Below, one piece after another: positions 1-64,000 of a stretch of 64,000 nucleotides of DNA. Position 1 is the stretch's first letter; each line of letters begins with the position of its first letter. The notes under the pieces are model-generated. The model was given only the letters and a program-made list of their open reading frames with translations. It did no database searches and had not been told where the DNA came from. The position numbers and the translations under genes were made by a program. Origin of the DNA: Rhizobium sp. N324 (lineage in GTDB: Bacteria > Pseudomonadota > Alphaproteobacteria > Rhizobiales > Rhizobiaceae); NCBI RefSeq assembly GCF_001664485.1, contig NZ_CP013635.1, positions 62,001-126,000 on the forward strand. Direction: 5' to 3'.

Positions 1-483
1 CTCGCATGAAGGTGAGCAGGGGAAGCCCGCACGACCGGCGACAGGAATTTGTCCTGGCGCCTGTGGGTTGTGCGGAGAAGAATTCCTGCCGTAAGCCGAT
101 GCTCGCGCAAAGCGCGCAGGAATATTGCCCCGATAGGTCACGACCTATCCTCCTCTGCTTGCATATTTTGTTCTGATTTATGTCGTTTCACGTTGAAAGT
201 GCTTTGCACCGGCAAGTGACTGTCTGGGCTTTCCGACCGTCCTTCGGAATTAACCATTGCTTATTTAGATACAGGAACAGGACGCAATTGTCGTTATCGC
301 CGCATCCCGAAAATTATCGGTCCGTCCATTTCTGCTCGCAGGAGAATATGATAATCAGCTTATACACGTAGAGCTTCAGTCGATTCGGCCGATCGGATGG
401 GTTCCGCCGACGCTACAGCCGGCAAAACGATTGCTTGCTTCAGTTTCAACAGCCCGGATCGGCTTATGCGCTGGAGGAATTGC
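1..483. other. Non-coding left end upstream of the AraC-type regulator
   Basis: I see no convincing gene here. The first 160 bases contain short inverted repeats (CAGGA/TCCTG near 41-55 and a better one at 132-149) and could be the tail of an intergenic repeat, but I do not recognise it. The stretch from about 150 on is AT-richer and probably carries the promoter of the AraC-type gene; no clear -35/-10 pair stands out. A short open frame at 180-371 has no recognisable protein content. Confidence 0.5.
132..149. promoter_or_regulatory. 18-bp inverted repeat
   Basis: GATAGGTC and GACCTATC form perfect 8-base arms around a 2-base centre. A symmetric element this compact upstream of a regulator gene is typical of an operator, but no T-tract follows, so a terminator is less likely. 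Which protein would bind is unknown. Confidence 0.3.
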
Positions 484-1626
484 ATGGTTACGGAGTCTGG
501 AGACGACCCCGCTGCTGGACGGGAATGGCCGGCCCATTTGGAGCGGCGGCGCTGGCCGCGCGAACCGTCTCCGCAGAAAGAACATCGGGCGGACGTTCCG
601 CCGCCACTGGTGCCCTTGCGATTTTCAACGCGGGATCTGCCGCCGAAAGAACAGTTCCAGTCCTGGCGATCGCACATGGCGCCGCTTATCGATGTTCATC
701 TGCCGGACGGAAAATCAGAGGACGACGGCTTTCTTGCGGAACAGACCGGCTGGCAGCTCGGCGATCTCCTCATCGTCCAGCAGCGCGCACAGGCATGCAG
801 CTATATTCGCGATCAGGCCATGCTGCGATCGAGCCCAATCGATCACTGGAACGTCGGCGTGCTTCGCAGCGGCCGGGCCTGGACCGAAGCCAATCGCCAT
901 GTCACGGAGACCGGCCCGGGTGAGATATTTTTCAGGTCTCTTGGTTATCCCTACCGCGGACGGATGACCGATTCAGCCGCCGTGCTCGTCTTCCTGCCCT
1001 ATGAGTTGTTGACCCGTGACGCGCCTCTTCTGCAGAACGCCCACAACATCGCTCTCTCCGGTAGCCTGGCCGAGTTGCTCGTCAGCTATATCGATGGCCT
1101 GGAAGCGAACCTCAGCAATTTGACGGTGGAGGAGATGCCGCGGATCGTCCGGACGATCGGCGATATGGTCATTGCATGCGCTGCCTCGTCCGCCAGTTTG
1201 GATCGCGGGCAGGAGCAGACCAATATGGGGCTGATGGAGCGGGCGCATCGCTATATTCACCTCAATCTTCATTCAGACAGCTTGACGCCCGACGTCATGT
1301 GCCGGGCGCTTGGTATTTCGCGCACGCGGCTCTACCAATTGTTCGAAACGAGCGGGGGCGTCTTCAACTACATTCGCAAACGTCGATTGCTCCAAGCCTA
1401 TGCGGATCTTACCAACCCGACCGACAACAGGCCGATCTCGGAAATTGCCGAGGCCGCCGGCTTCGACGTTGCCGCCAATTTCACGCGCGCCTTCAGCCAT
1501 GAATTCGGGCTCAGCCCGCGTGAAGTCCGAAAGACAGGAGCAACGGAGCGCCCGGCTATCTCCGCACCACGTTCCATGCAACGGTTTGGGGCAACGATCG
1601 GCGATTGGCTGACACCCGCAGGTTGA
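484..1626 (+). CDS. AraC-family transcriptional regulator
   Basis: A DNA-binding regulator of 380 residues. The C-terminal third (about residues 250-350) has the two helix-turn-helix motifs of the AraC/XylS family: a first with MCRALGISRTRLYQLFE and a second with ISEIAEAAGFDVAANFTRAF, closing on the family signature FGLSPREVR. The N-terminal 240 residues resemble the AraC-binding-like ligand/dimer domain of rhizobial regulators of this size. I chose the ATG at 484 because GGAGG lies six bases upstream; the in-frame ATG at 397 has no ribosome site. It is convergent with the hydroxyacid dehydrogenase gene, so its target is not obvious; it could act on the neighbouring catabolic operon or elsewhere. 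Confidence 0.85.
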   Translation: MVTESGDDPAAGREWPAHLERRRWPREPSPQKEHRADVPPPLVPLRFSTRDLPPKEQFQSWRSHMAPLIDVHLPDGKSEDDGFLAEQTGWQLGDLLIVQQRAQACSYIRDQAMLRSSPIDHWNVGVLRSGRAWTEANRHVTETGPGEIFFRSLGYPYRGRMTDSAAVLVFLPYELLTRDAPLLQNAHNIALSGSLAELLVSYIDGLEANLSNLTVEEMPRIVRTIGDMVIACAASSASLDRGQEQTNMGLMERAHRYIHLNLHSDSLTPDVMCRALGISRTRLYQLFETSGGVFNYIRKRRLLQAYADLTNPTDNRPISEIAEAAGFDVAANFTRAFSHEFGLSPREVRKTGATERPAISAPRSMQRFGATIGDWLTPAG

Positions 1627-1699
1627 TGCGGTATATGTCGAAGCTTTCCCGAACAACCACGCAAATGTCACCCGCCCTTTGGCGGTCAAACCTTTCGAT

Positions 1700-2650
1700 T
1701 TAGGTGACGACATTCGGAAGCGCTTCACCTTGAAGCGCCCGTCGCGCTCTTTCGACGGCCTGCTCTTGCAAAGCATCCAGCGACATGTTGGATCGCCAGG
1801 CTACGTGCGGCGTGAAGACAGCGTTTGGTGCTTGACGAAGCGGATGATCGGCGCGGAGTGGTTCCTGAGCAAATGTATCGAGACCCGCACCGGCAATCGA
1901 GCCTGCGATGAGAGCGGCAGCCAATGCATCCTCGTCGATCAAACCGCCGCGCGAAACATTTACAATGACAGCGTTTCGGCGCGTGCGCCCGAGCACCTCG
2001 GCGGAGATCATGTGATGGGTCTCGGCGCTCAGCGGTAAATGCAGCGTCACAACGTCCGATTCTTCCAAGACCTGCTTCAAAGTCGCGGACGGCACCTCGG
2101 AGAAAGACGCGATCGGATCGAAAGCATGCACCTTCGCTCCTATCGCTGACCACCATCGGGCTACCAGCTGTCCGATGCGGCCCATCCCGACCACGCCGAC
2201 CTCCAAGTGCGAAAGTTTCGGGGCATCCAGACCAATAACCCCGGCCCATTCCCCGGATTGAATGGCGAACTGCCCTTGTGGGATCCGTCGCGCCAAGCTC
2301 AAACCCATCGCAAGCGCGTGCGAAGCGACCTCTTCGGAGGCCGTATCCGGCACGATCGTGACGGGCACGCCGATCTGTTTTGCTGCTGCGACATCGATGT
2401 TGTCGTAGCCGACGCCATAACGGACGACGGCCCTGCAGCGTCGCAAAAGCCCGAACTCAGCCGCTGTCATCTTCGCATAGGGCGTTACCATGACGACCTC
2501 GGCATCGGCCATCCGGCTCGAAAAGCTGGCCTGATCGGTTGCGACGACCAAGTCCATTCCGAATGTCTCGGCCAGCGCGCGTTCCCGGTTAAGATTGGGG
2601 AAGCGGTGAGGGGCGACCAGAATGATCCCGGGCTCGGTTGACGATGTCAT
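1700..2650 (-). CDS. D-isomer-specific 2-hydroxyacid dehydrogenase
   Basis: A cytoplasmic NAD(P)-dependent dehydrogenase of 316 residues that should interconvert a 2-oxoacid and a D-2-hydroxyacid. The Rossmann motif GVVGMGRIG lies near residue 150. The catalytic Arg is in VNVSRGGLID, the Glu in FAQEPL and the His in VFTPHVAW, so the active site is complete. The ATG at 2650 is preceded by GGAGGAG, whereas the open frame extends 39 residues further upstream without a ribosome site. It is the last gene of the leftward operon amidohydrolase - DUF59 - glyoxalase-like - dehydrogenase. The specific substrate cannot be read from the sequence; phosphoglycerate or C-terminal-binding-protein-like subgroups are both possible. 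Confidence 0.88.
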   Translation of the reverse strand: MTSSTEPGIILVAPHRFPNLNRERALAETFGMDLVVATDQASFSSRMADAEVVMVTPYAKMTAAEFGLLRRCRAVVRYGVGYDNIDVAAAKQIGVPVTIVPDTASEEVASHALAMGLSLARRIPQGQFAIQSGEWAGVIGLDAPKLSHLEVGVVGMGRIGQLVARWWSAIGAKVHAFDPIASFSEVPSATLKQVLEESDVVTLHLPLSAETHHMISAEVLGRTRRNAVIVNVSRGGLIDEDALAAALIAGSIAGAGLDTFAQEPLRADHPLRQAPNAVFTPHVAWRSNMSLDALQEQAVERARRALQGEALPNVVT

Positions 2651-2759
2651 TATTTTCTCCTCCGAATATTGCTCAGCAAGAAGGCGATCGAATGCGCTCG
2701 CGCATTCGACATGCTCGTCCTCCGTTGTTGGCGGGTTATTGTCGGTGCTCGGATCGCGA

Positions 2760-3170
2760 CTAAGCAATAGTGTCGAGATCGATCAGTTCAATCTTGTAAC
2801 CATCAGGATCCTCGACGAACGCAATGACTGCGGTGCCGTGCTTCATGGGACCGGCCGGACGTGGAATCCGGGCGCCGTTTGCTTCCAGCTCCTTGCAGAT
2901 CTGATAGATATCCCGCACGCCGAGGGCAATGTGGCCGTAACCCTCGCCAAGTTCGTAGGGCCTATCCTGATCCCAATTATATGTGAGCTCCAAAACGGCA
3001 TTGGACTCCTCCGGACCGTAGCCGATGAAAACGAGGGTGAATCTTCCCTCGGGGAAGTCCATTTTTCTCAAAACCTCCATTCCCAGCAAGCGCGTGTAAA
3101 AATCGATGGACCTATCCAAGTCCTTGACGCGCAGCATCGTGTGAAGAAGGCGAAATTTCGGCTCACTCAT
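2760..3170 (-). CDS. Glyoxalase I-like VOC-family protein
   Basis: A 136-residue vicinal-oxygen-chelate protein. The two beta-alpha-beta-beta-beta halves are visible, and the four expected metal ligands are present: His in LLHTMLRV, Glu in AVLELTYN, His in YGHIALGV and Glu in YKIELID. That is the full set of lactoylglutathione lyase (GloA), so a methylglyoxal-glutathione or related aldehyde adduct is a reasonable substrate. The start overlaps the stop of the DUF59 gene by eight bases (ATGAGTGA) with GAGGG ahead of it, so the two are translationally coupled; an ATG nine bases upstream is the alternative. In this operon it may detoxify a reactive carbonyl made by the pathway. Confidence 0.85.
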
Positions 3171-3948
3171 CAGTATCATCCCTCTGGCGTTCAGCCTCGT
3201 AGCCCGGCGCCGGATTGCTCCGGCGTGCTTGAATATAAAGACGGCACATTTCCGCGTTGCTTTCAGCGGCTCCCTTGACGCGTCGCAAGGTGCGTAAATG
3301 CGCGGGGTAGTCGGCAGCCTCGATGGGAGCGCCGTCGACAGTAATGAAGGCTGGTGCTTTGGGATCGCTCCCGCCCTTTTCGTGACGTCGTAACGTCAGA
3401 TAGCGGATCGCCGCCCCTCGAATTTCGTCCCCGCCATGCTGGGCGAAGGCCTGCAATTCCTCCATTGTCGTGGCCAGCGCCGCTGCGGCGCCGCGTTCAG
3501 CGGCCATGGCACGCAACACACTTTCCTGCCGACCAAGGAAAGCGCGTTCCTGGAAGTTGCGGCGAAGCTCGGCGAGATCGGTTTTCGCTTCACCGGAAAA
3601 AACCGAGGAAAACGCGGCACCGTCGGCAACGCCGCGGTTGATCTTGCCCGCCGCGAAATGATCGACGAGGCGCACCCGCGCCGTTTCGATGCCTGGCACC
3701 TGCTCGACCGCGAGCCGCATGTCAGCTGCCATCAAGAATGCAAAATTTGCTGAGCACCAGAACGTCGGCAACCGAAAAACGATGTCAGCTCTGCCCGCTT
3801 CGACGCGCACGGATTCGATAAATCCCATCGCGGCAACGGATTCGTCGAGTTCCGGGTCCATGACGGTGTCGAGTGCCGCCGCAACAGCGTCAAGCTCAGC
3901 CCTTGGGCCGCAAAGATCGCGTGACGTGGAATGATCAACGGCCTGCAT
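3163..3948 (-). CDS. DUF59/MIP18-type iron-sulfur assembly protein with long C-terminal extension
   Basis: A 261-residue protein. Residues about 16-100 match the DUF59 (MIP18/PaaD/SufT) fold: [19 protein letters not shown] followed by [18 protein letters not shown] strands (here [17 protein letters not shown]) with the conserved Cys. DUF59 proteins help insert or transfer iron-sulfur or other metal centres into client enzymes. The remaining 150 residues are mostly helical and are not part of that domain. I recall DUF59 genes next to an Amidohydro_2 gene in propane/phenol-type diiron monooxygenase clusters, which is exactly the adjacency here, but no monooxygenase subunit is in the window. Its client in this operon is therefore unknown. 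Confidence 0.7.
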
Positions 3949-3984
3949 TGCTTCTGTCGCCTGTCAGTATCATTGTTTCCTGGC

Positions 3985-4989
3985 TCAACGAAGGGGGCTT
4001 GGCAGCCTGCAATCAGCCGGGACCTCGAGACCGTAAAGATTTGCGGCATTGAGACCCAGAATCTTGCGTTTGACGTCGAGAGTGAGCGGGGTGCCGGCCT
4101 CCTTCGCCAGGTCCTCCGGAAATTCGTAGGCCATGAAATGCTCAATGATCCATTTCGGGCTCATGATCCCGTAGTCCGATCCGAACAAAATCCGGTCGGG
4201 TCCCAGAAAGTAGAGAAGATCCGATAGCATCTGGCCGAAATATTTCGGACGCGCGTAGACGAACGAGGTAATGAGCGCGAGCCCGCCCATGACGTTCGGT
4301 TCCTGAGCGGCGATCCAGCAGAAATCGTCGATGCGCGGCATGCCGCAATGATCGACGACGAAAGTCAGATCAGGGAAGGCGGTGGCAATATGATCGACAT
4401 CCCGGACGTCGAATGCATCGAGATTAAGCGGATGTGTCGTTGGCCCCTTGTGAACATGGATGATTTTCACACCAAGCTCGCGACACTTTTCCAGGTAGGG
4501 AACCACGAAGTCGTCTCGCAGCGTATAGCCCTTGGAGACGCCATTCCACTCGCCGGTGTATAGCTTGACACCTTTGAACCCGTATTTGCTGTGATCGGCC
4601 TCCAAGCGCTCCAGCCCGCGAGGGCCATTGCGCGGATCGCAACGGCCATTCAGGACCACTTTGTCAGGATAGGCGCGTTTGAATGCAGCGCATTGCTCTG
4701 TCGTGTTAAATCCTTCGATGTAGAAGTCGTAGAGATCGACCGGCAGCATGATTGCGGCATCAACATAACCGTCGACAAACAGATCCTTGGCTGCTCCGTC
4801 CACGCCGTAATGGCAGAAACGGTCAAAGTCCCACCGCTCGTCTGGAGGCGTTGAGCCGACATGGGCGCCCCAGAAGCTTTCGATAAAAGCCAGCCCATAG
4901 CGGTTGCGCCGATTTTGCTCCCGAGCGTCCCAAAGATGAATGTGCCCATCGACGATGAAAATTTTCTCGCCGTTCGGTGTAACAAACAT
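3985..4989 (-). CDS. Amidohydrolase family 2 (TIM-barrel metal hydrolase/decarboxylase)
   Basis: A 334-residue metal-dependent TIM-barrel enzyme of the Amidohydro_2 family (hydrolases and decarboxylases such as ACMS decarboxylase). The first metal motif is DGHIHLWD near residue 15, a later ligand His is in IHVHKG, another in VVDHCGMP, and the conserved Asp is in LFGSDYG. The ATG has AGGAGGACCG directly upstream. This is the first gene of the leftward operon and its promoter is the module at 5116-5161. Relatives sit beside diiron monooxygenases and DUF59 genes in alkane/ketone oxidation clusters; here the partners differ, so I name only the family. Confidence 0.85.
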   Translation of the reverse strand: MFVTPNGEKIFIVDGHIHLWDAREQNRRNRYGLAFIESFWGAHVGSTPPDERWDFDRFCHYGVDGAAKDLFVDGYVDAAIMLPVDLYDFYIEGFNTTEQCAAFKRAYPDKVVLNGRCDPRNGPRGLERLEADHSKYGFKGVKLYTGEWNGVSKGYTLRDDFVVPYLEKCRELGVKIIHVHKGPTTHPLNLDAFDVRDVDHIATAFPDLTFVVDHCGMPRIDDFCWIAAQEPNVMGGLALITSFVYARPKYFGQMLSDLLYFLGPDRILFGSDYGIMSPKWIIEHFMAYEFPEDLAKEAGTPLTLDVKRKILGLNAANLYGLEVPADCRLPSPLR

Positions 4990-5115
4990 TCGGTCCTCCT
5001 CGGGTTATGCCATGCATTTTCATGTTCGAAGGCCGGAACCGGCAGTCGCCACCTTGCGCTGTCGCATAAGACAGAATGACACCGGTGGCATCTGCTCTTC
5101 CACTTCGACTTCTTA

Positions 5116-5161
5116 AGTCAACATCATGATCCCACTTTGTGTCAAGTGGATCATGTGATCC
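5116..5161 (-). promoter_or_regulatory. Operator-promoter module of the leftward amidohydrolase operon (RpiR-type regulon, copy 1)
   Basis: Read on the minus strand, a 14-bp palindrome GGATCACATGATCC (5161-5148) is followed after two bases by the -35 box TTGACA (5145-5140). A half site GGATCATGATG follows, then TTGACT 18 bases after the -35. The same order with identical spacing occurs at 5344-5389 and 15249-15294. The palindrome next to the -35 and the half site in the spacer would let one regulator block RNA polymerase. The likely regulator is the RpiR-family gene nearby; that link is inferred. Confidence 0.75.
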
Positions 5162-5343
5162 AGATTGACGTTTGTTGATACAGAACGCCGCAATGCGTCG
5201 AGGTGAAATGGAGCACCGCCGCCTGGGAGCTCGCGTGCCTGCCTGAGCTCTGCTTGGTTTCGTCTCCGGACCCGCCTGCGTCGTTATCCCGTCTCCGAAT
5301 TCCCGATGACCCCGTTGCCCCGGCAGCAAAATAAATTGCCATA

Positions 5344-5389
5344 GGATCATATGATCCAATTGACAAATTATCGGATCATGGTGTTCACT
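5344..5389 (+). promoter_or_regulatory. Operator-promoter module of the aminotransferase-hydantoinase operon (RpiR-type regulon, copy 2)
   Basis: A palindrome GGATCATATGATCC (5344-5357), then two bases, TTGACA (5360-5365), the half site GGATCATG (5373-5380) and TTCACT 18 bases after the -35. Transcription should start near 5395, which decides the start of the first gene (GTG at 5426). It is divergent from copy 1, with about 180 bases between the two palindromes, so one bound regulator could loop or act on both. Confidence 0.75.
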
Positions 5390-5425
5390 GCTGCTCAGAA
5401 AGCGCCAAGCGGAGGAGATAGAGCG

Positions 5426-6781
5426 GTGAGACATAGCGAAAATTGTGCGGAAACCGCATCCGGCAACCGATCCGAAGCCGCGTTTTTACGAGAACGTAAA
5501 GTGGTTCCGGGCGGATCGATGCGCGCGGCCTCGTGGTTTCAGCCGCACCCGCCCTATGCTGCGAAGGGCGAGGGTTGCTGGGTCATCGATGTGGATGGAA
5601 GGCGGCTTCTCGATTGCGCCAATAATTTCTTTTCGCTGATTCACGGTCATGCGTTCGAGCCGGTCCTGGAAGCAGTTCGCGGCGCGATGTCCAAGGGGAC
5701 TGCATTTGGAATGCCGACTGAAAGCGAAATTCTGCTTGCCGAAGCCCTGGCGGAAAGAAGTCCGCGACTGGAACAGACCCGCTTCTGCAATTCAGGAACG
5801 GAGGCAGTGCTCGCTGCGATCAAAGGCGCGCGCGGACTAACGGGACGCGAGAAAATTGCCAAGTTCGAGGGCTGCTATCACGGGGCCTATGACTGGATTG
5901 AGGTCAGCCTTGATCCGACACCCGCCAATTGGAACGACGAGGCCGGCAATCCCGCATCGGTGCGATGCAACGCCGGAACGCCGGATTCTGTATTGCGCGA
6001 GACTGTCGTTCTTCCTTATGACGATCCGCAGCGTTGTGCAGATATCTTGCTTCGCGAAGGTCCGTCGCTGGCGGCGGTTATCGTCGATCCGCACGCCTCT
6101 CGCGCCGGCGCCGTGCCAATGTCGAGGGAAACCGCTGCCGTCGTCCAGCAAGCCTGCCGTAAGCACGGGATTGTCCTCATCGCCGACGAAGTTATCAGCT
6201 TCCGGCTTTCCTTCGAGGGAGCATCGCCCCTGTTCGGCCTGGAACCGGATCTGGTGACGACGGCTAAAATCATCGGCGGAGGCCTGCCGATCGGAGCGGT
6301 TTCCGGCCCTCGCGATCGCATGTCCGTGTTCGATCATTCCGCCGGCAAGCCGATCGTATCCATGGGGGGAACCTTTAGTGCGAACCCCCTGAGCATGGCC
6401 GCAGGTCTTGCCTCTCTCACCCATTATTCCCGCGCCGCCGTCGAGCGGCTCAACACCTTGGGCGACAGACTTCGCCAGCGCGTGCGGGCTGGATTTGCAA
6501 GTTCGGGAGTGGAAGCGTCGATAACGGGGATGGGGTCGCTGTTCCGGCTCCATGTCGGGCCGCACGAGGTCACTGGTTATCGCAGTGCATACGCCAATGC
6601 CGACACCGCCAAGCTCATTCGCCGCGTTCAGCTCGCAATGCTCGATGAGAACATCCTTCTCACGCCCAACTGCTCGGGCGCCCTGTCAACACCCATGACG
6701 GAAACAGAGGTTGATCTGATTGCCGACAAGCTGGTCGGCGTTGTGTCGAAGGACATCGGCAAAAACTCAGCCCCGGGCTAA
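5426..6781 (+). CDS. Class III aminotransferase (glutamate-1-semialdehyde aminomutase-like)
   Basis: A 451-residue PLP enzyme of fold type I, subgroup III. The cofactor Asp is in IADEVISF and the Schiff-base Lys in TTAKIIGGGLPIG, with the expected GGTFSANPLS motif afterwards. It most resembles HemL-like aminomutases that move an amino group within a short-chain substrate, but the context is catabolic rather than haem synthesis. The GTG start has GGAGGAG just upstream and lies downstream of the promoter; a longer frame from 5351 would begin inside the operator. It is the first of six co-directional genes and probably deaminates or rearranges an amino acid-like intermediate. Confidence 0.82.
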   Translation: MRHSENCAETASGNRSEAAFLRERKVVPGGSMRAASWFQPHPPYAAKGEGCWVIDVDGRRLLDCANNFFSLIHGHAFEPVLEAVRGAMSKGTAFGMPTESEILLAEALAERSPRLEQTRFCNSGTEAVLAAIKGARGLTGREKIAKFEGCYHGAYDWIEVSLDPTPANWNDEAGNPASVRCNAGTPDSVLRETVVLPYDDPQRCADILLREGPSLAAVIVDPHASRAGAVPMSRETAAVVQQACRKHGIVLIADEVISFRLSFEGASPLFGLEPDLVTTAKIIGGGLPIGAVSGPRDRMSVFDHSAGKPIVSMGGTFSANPLSMAAGLASLTHYSRAAVERLNTLGDRLRQRVRAGFASSGVEASITGMGSLFRLHVGPHEVTGYRSAYANADTAKLIRRVQLAMLDENILLTPNCSGALSTPMTETEVDLIADKLVGVVSKDIGKNSAPG

Positions 6782-6823
6782 GTGATTTGATGACGGTCGG
6801 CGTTTCAGCCTGAGACTGGCGGC

Positions 6824-8935
6824 ATGCCGTCGCAGAAACAACCAAAATGGGAACCGTGGATGTTAGTTGCACCTTACCGCGTTGGAGTTGATATCGGTGG
6901 CACGTTCACCGATCTTGTCATGGTCGATGCCAAGGGCGCCGTGCGAGCGTTCAAGGCTCCATCCGTGCCGGCCGACCCGACTGACGGCGTGTTGTCTGCC
7001 GTGCGGCTGGCGGCAGAGTCGCTGGGAACCGGCATAGAAACGTTCCTGGCCGATACCGAACTTTTCGTGCACGGCTCGACCATTGCCACAAATACCCTTC
7101 TCGAAAAGAAGGGCGCGAAAGTCGGACTGCTCGTAACCAATGGCTTCCGAGATTCGGTCGAAATCCGGCGCTCGATCCGGGAGAACGTATGGGATCATCG
7201 TCATCCCTTTCCGGAGGTCCTCGTGCCGAGGTACCTGCGTCTGCCGGTCGTCGGACGAATGGAGCATGACGGAACCGTGCGGACCCCGTTCGATCCCGCT
7301 TCGGTTGCCGCGGCCGCGCGGATCTTTGCCGAGGAGGGGGTCGAGGCAGTGGCGATCTGTTTTCTGCACTCCTATGCCAATCCGTCCCACGAACGGGCAG
7401 CCAAGGCCGAGCTTAAGAAGCTGCTTCCGGATGTCTGGGTCACCGCTTCTTCAGAAATCGCGCCGACCATCGGCGAGTATGAACGAACGTCGACCACCGT
7501 CGTCAACGCCTATGTCGCCTGCAAAGTGGTGCCCTATCTCGAGAGCCTGGCGACCAGGCTCGCAGCGTTCGGCCTGCCGCGCAAGCTTTTGATGATCCAG
7601 TCGAACGGAGGTGCAATCTCGATAGACGAGATTGGCCACACCCCGGCGAGCCTGGTGCTTTCCGGACCCGCCGCCGGTGTCGGATCGCTGAAATTTTTCG
7701 GGCAGGACACCGGCTCCGATCATCTGATCTCCATCGAGGTCGGGGGTACGAGTTGCGACGTCACCTTGATGCAACACGGCGCGGTCACGATGACGGACCA
7801 GATCGTGGTTGACGGTTATCATCTCAACATCCCTGCGGTTGACATCCACACAGTGGGCGCTGGCGGCGGTACGATCGCGTCTGTCGATGGCGCCGGCCTT
7901 CTCAAAGCCGGCCCCGAAGGCGCGGGCTCGACACCAGGGCCTGCATGTTATGGCCGTGGCGGCCGACGGCCAACCGTCACCGATGCCCAACTCGTTCTTG
8001 GTCGACTGAAACCTGGCCCCTATGCGGGCGGCGCGATTACGCTCAATTTGGAAAAAGCCGTCGAAGCGATTGATGATCATGTCGCCAAACCTCTCGGCCT
8101 CTCGGTCGCGGACGCGGCAGCCGGAATCATCCAGCTCGTTGAGCAGAACATCCTCCATGCTGTGGAACAGGCGTCCCTCGAGAAGGGCTTCAACCCGAGA
8201 ACGTTCACGCTTGTCGCCGCCGGAGGCGCCGGGCCGCTGCATGGCCCATCGACGGCTCGACTGCTCGGCAGCTCCAGCCTTTACGTCCCCCGTCTTGCCG
8301 GCGTCTTCTGTGCATTCGGAATGTGTAATTCCGACCTCCGTCATGACTATGTGCGAAGTTGGCTCCATGGCCTCGACAATGCTGCGGACTCTGGTTCCGC
8401 GGAGTTGGAGGCGGCTTTTACAGAAATGCAAACCGAGGCGAGCGAAGTTCTGCAACGAGAAGGATTTACAGGGAGCAGGGCGGCCCTGGAGCGAGCCTAT
8501 GACTTGCGGTATTTTGGACAGCAGTGGACCATTCCGGTCGAATGCGCCTCGACCGATGCCACTGTCATCAGAAAGGCGTTCGAGCAGATTTACCAGCGCC
8601 TCTTCGGCTACGTACAACCCGCCGGCGATATCGAGATCGTTAACCTTCGATTGGCGGCTATAGGCAAATTGGATCCCCTCCAGGTCGCCGCGGCGGCGAG
8701 TGACGTTTCCAATCCGCAGCCCCACTCCCGTCGATCGGTGTGGATCGACCGGCGCTCCGGATTCGTCGATACGCCGGTCTATGACGGCACGAAACTCGTC
8801 CCGCGCCAGACACTCGTTGGGCCGGCAGTCATCGAGGAAGCCACGACGACGCTGTTCATAGGTGACGGGGATCGCCTGACAATGACCGATGCCAGCAACT
8901 ATCACGTGAAGATAGCGCCGGGCGGGATAGCATGA
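6824..8935 (+). CDS. Hydantoinase/oxoprolinase subunit A (HyuA family)
   Basis: A protein of about 703 residues with the ASKHA-type nucleotide fold. The N-terminal motif VGVDIGGTFTDLVMVD marks HyuA-type ATP-dependent amide hydrolases and carboxylases (N-methylhydantoinase A, 5-oxoprolinase, acetophenone/acetone carboxylase beta). A second glycine-rich phosphate motif, VAAGGAGPLHG, lies near residue 467. These enzymes phosphorylate a lactam, imide or enol and work with a HyuB subunit, which is the next gene. The ATG at 6860 (12 residues later) is an alternative start. The substrate cannot be assigned: a lactam/hydantoin ring or a ketone are both compatible with the family. Confidence 0.85.
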   Translation: MPSQKQPKWEPWMLVAPYRVGVDIGGTFTDLVMVDAKGAVRAFKAPSVPADPTDGVLSAVRLAAESLGTGIETFLADTELFVHGSTIATNTLLEKKGAKVGLLVTNGFRDSVEIRRSIRENVWDHRHPFPEVLVPRYLRLPVVGRMEHDGTVRTPFDPASVAAAARIFAEEGVEAVAICFLHSYANPSHERAAKAELKKLLPDVWVTASSEIAPTIGEYERTSTTVVNAYVACKVVPYLESLATRLAAFGLPRKLLMIQSNGGAISIDEIGHTPASLVLSGPAAGVGSLKFFGQDTGSDHLISIEVGGTSCDVTLMQHGAVTMTDQIVVDGYHLNIPAVDIHTVGAGGGTIASVDGAGLLKAGPEGAGSTPGPACYGRGGRRPTVTDAQLVLGRLKPGPYAGGAITLNLEKAVEAIDDHVAKPLGLSVADAAAGIIQLVEQNILHAVEQASLEKGFNPRTFTLVAAGGAGPLHGPSTARLLGSSSLYVPRLAGVFCAFGMCNSDLRHDYVRSWLHGLDNAADSGSAELEAAFTEMQTEASEVLQREGFTGSRAALERAYDLRYFGQQWTIPVECASTDATVIRKAFEQIYQRLFGYVQPAGDIEIVNLRLAAIGKLDPLQVAAAASDVSNPQPHSRRSVWIDRRSGFVDTPVYDGTKLVPRQTLVGPAVIEEATTTLFIGDGDRLTMTDASNYHVKIAPGGIA

Positions 8936-9047
8936 CCGTTTTTCCCGAGCGGTGGCGAGATCCCGCCAGGGCAACCCCCAAGGCACGGCGCCATCCAACC
9001 GTCAGCCAGGCAGGTTTTCCCGATTTTAGATGTGATGGAGCCCAATC

Positions 9048-10802
9048 ATGAGCACTTCCTCGTCTTTCGACTTCGATCCGGTTCTGATCGCAATCCTGCA
9101 GCGGCAGCTGGACCATATCAGCCTGCAGATGGGAACGATCATGACGCGCACAGCGCGCAGTCCGATCTTCAGTCAGAGCCACGATTTCTCATGCTTTTTG
9201 AGCAATGCCAGCGGCGAGACCATCGCTCAGGCGGATGGGCTGCCGATTCATTCCGGCAGCGGCGGGTTTGCAGTCAGGGCGGTTCTGCGGGATTTTGCCG
9301 GGCGCATCGACCCCGAAGACGTCTTCCTGTTGAGCGATCCTTATGCCGCGGGCGGTAACCATCTGCCCGACTGGACGCTCATCCGGCCAGTTTTCGTCTC
9401 GGGCGAACTGATCGGATTTTGTAGCAACCGCGCGCATCAATCCGATATTGGCGGCGGCGCGGCTGGAACATACAATGCGAAGGCTACCGAGATTTTCCAC
9501 GAGGGAATTCGCCTACCCGTTCTTAAACTGATCGAGAAGGGTACGCTCCGTGACGATCTGTGGCGGTTGCTGCTTTTGAATTCGCGTTGCCCGGATCTGC
9601 TGGAGGGCGACCTCGGTGCGATGATCGGTTCCACGCGTATCGGCGCTCAACGTCTGGCCGATGTCGTCGAACAGCTTGGAGTGGAGAAGGGCAATGCCTA
9701 TCTCACGGCACTTCTGGATTACGGCGAACGACGCATGCGTCAGGCGATTTCGGAGCTTCCGAACGGAGTCTGGGAGGCTTCGGATGTAAGTGATACCGAC
9801 TGTTTCGATCTGGTTGATATTGAAACGCGTGTAAAGCTGACGGTCGAGGGAGACACGATTAGCTTCGATTTCACCGGGACCTCTCCTCAAATAAAAGGCT
9901 TTAAAAACAGCGGTATAGCGAATACGCACTCGGCTGTTTACTGTGCGCTGTCGGCTTTCCTCGACCCGGCAATTCCTCATAACGAGGGCGTCTACCGCTG
10001 CGTCAGGATCATTGCGCCGGAGGGTACTGTGGTCAACGCTTTGCCACCGGCGCCGATGACGATGAACACCGTCTATCCGGCGATCGACATCATGAACGCG
10101 TGCTGGCGGGCTCTGGCGCAGGCCGACCCGGAACGAGCTTGCGCGGGCTGGGGCAAGTCGGTGTTCGGGATATCGTCCGGCTCCAAGCCCGCCGGCGGCG
10201 TCTTTGTCCTCTATCATTGGCATGGTAGCTCAGGGGGCGGCGCAGTCAAAGGAAGGGACGGCTTTCCGACGACGAGCCATCAGATGACGCTTGGCGGCAT
10301 GTTCATTCCGAATGTCGAAACTTACGAGCAATCCTACCCGATCCGCGTGCATCGGTATGAGATGCGCCGGGACACCGGCGGCGCCGGACAGTATCGCGGC
10401 GGTACCGGTGTGGACTATGTCGTCGACGTCCTTGTTGGCGGCGAGCACCTGCTGCGCGGGGAGGGCGCCCGCAAACAGACCGGGGCCGGCGTCAATGGGG
10501 GGCATTGGGGTGCGAAAGGGTCGATCCAGGCCTATGATCTCGAGACCCGCGAAGCCCTGCCTTGTCCGCCATATGGGGTGGAGCAGGTCAAACCCTTCCA
10601 TCTTGTCATCGAAGCCTCCGCAGGCGGGGGCTGGGGGCATCCGCATGAGCGACAGGCAGAAGCGGTGCTTCGCGATGTGCGCGACGGGGTGGTTTCGCCT
10701 GAATCAGCGTTGAACATCTACGGTATCGAAGTCTCTGCAGACGGCAAGTCGATCCTTTCATCCAAAGCGAGGAGCGCCGGGCGCACTGCCGCCCAGCGTT
10801 GA
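9048..10802 (+). CDS. Hydantoinase/oxoprolinase subunit B (HyuB family)
   Basis: A 584-residue partner of the preceding subunit. Family hallmarks are the opening FDPVLIAILQRQLDHISLQM, the metal-site stretch FLLSDPYAAGGNHLPDWT, HQSDIGG and, towards the C-terminus, the glycine-rich MRRDTGGAGQYRGGTG segment. HyuB carries the hydrolytic or carboxylating site and acts on the phosphorylated intermediate made by HyuA. The gap to hyuA is 112 bases without a terminator, so they are probably co-transcribed. The pair is full length and shows no inactivating change. Confidence 0.87.
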   Translation: MSTSSSFDFDPVLIAILQRQLDHISLQMGTIMTRTARSPIFSQSHDFSCFLSNASGETIAQADGLPIHSGSGGFAVRAVLRDFAGRIDPEDVFLLSDPYAAGGNHLPDWTLIRPVFVSGELIGFCSNRAHQSDIGGGAAGTYNAKATEIFHEGIRLPVLKLIEKGTLRDDLWRLLLLNSRCPDLLEGDLGAMIGSTRIGAQRLADVVEQLGVEKGNAYLTALLDYGERRMRQAISELPNGVWEASDVSDTDCFDLVDIETRVKLTVEGDTISFDFTGTSPQIKGFKNSGIANTHSAVYCALSAFLDPAIPHNEGVYRCVRIIAPEGTVVNALPPAPMTMNTVYPAIDIMNACWRALAQADPERACAGWGKSVFGISSGSKPAGGVFVLYHWHGSSGGGAVKGRDGFPTTSHQMTLGGMFIPNVETYEQSYPIRVHRYEMRRDTGGAGQYRGGTGVDYVVDVLVGGEHLLRGEGARKQTGAGVNGGHWGAKGSIQAYDLETREALPCPPYGVEQVKPFHLVIEASAGGGWGHPHERQAEAVLRDVRDGVVSPESALNIYGIEVSADGKSILSSKARSAGRTAAQR

Positions 10803-10907
10803 TCAAGATAACATCTCGCTTCATCGCGGCGAACGTCCCCCAGAGCCTGTGGCCGGGTCCGTCGGTGAGCGTCAGCAATATGGTCACACAACGTTACGGA
10901 GGTTCAG

Positions 10908-11324
10908 TTGGCTAAACGCGCAAAGGAAATTCTTCACGATTATCACCAGGCTTGGTCCAGCGGCGATGTGGAAGCGGGATGCAGCTTTTACGCCGAGAGC
11001 CTGGTCGTCCATATGGGAGGATCGCACCCGGTACTTTCCGGCGACTTTCACGGCGCGAAAGGCTTCATAGAAGGCTGGGTGAACAAGGTCGCCGCGTACA
11101 CCGACCGGTGGGTGGTCGGTGGCGAAGCCGGAGCCGACGAGCTCATTGCCGAATCCGACGAAGCCATCCTCATCATGGTTCATGAGATCTGGACGCGTGG
11201 CGAGCAACAGGTGCGCACCGACCGGCTTGCCGCCTATCGGTTCGAAAACGAGAAGATCGTCGAATGCTGGTTCTGTGACATGCGCCAGGCTGAAGTGGAT
11301 CGGTTCTTTGAGGGTATCCGCTGA
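10908..11324 (+). CDS. SnoaL-like/NTF2-fold protein
   Basis: A 138-residue protein of the NTF2-like (SnoaL polyketide cyclase) superfamily, judged from the opening AKEILHDYHQAWSSGDVEAG, the conserved FHGAKGFIEGW segment and the ending KIVECWFCDMRQAEVDRFF. Such proteins have a cone-shaped pocket and serve as isomerases, cyclases or binding proteins; no catalytic residues can be named with confidence. The start is TTG with GGAGG eight bases upstream. It lies between hyuB and the GMC oxidoreductase and may act on an intermediate between those steps. Confidence 0.72.
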   Translation: MAKRAKEILHDYHQAWSSGDVEAGCSFYAESLVVHMGGSHPVLSGDFHGAKGFIEGWVNKVAAYTDRWVVGGEAGADELIAESDEAILIMVHEIWTRGEQQVRTDRLAAYRFENEKIVECWFCDMRQAEVDRFFEGIR

Positions 11325-11389
11325 CGGTGCTGGTCGATTGAGCGGTCAGAACATACGCGGCTGCGTGCCGGAATAGGAGAGGGGAATTC

Positions 11390-12976
11390 ATGCCCGACTA
11401 TATCGTCGTAGGTGGAGGATCTGCCGGATGCGCCATAGCGGGGCGTCTCAGCGAAGATCCAGCCGTGTCGGTAACATTGTTTGAAGCGGGCCCACGAGAC
11501 AGCAGTATGTGGATACGGTTCCCCGTAACCTTCTACAAGTCCTTCAAGAGTTCATTGCTGCAATGGTACAAGATTGAAACGCTGAAGCACCAGAATGGTC
11601 TTGAGACTCAGGTCGGCCAGGCGCGTGTTTTGGGAGGAGGCAGTTCCCTTAACGCGATGATTTACATTCGCGGCGCCCCCGAAGATTACGATCGGTGGGC
11701 AGCTCATGGTGCCGATGGCTGGAGCTACAAAGACGTTCTGCCATACTTCCGGAAGGCGGAAAACAACGAGGTATTTTCCAACGAAGCCCATGGACAAGAC
11801 GGCCCTCTGAGTGTTTCCAACCAGCAGCATACGCTCCCCTTGACCAAGGCCTGGGTCAAGGCATGCCAAGAGGCAGGTATTCCCTTCAACCCGGACTTCA
11901 ATTCCGGAGAGCAGAAAGGCGCCGGTTTCTACCAGCTCACCACCAGAGACGGTCGCCGGTGCAGTTCTGCGGCGGCCTATCTCCACGCGGCGCGAAATCG
12001 GCAGAACCTGAAGATCCTGACCGACAAGCCGGTCACCAGAATTCTCGTCGAAGCCGGACGCGCCGTTGGCGTCGAATATCTTGAGAACGGGCGCTTGACG
12101 ACGCTCCGTGCCGACCGCGAAGTCATTGTTTCGTCTGGTGCGATCGGGTCGCCACGATTGCTGATGCTATCGGGGATCGGGCCGGCGAAGGAATTGCGGA
12201 GCGCCGGCGTCGACGTGGTGCACGATCTTCCAGGCGTCGGGCAGAACCTGCAAGACCACACGGATTGCTTCCTGATCTACAATCTGAAATCCGACAGCAG
12301 CTATGACAAATACAAGAAACTGCGTTGGCAACTTGCCGCAGCCGCTCAGTATGGCCTCTTTGGAACAGGCCCCATCACGTCCAACATCTGCGAAGGCGGA
12401 GCATTTTGGTGGGGCGATCGACGCGACCCAGTCCCGGATCTGCAATATCATTTTTTTGCCGGCGCCGGTATCGAAGAAGGCGTCGAAACGACAGCCAGCG
12501 GCAATGGCTGCACGTTGAATGTCTATGTATGCCGGCCGGAATCGAGGGGCCGAATAGCGCTCCGCTCGGCCGACCCGACCGTCCCGCCCCTGGTCGATCC
12601 CAATTACCTCAGCCACCCTTACGACGTGGACCGTCTCATCGACGGCGTCCGGCTGGGACAGGAGATCATGTCGAAACCGTCAATGCAGAAATATGTTCGT
12701 GCTGGGCATTTGCCGGAAAAGCCGCTTACGGCTCGCGCAGACCTTGAGGCCTTTGTCAGAAAATATACGCAGGGCGCCTACCACTTGAGCGGCGCTTGCA
12801 AGATCGGAACCGACGAGATGGCGGTCGTCGACCCTCAGCTTCGTGTACGAGGTATCGATGGTCTGCGCGTTGCCGATACCTCGGTGATGCCGTTCGTCAC
12901 CTCCGGCAATCTCAACGCTCCCGCAATCATGATCGGGGAGCGAGCCGCCGATTTCCTCAAAGGCAATAGGATCTGA
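11390..12976 (+). CDS. GMC-family FAD-dependent oxidoreductase (choline/alcohol dehydrogenase-like)
   Basis: A 528-residue flavoprotein. The FAD dinucleotide motif VVGGGSAGCAIAGRL lies at residues 5-19, followed by the GMC signature around VLGGGSSLNAMIYIRG near residue 85 and a second signature, SSGAIGSPRLLMLSGIGPA, near 250. The C-terminal active-site region keeps His in AYHLSGACKIG and Asn in TSGNLNAPAIMIGE. It should oxidise an alcohol or hydroxyacid to the carbonyl. The ATG is preceded by AGGAGAGGGG. Fifth gene of the regulon operon. Confidence 0.9.
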   Translation: MPDYIVVGGGSAGCAIAGRLSEDPAVSVTLFEAGPRDSSMWIRFPVTFYKSFKSSLLQWYKIETLKHQNGLETQVGQARVLGGGSSLNAMIYIRGAPEDYDRWAAHGADGWSYKDVLPYFRKAENNEVFSNEAHGQDGPLSVSNQQHTLPLTKAWVKACQEAGIPFNPDFNSGEQKGAGFYQLTTRDGRRCSSAAAYLHAARNRQNLKILTDKPVTRILVEAGRAVGVEYLENGRLTTLRADREVIVSSGAIGSPRLLMLSGIGPAKELRSAGVDVVHDLPGVGQNLQDHTDCFLIYNLKSDSSYDKYKKLRWQLAAAAQYGLFGTGPITSNICEGGAFWWGDRRDPVPDLQYHFFAGAGIEEGVETTASGNGCTLNVYVCRPESRGRIALRSADPTVPPLVDPNYLSHPYDVDRLIDGVRLGQEIMSKPSMQKYVRAGHLPEKPLTARADLEAFVRKYTQGAYHLSGACKIGTDEMAVVDPQLRVRGIDGLRVADTSVMPFVTSGNLNAPAIMIGERAADFLKGNRI

Positions 12977-13056
12977 GAACCGGAGCAGATCGTTCGGTCT
13001 GCGGGCGGCGTCACCCCTTTGCGCACTTAACCGATCGAACATTGAAAGGGCAGCAT

Positions 13057-13941
13057 ATGAAACTTGTATCCTACCATGCCGGCGTCACGACCAGGGCAGG
13101 CGTCGTGCTCGATGCGAAAGTGTACGATGTAGAAATGTTGCTTAGCGGCTTTGCCGTCAGGCCCTCCCGAAGCTCTTCGCTCCGAGAGGTTCTAAGCGAG
13201 CACGGTGGCGGGCTGGCAGCATTGGCCGGGCGCCTGACGGCGGCGGCCAAAGACAATATGAAGGCAGAGATTGGACCACTGGAATCCGTGCGTCTAGCAC
13301 CACCGATCACAGACCCGGCAAAGGTGTTGTGCATCGGCCTCAACTATAATGACCACGTCGCAGAAACAGGTCGCGCATTACCGTCTCATCCCGACGTTTT
13401 TGCAAAGTTTGCCAGCACGCTGATCGGTCCGAACGAAGACATCCGGTGCTCTCACGTTACGCAAAATCTCGATTTCGAAGGCGAACTGGCAGTCGTGATC
13501 GGTCGTGAATGCCGCGCGGTCGCGCCGGATCAGGCGCTTGGCTACATCGCCGGGGTAACGGTACTCAACGACATTACCGCCAGGGACTTGCAGTATCGGG
13601 GAACGCAGTGGCTCGCCGGCAAGGCTGTCGATGGATCTACGCCCTGCGGACCGGCAATCGTCACCCTCGACGAGATTGGCGACGTTCAGGATTTGGACAT
13701 AAAGACAAGGGTCAATGGTGTCGAGGTCCAGTCCTCGAATACACGCTATATGATTTTTCCCATTCGCGAATTGATTTCTTACATCTCGTTTTTTCTGACC
13801 CTGTCGCCCGGCGACATCATCACGACCGGCACGCCGCAAGGCATTGGCGCCAAACGTCAGCCGCCTCTGTGGCTGAAGCCCGGCGATGTCGTGGAGGTTG
13901 AGCTTCAACGAGTTGGGGTACTGCGCAACCGCGTCCAATAA
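13057..13941 (+). CDS. Fumarylacetoacetate hydrolase-family protein
   Basis: A 294-residue FAH-fold enzyme. The metal-binding core is recognisable: LNYNDHVAETG, then DFEGELAVVIG (the E-x-E pair), and ITARDLQYRGTQWLAGKAVDGS. The C-terminal TGTPQGIG loop is also present. Members hydrolyse C-C bonds of acylpyruvates or decarboxylate/hydrate 2-oxo-3-enoates, so it suits a late step producing central metabolites. The ATG at 13057 has GAAAGGG upstream; the open frame can be read from a TTG five codons earlier. It is the last gene of the operon and is followed by a strong hairpin. Confidence 0.87.
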   Translation: MKLVSYHAGVTTRAGVVLDAKVYDVEMLLSGFAVRPSRSSSLREVLSEHGGGLAALAGRLTAAAKDNMKAEIGPLESVRLAPPITDPAKVLCIGLNYNDHVAETGRALPSHPDVFAKFASTLIGPNEDIRCSHVTQNLDFEGELAVVIGRECRAVAPDQALGYIAGVTVLNDITARDLQYRGTQWLAGKAVDGSTPCGPAIVTLDEIGDVQDLDIKTRVNGVEVQSSNTRYMIFPIRELISYISFFLTLSPGDIITTGTPQGIGAKRQPPLWLKPGDVVEVELQRVGVLRNRVQ

Positions 13942-13956
13942 TGTCAGGCGATCCGC

Positions 13957-13989
13957 GCGTCCGGCTACCGTCTGTCTCTCGCCGGACGC
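13957..13989. terminator. Hairpin between convergent FAH and RpiR genes
   Basis: GCGTCCGGC and GCCGGACGC pair perfectly over nine bases around a 15-base loop, ending on the base before the stop codon of the convergent regulator gene. There is no T-tract on either strand, so termination may need Rho or be bidirectional and partial. Confidence 0.5.
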
Positions 13990-14955
13990 CTATTCGGAAT
14001 GCCCGTCGGCGGCCGAATTTGTCCGCCGGGCCTTTGCCGTACGCTGCCGTTTGCCATCCGGGCTGGAGAGAAGGTACTCACCGGAATTTACGAGGAACCG
14101 CTCATTTTCACGGATTCGATGCTGCGCCGCGTCGCCCAGTTTGATGATCGTCAAAGCCGCCAGAGCATTGGCGATCGCAATCGCGCCCAGCGCGGATTCC
14201 GGGAAGGCGCGTCCAGAGGACTGTGCCACGAAATGCAGCGGACCGGCAAATTTGCTGATCGGCGCCGCGAAACTGTCGGTGATGGCGATCACCCTCGCTC
14301 CCATATGGGACGCCTTCTCAGTCAGCCGATGCACGAGCCGGTTAAACGGTGCGAAAGTGACCGCAACGAAGGCATCGCCAGGGTGAATGTCATCCAGGGC
14401 GCCTTCCGGGGCTCCCCCTGGAGTGTCCAGCAGAACAATGTTCGGCCGTGCCTTTTGCAGCGTGTAGGCGAGCGTGAAAGCGGGGGTAAAGGCAGTCCGC
14501 CGGCCCATGACATATATTTTTGGCGCCTTCGCCAAAATTTCGATCGCAGCTTCAAGTTGTTCTTCCGACAAGTGGAGCCTCGCCTGACCGACGATGGCTT
14601 GCTCGGTCGCGAAGAACGAATCCACAAAGGTCATAAGACTGGGAGTTTTTCCGCTTTCAGAGATCAGAGTCTGAGCGCTCAACTCATTGCGTTTGATGGA
14701 TTGGCGGTCTCGCAAATGCCGTTCCGTCGTGTCGATGAATTGCTGCCGGAATTCGCTGTAACCGGCAAATCCCAGCCTCTGGGCCAATCGCACCAGGCTG
14801 ACCGGCTGCACTTCCGCACGCCGCGCAACCTCCCTCATTGTATAAAAAGGGATTTCTTCAGCATTGTTGATCACGTAATGGGCGGCTTCAACCGTTTGTC
14901 CGGAGAGCTCTACGCAGATGTTTTTGATCCGTTCGATCAGGTCTAGTCTCGTCAT
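13990..14955 (-). CDS. MurR/RpiR-family transcriptional regulator
   Basis: A 321-residue regulator. The N-terminal 80 residues form the RpiR helix-turn-helix (YTMREVARRAEVQPVSLVRLAQRLGFAGYSEFR is the family pattern; key parts VARRAEVQPVSLVRLA). The C-terminal half is a SIS sugar-phosphate-binding domain (IYVMGRRTAFTPAFTLAY, then VAVTFAPFNRLVHRLTEKA). SIS domains usually sense a phosphosugar or related acid. The ATG at 14955 is preferred over a GTG 57 bases upstream. It lies between two operons carrying the GGATCAnnTGATCC module and is the obvious candidate to bind it, which is inference. I see no copy of the module in its own promoter. Confidence 0.87.
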   Translation of the reverse strand: MTRLDLIERIKNICVELSGQTVEAAHYVINNAEEIPFYTMREVARRAEVQPVSLVRLAQRLGFAGYSEFRQQFIDTTERHLRDRQSIKRNELSAQTLISESGKTPSLMTFVDSFFATEQAIVGQARLHLSEEQLEAAIEILAKAPKIYVMGRRTAFTPAFTLAYTLQKARPNIVLLDTPGGAPEGALDDIHPGDAFVAVTFAPFNRLVHRLTEKASHMGARVIAITDSFAAPISKFAGPLHFVAQSSGRAFPESALGAIAIANALAALTIIKLGDAAQHRIRENERFLVNSGEYLLSSPDGKRQRTAKARRTNSAADGHSE

Positions 14956-15344
14956 TGGTCGCTCTGGATTCGTTGATGCAGGCCCTTGGTGCCGGATGGT
15001 TCGCGGCAGCACCCGGTTTTCAGCCTGATTGCCATACTTTGAGTCATATCGGCAAGTTTGTTAGCCCGCCCGTTCCATGGTGGCGCCTTCCCGGAAATGG
15101 TTGTGGGCGAGATCCTTCATTCGACGCGCTATTCAATTCGATACTCCATATTTAGTTGGGCGACGCGAGCGATTTCTTTGCCGGGCAAAAAGTAACTGGG
15201 CACCGTCGTCGCATGTTTTTGGACTCTGCCAACATTAATTTGTAGCCTGGATCACATGATCCACTTGACAATAAGTTGGATCATAGTGTTCACTCTTGTC
15301 AACCAAAAGAAATCAGGGTGAACGAGCCGGCTCAGGCAAGGGCC
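14956..15344. other. Divergent regulatory region between the RpiR gene and the ABC operon
   Basis: Apart from the operator-promoter module, I see no gene in this stretch. The regulator's own promoter must lie here on the minus strand; its position is not clear. The rest is the 5' untranslated leader of the ABC operon, unusually long for these genes at about 150 bases. Confidence 0.6.
15249..15294 (+). promoter_or_regulatory. Operator-promoter module of the ABC importer operon (RpiR-type regulon, copy 3)
   Basis: A palindrome GGATCACATGATCC (15249-15262), two bases, TTGACA (15265-15270), the half site GGATCATAG (15278-15286) and TTCACT 18 bases after the -35. Order and spacing match the other two copies base for base, which links uptake by this ABC system to the two catabolic operons. 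Confidence 0.75.
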
Positions 15345-15440
15345 ATGTCGGTTCAGCAGAAATACTCAGGAACATTGGTTCGAGAGCGCTTGCTCGTCGG
15401 ACAAAAGGTTGGGCTGCGCGACAATATCGGCAAGCCTTAA
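15345..15440 (+). CDS. Possible 31-residue leader ORF before the ABC ATPase gene
   Basis: A short frame starts ATG-TCG-GTT and ends TAA nine bases before the ATPase start; its stop overlaps the AAGGAG ribosome site of that gene. The upstream sequence CAAGGG gives a modest ribosome site. The peptide (MSVQQKYSGTLVRERLLVGQ and on) has no known motif. It could be a leader peptide coupling translation, or chance; its position is the only support. Confidence 0.3.
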   Translation: MSVQQKYSGTLVRERLLVGQKVGLRDNIGKP

Positions 15441-15449
15441 GGAGAAGCC

Positions 15450-16562
15450 ATGACTGCCGTAAGCCTGAGAGACGTGTGGAAGCAATTTGGCACTTACACG
15501 GCAATCGAGGATCTCAACCTGGATATCAAGGACGGAGAATTCATGGTCTTCGTCGGGCCGTCCGGTTGCGGAAAGACAACAACCCTGAGAATGCTCGCCG
15601 GCCTTGAGACTCCGACCTACGGTCGGATCCTTCTGGGTGAGGAGGACGTCACGCTGACCCCACCGGGACGGCGAAACGTGTCCATGGTCTTTCAAAGCTA
15701 CGCGCTTTATCCGCATATGACGGTGCGGCAGAATTTGTCCTTCGGTCCGGAGATCCGGGGCGAGGCGAAAGCCGAGATCGCCGGCGGAATTGACCGCGTG
15801 GCGAGGCTCGTCGGTCTGCAATCGCTCTTGAACCGTTATCCAAGCGAGCTTTCCGGCGGCCAACGCCAGCGCGTCGCTCTGGCGCGCTCGATGATCCGTC
15901 ATCCGCGCATTTTTCTTCTCGACGAGCCGCTGTCGAATTTGGACGCCAGTCTGCGAACGCATATGCGTACGGAAATCGCAGAACTGCAGCGTCAACTGGG
16001 GGTTACGGCGGTCTACGTCACTCACGACCAAGTCGAAGCAATGACGATGGGTCACCGCATAGCCGTGTTTGACCAGGGCCGCATTCTTCAAGTTGCAACG
16101 CCTTCCGAACTTTATCGGGCGCCGGCAAACAAAGTCGTCGGAATGTTCATCGGCTCCCCGCGCATGAATATTTTGCCGGCCAGCTTGGAGCGGGCCGGCG
16201 ACATGGTCAAGGTTCGCTGCTTCAACCTATCCTTCGTTGTCGAAGGCCGCCATTTTGTCAAAGACCACCTCCCGGAGAATGTCGAACTCGGGATCCGGCC
16301 GGACGAAATTCAGTGGGTGAAGGACGCACCTTCAAGGTGCACCGAGACAATCACCGGCATCGTGACGTCTCTCGAAACTACCGGATCGGACACGTTCGTT
16401 CTGGTCGATGTCGAAGGCAGCGAAATTAATGCGAAATTCCCAAGCTTTGCGCCGGTAAGGCGCGGAGACGCCGTCGATTTGGTCTTCGATCCGCTCAACC
16501 TCCATTTCTTCGATGGGGAAACGGGAGCGAGCTTAAAGGGCAACGCGGCCAACCAAAACTAA
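15450..16562 (+). CDS. Sugar-type ABC importer ATPase (UgpC/MalK-like)
   Basis: The 370-residue ATP-hydrolysing subunit of a CUT1 importer. Walker A GPSGCGKT is at residues 36-43, the signature LSGGQRQR near 134, Walker B IFLLDEP just after, and the switch His in VYVTHDQVE. The C-terminal 130 residues form the OB-fold regulatory domain seen in MalK/UgpC. A strong AAGGAG precedes the ATG. It is unusual in being the first gene of its operon, ahead of the binding protein. Substrate: whatever feeds the RpiR-type regulon; not predictable from the ATPase. Confidence 0.92.
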   Translation: MTAVSLRDVWKQFGTYTAIEDLNLDIKDGEFMVFVGPSGCGKTTTLRMLAGLETPTYGRILLGEEDVTLTPPGRRNVSMVFQSYALYPHMTVRQNLSFGPEIRGEAKAEIAGGIDRVARLVGLQSLLNRYPSELSGGQRQRVALARSMIRHPRIFLLDEPLSNLDASLRTHMRTEIAELQRQLGVTAVYVTHDQVEAMTMGHRIAVFDQGRILQVATPSELYRAPANKVVGMFIGSPRMNILPASLERAGDMVKVRCFNLSFVVEGRHFVKDHLPENVELGIRPDEIQWVKDAPSRCTETITGIVTSLETTGSDTFVLVDVEGSEINAKFPSFAPVRRGDAVDLVFDPLNLHFFDGETGASLKGNAANQN

Positions 16563-16593
16563 TCGGAACACTTGCTCAACTGGGAGTCAGAAT

Positions 16594-18075
16594 ATGTCGA
16601 TCTACAGAACGAAGTGCCTGTCCCGCGATATTCAAGACCGTGCTGTCCAAAAAATGGCCTGTGATAGGCAAGGGCCGAAAGACCGCGCGTTGCTCTCTTC
16701 CACCGACCTTGGCAGGGGCTTGCGAAAGCTTGCGGTTGCTGCGCTTCTCGTCGCGGCAGGATTTGCAACTGTCCCGGCGGGTCATGCGGAGGCGGCAACG
16801 GTCAAGGTGGCGTTCAGCCTGAATTGGACATTCGCCGATCCGAAACTTGCCCAGAAGTGGTTCGGCAACGTCAAATCGCAATTCGAGGCTGCTCATCCGG
16901 GCGATACGATGGAACTGATACCGGTGCCCGGCACCTATGACGACTACATCACCAAGCTCAGCCTTCTCTACAATTCGCCAGACACCAAACCGGACATCGT
17001 GCAATATTTCGACATCAATGTCGGTCAGTTTGCCGGGAGCGATCTGCTCTCGCCCCTCGATGATAAAGTCGCCGGTGCATCCTGGTGGCAGGACACGCCG
17101 GATGCGGTCAAGGAATCTGGAAAATACGATGGCAAGGTCTATTCCGTGGCGCAGGGGATCAATACCTATGGAATCCTTTTCGACCGGACACTGACGGAGA
17201 AGGCCGGACTTGCGAAAGACTGGAAGCCGCAAAGCTGGAACGACATTCTTGATGCCGCCCGCGCAATCAAAAAGACGTCGCCGGAGGCCTCGCCGCTCTA
17301 TGTCATCACCGGGACGGCACAAGGCACGTTCGGTGTGGTGGCCGGCCCAGGCCTTCTGCTCTCCGCCTCGAGCAATCCGACCATCTTTGATACGGCGACC
17401 GGCAAATGGGTCGTTGACAGCAGCGGCATTCGGGAAGTCTTGAATTTCTACAAGACGGCGGCTGCAGACGGACTGCTGGCTCCGACATCGCAAATCATGG
17501 ACCCGAATGGCGCGACGCATCCCGCCGAGTCCCTCCATAAGCATGAGTTCGGCATTACCTTTGCCGGCAATTGGATCCCGGTCTTCTGGGGCAAGGATAT
17601 CTGCGCGCCCTGCTGGGACGACGAAGAAAAGACGATAGGCTTTGCCCAGGTCCCGACGGCGAAGGGCCAGGCCCCTGGATTCGGCGCGAGCTTCAACGGC
17701 GTCGTGCTGTCGATGTCCAAGGACCCGTCAAATGCCGATCTTGCCTGGTCGGCAATCGACATCATGCAACAAAAGCAAAACCTCACAGATATTGCCGCGT
17801 GGGTCCCGGTCGTTCCAGCCACCGCGTCCTTGAAGGCCGACTCCCGATATCTGTCGCTGAGCCGCCCGCCTTTCCAGGAGGCTTTTGCCAATCTGAGTTC
17901 GACCTCCAGAAGCATGCCCTCGCAACCAGAGTTTCCGATCTGGGGCAATGCATTCCAGCAGGCCACCCAAGCGATGGTGCTGAAGCCGGAGACAACGATC
18001 GATGAGGGCATCCAGATCCTGAAGTCGTACATGGCAACCCAGGTCGGCGAAGACAATCTGGAGACCTTGCCGTGA
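16594..18075 (+). CDS. Extracellular solute-binding protein, family 1
   Basis: A 493-residue periplasmic binding protein for the importer. The N-terminus is long: about 25 polar residues precede a hydrophobic signal segment (LAVAALLVAAGFATVPAGHA) with a likely cleavage after AEA near residue 67. The mature part resembles family 1 carbohydrate-binding proteins (motifs TKLSLLYNSPDTKPDIVQYF and GITFAGNWIPVFW). GGGAG lies upstream of the ATG; a start at 16654 or later would give a normal signal length. Cysteines in DICAPCWDDE may form a disulfide or bind a ligand group. Confidence 0.87.
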   Translation: MSIYRTKCLSRDIQDRAVQKMACDRQGPKDRALLSSTDLGRGLRKLAVAALLVAAGFATVPAGHAEAATVKVAFSLNWTFADPKLAQKWFGNVKSQFEAAHPGDTMELIPVPGTYDDYITKLSLLYNSPDTKPDIVQYFDINVGQFAGSDLLSPLDDKVAGASWWQDTPDAVKESGKYDGKVYSVAQGINTYGILFDRTLTEKAGLAKDWKPQSWNDILDAARAIKKTSPEASPLYVITGTAQGTFGVVAGPGLLLSASSNPTIFDTATGKWVVDSSGIREVLNFYKTAAADGLLAPTSQIMDPNGATHPAESLHKHEFGITFAGNWIPVFWGKDICAPCWDDEEKTIGFAQVPTAKGQAPGFGASFNGVVLSMSKDPSNADLAWSAIDIMQQKQNLTDIAAWVPVVPATASLKADSRYLSLSRPPFQEAFANLSSTSRSMPSQPEFPIWGNAFQQATQAMVLKPETTIDEGIQILKSYMATQVGEDNLETLP

Positions 18076-19010
18076 GTTCGGCACCTGCAATAGGCACTGA
18101 TCCGGCGCACGCCGGATCAGCCGGGCCATCGCAAAGACGCGAGCGGCTGGACAAGCCTCGCGTCGAAACGATCAGCTTCGTCCTGCTGGCACCCTCGGCA
18201 TTCCTCCTGGTCGTTCTTTTTCTGGGGCCGGTCTTCTACGCGATCTACCTTGGCTTCACCAATCTGCAACTGATCGGTATTCACGCGATCAATTACCGCT
18301 TCACGGGCCTTGGCAACGTCGCCTTCATGTTGGGCGACGCCGTCTTTTACAAATCTCTGTGGTTGACCGTCGTTTTTGTGGTCGGATCGGGGGCAATAGC
18401 CACAACTTTACTGGGGCTAGTACTCGCCATTGCACTTCAAGACTGTATCGCGCCGGTACGGTGGATCAGCAGCGCAACCGCGATCCTTGCCTGGACTCTG
18501 CCGCCGACGACGATTGCGTTTCTCTGGATGGCGACGAGCACCCTGTCGGGCCTGATTGCGATGCTGGCGGGCAACATGCGGCTGGATCTCCTTTATCAGC
18601 ACGCCATGGTGGTCGTATCGACAGCCAATGCCTGGTCGCTGGCGGGATTGGCAATGACCATGTTTTCGGCCGCGCTGCGCAATATCCCTGGCGATCTTAT
18701 GGAAGCAGCTGAGCTCGAGGGCGCCTCGGCGGTTCAAACGTTGATGCGCATAACATTGCCCATGTTGAAGCCGACGATCGTAACATGCGCGCTGCTGATG
18801 ATGTTGATGACCTTCGGCAACTTCACTCTCATTTATCTGATGACGGGCGGAGGGCCGGGCAACGAGACAAATATCCTTCCGGTTTATACCTATCTTCAGG
18901 GCTTTAAATTCCACAACCTCGGCTATGCCGCCCTTCTCGGCAACGTCATGGTGCTGCTCTCGGCATGCCTCGGCGGCCTATTCGTTTGGGCAACACGGTC
19001 GCGCCGCTAG
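18072..19010 (+). CDS. ABC importer permease (MalF/UgpA-like)
   Basis: A 312-residue inner-membrane subunit with about six hydrophobic helices, the first after a polar 35-residue N-terminus (FVLLAPSAFLLVVLFLGPVF). The EAA loop contacting the ATPase is EAAELEGASAVQTLMRITLP near residue 215. The GTG start overlaps the binding-protein stop in GTGA, so translation is coupled. Confidence 0.9.
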   Translation: MSSAPAIGTDPAHAGSAGPSQRRERLDKPRVETISFVLLAPSAFLLVVLFLGPVFYAIYLGFTNLQLIGIHAINYRFTGLGNVAFMLGDAVFYKSLWLTVVFVVGSGAIATTLLGLVLAIALQDCIAPVRWISSATAILAWTLPPTTIAFLWMATSTLSGLIAMLAGNMRLDLLYQHAMVVVSTANAWSLAGLAMTMFSAALRNIPGDLMEAAELEGASAVQTLMRITLPMLKPTIVTCALLMMLMTFGNFTLIYLMTGGGPGNETNILPVYTYLQGFKFHNLGYAALLGNVMVLLSACLGGLFVWATRSRR

Positions 19011-19050
19011 CATCAGCTGAGTTTTGGGAAACCAGTAACGGGTAATCGTC

Positions 19051-19920
19051 ATGAACGCAGTCTCATTCGACCGTATGTCAACCCCGCCGTCCGGGTTGAT
19101 CGCAAACAGGCCAAGACGCCTGACGTGGGCCCGGCTTGTCAGCAACTCGACCGCGCTCCTTCTAGCGCTTTTTTTCTCGCTGCCCATGCTTTGGCTGATC
19201 CTTGCTTCCGTCGATCATAGTGCGACGAACCAGCTAAAGCTGCCGGAATTGACGGCAGAACATTATTGGGTCGCGGTTCAAGCAGACAATCTTGCAGCGC
19301 TCGCAAACAGCCTCCTCCTGTCGACGGTTGCGACGGTGGTGGGCACGACCGCTGCGTTCGTCGCCGCCTATGTGTTTTCAAAACACAATATCCCCTTCAA
19401 GAATCCGCTTCTGCTGACCATCTTGTTTCTCTCGGGCGTGCCGATCTCAATCCTGATCGTCCCTGTCTACAAGATGTTCACCATACTCGGTTGGCTGTCC
19501 ATCGTGCCGACCGGGATATTGCTGGGCGTGACGGCAATCCCGTTTCAGATCTATCAGTTGAAGAACTTTATTGATGCAATACCACCGGAGCTCGAGGAGG
19601 CGGCCGCACTTGAACAGGCGACAACCCTTCAGATTCTCTACCGAGTCATTCTTCCCTTGACGAAACCCGGCCTCGCATCATCGGCAATTTTTGGTTTCGT
19701 CAACGCATGGGGCAATTTCCTCATGCCGGTCGTGCTGATCAACAGCCTTGCGGACCAACCCGCTCCCGTTCATCTCTTCGGGTTCATGGGTTCCAACTCT
19801 ATCGATTACGGAGCGATCGCCGCATATTCCCTCATTTACTCTCTTCCGGTCATTGTCTTGTTTCTGGGGATGTCTCATCAGTTCAAGGCTGGCTTCTCTT
19901 TGGGAGGAGCCGTTAAGTAA
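19051..19920 (+). CDS. ABC importer permease (MalG/UgpE-like)
   Basis: The second 289-residue permease, with six predicted membrane helices and the EAA loop EEAAALEQATTLQILYRVIL near residue 185. It pairs with the preceding permease to form the heterodimeric channel. The binding protein, both permeases and the ATPase are all intact, so the importer should be functional. Confidence 0.9.
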   Translation: MNAVSFDRMSTPPSGLIANRPRRLTWARLVSNSTALLLALFFSLPMLWLILASVDHSATNQLKLPELTAEHYWVAVQADNLAALANSLLLSTVATVVGTTAAFVAAYVFSKHNIPFKNPLLLTILFLSGVPISILIVPVYKMFTILGWLSIVPTGILLGVTAIPFQIYQLKNFIDAIPPELEEAAALEQATTLQILYRVILPLTKPGLASSAIFGFVNAWGNFLMPVVLINSLADQPAPVHLFGFMGSNSIDYGAIAAYSLIYSLPVIVLFLGMSHQFKAGFSLGGAVK

Positions 19921-19933
19921 AGGCCGCCTTCTC

Positions 19934-20548
19934 ATGAAACTTGATCCCTTCTATCTCATCGTCGACAGCGCCAAATGGATCGAGCGTCTCGTGCCGCTTG
20001 GCGTCAAACTCGTCCAACTGCGCGTCAAGGACCGTTCAGACTCCGCGCTTCGCGAGGAGATACGCCGTTCGAAGGTCGCCTGTTTGGCAGCGGGCTGCCG
20101 ATTGGTCGTCAATGATCACTGGAAGCTGGCAATCGACGAGGGATGCGATTTCGTTCATCTCGGGCAGGAAGACCTGATGGCCGCCGATATGACAGCCATC
20201 CGCCGTGCCGGCCTGAAGCTCGGCCTTTCGACCCACAACATATCGGAGCTGGAAACTGCGCTGGCGGTTGAGCCGGACTACGTCGCGCTCGGACCGGTGT
20301 GGCCCACGGTCCTCAAAGAGATGAAATGGGGGCCGCAAGGCGTCGAGCGCATCGCGGAGTGGCGGCGGCGCGCCGGGCGAACACCGCTCGTCGCCATCGG
20401 CGGCATCACGGTCGAGCGCGCGCCGCTGGTGTTCGAAAAAGGTGCAGACAGCGCTGCCGTGGTCACCGATATTGTTCGCAGCCCCAATCCCGAGGCCCGC
20501 ACGCGTCAATGGCTGGCCGCGACCGCGCCTTTAAGGTCAGCGAGATGA
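19934..20548 (+). CDS. thiE: Thiamine phosphate synthase
   Basis: A 204-residue TIM barrel that joins HMP-pyrophosphate and thiazole phosphate to make thiamine phosphate. Family motifs are visible: LVQLRVKDR, VVNDHWKLAID, HLGQEDL, ALGPVWPT and VAIGGI. The sequence reads like rhizobial ThiE that I remember. It starts 13 bases after the permease stop with no terminator, so it is likely in the ABC operon. That is odd: none of the other thi genes (thiC, thiO, thiS, thiG) is nearby. A decayed copy of its 3' end lies at about 42.2 kb. Confidence 0.85.
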   Translation: MKLDPFYLIVDSAKWIERLVPLGVKLVQLRVKDRSDSALREEIRRSKVACLAAGCRLVVNDHWKLAIDEGCDFVHLGQEDLMAADMTAIRRAGLKLGLSTHNISELETALAVEPDYVALGPVWPTVLKEMKWGPQGVERIAEWRRRAGRTPLVAIGGITVERAPLVFEKGADSAAVVTDIVRSPNPEARTRQWLAATAPLRSAR

Positions 20549-20673
20549 GATACCGCACTGATCTCTTGGGAGAACCGCCCGGACCCTTTCAGTTCAAATG
20601 CCATTGACATTGATTCGGACCGCCACATCCGGCGCCGGTGATGACGGCAGTTCATTCCCTCGCGACTTTCGGA

Positions 20674-21791
20674 TCAGGCTAGGACAATGCGACTTCCGCT
20701 TTCGGCCGCTCTCTCGATCGCAGCGATGACGCGATGCACTGCGACCGCGTCCTCGAAGCTTGGCGCAGTGCGAGTGCCGTCCCGCAGATCGCGTGCCATT
20801 CTGGCATAGAGACGTGCGACGTTCCCCGGCTCGACGTCCTGCGGCCAGCCAACGCGGTATGAGGCTGGGATCTCCAGCGGCCGGAACGTCTTCTCCTCAC
20901 CGCGCCCGCCCATGAGAGAAAGCTGCACCATCTGCGTATGACCGGAGGAACCCGAGACACGAATGTCGCCTTCGGTGCCGTGAATTTCCCAAAACAGGCC
21001 GTCGCCGTCCCGCGGCGTGCCACCACGGTAGTGGATGGAGACGGTTACGCCCCTCTCCAGGATTCCGCTAACAATCACCTGGTCCGGCGAGGAAGTTGGC
21101 AAAGTCTCGCCGGTATCGACAGCAAGTGCCGTGGGCCGCCGGGTCGCCAGGATCGCGGAGATTTCCGCGAGCCCCCTAAAACATCTCTGAGCGCCGCCAA
21201 CGTATGGCCCACAGGGATCGTCAGCAGGTTGGCGCCATTGGCGCGATCCAGCAAATAGCCGTAGGTCTTCTTATCAGGGATGGTGGCAGCACCCAAAGCG
21301 GCGCCGCCTCGCGCCACCAAGGTGGTCGACAACACCTCTCCAACAAAGCCATCGGCAACCAGATGTTTCAGATACTCGATCTCCGGAGCGACGCGCGCCT
21401 GAGTTCCGACGACACCCAAGATCCCCCTAGTTCGAGCGAGCGCGGCCATTTCTTCGGCTTCGGCCAATCCGTTACCGAGCGGCCATTCGCAGTATACATG
21501 TTTGCCCGCCTCGATTGCTGCTTTCACAATCTCGAAGTGAGGAGGCACCTTAACCGTGACGGTGACAATGTCGACCTCCGGCGATGCGATCAGTTCGGCA
21601 ACATCTGCAAACGCCCTTGGCAGTCCATATGCCGCCGCGGCTGCTTCCCCGCTAGCCTTGCTCGTATTGGCGACGCCAACGATTTCGAAAGTCTCGGAGA
21701 GCGCGCGCAGTGCGGGAATATGGGCTCGCGCGGCCCAGCTTCTGCCCGGCTGCAAACCAACGATGCCAATCTTGAAGCGATGTCCGGGCAT
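20674..21791 (-). pseudogene. Gfo/Idh/MocA-family oxidoreductase, broken by one missing base
   Basis: The N-terminal Rossmann part (IGIVGLQPGRSWAARAHIPA, then HVYCEWPLGN with the EKP-like position changed to EWP) runs from 21791. After RDVLGG the frame leaves the family pattern. The rest of the family (CTerminal ERGVTVSIHYRGGT to SRIVLA) continues in another frame ending at 20674. Reading six G instead of five in the minus-strand G run at 21176-21172 restores one continuous reading frame of about 370 residues, giving LGGLAEISAIL across the join. Either a real frameshift or a homopolymer sequencing error. A good AAAGGAGA precedes the ATG. It is divergent from the LysR-type gene, which may regulate it. 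Confidence 0.8.
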
Positions 21792-21896
21792 AACGTTCTA
21801 TTCTCCTTTGAATTTGCCGCTAGAATAGATCGATGCACTCTCTGCGAAAATCGGTAAATATGCGAATGATCCTTGAGATTTCGCACAGATGATAAG

Positions 21897-22790
21897 ATGG
21901 TCGATTGGGAAGATGTCCGGCATTTCCTAGCTGTGGCGCAGAGCGAAACGCTCTCCGGCGCTGCCCGCAGCCTCAAAGTGGATCACGCGACAGTCAGTCG
22001 ACGGCTTGCCGCTCTTGAGGCCGCCCTGGACGTGCGGCTCGTGGACCGCCTGCCGCGGTCCTGCCGCCTCACAGCGACAGGAACACAGGTGTTCGAGCGG
22101 GCCCTGGAGATGGAAGCGGGTGCTCACGCCATTGCCCGCTTGGCGAAGGCTGCATACGCTCCACTTGCCGGTCGAGTCACTCTGAGCGCGCCGCCTGTTC
22201 TCGTTACGCATCTTCTGGCCGACCATCTGCCACGTTTCAGGAGGGAATATCCGGAGATCCGGCTTTCGCTCTCGGCACAGGGCAGGCGGGTTTCACTCAG
22301 CCGCCGCGAAGCCGATGTCGCCGTGCGGTTCGTGCAGCCTGATGAGGCAAGCAGCGTGGCGCGAAAAATTGGGACGATGGCCTTCGGCCTCTATGCGCAT
22401 CGCTCTTACGCCCATCTGTCTGCGCCCGAACACTGGGAGTTCATTGCCTGGGATCAGACCTATGCCGACACGCCAGCGCAATCGTGGTTGCTCGGCATTG
22501 CCGGGGATCGCCCAGTGGTCTGCGAGCTGACTCATTCAAGTGAGCACCTGATCGCCGTGCGGGCTGGCGTGGGCGTTGCCGGTTTACCCTGCTTTATCGG
22601 GGAGCGGGACCGTGATCTCGTCCGGATCGGCGAGCACATACCATCTTTTGCGCGCGACATCTGGCTCATGGTTCATCGCGATTTGCGCAACGCACCGACG
22701 ATACGCGCTGCTATGGACTTTGTTGCAGCCACCATTTCCGAGGATCAATATCTGTCCCTCCGACGACAGTCTTCCGAGCAGATCCTCTGA
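21897..22790 (+). CDS. LysR-family transcriptional regulator
   Basis: A 297-residue regulator. Residues 1-60 are the winged helix-turn-helix (VDWEDVRHFLAVAQSETLSG, then VSRRLAALEAALDVRLVDR). The remaining part is the periplasmic-binding-like effector domain (LAGRVTLSAPPVLVTHLLA). The ATG at 21897 fits the family length; a TTG eight codons earlier extends the frame. It stands back to back with the frameshifted Gfo/Idh gene, the usual layout for a LysR regulator and its target. Confidence 0.88.
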   Translation: MVDWEDVRHFLAVAQSETLSGAARSLKVDHATVSRRLAALEAALDVRLVDRLPRSCRLTATGTQVFERALEMEAGAHAIARLAKAAYAPLAGRVTLSAPPVLVTHLLADHLPRFRREYPEIRLSLSAQGRRVSLSRREADVAVRFVQPDEASSVARKIGTMAFGLYAHRSYAHLSAPEHWEFIAWDQTYADTPAQSWLLGIAGDRPVVCELTHSSEHLIAVRAGVGVAGLPCFIGERDRDLVRIGEHIPSFARDIWLMVHRDLRNAPTIRAAMDFVAATISEDQYLSLRRQSSEQIL

Positions 22791-23000
22791 AATACCCCCT
22801 TGCGAGGGCGACATGGTGAAAATCGACGCCATCACCCTGCGTGAACATTGCATCGGCATTTACGGTCTCATTCCGCCCTTACCGGAACTGACCCCTCAAT
22901 GCTCCTCCGGTCGCTTTTACCGAGATGTCGTCTGGCGTCGCTTGGCGCCAAGCTGCGGATAGAATCCGACGTGACCTCCCGCTGAAAGAGCCTCTGGACG

Positions 23001-23624
23001 TCAGTTTCGCAGGGGTATGGCCTCGATATCGGCGACGTCGTCTACGGAGCGGGTGCGAGCGTTGAAATTGCTCGGCATCCACCAATTCGGTTGATTGCCA
23101 AGCAACATCTGGAAAAAGCCCGCGGCATAATCCATGTCCTGGTTGGCATTTTCGCGAAAGGACCACCAGCTACGAAGATCATCCACCATTTGGCTGATAT
23201 GGACATCTATATGAAATTCCTGGTCCATCGTGGCAGCATAGACAGTCAGGCAAAATGTGGTGGCCACATATCCTTCGGGCCAGAACGCCGCCGCCGACTT
23301 GGGGTCGAGGCGGGTGGGTGCACACACCGCCTTAATCGGCAGGTCCGCTACGAGTTCGCGCAATACCAGAGAGGGTGCAAACTGAAAAAACTCGCGTCGT
23401 TCGACCTTTTCCTTCGGCTTCTGGCGATCGATACTGTCAAGCCAGCGAACAAATGCACCCGCTAGCTTGGCGTCGTCGATGGCAAAGTCGCACGCAATCG
23501 CTTCGCCGCAGAAGGCCGCGTGTGCATGAAAGGCTGCCTTGAACCAGTGTAACTGTCTGACCGCCACCCTTAGCGGCTTGTTGGTTCGGGGAAGATTGTG
23601 CATTGAGCGCGATAAATCAAACAT
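23001..23624 (-). CDS. Unrecognised protein, second gene of a two-gene unit
   Basis: I do not recognise this 207-residue protein. It is rich in aromatic residues (Trp pairs in RSWWSF and QPNWWMP), has no signal peptide or membrane helix, and has a helix-rich middle. The ATG overlaps the stop of the upstream gene in ATGTTTGA, so the two are translationally coupled. The open frame extends 30 residues further upstream inside the neighbour, but the overlap start is the more natural one. Codon use looks less GC-biased than the transporter genes around it. Confidence 0.6.
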   Translation of the reverse strand: MFDLSRSMHNLPRTNKPLRVAVRQLHWFKAAFHAHAAFCGEAIACDFAIDDAKLAGAFVRWLDSIDRQKPKEKVERREFFQFAPSLVLRELVADLPIKAVCAPTRLDPKSAAAFWPEGYVATTFCLTVYAATMDQEFHIDVHISQMVDDLRSWWSFRENANQDMDYAAGFFQMLLGNQPNWWMPSNFNARTRSVDDVADIEAIPLRN

Positions 23625-24309
23625 GGGCCGCGCACCGTTCAAAGAGCGAGGCCAAAGCCGAAGAATCTCTCTTCTGATAAATATCCAGGATCTTTTCTTG
23701 AAGAGCGACCGCAAGATCGGTCGCGGCGAAGATCATCGCTTCTTTCTCAGCATCGTCCGACTCCGCGAGCAATGAGAGCATCGCTGCAAAGACCGCGACG
23801 ACGATGGTCCTGGAGCCCATGACGGGTGATCGGTCGGCTAACTGATCGATTGCTATCGATCCGTCATCCGCAAGCTGCAAGGTCAGTTGGGCGGCCAGCT
23901 CGAAGACGTCTCGGGAACGCGCCAGTCTTACAAAGGCCCGCCGGCCGGCACTCTGATTGACCAGAGCTCTCTTTGCGCCAAGGTGGCTCAGGACGAGCTT
24001 CATCGTTCCATAATAAGCGACCGAAAACTTATAGTCGGGCCGAGAAGAAGCAGCGATCTCGCGCAGGCTTTCGGAATTCGTCGCAGAATCGCTCAAGACG
24101 GAATGGGCAAAACTGCAGACGAATAAATCAACGTTGCGAGCAAGGACCTCAATCTCGCCAAGTGCTGAAAGAGCGATACCCGATGCCGGTGCCGGCAGCC
24201 GGCGGGGCGCAGTCTCCTTCATCGTGTCGCGCCCCTTCTTGAGGGTATAGCGCAACGATCTCAATACGTCTTTCAGTTGCGTCGTTTGTGGAGCGAATTC
24301 TGGCGGCAT
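23617..24309 (-). CDS. Unrecognised helical protein, first gene of a two-gene unit
   Basis: A 230-residue protein without a family I can name. It looks almost entirely alpha-helical, with Ala/Leu-rich segments (IVVAVFAAMLSLLAESDDAE, LAVALQEKILDIYQKR). One moderately hydrophobic stretch around residue 160 is too short to be a clear membrane span. The preceding 30 bases hold no strong ribosome site. It forms an overlapping pair with the gene after it and is flanked by a LysR regulator and a sugar kinase, neither of which explains it. Confidence 0.55.
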   Translation of the reverse strand: MPPEFAPQTTQLKDVLRSLRYTLKKGRDTMKETAPRRLPAPASGIALSALGEIEVLARNVDLFVCSFAHSVLSDSATNSESLREIAASSRPDYKFSVAYYGTMKLVLSHLGAKRALVNQSAGRRAFVRLARSRDVFELAAQLTLQLADDGSIAIDQLADRSPVMGSRTIVVAVFAAMLSLLAESDDAEKEAMIFAATDLAVALQEKILDIYQKRDSSALASLFERCAAHV

Positions 24310-24342
24310 GCCAACCTACCCTCTTCCCTCATTGCACCTTTT

Positions 24343-25317
24343 TTAGGCCACAATATCATATCGCAATTCGCGTCTGGGTGTCGCCTTAATAAATGCACGA
24401 GTCGCATCATAGTTGGCCACGCCAGCCTGACTTCCCAAACCCGTGGCATTCAATGCGGAGGATGCCTGGCCGAGTTCGACTGCATCTCGAGGCGACAGTC
24501 CTTTTACCAAGCCGCTCGCGAAACCGCCATTGAAGCAATCGCCGCACCCGCATGTGCACTTTACATCGACCTGGAACGCCGGCGAGTGGAACTCCAAGCC
24601 TGCCTCATCATGATAGTAGGCGCCCGCTGCGCCCAAAGTCAGAATGACACACTTCGCCCCTCTGCTGAGAAGGAAATCCGCCAAATCCTTGTTGTGGGCC
24701 AATCCAGAAAGTGCCTGCGCTTCCTCTTCAGAGGGCAGGAAGTAATCCGTGTAAGGCAAGAGAGCTTCGACTTTGGGAAGGTCGTCCGGCGTTGAAGCGA
24801 AGACGTCAAGCGTTGTTATCACGCCTCGACGGCGCGCTTCCGCCATGATTTCCGCGGTACGGCCGGAGTCATCCATCCGGTTCATCAGACCGACCCCACC
24901 CACGTGCAGGATTTTGGTGTCTAAAACGCGATCTATTTCCGAGTCTGATACAAAAAACGCATCGGTCGCACCGCGCTTGTGAAGTGCCGGTCGCTGACCG
25001 TTCGGCCTTGTCGTCACGATTGAGGAGGATGTTGAGTAGCCCTCGTAGCGCCGCATCATCGTGGTGTCTATGCCGAAAGTCTGGAGCTTCGCACGGACCC
25101 AGTCGCCCATGTCATCGTAGCCCACGCCGCCAACCGCTTGCACCTTGAGGCCGTACTTGGCAGCCACAATCGCCGCGGAACCGGCCGCGCCGGATACGGC
25201 CAGGGTGAAGTCTTCGACGAAAAGGGTTTGCCCCCCTGGCGGGATTTCCGCCACCGGTCGGCAGAGAGCATCGAAAGTGTAAAAGCCGACGCAGCTGAAA
25301 TCAAAGGTCGCCGACAT
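24343..25317 (-). CDS. PfkB-family carbohydrate kinase
   Basis: A 324-residue ribokinase-fold kinase that should phosphorylate the sugar brought in by the adjacent importer. The N-terminal glycine motif is AVSGAAGSAAIVAAKYG. The C-terminal PfkB signature is GCGDCFNGGF, with the catalytic Asp kept but the usual DTTGAGD replaced by CTCGCGD. The ATG overlaps the stop of the ATPase gene in TGATG; a GTG one codon earlier is the alternative. Last gene of the leftward operon binding protein - permease - permease - ATPase - kinase. Confidence 0.85.
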   Translation of the reverse strand: MSATFDFSCVGFYTFDALCRPVAEIPPGGQTLFVEDFTLAVSGAAGSAAIVAAKYGLKVQAVGGVGYDDMGDWVRAKLQTFGIDTTMMRRYEGYSTSSSIVTTRPNGQRPALHKRGATDAFFVSDSEIDRVLDTKILHVGGVGLMNRMDDSGRTAEIMAEARRRGVITTLDVFASTPDDLPKVEALLPYTDYFLPSEEEAQALSGLAHNKDLADFLLSRGAKCVILTLGAAGAYYHDEAGLEFHSPAFQVDVKCTCGCGDCFNGGFASGLVKGLSPRDAVELGQASSALNATGLGSQAGVANYDATRAFIKATPRRELRYDIVA

Positions 25318-26360
25318 CACTGAACTCCGATCCTGTTGCCGTCGCCGTCGAAATAGTAGAGCCTGCTGGCGTCAAACCCGATGGATACGGTGGAATCAAT
25401 TTTTGCCCGGAAATCCCGGCCGGTTTTGATTTCAAAGGTCTTCTCCGGGGTGCGGACGGACAGGTAGGTGATGTCACCTGTCGGCTCGACGCCGTAAACG
25501 GTGCCCTGGAGATTTTCGCCGCCGATCAGGCAATCCTCCGGCCGAAAGCCGAGGGTAACCTGACCGGATAGCTTTGCAGGGCAGGCGACCTTCACGCCAG
25601 GAGCCGAGAAAATTCCATTGTGCGCAGAGCCCAACACCAAATTCATCGGCGGCGAGCCGATGAACCCTGCCACAAACGTATTTGCCGGATTTGAATAGAT
25701 CTCATCGGGGGTGCCGATCTGCTGAATTATGCCTTTATTCATAATGACGATCCGATCGGCCAGTGTCATTGCCTCGATCTGGTCGTGCGTCACGTAAACT
25801 GTGGTCACCTTCAGGTCGCGCTGCATATGCTTGATTTGGACGCGCATGCTGGCACGCAGCTTCGCATCGAGGTTCGACAGCGGCTCGTCCATCAGAAAGA
25901 CTTGCGGCTGGCGAACGATGGCGCGCGCGAGCGCAGCGCGCTGTCTCTGGCCGCCGGAAAGCGCGCCGGGCTTGCGCTCGAGAAACGGCCCAAGTTCAAC
26001 CATATCCGCGGCGCGACGAACGAGGCTGTCATGCTTGTCCTTCGGAATGCGCCTCATTCTGAGGGGAAACCGAATGTTCTCGTAGATAGACATGTTCGGG
26101 TACAGGGCATAGCCTTGGAAAACCATCGCGACATCTCGATCGCGGGCATCCACCTCGTTCACAACGTTGCCCCCGATGCTTATCTCGCCCCCGGTGGGAT
26201 GCTCCAGACCAGCAATCATGCGCATGGTCGTGGTCTTTCCGCAGCCCGACGGCCCCAAGAGGACCAGAAACTCCTCATCGGCGATATCGAGAGTGACATC
26301 TTGAACGCCAAAGAAGGAGCCAAAGCTCTTCACGACGTTCTTAAGTTCAATAGAAGCCAT
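25317..26360 (-). CDS. Sugar ABC importer ATPase (UgpC/MalK-like)
   Basis: A 347-residue ATPase. Walker A GPSGCGKT is at residues 36-43, the signature LSGGQRQR near 134, Walker B VFLMDEP, switch His in VYVTHDQIE, and a C-terminal OB-type domain (TLGFRPEDC). It is the same subfamily as the ATPase at 15.4 kb but clearly a different protein. It is one base from the kinase gene downstream and four from the permease upstream, so the operon is tightly packed. Confidence 0.92.
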   Translation of the reverse strand: MASIELKNVVKSFGSFFGVQDVTLDIADEEFLVLLGPSGCGKTTTMRMIAGLEHPTGGEISIGGNVVNEVDARDRDVAMVFQGYALYPNMSIYENIRFPLRMRRIPKDKHDSLVRRAADMVELGPFLERKPGALSGGQRQRAALARAIVRQPQVFLMDEPLSNLDAKLRASMRVQIKHMQRDLKVTTVYVTHDQIEAMTLADRIVIMNKGIIQQIGTPDEIYSNPANTFVAGFIGSPPMNLVLGSAHNGIFSAPGVKVACPAKLSGQVTLGFRPEDCLIGGENLQGTVYGVEPTGDITYLSVRTPEKTFEIKTGRDFRAKIDSTVSIGFDASRLYYFDGDGNRIGVQ

Positions 26361-26364
26361 GGAA

Positions 26365-27207
26365 TTATCCTTTCACTGCGCCCATCGTTAGGCCGCGCGA
26401 CAGATGCTTCTGGATCAGGACAACGAGGATCAAGATCGGAGCGAATGCGAGGAACGAGACGAGTGCGATTGCGTTGTAGATCACCCCATCGGAGCCGCCT
26501 GTGAAGTTGGCGAGGGCAACGGACATCGTGTAAGCCTTTGAGGTCGACGCGATGAGAAGGGTGAACAAGAATTCGTTGATTGCGAAGATAGCCGCTATGA
26601 CCGCAGCGGTGATAATGCCGGGCAGGCAAGCCGGGATCATGATTTCCCAAAGAATGGTCAAGTCCCCGGCGCCATCGGTGCGTGCCGCGTCCTCCAACTC
26701 CTTCGGAATATCCAGCATGTAGCTGCGAATGATCCAGGTGACGAGGCTGAGATTGATGGCCGCGTAAATGAGCATCAAAGCCCAGACGGAATCCAGCAAA
26801 CCCATATTTTTGAACAGAAAGAAGATGGGCACCGCAACGATGGCCGGCGCCATCATACGCGTGGACAGGATGTAGAAGCCGATGTCCTCTCGGCCACGGA
26901 ACTCATAGCGAGCCAGCGCGAAGGCTGCGGGAATAGCCAGCAGCAGATCAATGACGACAGAGCCCGCCACTGCAACGACCGAATTTCGCAGATACGAAGC
27001 TATCGGCCAATCGCTGACGAGCAGGCGCCAAGCGTCCAAACTCCATGTCGGCCAGTAGATCGGCCTTGGGACGATGATTTCAGTTCTTGGTCTGAACCCT
27101 ATTGTGAGGAACCAGATGATCGGAACAAGGCAAACAAGGGCCCAGGCGCCAAGTATGATGTAGCGAAGAAGGAAGCTTTCGCCGCCGCTTTTTCGAATAC
27201 TAGCCAT
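26365..27207 (-). CDS. Sugar ABC importer permease (MalG-like)
   Basis: A 280-residue permease with six predicted helices, starting WALVCLVPIIWFLTIGF after a short polar N-terminus. The EAA-type loop is DAARTDGAGDLTILWEIMIP near residue 185. It begins one base after the preceding permease gene ends, which implies coupled expression. Confidence 0.9.
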   Translation of the reverse strand: MASIRKSGGESFLLRYIILGAWALVCLVPIIWFLTIGFRPRTEIIVPRPIYWPTWSLDAWRLLVSDWPIASYLRNSVVAVAGSVVIDLLLAIPAAFALARYEFRGREDIGFYILSTRMMAPAIVAVPIFFLFKNMGLLDSVWALMLIYAAINLSLVTWIIRSYMLDIPKELEDAARTDGAGDLTILWEIMIPACLPGIITAAVIAAIFAINEFLFTLLIASTSKAYTMSVALANFTGGSDGVIYNAIALVSFLAFAPILILVVLIQKHLSRGLTMGAVKG

Positions 27208-27208
27208 A

Positions 27209-28156
27209 TCATGATTTCCCAGATTTGAATGCGCGCTTGACGACAGTTTGAGCGATGACGATCGTAAAGATCAGCATCAGCACCGATGCCGCGGAGGCGT
27301 ATCCGAAATTGAACATCCTGAAGCCTTGACGATAGATGAAGTAGCTCATCGTCTCCGTTGCCCCGCCCGGTGTGCCCTGGGTCATGATGTAGACATTCGT
27401 GAACATCGTTGTGATGTCGATGCCGCGCAGCGTTACGGCAACCACGATGATAGGTCTCATCATCGGCAGTGAGATGTTCCAGAAAATGCTGCTCCAGCTT
27501 GCCCCGTCCAATCGAGCCGCTTCCTCGATTTCCTCGTCCTGCCCCTGAAGGGCTCCGACGAAGATGATGAAGAGAAACGGTGTCCACTGCCACACGTCCG
27601 CGACAATCAGGGTCAGCCTTGCCAGCCAAATAGAGGCAAGCCAGTCGACATTGTTGGAGACGATTCCAATCGACATGAGGAGATCGGAAATCACCCGGCC
27701 ATCATTGAATGCAAGCTTCCAGATGAATGCCACCGCCGACGGCATGAACAGCATCGGCATCAGGAAAATGATGCGCCAACCGCGGACAAATGGATCTCGG
27801 TAACAGAAGAAGGCCACAGCCATCGCGATCACCGATTGCAGGATCAAGGATATGCCGCCGATGACAGCGGTATTTCCCAATGCAGCCCAGAATTCACGAT
27901 CCTGGATGATCCGCGTGTAGTTGCCGAGCCCGATCCAAGACCAGTTGACGAACTTGACGACAAAGAGGCTTTGATACATCGCGAACAGACCTGGATACAG
28001 GGTGATCGCGAGTAGGTAGGCTACCGCCGGTCCAACTAGGAGATACGGGAAGACCTTCCTCGCCGTAGCCGAACGGGGACGGGGTCGAGCGGGTAACCTT
28101 ATGGTGGAGGCGGCGAACGCCGCCTCCGTTTCAAGTCTTTGAGTTGAATGTGTCAT
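27209..28156 (-). CDS. Sugar ABC importer permease (MalF-like)
   Basis: A 315-residue permease with a polar N-terminus of about 35 residues followed by FPYLLVGPAVAYLLAITLYP. The EAA loop is EAARLDGASWSSIFWNISLP near residue 220. Partner of the MalG-like permease that follows; the two would form the translocation channel. Confidence 0.9.
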   Translation of the reverse strand: MTHSTQRLETEAAFAASTIRLPARPRPRSATARKVFPYLLVGPAVAYLLAITLYPGLFAMYQSLFVVKFVNWSWIGLGNYTRIIQDREFWAALGNTAVIGGISLILQSVIAMAVAFFCYRDPFVRGWRIIFLMPMLFMPSAVAFIWKLAFNDGRVISDLLMSIGIVSNNVDWLASIWLARLTLIVADVWQWTPFLFIIFVGALQGQDEEIEEAARLDGASWSSIFWNISLPMMRPIIVVAVTLRGIDITTMFTNVYIMTQGTPGGATETMSYFIYRQGFRMFNFGYASAASVLMLIFTIVIAQTVVKRAFKSGKS

Positions 28157-28160
28157 GATC

Positions 28161-29717
28161 TTAGAAAGGCAGTGCCTTACCCTTGCCTACGTAGAGGCCT
28201 GGCTCCGCGTCCGAGTAAGCAATCGGGGCGCTTCCACCGGAGAAGCCATTCTTCTCCAGAATGCTCTTCCAGGCTTTTTGCCCGTTCTCGAGGGCTTCCT
28301 TGGCTGAAATCTGACCGGTGACCGCCCGGTTGATTTCATTCCCGAGCGCCTGCTCCATTTCGAACATCCCTGGAATACGGGGCGCGCACCACGCATGTTC
28401 CAAACTGTCCGCCCACACCTTCATGGGCTGGCTGACGGCGCGGAGACGTTCGTTGGCAAGAACGGACCGGTAGCCTGGAGCAACACCATTCGCATTCGCT
28501 TCGTTCATCGCCATGATAGACGAAGTCGTGAGGAATGCGAGCATAAGGAACGCACCCTCGGGGTTTTGCGATGTGGCTGCAACGCAGGAGGTCGATCCGG
28601 CAATATTCGGCGGCGCGAATACGCCACCTGAAATGCGGGGCTCGTAGATCGTAACAAAATCATCGACGATCTTCGACTGATCAGGCCGCATGGCCTGGGT
28701 GCCGCTGTCCTGCCAGCTGATATTTGCTGCAACCTGGCCGCCGAGCCAGGCGGCGCGGTTTTCACCCCAGCCGGCGCCGGACACACCTTCGATGGCGTTT
28801 TTCTGCAGAGCCATGATGATATCCATGGCCTTCATTCCGGCATCACTCGTGAGCTGCGGATTCCATTGATTGTCGAACAAGGAAAGGCCGGCTTGCGCCG
28901 CGATATGTTCCCAGGTGTAAGTCGCCCAGAAACCACGGGCCGCCATCAGGCCAACGCCGGCTACACCGCCGCCGAGTTTATTTGCTTCGGCAGTGATGCG
29001 AATGAGTTCGTCGTAGGTTGGCACGGATTGAGCTCGGTCGATGGAGCCGCCGAGAATTTTCTCCATGATCGACTTGCGCAGATGCACCATCTGCACGTCG
29101 CAGTCGAACGGAATACCAACCAGCTTGCCGCCGACGTAGCCGTAGTTCAGTCGATAAGTGTCGTAAAAGTCGTCGAGCGGCAGTTTCCACTTCTCGGCAT
29201 ATTCGCCGAGGTCGGCCAGGAAACCAGGGCCGGCGAAATCACCGAGCCAGGGCGAGAAGAACTGCAGAGCGTCGAAGGATGCGTTTCCGGAAATGAATTC
29301 TGAAACCGCCTTGTCGTAAAAGCTGTCGTCGGGAATCGGAACAAGTTCCACCTTGATGCCGGACAGTTGTTCAAAGGGCTTGAGCCCCTCGGCAGCTGAC
29401 TCTTGGTCAGCGGCGCCTACGGCAAATCTGACCGTTTTTCCGCTCTGCTCCGAGCGAACCTTTTCCCAATCGACCGTACGGATCCAGTCCTTCGCCGGAT
29501 CCCACAGCGGATCGTTCGACATTTTGTAGAGCTTCTGGTAGTCCTCGCGGACATAGTCTTTGACCGAAATCTTGTCCAAAACCGCCTGCACATCCGGCAG
29601 ACCGGATTGCGCAAACGCGGGCAGCTTGAGGGCCGAGGCCGCGCCCGCGGCGAGCCCAAAAGCTGCGGTATGCCTGAGGAATCCACGGCGCGATACGCCG
29701 GAACTTAAGACTGTCAT
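28161..29717 (-). CDS. Extracellular sugar-binding protein with Tat signal
   Basis: A 518-residue periplasmic family 1 solute-binding protein. The N-terminus has a twin-arginine motif, SRRGFLRH, then a hydrophobic stretch (TAAFGLAAGAASALKLPAFA) with AFA-QS as the likely cleavage site. This suggests export in a folded state, unlike the Sec-type signal of the binding protein at 16.6 kb. It is the first gene of the leftward sugar operon, divergent from the SorC regulator. Confidence 0.88.
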   Translation of the reverse strand: MTVLSSGVSRRGFLRHTAAFGLAAGAASALKLPAFAQSGLPDVQAVLDKISVKDYVREDYQKLYKMSNDPLWDPAKDWIRTVDWEKVRSEQSGKTVRFAVGAADQESAAEGLKPFEQLSGIKVELVPIPDDSFYDKAVSEFISGNASFDALQFFSPWLGDFAGPGFLADLGEYAEKWKLPLDDFYDTYRLNYGYVGGKLVGIPFDCDVQMVHLRKSIMEKILGGSIDRAQSVPTYDELIRITAEANKLGGGVAGVGLMAARGFWATYTWEHIAAQAGLSLFDNQWNPQLTSDAGMKAMDIIMALQKNAIEGVSGAGWGENRAAWLGGQVAANISWQDSGTQAMRPDQSKIVDDFVTIYEPRISGGVFAPPNIAGSTSCVAATSQNPEGAFLMLAFLTTSSIMAMNEANANGVAPGYRSVLANERLRAVSQPMKVWADSLEHAWCAPRIPGMFEMEQALGNEINRAVTGQISAKEALENGQKAWKSILEKNGFSGGSAPIAYSDAEPGLYVGKGKALPF

Positions 29718-30115
29718 GATGTTATTCCTCCCAATCTGAATAAATCAGCTGAATGCCAATGGAGGCAAGACCGTTTCGGCGCGGCCTCCACTCCGCTCCA
29801 CATAGCACTTATCCGCCCGATGGCGCGAACATTTGCTATCGAGAAATACAATGTGTTCATAAATGACGACTGTCAACCCATTTTTTCTCCCGGCCATCGG
29901 TGCGCTTTTCGAACATTACGCATAAAGCACACAACTTTGTGCAGTGCAGCGCCGCGGCATACCACTACTTCTTGCCGACCTATCCACTGAGAGATAAATC
30001 TTGTACACGACGCAAAATTCAGAATGCGATGACGGGGCGCTGACTTCGCGGGAAAAGGGCTGAATCCCGCGCCATATCATCCGCGCCGAGCGAGACTCAT
30101 CCGAAAGGAAGCTAG
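29718..30115. other. Divergent promoter region between sugar operon and SorC regulator
   Basis: No gene is visible in these 400 bases. The minus strand carries a good -35 box (TTGACA, 29876-29871) for the sugar operon. Several GTTCAT/ATGAAC-like words occur nearby (around 29855 and 29908) and may be SorC binding half sites. An AT-rich patch around 29990-30010 could hold the promoter of the regulator itself. Confidence 0.45.
29846..29876 (-). promoter_or_regulatory. Predicted sigma-70-like promoter of the leftward sugar operon
   Basis: On the minus strand, TTGACA is followed after 17 bases by CATTGT, with TTGTAT overlapping two bases on as an alternative -10. The position, about 150 bases upstream of the binding-protein start, leaves a leader with no obvious structure. 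Confidence 0.4.
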
Positions 30116-31111
30116 ATGCAGACCACGCCGACAGTTGTCATGGTCCAGAGTGATTCTGAAAGGCTTCGCGCGCGAGTGGCGTGGCTCTACCACATAGAGA
30201 ATTACACGCAGCAAGACATTGCCGCCCAGCTTGGCATCAATCGCGTAATGGTCGTTCGACTTCTTGCGGAAGCGCGTCGCCGGAACGAAGTGCGCGTTAC
30301 CATATCCTCGCCGCTTTCCGATATGATCGCTCTTGAAAGAGAATTGGAGACGACATTTGGGATCAAACAGGTCATTGTTGCGCCCTTCGCCGATACCGAA
30401 GGCGATCCAACCAAGGTGATTGCGGCAGCTGCGGGAACGCTGATTACCGGATTGATGCATTCCGGCATGATCGTTGGCGTGGGTTGGGGGCGCACCCTTT
30501 ATAATACATTGCCGTTTATTGCCGGCGCCGCCCTCGACGATTTTCGCGTCGTCTCGCTCCTCGGAGGCATTTCGGCTGCTCGTCGCTTCAATCCCGCGGA
30601 GTTTGCCTGGCAGTTCGCGGAGCTTTTTAAGGGTGAAGGCTTTCTTGTCACGGCACCGGCCGTGGTGGATAGCCCCGAGACGAAGCACGCACTGCTGGAA
30701 AGATGCGGCCTCGCCGCGATTTTCGAAATGGCAGACAAGCTCGACGTCGCACTTCTCTCGGTCGGAGGCATCTCCACGCTGACGACGAGCTACCGCACCG
30801 GCTATCTGAGCGAGGCCGACCGCCGCTCTTTGATAGACGCCGGCGCCGTCGGAGATGTGCTCTATAACTTCATCGACAAGGACGGCAACGTTATCGACCA
30901 TGAGGTTAATGCTCGGGTTATATCGGTGAACCTCGAGCGATTGCGGCGCACGCCGGAGCGCATTTTGATCTCCGGGGGGCCTGAAAAGCTGGCCGCACTT
31001 CGGGCATCCCTTATGACAATCAAGCCAACGACCTTCGTAACGGATGAGCAGACGGCGGGCGCTCTGCTAACCTTGATGGCAACCGATCCCGTCGAGCGCG
31101 AACGACCCTAG
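30116..31111 (+). CDS. SorC/DeoR-type sugar-responsive transcriptional regulator
   Basis: A 331-residue regulator. Residues about 20-55 form a helix-turn-helix (YTQQDIAAQLGINRVMVVRL) typical of the SorC family. Residues 70-325 are the sugar-binding domain with the phosphosugar-isomerase-like motifs GVGWGRTLYN and VVSLLGG. These proteins bind a phosphorylated sugar or polyol as inducer. GAAAGGAAG precedes the ATG. It lies between the sugar importer operon on its left and the dehydrogenase-complex operon on its right, so it probably controls both. Confidence 0.87.
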   Translation: MQTTPTVVMVQSDSERLRARVAWLYHIENYTQQDIAAQLGINRVMVVRLLAEARRRNEVRVTISSPLSDMIALERELETTFGIKQVIVAPFADTEGDPTKVIAAAAGTLITGLMHSGMIVGVGWGRTLYNTLPFIAGAALDDFRVVSLLGGISAARRFNPAEFAWQFAELFKGEGFLVTAPAVVDSPETKHALLERCGLAAIFEMADKLDVALLSVGGISTLTTSYRTGYLSEADRRSLIDAGAVGDVLYNFIDKDGNVIDHEVNARVISVNLERLRRTPERILISGGPEKLAALRASLMTIKPTTFVTDEQTAGALLTLMATDPVERERP

Positions 31112-31424
31112 AGCCTTTCGCGCATCAGTGGTTCGCGCATCGGGTCCCGCGCACTGCTCCGCAGATCCGCACGCTGTCAAACCGCAGTGCAAAAAATCGT
31201 TTCAATAAAAATCGTTGACGGGGGGGGGGGCGCCATGCTCCTCAGCCGTCGGGCGCCTGCGCACGCACAGGCTCGCCTCAATGTTCGTATTTGCAACAAA
31301 AGTTCTTTGTCCACCCGTCGACTAGCGTTGATCGGCTCGAATACGCGGATAGTAAGAACATAGTTGTTGACGATGTAACAAATGTACAGTACCAATTGCC
31401 TCGAATGAATTCGGGAGGATTGGA
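31112..31424. other. Intergenic region upstream of the SAF-domain dehydrogenase
   Basis: No supported gene. It contains two copies of AAAAATCGTT (about 31193-31214), then a run of 11 G, and further on TTGTT-GACGATGT-AACAA (about 31366-31383), a possible operator overlapping a -35-like TTGACG. The promoter of the downstream operon is probably in the last 70 bases. A 41-codon frame from 31234 has no ribosome site. Confidence 0.4.
31220..31230. repeat. Homopolymer of 11 G
   Basis: An uninterrupted G tract directly after ATCGTTGAC. Runs this long are rare in such genomes and are prone to slippage during replication or sequencing. It lies about 195 bases before the next gene, so a length change could alter promoter spacing rather than a reading frame. 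Confidence 0.9.
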
Positions 31425-32750
31425 ATGCCCATTAACGTTGCGCCAACCGGGCTTGCACGCGATCTCGTGCGTCGAGAGACCGAGGGAAAGCCTATTCGCA
31501 TTGGGTTGATTGGGAGCGGGGAGATGGGCACTGACATCGTGACCCGCGTTGCCCACATGGCCGGTATCGAGATCGGGGCAATCTGCGATCTCAACGTCGT
31601 CCGCGCTCGCGAGGCCGTTGATATTGCTTACCGGGCCGACGGCCATCATCGCGAAGCCGCGACCGCTGACCAACTCAACGATGTGATCGAAGCCGGGAAG
31701 ATCGCCATCACCGCCGACGCCACCAATATCCTCAACAGCGGATTGATCGATGTTGTCGTCGATGCCACGGGTGTCCCGGCCGTCGGTGCGGAAATAGGCC
31801 TGTCGGCCATGGAGCACGGCAAGCACCTCGTGATGATGAACGTCGAAGCGGACGTCACGATCGGCGCCTATCTCAAAAGCGAGGCCGAGCGACTTGGCGT
31901 TACTTATTCGCTCGGCGCCGGAGATGAACCGTCGTCTTGCATCGAGCTGATCGAGTTTGTTTCGGCGATGGGCCATCCGATCGTTGCCGCAGGCAAGGGC
32001 AAAAACAACCCCTTGAACATCGACGCGGTCCCGGACCAATACGCCGAAGAAGCGACGCGTCGGAACATGAACGTTCGCATGCTTGTCGAATTCGTCGACG
32101 GCTCGAAAACCATGGTGGAAATGGCCGCCATCGCAAACGCGACAGGACTTGTGCCGGATAAACCTGGCATGCACGGTCCGGCGGCCACGCTTGACGAACT
32201 GTCGAAGGTCCTCGTGCCCGAAAAAGACGGCGGCGTGCTCTCCAAGATCGGCGTCGTCGATTATTCAATTGGCAAGGGTGTAGCCCCTGGCGTCTTTGTC
32301 GTTGCGGACATGTCGCATCCGCGGATCTCGGAGCGTATGGAAGACCTCAAGATGGGGAAGGGGCCGTATTTCACCTTCCACCGGCCCTATCATCTTACGT
32401 CACTGGAAGTGCCGCTCACATGTGCCCGTGTCGTTCTTTACGGGAAGCCGGACATGGTCCCTCTTTCCACCCCTGTCGCCGAGGTGTGTGCGGTGGCCAA
32501 GAAGGATCTTCAGCCCGGCGAAAAGCTCGATGCAATCGGCGAGTACTGCTATCGCGCATGGATCATGACCGCGCCTGAAGCGCGAAGCGCCGCCGCTATT
32601 CCTTGCGGAATGTTGCAAGGGGGCAAGGTTACCGCGCCGATCAAGAAGGGCGAGTTGATCACCTACAGCAACGCATCGGTCGCGGAAGGCTCTCGTCTTG
32701 CAGCCTTGCGCGCCAAGCAAGACGCGCTTGTTTACGGCAGGGAGGCATAA
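31425..32750 (+). CDS. NAD(P)-binding oxidoreductase with C-terminal SAF domain
   Basis: A 441-residue protein like COG4091, homoserine-dehydrogenase-related proteins with an SAF domain. The Rossmann motif IRIGLIGSGEMGTDIV is near residue 25, a second conserved stretch DVVVDATGVPAVGAEIG near 110, and the C-terminal 80 residues are an SAF domain (AVAKKDLQPGEKLDAIGEYC). GGGAGGA lies upstream of the ATG. Its stop abuts the E1 alpha start with no gap, so it is the first gene of the dehydrogenase-complex operon. It should oxidise the hydroxyl of a sugar-acid-like intermediate before oxidative cleavage by the complex; this role is inferred from position. Confidence 0.75.
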   Translation: MPINVAPTGLARDLVRRETEGKPIRIGLIGSGEMGTDIVTRVAHMAGIEIGAICDLNVVRAREAVDIAYRADGHHREAATADQLNDVIEAGKIAITADATNILNSGLIDVVVDATGVPAVGAEIGLSAMEHGKHLVMMNVEADVTIGAYLKSEAERLGVTYSLGAGDEPSSCIELIEFVSAMGHPIVAAGKGKNNPLNIDAVPDQYAEEATRRNMNVRMLVEFVDGSKTMVEMAAIANATGLVPDKPGMHGPAATLDELSKVLVPEKDGGVLSKIGVVDYSIGKGVAPGVFVVADMSHPRISERMEDLKMGKGPYFTFHRPYHLTSLEVPLTCARVVLYGKPDMVPLSTPVAEVCAVAKKDLQPGEKLDAIGEYCYRAWIMTAPEARSAAAIPCGMLQGGKVTAPIKKGELITYSNASVAEGSRLAALRAKQDALVYGREA

Positions 32751-33782
32751 ATGGCGAATTCAGCAAGAGTGATAAAGAGTGCCGATCCCAGCAATCTGCC
32801 CTTCATCTACCGACAATATCCTCGCGAGCAGTTGCTGGACGCTCTTCGGAAGATGCACCTCATCCGCCAGTTCGAAGAGGGCGCTGAGGAGAGTTACACA
32901 CGTGGCCTCATCCACGGGACGATGCATCTGTCAATCGGCCAGGAAGCAAGCGCCATGGGCGTTTGCCTCCCGCTGACGCAACAGGATCAGATCACCTCGA
33001 CCCATCGAGGCCACGGCCACTGCATCGCCAAGGGCGCGGATGTCAAGCGCATGTTCGCGGAGTTTTTCGGCAAGACGACCGGTTATTGTGCCGGCCGCGG
33101 CGGCTCCATGCATATTGCGGACGTTACGACCGGCAATCTCGGCGCCAACGGAATCGTCGGAGGCGGTTTGCCCATCGCCGTTGGTGCGGCGCTGACATCC
33201 AAGCGGCTGAAAACCGGAAAGGTGGTCATCTGCTTCTTTGGCGACGGTGCAAACAACGAAGGTGCCTTTCACGAAGCCTTGAACATGGCTGCCGTTTGGA
33301 AGCTGCCGGTCATTTTCGTTTGTGAAAACAACGGCTACGGCATGTCGACCTCGACCGCGCGCTCCACGGCGGTTGCCAATATCGCCGACCGCGCAGCCGC
33401 TTACAGCATGCCAGGCGTCATCGTCGATGGGAACGTGCTCTCCGAGGTGGCCGAAGCCACTCACAATGCCGTTGAACGCGCCAAGCGCGGCGAGGGGCCA
33501 TCGCTCATCGAATGCAAAACCTATCGGTACCGCGGTCACTCCAAGAGCGATCGAAACCGCTACCGCACGAAAGACGAAATCGACGACTGGATGAGCAACC
33601 GCGATCCTATCGTCCGGTTCGAAACACAACTGCGCGAATTCGGCGTCGCGAATGACGCAGAGCTGGAGGCAATCCGCCAATCGGTTCGCGATGAGATCGC
33701 AGCAGGTATTGAATTTGCAAAGACAAGTCCGGCCCCTGACGTCTCTGAGCTGGCTGAGAATGTTTATACGGAGCAGGCATAA
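32751..33782 (+). CDS. 2-oxoacid dehydrogenase E1 component, alpha subunit
   Basis: The 343-residue thiamine-diphosphate subunit of a pyruvate/acetoin-dehydrogenase-type complex. The ThDP motif begins GDGANNEG near residue 163 and ends in ENNGYG, with THRGHGH and GRGGSMHI as further family marks. The Ser-rich phosphorylation-loop region is of the AcoA type. It starts directly after the preceding stop. A second, more diverged E1 alpha lies at 59.2 kb, so the window encodes two such complexes. Whether the substrate is pyruvate, acetoin or another oxo compound is not decided by sequence. Confidence 0.87.
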   Translation: MANSARVIKSADPSNLPFIYRQYPREQLLDALRKMHLIRQFEEGAEESYTRGLIHGTMHLSIGQEASAMGVCLPLTQQDQITSTHRGHGHCIAKGADVKRMFAEFFGKTTGYCAGRGGSMHIADVTTGNLGANGIVGGGLPIAVGAALTSKRLKTGKVVICFFGDGANNEGAFHEALNMAAVWKLPVIFVCENNGYGMSTSTARSTAVANIADRAAAYSMPGVIVDGNVLSEVAEATHNAVERAKRGEGPSLIECKTYRYRGHSKSDRNRYRTKDEIDDWMSNRDPIVRFETQLREFGVANDAELEAIRQSVRDEIAAGIEFAKTSPAPDVSELAENVYTEQA

Positions 33783-34781
33783 ATGGACACCAGTGTTCGA
33801 GAACTCAGCTACTCCCAGGCGATCCAGGAGGCGATGGCCATCGCGATGGAGGCGGACGAGCGCGTCGTTTTGATGGGCGAGGACATCGGCGTCTACGGTG
33901 GCGCCTTTCAAGTAACGGGCGACCTCATCGACAGGTTCGGGCCGGATCGCGTGATGGACACTCCAATTTCTGAACTTGGCGGCGCGGGCGTGGCTGTCGG
34001 TGCGGCGATGACGGGACTGCGGCCGATATTCGAGTTTCAGTTCTCGGATTTTGCCGCCCTTGCGATGGAGCAAATCGTCAACCAGGCCGCAAAAATGCGC
34101 TACATGCTCGGCGGCGAAGTGTCAGTGCCGGTTGTCATGCGGTTTCCAGCCGGCTCTGGGACCGGGGCTGCCGCCCAGCACAGCCAGAGCCTGGAGGCTT
34201 GGCTGGGACATGTGCCGGGTTTGAAGGTCGTCCAGCCCGCCACTCCACACGATGTTAAGGGCATGCTGCTTGCCGCTGTCGCCGATCCCGATCCGGTGAT
34301 GATCTTTGAACACAAGCTCCTCTATAAAATGAAGGGACCGGTTCCTGAAGGTCACTACACGGTTCCTCTCGATAAGGCAGAGGTCCGTCGACAGGGTAAA
34401 GATCTCAGTATCGTTGCGACGTCGATCATGGTTCATAAAGCCCTCGACGCAGCCGAACAACTGGCTGCCGAAGGAATTGACATCGAAGTGATCGATCTCC
34501 GTTCGGTGCGGCCGATCGATCGGGCGACCGTGATCGCAAGCGTGAAAAAGACGACGAAGCTCCTTTGCGTCTATGAAGGCGTTAAGACACTTGGGGTCGG
34601 TGCGGAAATAAGTGCCATGATCGCCGAAAGCGATGCGTTCGACTATCTGGATGCACCGATCGTCCGTCTTGGGGGCTCCGAAACGCCGATCCCGTATAAT
34701 CCCGAGCTTGAGAAGGCTGCCGTTCCACAAGTCCCAGACATTTTGAGAGCAGCACGGGATCTTGTGAGGGGAGCGAGATAG
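33783..34781 (+). CDS. 2-oxoacid dehydrogenase E1 component, beta subunit
   Basis: A 332-residue subunit that completes the E1 heterotetramer. Landmarks are [16 protein letters not shown] near residue 30, the [20 protein letters not shown] stretch and the C-terminal transketolase domain ([14 protein letters not shown]). It begins at the base after the E1 alpha stop, the tight packing usual for stoichiometric subunits. Confidence 0.9.
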
Positions 34782-34782
34782 C

Positions 34783-36069
34783 ATGGCAACAGAAATCATT
34801 CTCCCGAAGGTCGACATGGATATGGCGACCGGAAAGATCTCGAAGTGGTTTTTCAACGAAGGTGACCGCGTTGGGAAGGGCGACGTCCTGTTCGAGATCG
34901 AAACCGACAAGGCAGCGATGGAGATAGATTCCCCCGTTACGGGCATTCTTCGAAACATCACCGGCAAAGAAGGCGTTGATATCGCCGTAGGGTCGGCAGT
35001 CGCCTGGCTCTACGAGGAGGGTGAGGAATATCAGGCCGCGACTAACCTGCCTGCTCCGGCCAACCCCATGGAGGCCGCGGCTTCCGACATGACCGCGGTC
35101 GAACTGATCCAAGCACCAAGCCATATTGGATCGCCGGATGCCAGAAATTCAATTAGGGCTACGCCGTTGGCAAGACGCCTCGCGCGGGAAAGCGGCATCG
35201 ATCTGGGATCCGTGGCGGGAACCGGCCCCCGTGGAAGGATTATCAGTGCTGACGTTTCGAAGGTTCGCGTTGCCGAAGCGACTATTGCACTGCCGGCGCC
35301 CGCTGGAACCCAGAATATGGGGCAAGACGCTGCGTCTGGTGGCTCCCTGAAACAGTTCGCCGAAGGCACGTTCGATTTGCAACCTCATACGCCTATGAGG
35401 AGGACGATCGCTCGGCGGTTGCTGGAAGCAAAGACCACTATTCCGCATTTCTACCTGACTGTTGATTGCCGCATCGACGCTCTCCTCAAGTTGCGAGCGG
35501 AGCTGAACGCGTCTGCGCCAATGGAAGATGGGACGCCTAAATATAAGTTGTCGGTCAATGACATGATCATTAAGGCCTACGCGCTGGCCCTTGGATCAAC
35601 GCCCGACGCGAACGTGTCTTGGACGGAAGAGAGCCTCCTGCGCCATCATTCTGTTGACGTAGGAGTTGCCGTTTCCGTGGCCGGCGGGCTGATCACGCCG
35701 ATCATTCGGCATGCGGAAGCCAAAACGCTTTCGAGCATCTCCAACGAGATGAAGGACCTCGCTGCACGCGCGAAGTCAGGGAAATTGAAGCCGGCTGAGT
35801 ACCAGGGCGGCACCGGAGCGATTTCAAACCTCGGCATGTTCGGGGTGAGAGAATTCGCGGCAATTATCAACCCTCCCCATTCAACCATCCTGGCAGTTGG
35901 TGCCGGGGAGAAAAGGCCCGTCGTCAACGCACAAGGCGAGCTGTCGGCGGCAACGGTCATGACCGTGACGCTGTCAACCGATCATCGTGCGGTCGATGGC
36001 GCCCTTGGCGCGGAGCTTGTCGGAAAGTTCCGAACGCTCATCGAAAACCCGATAGGTATGCTGATCTAG
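34783..36069 (+). CDS. 2-oxoacid dehydrogenase E2 (dihydrolipoamide acyltransferase)
   Basis: A 428-residue acyltransferase forming the core of the complex. Residues 1-78 are a lipoyl domain with the modified Lys in ETDKAAME (about residue 43). Residues about 123-160 are the peripheral-subunit-binding domain (ATPLARRLARESGIDLGSV, then TGPRGRI). Residues 200-428 are the catalytic domain with the active-site motif DHRAVDG, where DHRVVDG is usual. Complete, with no break. A strong hairpin terminator follows within 20 bases of the stop. Confidence 0.9.
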   Translation: MATEIILPKVDMDMATGKISKWFFNEGDRVGKGDVLFEIETDKAAMEIDSPVTGILRNITGKEGVDIAVGSAVAWLYEEGEEYQAATNLPAPANPMEAAASDMTAVELIQAPSHIGSPDARNSIRATPLARRLARESGIDLGSVAGTGPRGRIISADVSKVRVAEATIALPAPAGTQNMGQDAASGGSLKQFAEGTFDLQPHTPMRRTIARRLLEAKTTIPHFYLTVDCRIDALLKLRAELNASAPMEDGTPKYKLSVNDMIIKAYALALGSTPDANVSWTEESLLRHHSVDVGVAVSVAGGLITPIIRHAEAKTLSSISNEMKDLAARAKSGKLKPAEYQGGTGAISNLGMFGVREFAAIINPPHSTILAVGAGEKRPVVNAQGELSAATVMTVTLSTDHRAVDGALGAELVGKFRTLIENPIGMLI

Positions 36070-36085
36070 TTTCCTCCCAGACCTC

Positions 36086-36136
36086 GGGGGATCTTGCCGC
36101 GACGCGAACCAGTCGCGACGGATCCCCCAATTTTTT
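36086..36136 (+). terminator. Strong intrinsic terminator between E2 and lpdA
   Basis: GGGGGATC-TTGC-CGCGAC pairs with GTCGCGAC-GGATCCCCC around an 8-base loop, followed by AATTTTTTC. The stem is about 17 bp with one imperfection and has a proper T-tract, the best terminator in the window. Its end is only 12 bases from the lpdA start codon, so lpdA can be read only by readthrough or from a promoter inside this stretch. Confidence 0.85.
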
Positions 36137-36148
36137 CAAGGAAAACAG

Positions 36149-37588
<1,440 letters not shown>

Positions 37589-37666
37589 GGCGCGAGCACC
37601 AAACGCAGCACGACCATGCGTTAAACACACAGCAGGGCGCTTTTCAGCGGCAGGAGGGATTCACAA

Positions 37667-38731
37667 ATGGCACGTATTACGCTCAGGCAGTTGCTGGATC
37701 ATGCAGCGGAGGAGGGTTACGGCGTCCCCGCCTTCAATATCAACAATATGGAACAGGCGCTCGCCATCATGGAAGCTGCGGATGCGGCTCATGCTCCTGT
37801 CATCATGCAGGCATCGCGCGGCGCGCGCGCCTACGCCAACGACATCATGCTTAAGCATATGATGGACGCCGTCGTGGAAATCTACCCGCACATTCCCATC
37901 TGCGTGCATCTGGACCACGGCAACGATCCAGCCAGCTGCATGACGGCGATACAGGCAGGCTTCACCTCGGTCATGATGGATGGCTCGCTGAAAGCCGATG
38001 CGAAGACACCCGCCGACTGGGATTACAATGTCGACGTGACCAAGAAAGTAACCGAAATGGCCCATCTCGGCGGCATTTCCGTCGAAGGCGAGCTCGGTGT
38101 GCTCGGCTCTCTCGAAACCGGCATGGGAGAGGCCGAGGATGGGCATGGCGCTGAAGGCAAGCTATCGCATGACCAGCTGCTGACCAATCCGGACGAGGCG
38201 GTGAAATTCGTGCGGGAAACTCGAGTCGATGCACTGGCGATCGCCATGGGAACCTCGCATGGCGCCTATAAGTTCACGCGCAAGCCTGATGGTTCGGTGC
38301 TGGCGATGAACGTCATCGAAGAGATCCACCGCAAGCTGCCGAACATGCATCTGGTCATGCATGGGTCGTCGTCGGTTCCGGTCGAGCTGCAGGAGATCAT
38401 CAACAAGTACGGCGGCCAGATGAAGCCCACCTGGGGGGTGCCGATCGAAGAGATCCAGCGCGGCATCAAGCATGGAGTGCGCAAGATCAACATCGACACC
38501 GATGGCCGGATGGCGATGACCGGGCAGATCCGCCGGATCCTGCAGGAAGATCCGAGCGAATTCGATCCGCGCAAATATCTGAAGCCGGCAATGACCGCGC
38601 TCACCAAGCTTTGCAAAGAGCGCTTCGAACAGTTCGGCACTGCCGGTAAGGCGGAACGGATTACGGCTCTTCCAGTTTCGGCGATGGCGAAGCGCTATGC
38701 GTCCGGTACGCTCGATCCGTTTTTCTCTTGA
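37667..38731 (+). CDS. fba: Class II fructose-bisphosphate aldolase (CbbA type)
   Basis: A 354-residue zinc-dependent aldolase that splits fructose-1,6-bisphosphate, or a related ketose phosphate, into triose phosphates. Zinc ligands and active-site stretches are seen in HLDHGNDP near residue 83, [18 protein letters not shown] and [18 protein letters not shown] binds phosphate. Length and the C-terminal region match the Calvin-cycle-type (CbbA) class II subgroup. GGAGGG precedes the ATG. With the PfkB kinase at 24.3 kb it could complete a kinase-aldolase route for an imported sugar, but it may also be a duplicate housekeeping gene. Confidence 0.9.
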
Positions 38732-38940
38732 TTGTCATTTATGGGACAAGGGAAACTCCCAGAACTTATGTTCCCACACAATACAAATTGTCTGGAATTA
38801 TATAGATCCCCGCCATCTGGTCTCGGCCGCATGAACATTTCCACACCATGGGCGCGATTTGTAACGCCGAAAGGTAAATTTAAGCTGTTCGTGCCATGGT
38901 GTCTTAGTTCGGAGCAGCGAGTGCTTTTGGGAGGGGCGAA

Positions 38941-41460
38941 ATGGACAGGATTCTTGCGCGGTTCAGGATTCAGACCAAGGTTATAATACTGGTTCTGCCG
39001 CTGTTGATGACGATCGTCGCGGTTGGCGCCACGGGACTTTACGCGACAGGGGTCTTAGAAGCGCGACTCAACACGTCGAATGACGTGGTCCGGCTGCTCT
39101 CAGGATTTAAGGCCGTTTATGCCGGCATTACCACGTTTCTTCGTGAGCCCGATGATGCGACATTCAAGCAAGCCTCCAATACAACTGCAGCACAGATCGA
39201 CGAACTCGACCGTATGGTCGAAGAGATTCCGGACGCCCAGGCTGTTGGCGAATTGCGGAAAGCGCAGCAAGCTACGCGCACGATCCTGCAGCACATCAAC
39301 GAGATATGGACACTTCGACAGGACCGTTCGCGGCTAACGAACAACATTGCCGCGCAACTCAACGCGCTGAATTCCCTCCAAATGGAACTTGGCAAGCACG
39401 CCTTCAAAATCGTCGCCCAAGCTGCTCAGCTTGATAATAAAAGAAAATCAAGGCTTTCCGAGACGCTGGCGCTTCAATCGATTCTTAACAGCTGCGAAAA
39501 TCTCGAGGCGCAACTGCGGTCGGCGGATGGGTGGTCTTTGCGTCCGGAAGGAAAAGCCGTGCGAGCATCGTTGGAAGACCTCGCACACAAACTCTCGAAA
39601 TCCGACCGTCTTCTCAATTCATTAGGCGTGCGAGACGGATCCCAGACAGCCGAGCGGATTTTGACGTTCCTCAACCAAATTGGGAACCAGGGAACAGGGG
39701 GGCAGCCTGAGGAGCTGGCCATCGCAAACGACTTGGCTGGTTTATCGGAAAGATTGCAGGCGCAAAGTGTGGCAGCCGTCGATCAGGCCGCCGCGGATCT
39801 GAATGGTTCGAGCAGTGGCTCACTTGACGCCGACAAGGTGACGAAAAAGCTCCGTTCGATTGTAAGCAACAGCAGCGACGTAAAAATCGCCTTCGCCAGC
39901 ATCCTGGGTGAACCGATTGAGGATAACGTCAAGGCAGTGGAGCGAACCCTTTTTGTCTATACGGGGGAGGTAAGCTTGCTGACCGAGTTGGTGGCAATCG
40001 ATCCCTACTTCGGCGAGATCCCGGGAAAGGTGGAGGAGATCGCCGGTGAGTTGCGCGACAGCGCCGCCGGACTGGAAGCCAATCGGGCAAGTGGCGAGGA
40101 GCAGTACCGCCACGCGACTGATAAAATCAACGAGATCTGGGGGCTGATGGACGCATTTGCGGACGCTCAGCGGCAAATGGCATCGACCGAGCGGTCGTTG
40201 ACGAATTCGGTCTCTCTGACATCGATGGCGATTGGATTTCTCGTCGCGATAGCATCAGGCGCTGCATTGGTGATCACGCTCAAGCGGCCGATCGGTTCAA
40301 TCACAGACATCATGCGGCGTTTGGCCGGCGGTTCGTTGGACATTGCGATCGACGGAGACCGGCGAAAAGACGAAATCGGCGAGATGGCGCGTGCACTTGC
40401 AGTGTTCAAGGAAAACGCCGTTCAGAAGATTGCCATACAGGCGCATACGGAAGAACTCCATAGACTGGCGGAGTCGGAGCGGGACACAAACGAACGCGAA
40501 CGAGCCTCCACCCAGAAAAACATTGAATTGGCAGTAACGTCACTTGCCGGCGGTCTCAGGAATCTGGCGGGCAGAGATCTGCGGAAAACCCTCGAAGTCC
40601 CATTTGCCGGGGATCTGGATACTCTCAGACGGGACTTCAACAGCACCGTCAGCGACCTCAGCTCGACCATGCTGGACGTCCGTGCGACGTCAGCCGAAAT
40701 TCACACCAATGGCCGGCTTCTGGCGGATGTCTCAGAAGAACTCTCTCGTAGAAATGAACAGCAAGCCGGTTCGATCGAACAGACCGCGGCGGCGATCGAA
40801 GAGATCACCATAACTGTCGCGGAGGCCTCAAAGCGTGCAGCGAGTGCCGCCGACATCACACAGCGCGTCAAGCTCGAGGCCGATGGCTCGCTGGTTATCG
40901 TCGGAAATGCCATCGGTGCGATGTCCCGGATCAAGGAGGCATCCGACCGCATAACAAGTATCGTCACCGTGATCGACGGAATAGCATTCCAAACAAATCT
41001 TCTTGCGTTAAACGCTGGAGTTGAGGCCGCCCGAGCTGGAGAAGCAGGAAAGGGATTTGCTGTCGTCGCGCATGAAGTCAGAGAACTTGCCCAACGCGCC
41101 GCTGTGGCGGCGAAAGAAATCGGAACTCTTATCCATCATTCGACGACCGAGGTCGACGCGGGCGTGGACTTTGTCCAGCAAGCCGGCCATGCCTTGGACG
41201 ATATCGCGCTGAAGATCGGCGAGGTTTCCCGGGATGTCGGTCAGTTGGCACTCTCAAGCCAAAGCCAGGCCAAGAGCCTCACCGAGATAAACGACGCCGT
41301 CAGCACCATGGAAAGCGTGACCCAACGCAACGCCGCAATGGCAGAGGAGGCCGGCGCGGCCACTCGCCGGCTTGCGGAGCAAGTCGACGACCTCGTCCAG
41401 TTGGTCGGGTCCTTTGCACTGACCGACCATCCATTAGATCATGCCGAAAAGGCAGCCTAG
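38941..41460 (+). CDS. Methyl-accepting chemotaxis protein
   Basis: An 839-residue membrane chemoreceptor. A first membrane helix is at about residues 13-36 ([20 protein letters not shown]). A long, helical periplasmic domain of nearly 390 residues follows, of the length of bimodular (HBM-like) sensors. The second membrane helix is near 424-446, then a HAMP domain ([20 protein letters not shown]). The cytoplasmic signalling hairpin tip is near 680-720 ([20 protein letters not shown], then [20 protein letters not shown]). It probably senses a ligand related to the sugars taken up here. It has its own 210-base upstream region and GGGAGGGG before the ATG. Confidence 0.92.
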
Positions 41461-41480
41461 CCGGGGTTGGCCGCCTCTCC

Positions 41481-42191
41481 ATGACGGCTGACCCCACAGC
41501 TCGGCGCCCTCAGATAAGGATACTCCCTCCGTTGAAGCTCGATCCAAATAAGCAATTCTCGGCCTTCCTTTTCGATATGGACGGGACAATTCTGACTTCC
41601 ATAGCAGCAGCCGAGCGAGTTTGGGGTGCCTGGGCGCAACGCCAAGGCCTGGATCCGGTAACGTTCCTGCCGACAATGCATGGACAAAGAGCGATCGACA
41701 CCATTCATCGACTGAATCTTCCAGGCGTCGATCCGGAAATTGAAGCTTCAAAGATCACTCAAGCAGAGATCGAGGATGTTCAAGACGTCTTCGCAATCGC
41801 CGGAGCGGCAGACTTCTTGGCTGCTCTACCTGTCGACCGCTGGGCGATTGTTACGTCTGCGTCAAAGAAGCTCGCTCAGAAGCGTCTCGAGGCTGCAGGG
41901 CTGCCCATCCCACGCGTTATCGTCACCGGCGAAGATGTCGCGCTAGGGAAACCGGACCCTCAGTGCTTCCTGCTGGGCGCCAAACGGCTTGGGGTCTCGG
42001 CTGCAAGTTGCCTTGTTTTTGAGGATGTTGAGGCGGGTGTGAGGGCCGGACGCGCGGCGGGGGCGGATGTAGTGGTCATCACCGCCGCCGGGCATAAATT
42101 CGAATGCCCTATCTACCCATCAATAAATGATTATACGGATGTCGTGCCGGTGATATCTGCAGACGGGCTGCTGTCAATCAAAGCGGTCTAG
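41481..42191 (+). CDS. HAD-superfamily phosphatase (subfamily IA)
   Basis: A 236-residue phosphohydrolase. Motif I is FLFDMDGTIL with the nucleophile Asp near residue 32, motif II is IVTSAS, motif III Lys is in LGKPDP, and motif IV is LVFEDVEAGVRAG. This is the full HAD set with a small alpha-helical cap, as in sugar-phosphate phosphatases (YfbT-like) and phosphoglycolate phosphatases. The first 25 residues precede the fold and there is no clear ribosome site at 41481, so the true start may be slightly downstream. It is 20 bases after the chemoreceptor gene and could be co-transcribed. Confidence 0.85.
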   Translation: MTADPTARRPQIRILPPLKLDPNKQFSAFLFDMDGTILTSIAAAERVWGAWAQRQGLDPVTFLPTMHGQRAIDTIHRLNLPGVDPEIEASKITQAEIEDVQDVFAIAGAADFLAALPVDRWAIVTSASKKLAQKRLEAAGLPIPRVIVTGEDVALGKPDPQCFLLGAKRLGVSAASCLVFEDVEAGVRAGRAAGADVVVITAAGHKFECPIYPSINDYTDVVPVISADGLLSIKAV

Positions 42192-42680
42192 CCATGTTTG
42201 GGGCGTTGGCGGCAGCGCGCCGGGCCAATACAGCGCGTGGTCAGCGCCGCCACCGATATCACCCGCAGCCCCAATGCCGAGGCCCGCACGCGTCGGTGGC
42301 TGACCGCGACCGCACCTTGGAGATATTGAGATGTGATACCAATTGATCTCTCAAGACTGAACAAGCGATTGCTTTAGGTTCAGTTCGACACGTATCGTCG
42401 CGCCGCAAGTACCAATGACGCGGAAATGACGAGAGAACATTTGGGTTGCTTGGGGCGACGGGGCGCTCTGAACGGAATGGCTCGCACTCAAAAGCGCCAC
42501 GGAGCTCCGCTGCCCGGAGAAAACAGCGCGCCGAGCACCCGTCAGGCCCTGGTTGCAAAGTCGGCGTATTGCCGCATTTGGCGCTAAATGACTCCCGAAA
42601 GCTCCTCGCATGGGGCACACAAGTTGCGCCTTATCCTTGTCGGCATTGGGCGTGCGGCGTACATCGACGCCAACTTGCGG
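42192..42680. other. Gene-free stretch with a thiE remnant
   Basis: The first 140 bases resemble the 3' end of thiE (separate entry). The similarity appears to continue weakly to about 42395, including a small GAGAT...ATCTC hairpin also found after the intact thiE. From 42400 to the IS element nothing recognisable is present. Confidence 0.6.
42203..42329 (+). pseudogene. Decayed 3' fragment of thiE
   Basis: The frame 42237-42329 reads VVSAATDITRSPNAEARTRR, then WLTATAPWRY and a stop. Intact ThiE ends with DSAAVVTDIVRSPNPEARTR, QWLAATAPLRSAR. Just before it, GCGTTGGCGGCAGCGCGCC matches the thiE coding region around 20353, with about 70 bases of thiE missing between the two parts. It is in the same orientation as thiE, 22 kb away, and is certainly non-functional. 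Confidence 0.8.
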
Positions 42681-42698
42681 TGACCTGCCACCGAACTT

Positions 42699-43628
42699 TC
42701 ATCCGGCAGCGATTAGAGCCCCGGCGGTTTTGAATACGCCAAGTGGCGCGGTGTGAGCAACCGGCGGAAACGCGAAGCTTTCATCTCGCGCAGCGTTGGA
42801 GCCGGTTGCGGCAATGGTATCGGCATAGCTTGCCGGGGTCTGGTATCCGAGCGATGAGTGCGGCCGGAAGTGGTTGTAATCGTCGGCCCATTCAGCAATG
42901 GCGCTTCGGGCATGGTCGAGGCCGAAGAACAGGCTTTCGTTGAGCAGCTCGTCGCGCATGCGCCCGTTGAAACTCTCGACATAGCCATTCTGCATCGGCT
43001 TTCCCGGCGCGATGTAGTGCCACTCGACCTTATGATCTTTTGACCAGGCAAGGATAGCATTCGAAGTGAGTTCCGTGCCGTTGTCGGAGACGATCATCCC
43101 CGGTTTGCCGCGCCGTTCGATCAGCGTCGTCAGTTCGCGAGCGACGCGACGACCGGAGATCGAGGTGTCCGGGATCGCCGCCAGGCATTCGCGCGTCACG
43201 TCATCGACGATGTTGAGCACGCGAAACCTCCTTCCGCAAGCGAACTGGTCGTGAACGAAATCCAGCGACCAGCGGGCATTGGCCTTCGCTTCGACCAGGA
43301 TCGGTGCACGCGTGCCGACAGCACGCCGCCGGGCTTTGCGCTTGCGAACGGAAAGCCCTTCCTCGCGATAAAGCCGGTAGATGCGATTGACGCCGGACGG
43401 CTCTCCTTCCCGTCGAAGCAGGACGAACAGTCGCCGATAGCCGAAACGCCGACGCTCGTTTGCAAGGTCACGCAGCTTTGCCCGCAGCGCCACCTCCGGC
43501 GGTCGGCAGGACCGATAACGCACCGTCTTGCGGTCGGCGGATATGATCTGGCAGGCCCGCCGCTCCGAAAGACCCATCATGGCCTTCAGATGCGTGACGG
43601 CTTCACGCTTGGCGGCAGGCCCTACCAT
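42699..43628 (-). CDS. IS3-family transposase OrfB (DDE integrase)
   Basis: The 309-residue catalytic part. The N-terminal region is an HTH_21-like domain ([20 protein letters not shown]). The rve integrase core has the triad Asp in WSLDFVHD, Asp in VSDNGTE and Glu in YVESFNGR. It overlaps the end of orfA by seven bases and is expected to be made as an OrfAB fusion by -1 frameshifting. Confidence 0.92.
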
Positions 43629-43888
43629 TTTTTTGCAAGAAGCTCGCGGAGCGCGGCCGCATCCAGCATCTGTTCGGCCAGCAGCTTTTTCAGCCTGGCG
43701 TTCTCGTCCTCAAGCGCCTTCAGCCGCTTGGCCTCGGACACTTCCATACCACCGTATTTGGCTTTCCAGTTGTAAAACGTCGCTTCCGAAATCCCGTGCT
43801 TACGGCAGAGGTCGGCCGCCTTCGCACCAGCCTCCTGCTCCTTCAGCACCGCAATTATCTGCTCTTCGGTAAATCTCTGCTTCTTCAT
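43622..43888 (-). CDS. IS3-family transposase OrfA
   Basis: An 88-residue protein with the helix-turn-helix of IS3 OrfA ([20 protein letters not shown], then [17 protein letters not shown]) and a leucine-zipper-like C-terminus ([18 protein letters not shown]). It ends GCA-AAA-AAA-TGG-TAG; the run of seven A is a classical slippery site for -1 frameshifting into OrfB. Confidence 0.92.
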
Positions 43889-43963
43889 TCGTCCGTCCTT
43901 TGATGGGCCGGACTCTAATCAATTCTGGAGGAAATTCGCAGTGGCAGGTCAGCGGACCAAAAA

Positions 43964-43977
43964 TGTAATCGTTGACA
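43964..43977 (+). promoter_or_regulatory. LacI-type operator with -35 box beside the IS
   Basis: TGTAATCGTTGACA is identical to the first operator of the promoters at 48423 and 52192 and includes TTGACA as -35 (43972-43977). The matching second operator is absent and the -10 region (TCTACG 17 bases on) is weak. It points to control of the sensor-kinase operon by one or both LacI regulators. Confidence 0.55.
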
Positions 43978-44066
43978 TTCACGCCAAATTTACATCTACG
44001 ACCGTGCATATTGAATTATGTGGAGGACGGCGGTGTCGGCTGCTTTCAAATCGCGATTGGGTTCGT

Positions 44067-45650
44067 GTGACCAGAACCACTTCTAAATATTGGCTCGTCG
44101 GCATTGGCTTGTGGTGCGTGGCCGTTTCAGGGTTTGCGCTTTATTCCATCGAAACGTCAAAGCAACGGCTGGCCGATGAGTTGGAAGCGGCCGGCCAGAC
44201 CTTGCACCGATTGATCTCCCAGCGCGTGGCACAACACGACGCACATATGACCAGCCTCATTGCGGTTACCAGCGGGCCGGAGCCTGCTTCATTCAGCGCC
44301 GTTCGGCACGTGATGGAAACCATCATCCGGTTTTATCCCCGTATCGCTTGGATCGAACTTATCTCGCTCGGCGACGCCGAGCCCGAGGACCACGGGGTGA
44401 AAGTGCTCCTGAGAGTGCCGGAAGGCGAAAGCGAGGATCTGGCGGCGCTACGCGGTGCATTCGCTGAACAGGAGCGAGGCAAGATTGCCGTCTACGAAAA
44501 TCGAAACGGGCGATATCTCCTGGCGAAAAAGGCGTCTTCGCCTTCGGAAACCGCGGTGGTGCTTTCCATCGATGTCCGGCTTCTGTTGGATCCCGAGGAA
44601 CGGCCGGCATGGGCCAAGGTTCGCCTGATGCTCAGCGGAAAGCCCCTGCTCGATCTTCCAGCACAGGACGGCGTCGATACAGCCGCTTCGTTTGTTGCTC
44701 CCTTGCATTTCGAATCGGTCATCGACGGCGAAAAACAGCAGCTGTCGTTGTTGCTTGATCGGTCCGTACCACTTGCAGCGCTGTTACCGGCAAGGCACGT
44801 CGTCGGCTTTGGCGTCATGACCGGGCTGGCTTTGTTTGCGGCGATGTTTGCACTGCGCCAGCGATCGACAACCCTCCGGTTGCGGCGGACGGTGGGTGAA
44901 GCTGAGATACGTGCAGTGCTACAGGAACGCGAGACAATGCTCGCGCATGCCTCGCGCGTCAATGCGTTGGGCGAGATGGCGTCAGGCATCGCGCATGAGC
45001 TGACGCAGCCGTTGACCGCAATCCTTAGCCACAGCCAGGCAGCGCTTAGGCTGACGGACGCGGATACGTTCGATATTCACCCCATTTGCAAAGCGCTTGA
45101 AGTCAACGTGCGCGAGGCCAAACGGGCCGGGGAAATGCTGAAGCGGATGCGCGACTATGCCTCCAACAGGGTGCCTGAACCAGTCAGGAGCGCAATCAAT
45201 GGAATCGTCACTGAAATCGAGGCTCTAACCAGTATCGATTTGATGCAGCGCGGCATCCGCCTCGACTGCAGCCTTGCCGCTGAGCCGCTGGAGGCCGTGG
45301 CCGACCCTATCGAGCTCGAACAGGTGCTGCACAATCTGATACGCAATGCAGCCGACGCACTTGAGGGCGCAGACACGAAAGCGGCAACGATCCGTATCGA
45401 GACACAGGCCGCGGGCTGCGAGGCCAAGATCATCGTCAGCGACAATGGGCCAGGCATCGCCACGGATGCCCTGCCAAGATTGTTTCGCCCCTTCTTCACG
45501 ACCAAGCCCGAGGGCATGGGACTGGGACTATCCCTGTGCGCAACACTGGTCGAACGTATCGACGGGAGAATAGAAGCGGAGAATTCCGCCGGAGGCGGGG
45601 CAAGGTTTACGGTTACGCTGCCAAGACTACCAAGCAGGGAAGCACCGTGA
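44067..45650 (+). CDS. Membrane sensor histidine kinase
   Basis: A kinase of about 527 residues. A membrane helix lies near the N-terminus (YWLVGIGLWCVAVSGFALYS), then a periplasmic domain of about 220 residues, and a second helix (VVGFGVMTGLALFAAMFAL). The phosphoacceptor His is in SGIAHELTQPLTAILSH near residue 309, the N box is LHNLIRNAADAL, then DNGPGIA and MGLGLSLC, so the catalytic core is complete. It is most like the DctB/FixL-type ntr subfamily. The open frame runs back to a GTG at 43941 inside the IS end, which cannot be native; GTG at 44067 fits best, though its ribosome site is weak. It probably senses an external signal together with the secreted protein encoded downstream. Confidence 0.85.
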   Translation: MTRTTSKYWLVGIGLWCVAVSGFALYSIETSKQRLADELEAAGQTLHRLISQRVAQHDAHMTSLIAVTSGPEPASFSAVRHVMETIIRFYPRIAWIELISLGDAEPEDHGVKVLLRVPEGESEDLAALRGAFAEQERGKIAVYENRNGRYLLAKKASSPSETAVVLSIDVRLLLDPEERPAWAKVRLMLSGKPLLDLPAQDGVDTAASFVAPLHFESVIDGEKQQLSLLLDRSVPLAALLPARHVVGFGVMTGLALFAAMFALRQRSTTLRLRRTVGEAEIRAVLQERETMLAHASRVNALGEMASGIAHELTQPLTAILSHSQAALRLTDADTFDIHPICKALEVNVREAKRAGEMLKRMRDYASNRVPEPVRSAINGIVTEIEALTSIDLMQRGIRLDCSLAAEPLEAVADPIELEQVLHNLIRNAADALEGADTKAATIRIETQAAGCEAKIIVSDNGPGIATDALPRLFRPFFTTKPEGMGLGLSLCATLVERIDGRIEAENSAGGGARFTVTLPRLPSREAP

Positions 45651-46249
45651 ACAAGTACAGGGTCTATCTGGTCGAGGATGACGAAGCCGTCAGGGAGGCG
45701 ATCGCCTTTCTGCTCAGCACCTATGGGATTGCCGTAGAGGCCTTCGGCGACCCCAGGACGTTCCTTGCACATATCTGTGAAGAGAAACCGGGTTGCCTGG
45801 TGGTTGATCTGCGCATGCCGATGGTTTCGGGGCTGCAACTTCACGCGCAAATGACCGGACGTGGTATCGACTGGCCAACGATTATGATCACTGGCCACGG
45901 TGACGTTGTCGCCTGCCGTCGTGCCTTCAAAGCCGGGGTCGAGGACTTCCTTACCAAGCCAATTGATAGCGAAGTTCTGATCGTGGCCCTTCAGCAGGCT
46001 TTCGCAAGGCTAGATGCGCGGCAGGAGCGCCGCGAAGCACGACTGCAACTGGCGCAATTGACCGATCGCGAACGCCAGGTTTTCGATATGGTCGTTGGCG
46101 GATGGGCAAGCAAAGAAATTGCGGCAGCACTCGGTGTATCGGCGCGCACCATCGATGCGCATAGGGCAAAGATCGCCGAAAAACTTGGAACCAGCTCCGT
46201 GGCCGAGTTCGTGCGGCTGACCCTCGCCGGCGAGGGGCACGGTAGGTAG
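45647..46249 (+). CDS. FixJ/NarL-type response regulator
   Basis: A 200-residue regulator. The receiver domain has the acidic pair in YLVEDDEAV, the phosphorylated Asp in CLVVDLRMP near residue 53, Thr in MITGHGD and Lys in FLTKPID. The C-terminal LuxR-type helix-turn-helix is LTDRERQVFDMVVGGWASKE, then IAAALGVSARTIDAHRAKI. The GTG start overlaps the kinase stop in GTGA, so it is coupled to its cognate kinase. Its targets probably include its own operon. Confidence 0.92.
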   Translation: MNKYRVYLVEDDEAVREAIAFLLSTYGIAVEAFGDPRTFLAHICEEKPGCLVVDLRMPMVSGLQLHAQMTGRGIDWPTIMITGHGDVVACRRAFKAGVEDFLTKPIDSEVLIVALQQAFARLDARQERREARLQLAQLTDRERQVFDMVVGGWASKEIAAALGVSARTIDAHRAKIAEKLGTSSVAEFVRLTLAGEGHGR

Positions 46250-46354
46250 CTCTACCTATGCAGGGTGGTGGGAACACGGATTCTGCGAAGCGAGCCGCTT
46301 TGTTAAGTCTTTGGCCGGACGAAACAACTCTCCGAACATGGACGGAACCACACA

Positions 46355-46843
46355 ATGATCAAAAGTTTACTTGTCGCCGCCTCTATCGTTGTCTTCTCGA
46401 TGAGCGGGGCCGAGGCCGAGCTTCTCACCGAAAAGAATATTCCGTCAGACCTTGCCGTCGAAATCGCCAGAAGCGCGGTTCAAGCCTGTGCCGCGGACAA
46501 ATATAACGTGACCGCGGCCGTCGTCGATCGCGCGGGCGTCCTTCGCGCGCTGGTTCGCGCTGACAATGCCGGATCGCATACGGTTGAATCCGCGCGTGCC
46601 AAGGCATTTACCTCCGCATCGTCGCGGATGCCGACCTCGAAGCTGGCGGAAAATGCCGCAAGCATCCCGGCATCCGCTCAGTTGGTCAATATACCGGGCT
46701 TTCTGGCGCTTGGTGGCGGCGTGCCGATCAAGACTGGCGACGTGACAATCGGAGCCATCGGCGTCGGTGGTGCTCCCGGCGCTAATTTGGACGAGGCATG
46801 CGCTGTCGCCGCGATCAGAGGGGCTGCCGAGGAGCTGAAATAA
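46355..46843 (+). CDS. Secreted HbpS/GlcG-family (DUF336) protein
   Basis: A 162-residue protein with a signal peptide (MIKSLLVAASIVVFSMSGAE, cleavage probably after AEA) and a GlcG/HbpS-type domain: AVVDRAGVLRALVRADNAG near residue 60, FLALGGGVPIKTGDVTIGAI near 125, then GVGG. HbpS proteins bind haem or degrade it and, in Streptomyces, signal to the SenS kinase from outside the cell. Its place 105 bases after a kinase-regulator pair supports a similar accessory-sensor role, although many GlcG-like proteins have unknown functions. Confidence 0.8.
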   Translation: MIKSLLVAASIVVFSMSGAEAELLTEKNIPSDLAVEIARSAVQACAADKYNVTAAVVDRAGVLRALVRADNAGSHTVESARAKAFTSASSRMPTSKLAENAASIPASAQLVNIPGFLALGGGVPIKTGDVTIGAIGVGGAPGANLDEACAVAAIRGAAEELK

Positions 46844-46863
46844 TCCTCGTTCATTCGCGTAGC

Positions 46864-46897
46864 GCTTGCCCGCCGCTGTTGCTGGCGGCGTGCAAGC
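46864..46897 (+). terminator. Hairpin after the HbpS-like gene
   Basis: GCTTGC-CC-GCCGC and GCGGC-GT-GCAAGC pair around an 8-base loop, 20 bases after the stop. There is no T-tract, so it may be a Rho-dependent end or an mRNA-stabilising stem. Confidence 0.4.
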
Positions 46898-47057
46898 CTC
46901 GCTTGGCGCGCTGTGAGCCTGTCGCAACAAACCTTCAGCCCTGTGTCTGCCGATATCGGGCACGCCGATACCTATGAGTTCAAGTTGAATAATCCGCCGC
47001 TCATCAAGCGGTTAAGCTATAGCGGGTCTGCGCTGCAGGTAGGCACCAAGTTCGGAC

Positions 47058-48044
47058 CTAAGCCGACTGCCTGATCTTGATGCTGAATGGTAAAATGATT
47101 CTCGATCCCGCCGCGTAATCCTCTTGGGGAGCCTCAATTAACCGGGCTATCGCAGGCCCGTAATCGAATGCGGGAACCGTCACGGTCGACAGCCAGGGAG
47201 CCAGCCAATCGTTTAGGCGGTTGTCATCGAAACCCATCATGATGACATCGTCGGGAATTTTAAGCCCCAGTTCAATCGCTGCGCGATGGACACCATAGGC
47301 GATCATATCGTTGCCGCAGAAAATGGAGAGGCGCTTTTTGCTTTTTGAAAGCAATTTAAGCCCCTGCTCATAGCCGGCCTCCATCGTATAGGCAGCCTCG
47401 ACCTTCTTGACCGGACCGCTATCGCCCAGACCGGCTATGAAACCATCAAGCCGCTCGCTGCTTCCCGAATAGCTTTTCGGACCGTGGATCGCGACGCAGT
47501 TGATATAACCGCGCTCCGCAAAATATTGGCCGACTGCCATACCTGCAGCGAAATTGTCGACGCCCACATATGGCGCGACGATTCCCTCGGCCGGGCGGCG
47601 ATTTACGAAGATTATGTTCTTTTGCCGGGAGCATAGTTCGCGCAACCGCGGGGTATCGATCGCACCTTGTAAAACGATGGCTTGCGCGCGCAGCCCCTGC
47701 GCGTCGGCAAGCAGACGATCCTGCTGCTCTGCGTTTTCGGCCGCATTCGCCAGGACCATCGAAAGCCCCGACGACTTCAAAGCATTTTCCAAAGATGCGG
47801 CAACGTCGGCGGTAAAGTGGTTCGACGCATCCGGCACGAGCATCACCACCACGCTGCTGCGAGCAAGACGGAGGGACCTCCCGATCTCCGAAGGAGTATA
47901 GCCGAGAATCTCCGCTGCCTTCTTGACGCTCTCAATTGTGTGAGGCGCGACTGCATCGGCTTTTCCGCCAAAATATCGCGACACGGTTGCCGTAGACACA
48001 CCCGACAGGCGCGCGACATCTCTGACAGTAGGCGGCTTGGTCAT
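47058..48044 (-). CDS. LacI-family transcriptional regulator (paralogue 1)
   Basis: A 328-residue repressor. The N-terminal helix-turn-helix is VRDVARLSGVSTATVSRYFG with the hinge SEIGRSLRLARS; the rest is the periplasmic-binding-like effector domain (GFDDNRLNDWLAPWLSTV). It is paralogous to the regulator at 54.4 kb across its full length, with the same recognition helix and nearly the same hinge, so both should bind the TGTnnnCGTTnACA operators. It is divergent from the operon that begins with the frameshifted dehydrogenase. Confidence 0.92.
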   Translation of the reverse strand: MTKPPTVRDVARLSGVSTATVSRYFGGKADAVAPHTIESVKKAAEILGYTPSEIGRSLRLARSSVVVMLVPDASNHFTADVAASLENALKSSGLSMVLANAAENAEQQDRLLADAQGLRAQAIVLQGAIDTPRLRELCSRQKNIIFVNRRPAEGIVAPYVGVDNFAAGMAVGQYFAERGYINCVAIHGPKSYSGSSERLDGFIAGLGDSGPVKKVEAAYTMEAGYEQGLKLLSKSKKRLSIFCGNDMIAYGVHRAAIELGLKIPDDVIMMGFDDNRLNDWLAPWLSTVTVPAFDYGPAIARLIEAPQEDYAAGSRIILPFSIKIRQSA

Positions 48045-48567
48045 CGCGGAAAACTCATATCACTACTTCTAGCATCCGCTTCGTCGAAGCGGAAGGTCTC
48101 GGATGGCGTCGCCAGATTGACGACAAAAGGCACCCTTCATGGTCAACAACTTGTCGTCAAGCAATTTTCCGCTTGTTCACCGAACAAGGGCGACCGCCGA
48201 GGAAAGCAGCCGCAAATTGAGCGTCGCGGCATGGGAACTGCTGGTCGGCCAAACCTAGCCGTTCGACCCTCCACAGCTCTTCCAAGACACCGGCATTTCC
48301 GACGCGACCGATGGAGACCTGGTCGCGCCTCAAAGGAGGGTGCTTCCCAATGGCCGGTCGCTCCGGTCGATCGCGCGGCAGCTTACATTTCCGCTCGTTC
48401 GACCAGCACAACGAAGGCGCAATGTAATCGTTGACATTATCAAAAATTCGTCGTTGTATACGTTAACATCCGAGGATCCAGTTCGGCTGCCACAAATTTA
48501 CGGCGTCCGCCGGGGAGCGAACCGGTGGATACGACCTGCCAGTATTTTCGTCGCGAAGGGAAGATCG
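48045..48567. other. Regulatory region between LacI paralogue 1 and the dehydrogenase operon
   Basis: The right half carries the double-operator promoter (separate entry). Bases 48090-48410 hold no gene I can support; open frames on both strands lack ribosome sites and family resemblance, and the stretch could be old gene remains. The regulator's own promoter is not evident. Confidence 0.5.
48423..48468 (+). promoter_or_regulatory. Double LacI-operator promoter, copy 1
   Basis: Operator 1 TGTAATCGTTGACA (48423-48436) contains the -35 box TTGACA; 17 bases later TTGTAT (48454-48459) is the -10 box, overlapped by operator 2 TGTATACGTTAACA (48455-48468). The operator offset is 32 bp, three helical turns, so two repressor dimers would lie on the same face. 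The same arrangement occurs at 52192-52237. Confidence 0.8.
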
Positions 48568-49561
48568 ATGATGCGCATAGGAATTCTGGGGTGCGGAAGA
48601 ATCGGGCAGGTCCACGCGCATTCGATTCAGCGAATTCCGCAGGCAAAGCTTGTTGCCGTCGCTGACGTTTCGGCATCCGCTGCCGAAGCCGCCGGGCGCC
48701 GTTTTGGAGTCGAGGTGCGCAATCCCTCCGACATCCTTGCCGCCAACGACGTCGATGCGGTGGTGATCGCGACCTCAACCGCCACCCACTTTGATATGAT
48801 CCACGCAGCGGCGGCAGAGAAGAAAGCCATCTTTTGCGAAAAGCCGATCGACCTTTCCTCGGAACGAGTGCGAATTTGCATCGACGCGATTGAAAAGGCC
48901 GGGGTGCCTTTCATGACCGCCTTCAACCAGCGGTTCGATCCGCATTTCGGAGCCCTGCGACAGCGGGTCATCAACGGCGAAATAGGCGATGTCGAGACGA
49001 TCTCCATAACGTCCAGAGATCCTGCGCCGCCGCCGGTCAGCTATATCAAAGGCTCCGGGGGGGCTTTTCCGTGACATGATGATCCACGACCTGGACATGG
49101 CGCGTTTTGTCCTGGGAGAGGAGCCCGTGCAAGTTTATGCAGTCGGCTCCAACCTGGTTGACCCCACGATCCGCGATGCGGGCGATGTGGATACGGCCGC
49201 AGTCATCCTTACGACTTCCACTGGCCGGATTTGCCAGATCACCAATTCTCGCAGAACGACGTACGGATATGACAAACGCCTTGAGGTACATGGTTCGAAA
49301 GGCATGCTGCGCGTCTCGAACGTCCTCGAAAATCTCGTCGAGAGCGCGAATAGCACGGGCTTCGAAAGTGCGCGTGCGCAGCCCTTTTTTCTCGAACGGT
49401 TTGGAGCCGCTTATCTCGCCGAGATGGAGCATTTTGTGAAAGCCGTTTCGGCGGGCGTCAAGCCCACACCCGATGCGCAAGACGGTCTGCGCGCGCAATT
49501 GATCGCAGATGCCGCAACCCAGTCCTGGCAAAAAGGCCGGCCCGTGTCGATCGCCCGCTAG
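48568..49561 (+). pseudogene. Gfo/Idh/MocA oxidoreductase (IolG-like), broken by one extra base
   Basis: The N-terminal half (MRIGILGCGRIGQVHAHSIQ, then EKPIDL) reads from 48568 to about 49056. The C-terminal half (DMMIHDLDMARFVLGEEPVQ to the stop at 49561) is in the next frame. A run of seven G at 49057-49063 causes the break; six G would give SYIKGSGGLFRDMMIHDLDM and an intact protein of about 330 residues resembling inositol 2-dehydrogenase, including the HDLD catalytic region. Either a genuine frameshift or a sequencing error in the homopolymer. It is the first gene after the double-operator promoter. Confidence 0.82.
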
Positions 49562-49608
49562 CCATCTCTATCAACAAATACCTCCATCAACTCAAGGCAG
49601 GGAAAACC

Positions 49609-50571
49609 ATGAAGGTTGCAGTTATCGGGTTGGGTCGCGTCGCCGAGATTCATGTCCAGGCCCTTCGCCAACTTGGCTCCCATACATTTGTCGGGGGATG
49701 GAGCCGGTCATCAAGCAAGGCCGACGCCTTCTGCCAGCGGTTCGGCGGGACCGCCTATCCAACGCTTGAACATCTGCTGGGAGATCAGCGTATCGACGCC
49801 GTGCTTGTTGCGACAAGTACAGCTTCACACTTCGAATATGCGAAACGTTCGCTCATGGCGGGAAAACATGTGCTTTTGGAAAAGCCGCTCTGCGAGGTCG
49901 CCGCGCAGATCAAAGAACTCGCAGATGTTGCGAAGGAACAGAAGCGAACCTGCATGCCGTCGCACAACTATATCTATGCAGAAAGCATGAGACGATTGAA
50001 GGCTCACATCAAAGCGGAGCGTCTTGGGGAGATCGTCAACTTTTGGGCGATCTATAACAAGCGGCACGACGCGTCGATTGGTGAACCCGATCTTACCATG
50101 CGTGAGCTTATGATACATCACGCTTATTGCCTGCTCTACTTCCTGGGGCGACCTTCGCATGTATATGCGACCGGCACCAATGTTCATTTTACGAACAAGG
50201 ATGCTCATGACCAGCTGATGATTACGGCAGAATATGCCGACGGAAAAATTGCAAACCTCTGGGGCAGCTTCTCCGCGGATGATCGAAGCCGCGAGCCTTG
50301 GTCCTGTTACTTCAAGGTCATCGGCATGGACGGAAGTGGTGTGGTGCCGTGGGACGTCACCAAATTTGGCGACGCGACGATCCCGTTCTGGGATGACGCC
50401 ACCTATTGGGACAGCTTCCTTCAAGTGCAGAGTTATTTTCTCGATGAGTGTCTGACCAGGTCTCAGGAGCCGCTGTCGACATTGGACGATGCCTACGATG
50501 CCGCTGTGCTTTTGGACGCCGCGCGTCGCTCTCTCGTGGAGAAGCGGCGGATCGAGATCGACTATTCCTGA
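49609..50571 (+). CDS. Gfo/Idh/MocA-family oxidoreductase
   Basis: A 320-residue NAD(P)-dependent dehydrogenase. The Rossmann motif VAVIGLGRVAEIH is at the N-terminus and the conserved Lys is in LLEKPLCE near residue 92. The family's C-terminal sheet domain follows (DQLMITAEYADGKIANLWGS). A His pair in MIHHAY occupies the usual catalytic-His region. It probably oxidises or reduces a cyclitol or sugar. GGCAGGGAAAA precedes the ATG. Second gene of the operon started by the double-operator promoter. Confidence 0.88.
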   Translation: MKVAVIGLGRVAEIHVQALRQLGSHTFVGGWSRSSSKADAFCQRFGGTAYPTLEHLLGDQRIDAVLVATSTASHFEYAKRSLMAGKHVLLEKPLCEVAAQIKELADVAKEQKRTCMPSHNYIYAESMRRLKAHIKAERLGEIVNFWAIYNKRHDASIGEPDLTMRELMIHHAYCLLYFLGRPSHVYATGTNVHFTNKDAHDQLMITAEYADGKIANLWGSFSADDRSREPWSCYFKVIGMDGSGVVPWDVTKFGDATIPFWDDATYWDSFLQVQSYFLDECLTRSQEPLSTLDDAYDAAVLLDAARRSLVEKRRIEIDYS

Positions 50572-50767
50572 AGGGTGGAGGAGGCGGGGATTTTGACCAG
50601 GCCCCGCAATTGAAAGCCGAACGACAGACGGCCAATGCCGTCGCCGGATTCTTCTTCACCCGCAATGTCGACTTTGAAAAACCGGCCATCCTTTCGAGCG
50701 CCGGCAATGTCCATGCAGAAAAATTCATCTCCTATCCAACCACTCACGCTTGAACCTGGAGCCAACT

Positions 50768-51835
50768 ATGCTTGATCTGCAAAACGCCAAGGGCCAGAAT
50801 ATCGCCCAGACGATCGAAAACTTCATGACGCTTGATCTGACGGGTGTCGGCCTCATAGGCAAGATCTACAACGCGCTGCAATCGCATCAGCCTGGTCCCG
50901 CCTGCATGGATGCCGCCAACCTGATCGTCGATGTGGTTCGCGAGAACGGCGGCCCGATCGTGATTGCGACGGGATTTCCTGAAGGCGGCGGCGTGCCGGA
51001 AACCGACGGCCCGGTAGGCGCAGCGCTCCTCGCGCGTGCGCTCTTCCTCGGGCTTGGTGTCGAGACCGTTATTCTGACCGATGACGATTGGGTCGGTATG
51101 ATGGAGGGGACATGCCGAGGCGCCGGCCTTGCGCCGCTTTCGTTCCCTCAGGATGGCCAGATCAGGTCGGTCGACTTCGTCCGGCCAGTCTATATTCGCA
51201 GCGTCCCGAAAGATACGACGGGGTGCAAGATCATCACGGATCAGCTTCTCGAGGTGACAAAGCCTTCGCTGGTGATCTCGATCGAGCGGCCCGGCCAGAA
51301 CGACAAAGGCCTTTACCACGGACTTGGCGGGCGTCCGCTCGACAATCTCGTCGCCGATCTCGACCAGTTTTTCCTGAGCGCCAAAAAGCGCAAGATTCCC
51401 TTCATTGCCATCGGGGATGGCGGCAACGAACTTGGCATGGGGCTGATCGGTGAAGATCTCAAGGCTTTCTCGCCCAAGGCCAGAGATAGCGGACATCCCG
51501 GCCGCGGCGGCGTTGCTGCGGCAACCGCGGCGGATCATCTCATCGTATCGAATGTCTCGAATTGGGGAGCAACCGGGTTGATCGCCGCGCTTTCCGCACT
51601 TTTGGAGAAACCGACAGTCTTTCACGACGGCGCGTTGGAACGCAGATGCATAGAACAGTGCGTCTCGTTCGGGGGCGTCGATGGCATGTTCATGGGACCG
51701 GAACCGGCCGTTGACGGCATCTCCGCCCGAGAATGGGAAGGGCTCGTTGATACGCTGCGCAACACGCTTGACCGCTTGGCCGGACGGGTCATCGGATGGA
51801 AAGGCGACAGCGGCGACTGGCGCCAGTTGAAGTGA
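50768..51835 (+). CDS. DUF4392 protein (D-glutamate cyclase C-terminal-like)
   Basis: A 355-residue protein that I place in DUF4392, the domain also found at the C-terminus of mammalian D-glutamate cyclase (which converts D-glutamate to 5-oxo-D-proline). Landmarks are IATGFPEGGGVPETDGPVGA near residue 65, SIERPGQNDKGLYHGLGGRP near 175 and IAIGDGGNELGMGLIGE. The ATG at 50768 has GGAG upstream. It is the only non-dehydrogenase in this operon. In a sugar or cyclitol setting it may act on an acid or lactone; the glutamate cyclase role is known only for distant relatives. Confidence 0.72.
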   Translation: MLDLQNAKGQNIAQTIENFMTLDLTGVGLIGKIYNALQSHQPGPACMDAANLIVDVVRENGGPIVIATGFPEGGGVPETDGPVGAALLARALFLGLGVETVILTDDDWVGMMEGTCRGAGLAPLSFPQDGQIRSVDFVRPVYIRSVPKDTTGCKIITDQLLEVTKPSLVISIERPGQNDKGLYHGLGGRPLDNLVADLDQFFLSAKKRKIPFIAIGDGGNELGMGLIGEDLKAFSPKARDSGHPGRGGVAAATAADHLIVSNVSNWGATGLIAALSALLEKPTVFHDGALERRCIEQCVSFGGVDGMFMGPEPAVDGISAREWEGLVDTLRNTLDRLAGRVIGWKGDSGDWRQLK

Positions 51836-52327
51836 CTGATTCATCCGAGGGCTAGGCGACTGACGGCACGCAGACGCGCAAGCCCCAAGTCTCGGCCGTC
51901 GGCGCCTGAGTCTTGCCGATTTGCCATGACCTCGTCGCGGTCGGATTGCCGACCGCGACAAATCTTTTGAACGCCTCGACATTTGCCCCGCCAGCCGCGA
52001 TCTGAGCCTTGCTTGTCAAAGGCGTTCCTGCAGCAAGGCGCTCCCGAAACTGCTGGTTTGAGAGCCTTTGGGCAAGGGCGGCCGCGGCAGCGATCAATGC
52101 GTCCGCTACGCATGGCGTCTCCACTTCCTACCACCATGCCATCCCTCCTTTGATCGCGAACGACGCCGATCGAATCCTGCGTCAACGAAAATGTAATCGT
52201 TGACATCGTGTTTTTTGTGATGTTGTATACGTTAACATCGCAAATTGGCGATCGAGCCTTCACGGCTCCCGCAGATCTCGAAACAGGGCACCGGCGCATG
52301 CGACGGCCCGCCATTGGAGGCTTATCA
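51836..52327. other. Region with a possible gene remnant and the second double-operator promoter
   Basis: A 90-codon open frame on the minus strand (52124-51852) reads like the tail of a protein (NQQFRERLAAGTPLTSKAQI and on) but has no upstream continuation or family I can name; it may be a remnant. The last 135 bases hold the operator-promoter and the leader of the next operon. Confidence 0.4.
52192..52237 (+). promoter_or_regulatory. Double LacI-operator promoter, copy 2
   Basis: Operator 1 TGTAATCGTTGACA (52192-52205, -35 TTGACA at 52200) and operator 2 TGTATACGTTAACA (52224-52237, -10 TTGTAT at 52223) have sequence and spacing identical to copy 1; the 18 bases between the operators differ. 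Transcription from here fixes the start of the next gene at 52328. Confidence 0.82.
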
Positions 52328-53491
52328 GTGAAGAAGTTGAACGTTGCACTCATCGGCACCGGCTTTATGGGCAAGGCCCATTCCATCGCCACCGCCGTCG
52401 TGCCGATCCTGTTCGGGTCCCCCGTCGACATCGAGCGCAAGGTGGTCGTCGATATCGACGAGGAACTGGCGCAGAACGCCGCCAAGCAGTACGGCTTTGC
52501 CGAATACGCCACCGACTGGCGCCAGGTCGTCTCGCGCCCCGACATCGATATCGTCGACATCTGCACCCCCAACAGCACCCATGCCGAGATTGCCATTGCC
52601 GCCGCCAAGGCGGGCAAGCACATCATGTGCGAAAAGCCGATGTCGATGACGGTGGCCGAGGCCGAGGCGATGCTGGCCGCCGCCAACGAGACCGGCGTGG
52701 TGACGATGGTCTCCTACAACTACCGCCACACGCCCGCCCTGCAAATGGCCAAGCGCCTGATCGACGAGGGCCGCATCGGCGACATCCTGACCTTCCGCGG
52801 CTATTACCTCCAGGACTGGGGCGCCGATCCGGAAAAGCCGCTCTCCTGGCGCTTCAACAAGGCGCTGGCCGGTTCCGGCACGCTTGGCGACATCGGCACC
52901 CATGTGATCGATGCCGCACGCCTGCTCGTCGGCGAATTCGAGCAGGTGAACGCCATCGTCAAGACCTTCATCCCGGAACGCCCGCTGCCGGCCGGCCGCT
53001 TCTTCGGCCCGAGCGGGGCGGCCTCCTCGGAAAAGGGCAAGGTCGACGTCGACGACACCGCGCTGACGATGATCAAGTTTGCAGGCGGCGCGCACGGCAC
53101 GATCGAAGTGACGCGCAATTCCTGGGGCCATCATAACCAGCTCGGCTTCGAGATCCACGGAACCCGCGGCTCGATCGCCTTCGATTACCAGCGCCTCAAC
53201 GAGTTGCGGGTCGCCTTTGCCGACGATCCGGCCGACGCCTTCGGCTTCCGCACCATCTATTCCGGCCCGAACCAGCCCTTCGGCGACAAGCTGTGGCCGG
53301 TGGCCGGCATGGGGCAGGGCTACATCGATATCAAATCGATCGAATGGTACAACTTCCTGCAGGCCATCGCCGACAACAAGCCGGCCTCACCCGACTTCCG
53401 CGACGGCGTGCAGATCGAGCGCATCGCCGAAGCCATTCTCGTCTCCGGGCAGAACGGCGCCTGGGAAACCATCAAGCAATCCGCCGCCTGA
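52328..53491 (+). CDS. Gfo/Idh/MocA-family oxidoreductase
   Basis: A 387-residue dehydrogenase. The Rossmann motif is VALIGTGFMGKAHS, the conserved Lys is in CEKPMSM near residue 100, and the catalytic-His region is GDIGTHVIDAARLL near 193. The GTG start with GGAGG upstream lies downstream of the promoter; the frame could be read from 52208 but that is upstream of the transcription start. It is larger than the two other Gfo/Idh proteins here and strongly GC-biased at third positions. It is co-transcribed with a TIM-barrel isomerase, a pairing typical of inositol and related cyclitol pathways. Confidence 0.92.
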   Translation: MKKLNVALIGTGFMGKAHSIATAVVPILFGSPVDIERKVVVDIDEELAQNAAKQYGFAEYATDWRQVVSRPDIDIVDICTPNSTHAEIAIAAAKAGKHIMCEKPMSMTVAEAEAMLAAANETGVVTMVSYNYRHTPALQMAKRLIDEGRIGDILTFRGYYLQDWGADPEKPLSWRFNKALAGSGTLGDIGTHVIDAARLLVGEFEQVNAIVKTFIPERPLPAGRFFGPSGAASSEKGKVDVDDTALTMIKFAGGAHGTIEVTRNSWGHHNQLGFEIHGTRGSIAFDYQRLNELRVAFADDPADAFGFRTIYSGPNQPFGDKLWPVAGMGQGYIDIKSIEWYNFLQAIADNKPASPDFRDGVQIERIAEAILVSGQNGAWETIKQSAA

Positions 53492-53502
53492 GGAAGACTT
53501 CG

Positions 53503-54366
53503 ATGACGATCAAGCTCGCAATGCACACCTGGCCCTATGCAAGCAACCCGACATGGCTGCCGGCCTATACGCTTGAGGAAACCATCCGCCGCATCAAGAA
53601 GATCGGCTATGACGCCATCGAGATCGGCGCCGCCAGCCCGCATGTCTTTCCGCCGACGCTGAGCCCGCAGCGGCGCAAGGATCTCGGCCGGATGCTGAAG
53701 GATTACGAGCTCGAGCTGGCCGCCATGCTGCCGGCCCATGGCGGCGGCCCCGGCAACAACGTCGCATCGCCGATCCCCGAAGAGCGCCGCTGGGCGATCG
53801 ACCATTACAAGGACATGGTCCAGCTCACCGCCGACTGGGGCGGCAAGCGGCTGATCTGCCTGCCGGGATGGTACATCTTCGGCACCACCTACCGCCAGGC
53901 GTGGGACTGGGCGGCACAGGCGATCGGCGAAATCGCCCGCTTCGCCCAGGACTTCGGCGTCGAGATCGTCATCGAACCCACCCCGGAAGACAGCAACATC
54001 GTCAATACCTGCGACAACACCATCGACATGATGAAGGATGTCGGCCAGCCGAACGTGCGCCTGATGTTCGACAGCCATCACGTCATCACCCAAAAGGAAG
54101 TGATGAGCGACTACGTCTATGCCATGGGCAAGGACCTCGTCCATATCCACGCCTCCGACAACAACCGCCTGCCGCCGGGCATGGGAAGGGGAGACTTTCC
54201 CGCCCTCATCGATGCCCTCGCCGAAACCGGCTTCGACGGATACCTCTCCATGGAGTGCGGCTTCCACCAGCGCGGCATCGAGCCGGACTGGGTCGCCCGC
54301 GTCTGCCTCGAATATCTCAAACCAATCGTCGATGCTGCAAACGCAAGAATCGACAATAGGATGTAA
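53503..54366 (+). CDS. Sugar phosphate isomerase/epimerase-like TIM barrel (AP-endonuclease 2 family)
   Basis: A 287-residue TIM barrel of the IolE/IolI/xylose-isomerase-like family. Metal-site features include IEPTPEDSN (Glu), LMFDSHHVI (Asp, His), VHIHASDNN (His, Asp) and a final Glu in LSMECGFH. GAGGAAG lies upstream of the ATG. Members isomerise, epimerise or dehydrate keto-cyclitols or keto sugars, so it probably uses the product of the preceding dehydrogenase. Its stop codon overlaps a LacI-type operator. Confidence 0.88.
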   Translation: MTIKLAMHTWPYASNPTWLPAYTLEETIRRIKKIGYDAIEIGAASPHVFPPTLSPQRRKDLGRMLKDYELELAAMLPAHGGGPGNNVASPIPEERRWAIDHYKDMVQLTADWGGKRLICLPGWYIFGTTYRQAWDWAAQAIGEIARFAQDFGVEIVIEPTPEDSNIVNTCDNTIDMMKDVGQPNVRLMFDSHHVITQKEVMSDYVYAMGKDLVHIHASDNNRLPPGMGRGDFPALIDALAETGFDGYLSMECGFHQRGIEPDWVARVCLEYLKPIVDAANARIDNRM

Positions 54367-54375
54367 TCGTTAACA
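54362..54375 (+). promoter_or_regulatory. Single LacI-type operator before LacI paralogue 2
   Basis: TGTAATCGTTAACA differs at one base from operator 1 of the double-operator promoters. It overlaps the stop codon of the isomerase gene and lies 54 bases before the lacI start. No good -10 box follows, so it may block readthrough and give autoregulation. Confidence 0.6.
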
Positions 54376-54429
54376 CCGGACGTCGTGCACCAGGACGATG
54401 CGCGTCTCCGACCAGCGAGGTGAGCATTG

Positions 54430-55416
54430 ATGTCAAAGCCCCCCACGATCCGGGACGTCGCGCGTTTGTCGGGTGTTTCGACTGCGACCGTCTCGCGATA
54501 TTTCTCGGGAAAGGCGGACTCGGTCTCTCCTCATAAGATCGAAAGCGTTCGCCGGGCGGCCAAGTCCTTAGGCTATACCCCTTCGGAGATCGGCCGCTCG
54601 CTTCGCCTTGCGCAAAGTCGCGTGGTCATGATGCTGGTGCCCGACGCGACCAACCACTTCACGGCCGATATCGCCGTGTCGGTGGAAAGCGCGCTCAAAG
54701 AGATCGGTCTGTCGATGGTTCTCGCCAATACCGGCGAGAACGCGATCCAGCAGGACCGGCTTCTTGCCGACGCGCTGGGGCTGAGAGCGCGCGCAATCGT
54801 TCTTCAGGGAGCGATCGATACGCCGAAATTACGCGAACTGGCCGCACGGCAGAACAATCTGATCTTCGTCAACCGGCGCCCGGCTCAAGGAATTCTCGCG
54901 CCCTATGTCGGGATCGACAACTTCCAGGCCGGCTTGGCGGTCGGGCGCCATTTCGTCGAGCGCGGTTATACCAACTGCGTGGCGATCCACGGTCCGCGAC
55001 ATTATTCGGGCAGCACCGCACGACTGGACGGCTTCCTCGCCGGGATCGGGGAGGATGCCAAAGTTCTGCAGTTCGAGAGCGCCTATACCATGCAAGCCGG
55101 CTACGACTGTGCGTCGCGCCTGCTCGAAGCCGAGCCGAAGAAATACTCGATATTCTGCGCCAACGACATGATCGCCTATGGCGTCTATCGGGCAGCCCTC
55201 GAGAGAAGGATGCAAGTGCCTGAGGACCTGGTGGTTTGCGGCTTTGACGATAATCGCCTGAACGAATGGCTGGCACCCTGGCTTACGACAGTGAAGGTTC
55301 CGGCCTTGGACTTCGGCCCGGCCATTGCCGAACTGATTACCACGCCGCGTCCCGATGACGAGCAGATCAAGAACATCATTCTGCCGTTCACACTGCAGCT
55401 CCGACAATCGGCGTGA
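54430..55416 (+). CDS. LacI-family transcriptional regulator (paralogue 2)
   Basis: A 328-residue repressor with the same helix-turn-helix core as paralogue 1 (IRDVARLSGVSTATVSRYFS) and matching motifs throughout the effector domain (GFDDNRLNEWLAPWLTTV). The ATG has GAGGTGAG upstream; a TTG directly before it is the other possible start. Embedded in the operon it likely controls, between the isomerase and the importer. Differences in the effector domain suggest the two paralogues answer related but distinct ligands. Confidence 0.92.
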   Translation: MSKPPTIRDVARLSGVSTATVSRYFSGKADSVSPHKIESVRRAAKSLGYTPSEIGRSLRLAQSRVVMMLVPDATNHFTADIAVSVESALKEIGLSMVLANTGENAIQQDRLLADALGLRARAIVLQGAIDTPKLRELAARQNNLIFVNRRPAQGILAPYVGIDNFQAGLAVGRHFVERGYTNCVAIHGPRHYSGSTARLDGFLAGIGEDAKVLQFESAYTMQAGYDCASRLLEAEPKKYSIFCANDMIAYGVYRAALERRMQVPEDLVVCGFDDNRLNEWLAPWLTTVKVPALDFGPAIAELITTPRPDDEQIKNIILPFTLQLRQSA

Positions 55417-55502
55417 TCACTAGCCGTCCTTACAGGAGGAGGACGGTCCGGACAATTCTGGGTGCTTCCGGACGCCCGATCAAGAAACAGGGGAATAACG
55501 AC

Positions 55503-56441
55503 ATGAAACGAATGATCCTTGGAACTGCCATGATGGTACTTGCGGCGTCTGCCGCGCATGCCGGTGACATCGGCGTGACCATTTCCCACTCCGACTCGAA
55601 CCTGGCGGTTCTGGTGCAGGGCATCAAAGACGAGGCTGGCAAACTGAAACAGCCGCTGCAGATCGAATTTGCCGAAGGCGACGTCAACCGGCAGCTGTCG
55701 CAGGTTCAAAACTTCATTGCCGCCAAGGTCGATGCGATCATCGTCAACACGGTGGAAACCTCGGCCACGCCGACGATGACCAAGATGGCGGCGGATGCCG
55801 GCATTCCGCTGGTTTACGTCAACAACACGCCGAGCGACGTCAAGGAGCTCGGGCCGAAGGCGGCATTTGTCGGTTCCGACGAACATGTTGCCGGCATGCT
55901 GCAGGCAGAGGAAGTCTGCCGTGTCCTGAAGGAAGCCAAGAAGACCGACGAGGCCGGCATCCTGATCATCCAGGGCGTGCTGGCGAACGAGACGGCCGTG
56001 TTGCGCAGCAAGGCGGTTCATGACGTCGCGGCCAAGCCGGAATGCAACTTCATGAAGATCATCGACGAGCAGTCTGCCAACTGGGATCCGGTCAAGGCGC
56101 AGGATCTGATGACCAACTGGATCACCGCCGGCTACAAGCCGGTGGCGGTGCTGGCCAACAACGACGAAATGGCCATCGGCGCCGTCAACTCGCTGAAGGC
56201 GGCCGGCTGGGACATGAAGGATGTCGTCATTGCCGGTGTCGACGCCACCAAGGAAGCGATGCATTACATGCAAAACGGTGATCTCGACGTCACCGTCTTC
56301 CAGGACGCACTCGGACAGGGCGCCGGCTCGGTGGATGCTGCCGTCAAGCTCGCCAAGGGCGAGAAAGTCGAATCCCCGATGTGGATCCCCTACGAGCTGG
56401 TCAATCCGGCCAATGTCGAGAAATACCTCGCCAAGAACTGA
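55503..56441 (+). CDS. Periplasmic sugar/cyclitol-binding protein (RbsB/IbpA-like)
   Basis: A 312-residue binding protein with a short Sec signal ([20 protein letters not shown], cleavage after AHA). The fold is Peripla_BP_4: [20 protein letters not shown], then [10 protein letters not shown] and [16 protein letters not shown]. The closest proteins I remember are inositol-binding proteins (IbpA) and ribose-binding proteins. The adjacent dehydrogenase and isomerase make a cyclitol or derivative a plausible ligand. Confidence 0.88.
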
Positions 56442-56450
56442 TCGCCGCTC

Positions 56451-56486
56451 GGCTTCGGATGTGCCCGCAAAGGCACATCCGAAGCC
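56451..56486 (+). terminator. Perfect 15-bp hairpin between binding-protein and ATPase genes
   Basis: GGCTTCGGATGTGCC and GGCACATCCGAAGCC pair perfectly around six bases, 9 bases after the binding-protein stop. With no T-tract, it is best read as a partial terminator or 3' stabiliser that keeps the binding protein more abundant than the membrane subunits. Confidence 0.7.
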
Positions 56487-56523
56487 GGAACCTCTATGCA
56501 TAGAAAGCAGAAGGTCTGCCACG

Positions 56524-58068
56524 ATGCCGAATATCTCACCATCGACCGTCAAGGCGGTCCGGGAAAGCGGCGCTGTTCCGACAGCCGAATATCTCCTGGA
56601 GGTCAAAGATGTCCGCAAGGAATTTGCCGGAAACGTTGCGCTGGATGACGTCTCCTTCCGCCTGAGACGCGGCACGGTTCATGCCCTTATGGGCGAAAAC
56701 GGTGCCGGCAAGTCCACGCTGATGAAGATCATTGCCGGCATCTACACGCCGGACGCAGGAGAGTTTTTCTTAAACGGCCTTCCCATTCGGCTCAGCAGTC
56801 CGCTCGACGCCCTCGACAACGGCATCGCCATGATTCATCAGGAGCTCAATCTGATGAACCATATGACGATTGCGGAAAACATCTGGATCCGGCGTGAACC
56901 AAAGAACCGTTTTGGTCTCGTCGATCACAAGGAACTGCACAGCCGCACCTACAAGCTTTTCGAAGAATTGGGCATTGATCTCGACCCCGACCAAAGGGTC
57001 GGTCTGCTTTCGGTTGCCAGCCGTCAGATGGTCGAGATTGCCAAGGCGGTTTCCTATGAATCGGATGTCCTGATCATGGACGAACCGACCTCCGCGCTCA
57101 CCGAACGCGAGGTCGAGCATCTTTTCCGTATCATCAGGACGCTGAGGGAACGGGGAAAGGGCATCATCTATATCACCCACAAGATGAACGAGCTTTTCGA
57201 AATTTCCGACGAGGTGTCGATTTTCCGCGACGGCAAACACATCGCGACCAAGGCTGCGCAAGACCTGACCCGCGAAGAAGTCATCCGCATGATGGTGGGG
57301 CGCGAGATCTCGCAGATGTTTCCCAAGGTGGAGGCTAAAATCGGCGACGTCGTGCTCAGCGTCCGCGATCTATGTCTCAAAGGTATCTTCCAGGACGTCT
57401 CGTTCGACCTTCATGCCGGCGAGATTCTCGGGATCGCCGGGCTTGTCGGCGCCGGTCGCTCCAACATTGCTGAAACGCTCTTTGGCGTGACGCCGGCGAC
57501 ATCAGGTACGATCGAGATCAGAGGCAAGTCCGTCAACGTCAGTTCTCCCGCCGTCGCCATGGAAAACGGGATGGCCTTCCTCACTGAAGACCGGAAGGAA
57601 TCCGGCTGCTTCCTGCTGCTGGACATTCAACAGAACATGCAGATGGCCGCCCTCCATGGCGGGTATGTGCGTCGCGGCTTCGTCGAGCAGAAGCGGCTGT
57701 CGCAGGACTGCGAGACGATGACGACATCGCTGCGGGTCAAGACCCCCGGCATGGGGGAGAAGATCCTGAATCTTTCCGGCGGCAATCAGCAGAAGGTGCT
57801 GATCGGCCGCTGGCTGCTGACAAAGCCGAGCGTCCTCATCCTCGATGAACCCACGCGCGGTATCGACGTCGGCGCCAAGGCCGAGATCCACCGAATGATT
57901 TCCACGCTCGCCTCCGAAGGCGTGGCCGTCATCATGATTTCCTCGGAACTGCCCGAGATCCTCGGAATGAGCGACCGGGTCATGACCATCCGGCAAGGAC
58001 GCGTGTCCGGCATCCTCGATCGGGCTGAGGCCGATCAAGTCAAGATCATGGAGCTCGCAGCACAATGA
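56524..58068 (+). CDS. Sugar ABC importer ATPase with two nucleotide-binding domains (RbsA/IatA-like)
   Basis: A 514-residue duplicated ATPase. Domain 1 has Walker [10 protein letters not shown] at about 57-65 and Walker [12 protein letters not shown]. Domain 2 has a degenerate Walker [10 protein letters not shown], a good signature LSGGNQQKV and Walker [13 protein letters not shown], the usual asymmetry of CUT2 importers. The ATG at 56524 fits the family length; the open frame extends far upstream over the hairpin but is not coding there. Partner of the binding protein and the next permease. Confidence 0.92.
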
Positions 58069-59111
58069 CGATAACCCCTGGGGCCACGGTTGTGGCGGAA
58101 AAGCGTGTGGTGAAGCGCAAGTTTCACAGTGAGATGTCGATGGCGCTGGTGCTGGTCGGCATTGCCCTTGCCTTCGAGATCCTCGGCTGGGTCTTCGTCG
58201 GCAGTTCGTTCCTCGGCAATGAGCAGCGCCTGTCGATCATCATCCTGCAGGTCTCGGTGATCGGCATTCTGGCCGTCGGCGTCACCCATGTCATCATCAC
58301 CGGCGGCATCGACCTGGCCTCCGGCTCGGTGGTCGGGCTGGCCGCCATGGTCGCCGCCTCGCTGGCGCAAAGCTCGACAGATGTGCGCGCCCTTTATCCC
58401 GCACTCACCGATCTCTCGCCGATCTGGCCGATCCTCGCCGGCCTCATCGTCGGCCTGCTGGCCGGATGGGTCAGCGGTCTCCTGATCGCCAAGACCGGCA
58501 TTCCCCCCTTCATCGCCACGCTCGGCATGATGGTCTGCGCCAGAGGTGTGGCCAAGTGGTACACGCTCGGACAGCCGATCGCTCTCCTGACGCCGCAATT
58601 CACCTGGCTCGGCAAGAGCTTCATCGTCTTCGGCTTTCCCGTGCCGCTGCCGGTGATCATCTTCCTCGGCGTCGCCGTGCTCTCCCACATCGCCCTCGGT
58701 TATACGCGCTACGGCAAATATACCTATGCGATCGGCTCCAATCCCCAGGCGGCGCGCGTCTCCGGCATCAATATCGGCGCCCATCTGATCAAGGTCTATG
58801 CCGTCGCCGGACTGCTGTCGGGGCTGGCCGGAGTGGTCACCGCAGCCCGGGCCGCATCCGCCCAGCCGACCATGGGCACCGCTTACGAACTCGACGCCAT
58901 CGCCGCAGCCGTCATCGGCGGAACATCGCTCGCCGGCGGCGCAGGACGCATCACCGGAACGCTGATCGGAACCATCATCCTCGGCATCATCACCTCAGGA
59001 TTCACATTCCTCAAGATCGGCTCCTACTACCAGGAGATCATCAAGGGAACCATCATCGTCCTTGCCGTCGTCATCGATCAATACAGGCGATCAAAACAAG
59101 CAAGAGCGTGA
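58065..59111 (+). CDS. Sugar ABC importer permease (RbsC/IatP-like)
   Basis: A 348-residue membrane protein with 8-10 hydrophobic helices ([40 protein letters not shown]). The CUT2 signature is [17 protein letters not shown] near residue 83, with [16 protein letters not shown] near 222. The ATG overlaps the ATPase stop in ATGA. It completes an intact three-gene importer. Confidence 0.92.
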
Positions 59112-59181
59112 AACGACCGGTCGGCTTCGGCGAGAGAAATTCCGTCGAGAATGGCATTCAACGAATTGAAGAGGGAAGCAA

Positions 59182-60159
59182 ATGTCTGGTTTGCAGCTAC
59201 CACAGGACAAGCTGATCGAGGTTTACCGCAACATGCGGATGATCCGCCGCTTCGAGGAGCGGGTGATGGACGAGATGGCGACCGGCGACATTCCCGGCAA
59301 CACCCATCTTTATGCCGGTGAGGAGGCAAGCGCCGTCGGGGTCTGCCTGCATCTCGACGAGGGCGACTACATCTCCTCCACCCATCGCGGCCATGGTCAT
59401 TCGATCGCCAAGGGCGTCGACATCGACAGCATGATGGCGGAACTGTTCGGCAAGGCGAGCGGCACCTGCGGCGGCAAGGGCGGGTCGCAGCACATCGCCG
59501 ATCTGCGCAAGGGCATGCTCGGCGCCAACGGCATCGTCGCAGCTGGCGCGCCGATCACCTGCGGCGCGGCCCTGAGCGCCAAGCTTCTCGGCACCAGGCA
59601 CGTCGCCGTCGCCTTTGCCGGTGACGGCGCGATGAACGAGGGCGTCATGTCCGAGAGCTTCAACCTTGCCAAGATCTGGATGCTGCCGATCGTCTTCGTC
59701 ATCGAGGACAACGGTTTCGGGGAAGCCACCGCCAACGAGCACGTCTCCGCCGGCAGCTTCACCCGCCGCGCCGAGAGCTTCGACATCCCCGCCATCGAGG
59801 TCGACGGGACGGATGTGTTCAGCGTCTATGAGGCGGCCGGTCAAGCCGTTGCCCGCGCCCGCAACGGTGGCGGGCCGACGATGCTGCACGTCCATGTGCC
59901 GCGCTATTACGGCCACTATAGCGGCGATCCCGACAACTACCGCACACCGGAGGAAAAGGCGGCAATGCGCCGGGAGCGCGACTGCCTGATCAACTTCCGC
60001 AAACGGGTCGCCGAGGTGTCGCTGCTCGAGGCGGCCGAACTCGACGCCGTCGATCGGGCGGTTGACGCCGAAATCGACCGCGCCGTCGCTGCCGCGCGCG
60101 CCGCACCCTTCCCGCCCTTGTCGGCTCTGACCACCGACGTCTACGTCAAGTATCTGTAA
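59182..60159 (+). CDS. Acetoin/pyruvate dehydrogenase-type E1 alpha subunit
   Basis: A 325-residue ThDP-dependent subunit, most like AcoA. The ThDP motif is AGDGAMNEGVMSE near residue 151 to IEDNGFGEAT, with THRGHGHS and GKGGSQHI. Despite the same architecture as the E1 alpha at 32.7 kb, the two differ widely, so this is not a recent duplication. Its third-position GC is very high. It follows the permease by 70 bases with no terminator and begins the oxidative part of the operon. Confidence 0.87.
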   Translation: MSGLQLPQDKLIEVYRNMRMIRRFEERVMDEMATGDIPGNTHLYAGEEASAVGVCLHLDEGDYISSTHRGHGHSIAKGVDIDSMMAELFGKASGTCGGKGGSQHIADLRKGMLGANGIVAAGAPITCGAALSAKLLGTRHVAVAFAGDGAMNEGVMSESFNLAKIWMLPIVFVIEDNGFGEATANEHVSAGSFTRRAESFDIPAIEVDGTDVFSVYEAAGQAVARARNGGGPTMLHVHVPRYYGHYSGDPDNYRTPEEKAAMRRERDCLINFRKRVAEVSLLEAAELDAVDRAVDAEIDRAVAAARAAPFPPLSALTTDVYVKYL

Positions 60160-60170
60160 GGACGACGATC

Positions 60171-61178
60171 ATGCCCAAGAAATCCTTCCGCCAGGCCCTC
60201 AACGAGGCGCTCCATTCGGAAATGGCCCGTGATCCGCGCGTGATCATGATGGGTGAGGATCTGACAGGCGGCGCCGGCGCCAACGGCGTCAAGGACGCCT
60301 GGGGCGGGCCGTTCGGGGTCACCCGCGGGCTGCTCGATGCGTTCGGGCCCGAGCGCATCCGCGATACGCCGATCAGCGAAGCCGCCTTCATCGGCGCCGC
60401 CGCCGGCGCGGCCCTGACCGGCCTGCGCCCGATCGCCGAGATCATGTTCGTCGACTTTGCCGGCGTCTGCCTCGACCAGATCATGAACCAGGCCGCCAAG
60501 TTCCGCTATATGTTCGGCGGCCGCGCCAAGACCCCGCTCGTCATCCGCGCCACCTATGGCGCCGGCAGCCGTTCCGGCTCCCAGCACACCCAGGCGCTCT
60601 ATCCGATCTTCACCCATATTCCCGGCCTGAAGGTCGTCATCCCCTCCAATCCCTATGACGCCAAGGGGCTGCTGTTGCAGGCCATCCGTGACGACGACCC
60701 GGTCATCTTCCTCGAACACAAGATGCTTTACGACACCGTCGGCGAGGTGCCCGACGCCTCCTATACTATCCCGTTCGGCGAAGCCCGGGTGGTGCGCGAC
60801 GGCAAGGATGTGCTGATCGTGGCGATCGGACGGATGGTCGGCGTCGCCGAGGAAGCGGCCCGCCAGCTTGCGGCCGACGGCATCTCCGCCTGCGTCGTCG
60901 ATCCCCGCACCACCTCGCCGCTCGACGAGGAGACCCTGCTCGATGTCGCCGAAGGGATCGGCCGCATCATCATCGTCGACGAGGCCAATCCGCGCTGCAG
61001 CGTCGCCACCGACATCTCCGCGCTGTTTGCCGACAAATGCTTCGACGCGCTGAAGGCGCCGATCAAGCTCGTGACGGCGCCGCACACGCCGGTTCCCTAC
61101 GCCCCCAATCTCGAAGACGTCTATGTGCCGACGCCCGACGCCGTGGCCAAGGCCGCCAGATCCATCGTAAAGAGGTAA
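60171..61178 (+). CDS. Acetoin/pyruvate dehydrogenase-type E1 beta subunit
   Basis: A 335-residue subunit pairing with the preceding E1 alpha. Landmarks are MMGEDLTGGAGANGVKDAWG (the longer AcoB-type loop), TPISEAAFIGAAAGAALTGL and the C-terminal domain VVDPRTTSPLDEETLLDVAE. The AcoB-like loop supports the acetoin-type subgroup. Eleven bases separate it from E1 alpha. Confidence 0.88.
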   Translation: MPKKSFRQALNEALHSEMARDPRVIMMGEDLTGGAGANGVKDAWGGPFGVTRGLLDAFGPERIRDTPISEAAFIGAAAGAALTGLRPIAEIMFVDFAGVCLDQIMNQAAKFRYMFGGRAKTPLVIRATYGAGSRSGSQHTQALYPIFTHIPGLKVVIPSNPYDAKGLLLQAIRDDDPVIFLEHKMLYDTVGEVPDASYTIPFGEARVVRDGKDVLIVAIGRMVGVAEEAARQLAADGISACVVDPRTTSPLDEETLLDVAEGIGRIIIVDEANPRCSVATDISALFADKCFDALKAPIKLVTAPHTPVPYAPNLEDVYVPTPDAVAKAARSIVKR

Positions 61179-61183
61179 AGCCC

Positions 61184-62302
61184 ATGTCGCTTATCGAAGC
61201 TGTCACTGTTCCCAAATGGGGAATGACGATGACCGAAGGCACGATCACCCAATGGATGGTCAATGAGGGCGACACCATCGCCCGCGGTCAGGAAATCCTC
61301 GAGATCGAGACGACCAAGGTCACCAATGTCCTGGAGGCGGCGGCAAGCGGCACCTTGCGGCGCATCGTGCTGCAGCAGGGCACGACGGCGCCGGTCGGCG
61401 CCCTGGCCGGCGTCATCACCGACGATGCCGCGACCACTGAAGAGATCGACGCCTTCATCGCAACCTATGCCGACCGGCTGGGGGCGGGCGAGGGCGGTGA
61501 CGCCGGCAGCGCAGCACCGCGCATCGTCGAGGTCGAAGGCGGCACGGTCAACCTGCTCGAAGCCGGCGAGGGCGACGATGTCGTCCTGTTCCTGCACGGC
61601 TTCGGCGGCGATCTGTCGACCTGGCTGTTCAACCAGCCGCCGCTGGCCGAGACGATCCGCACGGTCGCGGTCGATCTGCCGGGGCACGGCGCCTCGTCGC
61701 CCGTCGACGGTGATGTGCTTGCCAAGATAGTCTCGGCCGTCAGCGCCGCGGTCCAGGATCTCGCGCCCGGCAGGCTCCATCTCGTCGGCCATTCCTTCGG
61801 CGGCGCCGTCGCCGCACGGATCGCCGCCGCCCAGCCGTCGCGCGTGGCGTCGCTGACATTGATCGCGCCGGTCGGCTTGAGCCGGCAGATGAGCCGCGAC
61901 TTCCTGGTCGACTTCATCGCCGCCGAACGGCGCCGGCCGCTTCTGAACGTGCTCGAGCGGCTGTTTGCCGATCCCGCCAAGATCACCAACGACATGGTCG
62001 AAGGAACCCTGCGCTTCAAGCGTCTCGAAGGCGTGCCGGAGGCATTGACGGCAATCGCCGACACCATCGCCGGCCAGGACGGCCAGTTGCTGTCGATCCG
62101 CGAACCGCTTGCCGGTCTTAACTGCCCCGTCATGCTGATCTGGGGCGAACAGGACCAGATCGTGCCCGTCCCAGACGCCGGCACCCTCCCGGCAAACCTC
62201 ACTCTGCGCATCCTGCCCGATACCGGCCATATGCCGCAAATGGAGGCATCCGCCACCGTCAATCAGGCAATCCTCGAAAATATCCGCAAAGCCTCACAAT
62301 AA
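61184..62302 (+). CDS. AcoC-type lipoyl-alpha/beta-hydrolase (dihydrolipoamide acyltransferase of acetoin system)
   Basis: A 372-residue fusion. Residues 1-80 are a lipoyl domain with the lipoyl Lys in IETTKVTN (about residue 45). Residues about 115-370 are an alpha/beta-hydrolase with the nucleophile Ser in VGHSFGGAV near 204, the Asp in WGEQDQIVP and the His in DTGHMPQ. The usual E3-binding and CAT-type catalytic domains of E2 are absent, as in AcoC of acetoin dehydrogenase. The ATG starts five bases after the E1 beta stop; the longer frame from 61037 overlaps E1 beta. No E3 gene follows in the window, so LpdA at 36.1 kb or another copy may serve. Confidence 0.85.
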   Translation: MSLIEAVTVPKWGMTMTEGTITQWMVNEGDTIARGQEILEIETTKVTNVLEAAASGTLRRIVLQQGTTAPVGALAGVITDDAATTEEIDAFIATYADRLGAGEGGDAGSAAPRIVEVEGGTVNLLEAGEGDDVVLFLHGFGGDLSTWLFNQPPLAETIRTVAVDLPGHGASSPVDGDVLAKIVSAVSAAVQDLAPGRLHLVGHSFGGAVAARIAAAQPSRVASLTLIAPVGLSRQMSRDFLVDFIAAERRRPLLNVLERLFADPAKITNDMVEGTLRFKRLEGVPEALTAIADTIAGQDGQLLSIREPLAGLNCPVMLIWGEQDQIVPVPDAGTLPANLTLRILPDTGHMPQMEASATVNQAILENIRKASQ

Positions 62303-62353
62303 TCGGGCTGGGCCCGGCAAAACGAACCTAACCATTAAATCGGGAGTACATCC

Positions 62354-63109
62354 ATGTCGCAACGTTTGTCAGGAAAGCGCGTCCTCCTAACCGGAGGCGT
62401 GGCAAATATCGGCCTTGCCATTCTAGAGGCTTTTGTTGCCGAGGGTGCAACCGTTTCTGTGGTCGATATCGACGCTGCCAAGGGTAGCGAAGTCGAAAAG
62501 CGCTTCGGCGACCGCGTTCGGTTTTTCAAGGCGGATATTTCGCAGGAAGACGAAATCAAGGCGGCAATCGACCAGTCGGTCACCTGGATGGAGGGGATGG
62601 ACACGCTCTGCCTGAATGCCGGCATCCAGCTTTCCGGCAGGGTCGAAGACTTTTCCACGCGTGACTGGGACAAGGTGTTCACCATTAATGTCCGCGCCAA
62701 TTTCATCTTCGCCAGGGAGTCGGTGAAACATCTGCGGGCCGCCGGCAAGTCTTCCATCGTGATGATGTCTTCGCTGGCCGGCAAGCGCGGCGCCCCCGGC
62801 CTGGTCGGTTACTCCTCGTCCAAAGCCGCGATCATCGGCCTCACAACCACGCTCGCAATCGAACTGGCGCGCGACGGTATCCGGGTCAATGCCGTGTGCC
62901 CGGGATGGATCGACACGCCGTTCAACCAGCCGGTCATCGATTTCATTGGGGGTCGGGAAAAGCAGGAATCGCTGGTCCCGATCGTCATTCCGCTTGGACG
63001 GCAAGCCACGCCCCAGGAGGTCGCGCCGCTCTTCGTCTATCTCGCCTCCGACGAGGCTTCCTACGTGACGGCCCAGGCGATCAACGTCGACGGCGGCATC
63101 TACAACTGA
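62354..63109 (+). CDS. Short-chain dehydrogenase/reductase (SDR)
   Basis: A 251-residue classical SDR. The nucleotide motif is TGGVANIG at about 13-20, NAG is in LCLNAGIQ, the catalytic Ser is in MMSSLAG near 136 and Tyr/Lys in GYSSSKAA near 153. The C-terminal VTAQAINVDGGIYN ends as expected. GGGAG precedes the ATG. In an acetoin-type operon it could handle a diol or alpha-hydroxyketone; a sugar or cyclitol dehydrogenase role is equally possible. Confidence 0.88.
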   Translation: MSQRLSGKRVLLTGGVANIGLAILEAFVAEGATVSVVDIDAAKGSEVEKRFGDRVRFFKADISQEDEIKAAIDQSVTWMEGMDTLCLNAGIQLSGRVEDFSTRDWDKVFTINVRANFIFARESVKHLRAAGKSSIVMMSSLAGKRGAPGLVGYSSSKAAIIGLTTTLAIELARDGIRVNAVCPGWIDTPFNQPVIDFIGGREKQESLVPIVIPLGRQATPQEVAPLFVYLASDEASYVTAQAINVDGGIYN

Positions 63110-63146
63110 TTGCGGGCAGCGGTCGAAAGCACAGAAAGGCGAGAAC

Positions 63147-63563
63147 ATGATCAAGTTGATTACACATGAGGCGGCTCTCAAAGCCCTTGAGGCCGGTGCA
63201 GCCAAAGCAAGAGAGCTCGGAGAGCCTTCGTCCCTGGCGATCGTTGATGCCGGCGGCAATCTGCTTGCCTTCCTGCGCGCCGACGACGCTGCGCTGTCGA
63301 CCGTCGAAATCGCGCAGGGCAAGGCGTACACCGCTCTGGCCCTGCGCTCGCCCTCCGACAACTGGCTGGAGTTGGTCCAGCCGGGGGCAGCGCTCTACGG
63401 GCTGGATGCCCTCGGCGGGCGCCGGCCGTTCGTTGTTTTCGGTGGCGGCCTACCGGTGCGCGACGGAAAGACCGTGATCGGAGGAGTGGGCGCCTCGGGC
63501 GGGCCGGTGGAGGCCGATATCGCCATTGCTGAGGTGATGGTGGCGGTGCTGCAAGCTGGTTAA
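63147..63563 (+). CDS. Cytoplasmic GlcG/HbpS-family (DUF336) protein
   Basis: A 138-residue GlcG-like protein: SLAIVDAGGNLLAFLRADDA near residue 28, RRPFVVFGGGLPVRDG near 92, then IGGVGASGGPVEADIAIAE. Unlike the protein at 46.3 kb it has no signal peptide. GlcG-like proteins are often found in operons for C2-C3 hydroxyacid or diol oxidation, with unknown roles (cobalamin- or haem-related chaperone activity has been suggested for relatives). GAAAGGCGAGAA lies upstream of the ATG. Confidence 0.82.
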   Translation: MIKLITHEAALKALEAGAAKARELGEPSSLAIVDAGGNLLAFLRADDAALSTVEIAQGKAYTALALRSPSDNWLELVQPGAALYGLDALGGRRPFVVFGGGLPVRDGKTVIGGVGASGGPVEADIAIAEVMVAVLQAG

Positions 63564-63676
63564 GCGTGCCTGACACGCCCGAACCAGGGGCGCCGCCGCC
63601 ATTGAAGCGGCAGCGCCCCAACTTTCCATGGCTGGCAATGGGAATACGTCCCAAGCCGAACAATCAGGATGATATC

Positions 63677-64000
63677 ATGTCTGAGCACTCTATCCGCCTC
63701 GAATGGAAGGCAGCGCCGCACGCGCAACAGCCGGCAACCTACAGTCGGGATCATAAGGCGACATACAGCGCGCAGGTCTCGGTGGCGGTGTCTGCCGCGT
63801 CTGCCTATCTCGGAAACAGCGATCTTGCCGATCCGGAGCAGCTTCTCGTCAACGCCCTGGCAAGCTGCCACATGCTCTACTTCCTGGCGATCTGCGAGGG
63901 GAACGGCTATATCGTCAGCAGCTATGAGGATGATGCCGTCGGCAAGGTATCGAAGAACCCGGATGGAACTTTCTGGGTATCGGATATCATTCTCCATCCC
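63677..64000 (+). CDS. OsmC/Ohr-family protein, 5' part only
   Basis: The first 108 residues of an OsmC-like protein, running off the window end. The active-site Cys region is visible (LLVNALASCHMLYFLAICEG). The start of the domain is a short N-terminal strand pair before it. OsmC proteins are peroxidases reducing organic hydroperoxides with a Cys pair, of which only the first Cys is in view. The ATG at 63677 has AGGATG close by. The gene is separated from GlcG by 110 bases and may be the last member of the operon or the first of another. Confidence 0.8.
   Translation, partial: MSEHSIRLEWKAAPHAQQPATYSRDHKATYSAQVSVAVSAASAYLGNSDLADPEQLLVNALASCHMLYFLAICEGNGYIVSSYEDDAVGKVSKNPDGTFWVSDIILHP

Follow-up and report, generated by a model that had tools for sequence, protein, structure and literature searches.

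Among the described regulators of the RpiR family, MurR of Escherichia coli combines an HTH_6 and a SIS domain with two neighbouring operator sites, 17 bp apart and covering 47 bp in total, that overlap the -35 and -10 elements; one tetramer is proposed to bridge both (excerpt of PMC12713135). The same excerpt makes pneumococcal NanR the exception among RpiR regulators, the others being repressors; NanR is an activator that senses N-acetylmannosamine-6-phosphate and recognises a near-palindromic site with a degenerate half-palindrome about 23 bp downstream. Aeromonas IolR is cited as acting both ways, so that not all RpiR proteins simply repress, and Sinorhizobium IolR is, by description, a rhizobial RpiR-like catabolic repressor with an intermediate-release model (both in the excerpt of PMC8877191). 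HexR and RccR of Pseudomonas, also of the RpiR family, regulate carbon metabolism and recognise palindromes, with two kinds of site in the case of RccR (excerpt of PMC5489143).

The window analysed here (the whole stretch of 64,000 nucleotides) holds an rpiR gene among catabolic and transport operons preceded by copies of one 46-bp module. Each copy consists of a palindrome (O1), TTGACA, the half-site GGATCA that opens a second site (O2), and a -10-like hexamer. As in MurR, an HTH_6 and SIS regulator is found with two neighbouring sites, here 15 bp apart and spanning about 43 bp; unlike MurR (as excerpted), the regulon is a different one and the SxSGxT loop is absent from the protein. The half-sites GGATCA/TGATCC differ from TTGT/ACAA of HexR and TGTAGT/ACTACA of RccR, and the site sequence of NanR is also another one. 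Whereas Sinorhizobium IolR governs inositol catabolism, neither Pfam nor NCBIfam marked the genes behind the modules as inositol genes. Our search of the open literature (motif, RpiR/IolR/MurR, hydantoinase, calystegine) found no description of this probable regulon, which would be a further local example of an established type and not a new kind of mechanism.

Table 1. Modules and genes of the cluster, in positions of the window.
Feature	Position	Strand	Details
Module copy A	5116..5161	-	O1 5148-5161; TTGACA 5140-5145; GGATCA second half-site 5127-5132; -10-like TTGACT 5116-5121; toward amidohydrolase operon
Module copy B	5344..5389	+	O1 5344-5357; TTGACA 5360-5365; GGATCA 5373-5378; TTCACT 5384-5389
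Module copy C	15249..15294	+	O1 15249-15262; TTGACA 15265-15270; GGATCA 15278-15283; TTCACT 15289-15294
AraC gene	397-1626		Flanks the cluster
D-2-hydroxyacid dehydrogenase	1700..2767	-	PF02826/PF00389 (Pfam); copy A operon
Glyoxalase-family protein	2760..3179	-	PF00903 (Pfam); copy A operon
FeS_assembly_P-domain protein	3163..3948	-	PF01883 (Pfam); copy A operon
Amidohydrolase	3985..4989	-	PF04909 (Pfam); first gene of copy A operon
Class-III aminotransferase (glutamate-1-semialdehyde aminomutase-like)	5426..6781	+	PF00202 (Pfam; frame 5351-6781); first gene behind copy B
Hydantoinase/oxoprolinase A subunit	6824..8935	+	
Hydantoinase/oxoprolinase B subunit	9048..10802	+	
SnoaL-like protein	10908..11324	+	
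GMC oxidoreductase	11390..12976	+	
Fumarylacetoacetate-hydrolase-family (FAH) protein	13042..13941	+	Last gene ahead of convergent rpiR
rpiR	13990..15012	-	HTH_6 and SIS regulator (Pfam); proposed module binder
ABC transporter ATPase (MalK-like)	15450..16562	+	First gene behind copy C
Extracellular solute-binding protein	16594..18075	+	
ABC permease 1	18072..19010	+	
ABC permease 2	19051..19920	+	
LysR gene	21873-22790		Flanks the cluster

A sequence-only reading of the window had proposed three rigid copies of the module, and all three were found at the places claimed when the sequence was re-read. They share 24 fixed bases at constant spacing: copy A reads GGATCACATGATCC-AC-TTGACA-N7-GGATCAT-N4-TTGACT on its own strand (5161 to 5116), copy B GGATCATATGATCC-AA-TTGACA-N7-GGATCAT-N4-TTCACT and copy C GGATCACATGATCC-AC-TTGACA-N7-GGATCAT-N4-TTCACT. 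Copy B lies 37 bp upstream of the likely GTG start of the aminotransferase, while copy C is placed 156 bp upstream of the ABC transporter operon and also upstream of the divergent rpiR. Against the three palindromes of the window, 300 first-order resamples of it gave a mean of 0.017 and a maximum of 1, and none of the 300 contained a full module. Genome-wide (6.97 Mb), when up to 3 mismatches were allowed, the pattern of 24 bases was met at these three places only, and the reversed pattern, used as a control, at none. The exact GGATCANNTGATCC occurs four times in the genome, three of them in the window; the fourth (C1:609561) falls within a long open reading frame, has no adjoining TTGACA and was rejected as a module, and a palindrome in G654, also within a long reading frame and without TTGACA, was set aside.

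The same architecture was followed through 21 related stretches (window included), which hold 54 exact modules in 49 distinct 60-mers, those of G085 and L111 being near-identical to each other. Although neither element was required in the scoring, 54 of the 55 GGATCAN2TGATCC palindromes carry TTGACA at position 17 and GGATCA at position 30, and conversely every TTGACA-N7-GGATCA (54/54) is preceded by an exact palindrome; the lone exception, at 42189 in G1095, lacks both elements. The result is a MurR-like disposition of two sites overlapping or flanking the -35 and -10 positions, with O1 at 1-14 and GGATCA at 30-35 around TTGACA at 17-22. The distribution of mismatches is almost all-or-none: besides the 54 exact modules, one match has 3 mismatches, one has 5 and eleven have 6. 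Seven of these eleven are exact modules met again on the other strand or in an overlap, one (11824) lies inside a gene of the window and one is the bare G1095 palindrome. The one in G939 is a variant module, and the one at 12398 in L114, upstream of EtfB, may be a degenerate module.

Variant modules, in which 3, 5 and 6 of the 24 bases deviate (at most 0.04 expected), appear in three Bradyrhizobium-like stretches, upstream of operons with FAD-linked-oxidase, FAH-like and rpiR genes. In these variants the second site is a palindrome or near-palindrome, GAACCAAATGGTTC in two of them or GGAGCAAGTGGTCC; in the common module the right half of O2 is degenerate and its spacing shifts by one base, O2 being palindromic only in the variants.

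Constant geometry amid drifting sequence, also part of the sequence-only reading, holds across the relatives. Over 209 pairs of orthologous modules, leaving out those at least 90% identical to one kept or with fewer than 95 bases of context, identity is 34% in the N7 spacer, 39% in the 15 bases upstream and 36% at positions 47-80; the 100% at the 24 fixed bases is a consequence of how modules were selected. These values bear on an explanation by which the copies were duplicated recently and spread through recombination, so that homogenisation and not selection on a binding site would account for their likeness. Several copies per cluster and the frequent location of clusters on plasmids would suit such a history. 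However, duplication would carry the flanking bases too, and the low identity of flanks and spacer leaves this account a practically negligible chance.

Rigidity does not extend to the -10-like element. The claim of unchanged spacing stands for the three copies of the window and fails for this hexamer in relatives: among the 54 exact modules of window and relatives, TTnAnT follows TTGACA at 18 bp in 40 and at 17 bp in 5, and the other 9 have it at neither spacing. As TTnACT is a poor -10 (position 2 is not A), a consensus promoter scan did not call the module as a promoter, and the -10 assignment is weak. It might be argued that TTGACA belongs to the protein-binding site, instead of or besides acting as a -35, with the true promoter elsewhere; its placement exactly after the palindrome in 54 of 55 cases is stricter than usual for a -35, and the -10 is weak and variable. 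TTGACA is, on the other hand, the exact -35 consensus, 45 of 54 modules have TTnAnT at a spacing of 17 or 18 bp, and we find the binding-site account very improbable.

In agreement with the sequence-only reading, the modules precede the main catabolic and transport operons of the rpiR cluster in the window and in relatives, all of them root-associated bacteria. Their nearest homologous downstream gene is the aminotransferase in 16 cases, the ABC ATPase in 12, the glyoxalase in 11, a second GMC oxidoreductase in 9, EtfB in 4, the amidohydrolase in 1 and a contig end in 1; in this tally one aminotransferase module was assigned by the script to the gene after the aminotransferase, and for one glyoxalase the distance is 1.9 kb, with another frame in between. 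An exact module does not precede every operon of the cluster: it is absent from the etf genes of L112 and G1095, and those of L114 have the one with 6 mismatches. Clusters were compared by BLAST, with matches of at least 40% identity shown. Among NCBIfam models, those listed for the aminotransferase all scored below their cut-offs, and Rfam gave no match in the window.

The candidate regulator starts at GTG 15012 or, more likely by alignment with relatives, at an ATG near 14955. HTH_6 is recognised at its N-terminus (33.5 bits, cut-off 28.3) and SIS at its C-terminus (36.3 bits, cut-off 25) by Pfam, and its sequence matches the solved chains 4ivn, 3sho, 7en5 and 7en6. It does not reach the cut-offs of the NCBIfam models for MurR (40.7 bits vs 408) and HexR (20.5 bits vs 296). 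The stretch (Q/P)PV(S/T/N)(L/F)VRLAQ, which we take from HTH_6 proteins to be the recognition helix, is kept in all 21 aligned RpiR sequences, one of them at about 45% identity; a strict xPxxLVRLA pattern matches 66 of 86 database homologs and misses 20.

The gene lies in or beside its presumed target operons, as expected of a local, autoregulated catabolic regulon. In the window and L074 it and the ABC operon are divergently oriented; in six stretches (G017, G070, G085, L111, L112, L113) it has the orientation of the aminotransferase operon and stands behind the FAH gene of that operon. It adjoins the aminotransferase module in G939 and G1095, and comes after the ABC permeases, past a gap, in G019 and G126; in G781 it is on a separate contig. 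Among the frames looked at in the clusters read, RpiR is the only conserved DNA-binding gene found.

The module and RpiR (counted at 64% identity or more) also occur together. In the genus of the window both are found in the same 6 of 148 genomes; in the Bradyrhizobium-like genus the exact pattern is present in 3 of 265, all among the 4 with RpiR, the fourth of which has a variant module; and on plasmids (PLSDB) both are on the same 8 of 72,556 records. An order-wide sample gave the module in 2 of 397 genomes, both of the genus of the window. The plasmid and genome searches may omit the records closest to the genome of the window, and module BLAST undercounts places on plasmids (on pRM41A the one place listed is not the exact module, which stands elsewhere on that plasmid). 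A wide spread of the module upstream of unrelated genes would have spoken against the regulon; instead, in both genera and on plasmids it is confined to genomes or records holding RpiR. Because module and rpiR go together in the genomes searched, the module is probably the binding site of the RpiR of the cluster. It counts against this that no exact module accompanies the RpiR of G282, which is 45% identical and has a 55% aminotransferase next to it. Two near-palindromes, GGATCAAATGGTTC at 71 bp upstream of the aminotransferase frame and GAACCATATGGTCC, were considered there as a diverged operator; their 2-3 mismatches are at chance level for such a stretch, and they are only suggestive.

On plasmids, the agreement between module and aminotransferase orthologs (at least 78% identity) is as perfect as that between module and RpiR (8/8), so that linkage marks the cluster and does not single out RpiR. 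An unlinked regulator, for instance of the GntR family, or one of the AraC and LysR proteins flanking the cluster could then bind the module, with RpiR as a passenger, since several protein families bind palindromes of such a size and other regulators do lie near some clusters (e.g. a TetR gene beside rpiR in L110). Yet BLAST, at the thresholds applied, showed no homolog of the AraC or LysR gene in the other clusters read, two annotated plasmid clusters have rpiR as their sole annotated internal regulator, and an unlinked protein would have to exist only in the few cluster-bearing genomes or have no other genomic site. Binding by a protein other than RpiR is, in our judgement, improbable.

Taken globally, location, co-occurrence and RpiR as the only conserved DNA-binding gene found support the reading of an RpiR-type regulon, and we consider it likely that the module is the operator-promoter of a local RpiR regulon, under two-site repression lifted by a catabolic intermediate. 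Mechanistically, we infer RpiR binding, bridging by a tetramer, repression rather than activation, and an effector. One RpiR dimer would bind the perfect palindrome O1, which abuts the -35, and a second dimer, probably of the same tetramer, would occupy the weaker O2, which lies within the -35/-10 spacer with its centre about 29 bp from that of O1. As O1 and O2 bracket TTGACA, RNA polymerase would be excluded and the promoter repressed. With substrate present, a catabolic intermediate would bind the SIS domain, and the transport and catabolic operons would be derepressed together.

RpiR might instead bind and activate, O1, centred about 45 bp before the presumed start, recruiting polymerase to a promoter whose -10 would be too weak by itself. 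The poor TTnACT and the failure of the promoter scan to find the module fit this, and NanR offers an RpiR-family precedent with a palindrome and a nearby degenerate half-palindrome (excerpt of PMC12713135). The second site, however, is within the -35/-10 spacer, a position at which protein binding usually obstructs polymerase. Other RpiR regulators are moreover described as repressors in the same excerpt, and activation appears unlikely to us.

Two features of the promoter are to be recorded in their own right. A centre distance of 29 bp is a non-integral number of helical turns, which goes against a two-site model, and a weak -10 would suit an activated promoter too.

As for the effector, the SxSGxT phosphate-binding loop of characterised members, which is not a family-defining feature, is absent from RpiR, where AVTFAPFNRL aligns to AISYSGSKKE of MurR. 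TFAPF(N/S)R is present in 21 of 21 aligned RpiR sequences and F(A/S)P(F/Y) in 81 of 86 database homologs. A SIS loop without this pattern suggests that the effector may not be a sugar phosphate. We put forward, as a speculative and rather doubtful proposal, that RpiR proteins with the TFAPF(N/S)R loop form a subfamily which responds to an intermediate without phosphate, perhaps a carboxylate or an amino compound, and controls the plasmid-encoded breakdown of a nitrogen-containing polyol of root exudates. Calystegine is one candidate: its use by S. meliloti Rm41 is attributed to plasmid pRme41a (excerpt of PMC3556828), and this plasmid carries the module/rpiR cluster.

The regulator and its putative operator form a directly testable pair, and the specificity of the module (3 places in a 7 Mb genome) is high enough for it to serve as a marker of one catabolic cluster in genomes of Rhizobiaceae and of the Bradyrhizobium-like kind. 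Some 50 distinct natural variants of the free positions are at hand, and the fixed arrangement of two sites about a -35 makes a good system for the study of promoter control by RpiR proteins. If loss of the loop does mean a non-phosphorylated effector, the range of ligands sensed by the RpiR family would widen, and the cluster could help to locate the genes for a rhizosphere nutrient.

The three copies of the 46-bp module that the sequence-only reading had placed around one RpiR gene, and had proposed as binding sites of its product, were all recovered at their positions (see table). The palindrome GGATCANNTGATCC that opens each copy occurs three times in the window, against a mean of 0.017 and a maximum of 1 in 300 first-order resamples, none of which contained the full 24-base module. 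With up to three mismatches, the pattern matched these three places only in the 6.97 Mb genome, and the reversed control gave no match. A fourth exact genomic palindrome, inside a long reading frame and without TTGACA, was set apart from the modules. The gene runs behind the copies are probably operons, judging by strand and spacing, and the regulator between the copy B operon and copy C passes the Pfam cut-offs for both HTH_6 and SIS.

Features in the window and in the compared clusters
Feature	Position	Strand	-10-like hexamer to start codon (bp)	Content or remark
Copy A	window 5116-5161	minus	127	amidohydrolase, FeS-assembly-domain, glyoxalase, 2-hydroxyacid dehydrogenase (Pfam)
Copy B	window 5344-5389	plus	37	class-III aminotransferase, hydantoinase A and B, SnoaL-like, GMC oxidoreductase, FAH (Pfam)
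Copy C	window 15249-15294	plus	156	sugar-type ABC transporter (Pfam)
rpiR	window 13990-15012	minus		
Thiamine-phosphate-synthase-like gene	window 19748-20548			ends ABC transporter operon; above an NCBIfam cut-off; no match seen in the other clusters read
Gfo/Idh/MocA oxidoreductase	window 20674-21791	minus		appears as two frames, 21075-21791 and 20674-21102, that overlap as after a frameshift
Two E1 alpha/E1 beta pairs	window 32751-34781, 59182-61178			2-oxoacid dehydrogenase type (Pfam)
Two LacI-family regulators	window 47058-48044, 54427-55416			Pfam; much alike by eye
Variant module	G939 21790			cluster-stretch coordinate
Variant module	G1095 25618			cluster-stretch coordinate
Variant module	G1086 15292			cluster-stretch coordinate
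Two rpiR paralogs	L109 (S. chiapasense pB) 18013-18948, 30607-31539			one cluster region; IS5-like transposase near one paralog
Electron-transfer-flavoprotein beta gene	L110 (S. meliloti Rm41 pRM41A) 20300-22356			apparently split, pieces about 1.1 kb apart

To describe the geometry, all GGATCANNTGATCC palindromes in 21 stretches were collected with the downstream sequence left free. The 55 found were spread over 17 stretches (none in those of the relatives G282, G654 and G1086 or in the second contig of G781), and 54 carried TTGACA at position 17 and GGATCA at position 30; conversely, an exact palindrome precedes all 54 occurrences of TTGACA-N7-GGATCA. Allowing up to six mismatches added one hit at three, one at five and 11 at six, and the six-mismatch hits are mostly exact modules read on the opposite strand. 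Across 209 pairs of orthologous modules, whose fixed bases are identical by construction because the modules were selected on them, identity is 34% in the N7 spacer, 39% upstream and 36% downstream, and 69% over positions 36-46. The -10-like TTnAnT lies at 18 bp in 40 of the 54 modules, at 17 bp in five and at neither distance in nine. The proposed rigidity thus holds for the operator and the -35, but the -10 region is looser.

The module and RpiR share a narrow distribution. Within the window's genus, the pattern GGATCANNTGATCCNNTTGAC occurs in six of 148 genomes, the same six that have an RpiR match (E 1e-35 or better), with 74-80% RpiR identity in the other five; an order-wide sample gave the pattern in 2 of 397 genomes, both of this genus. 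In a Bradyrhizobium-like genus, RpiR (64-68% identity) is found in four of 265 genomes, three of which are the only ones with the exact pattern, and the fourth, G1086, has a three-mismatch variant ahead of a gene run that comprises an FAD-linked oxidase, an FAH-like protein and rpiR. A scan of genome contigs gave a single relative cluster, in Mesorhizobium sp. Root102, with two exact modules. Among 72,556 PLSDB records, RpiR (E 1e-40) and the 47-base module consensus (E 1) match the same eight. Aminotransferase relatives (E 1e-70) occur in 144 records: those of at least 78% identity are in exactly these eight, and the remaining 136, all below 60%, overlap with neither the RpiR nor the module records. 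At E 1e-130, the ABC ATPase reaches at least 78% in five of the eight and appears at 59% in two Mesorhizobium plasmids outside the set. Since the closest aminotransferases sit in the same eight records, co-occurrence alone does not separate RpiR from other cluster genes.

Family controls agree with a module that follows its regulator. The aminotransferase, searched in 394 family genomes, matched at E 1e-120 in five. Three of them (G000, G017 and G781, at least 82% identity) have RpiR and exact modules. In G282 (55%) the RpiR is about 45% identical and the stretch lacks the exact palindrome, which shows an operator drifted or lost in a distant relative. G654 (46%) gave no RpiR match at E 1e-25, and its cluster lacks the module.

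In the common module the second site is perfect only in its left half, GGATCA. Three Bradyrhizobium-like stretches have variants with a degenerate first site and, at the same location, a palindromic or near-palindromic second site of GAACCA or GGAGCA type (GAACCAAATGGTTC in G939 and G1095, GGAGCAAGTGGTCC in G1086), at 6, 5 and 3 mismatches where at most 0.04 would be expected per stretch. The module is read as two putative operators flanking the -35, with centres 29 bp apart. This plan is close to that of MurR, for which PMC12713135 proposes a tetramer spanning a pair of sites that overlap the -35 and -10 and are separated by 17 bp. The variants precede FAD-linked oxidase (Pfam, in G1086 and G939), FAH-like and rpiR genes, and may reflect operator specificity that is shifting inside one RpiR clade. 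G1095 has two rpiR copies in its cluster region.

Turning to the regulator, an alignment of 21 RpiR sequences shows almost no variation in the presumed recognition helix. The SIS loop described as phosphate-holding in MurR and NanR (PMC12713135) is instead TFAPF(N/S)R in 21/21 of these, and 81 of 86 database homologs have F(A/S)P(F/Y). The effector may accordingly be something other than a sugar phosphate. Counterparts of the window's neighbouring AraC and LysR genes were not found in the other clusters read at the thresholds used. Two plasmid clusters come with annotation, and in both rpiR is the sole annotated regulator within the cluster; in L110 a TetR gene adjoins it. The gene often lies within or beside a module-bearing operon, as would be expected of a local, autoregulated system.

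The nearest homologous downstream gene of the 54 modules (one assigned by hand) is the aminotransferase in 16, the ABC ATPase in 12, the glyoxalase in 11, a second GMC oxidoreductase in nine, EtfB in four and the amidohydrolase in one, with one contig end. The etf genes of the L112 and G1095 stretches have no exact module, and those of L114 have a candidate with six mismatches. The enzymes and the sugar-type importer suggest a nitrogen-containing polyol or lactam as substrate. In S. meliloti Rm41 the cluster lies on a 246,023-base plasmid, the same size as pRme41a, to which PMC3556828 attributes the strain's calystegine use; calystegine is only a lead, since this plasmid holds many other genes.

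Taken together, the module is genuine, specific and strongly conserved. It is read as an operator-promoter with two sites, very probably targeted by the neighbouring RpiR, which would most likely act by repression. No prior description was found in the open literature searched, and module and RpiR would constitute a new regulon of a known type.
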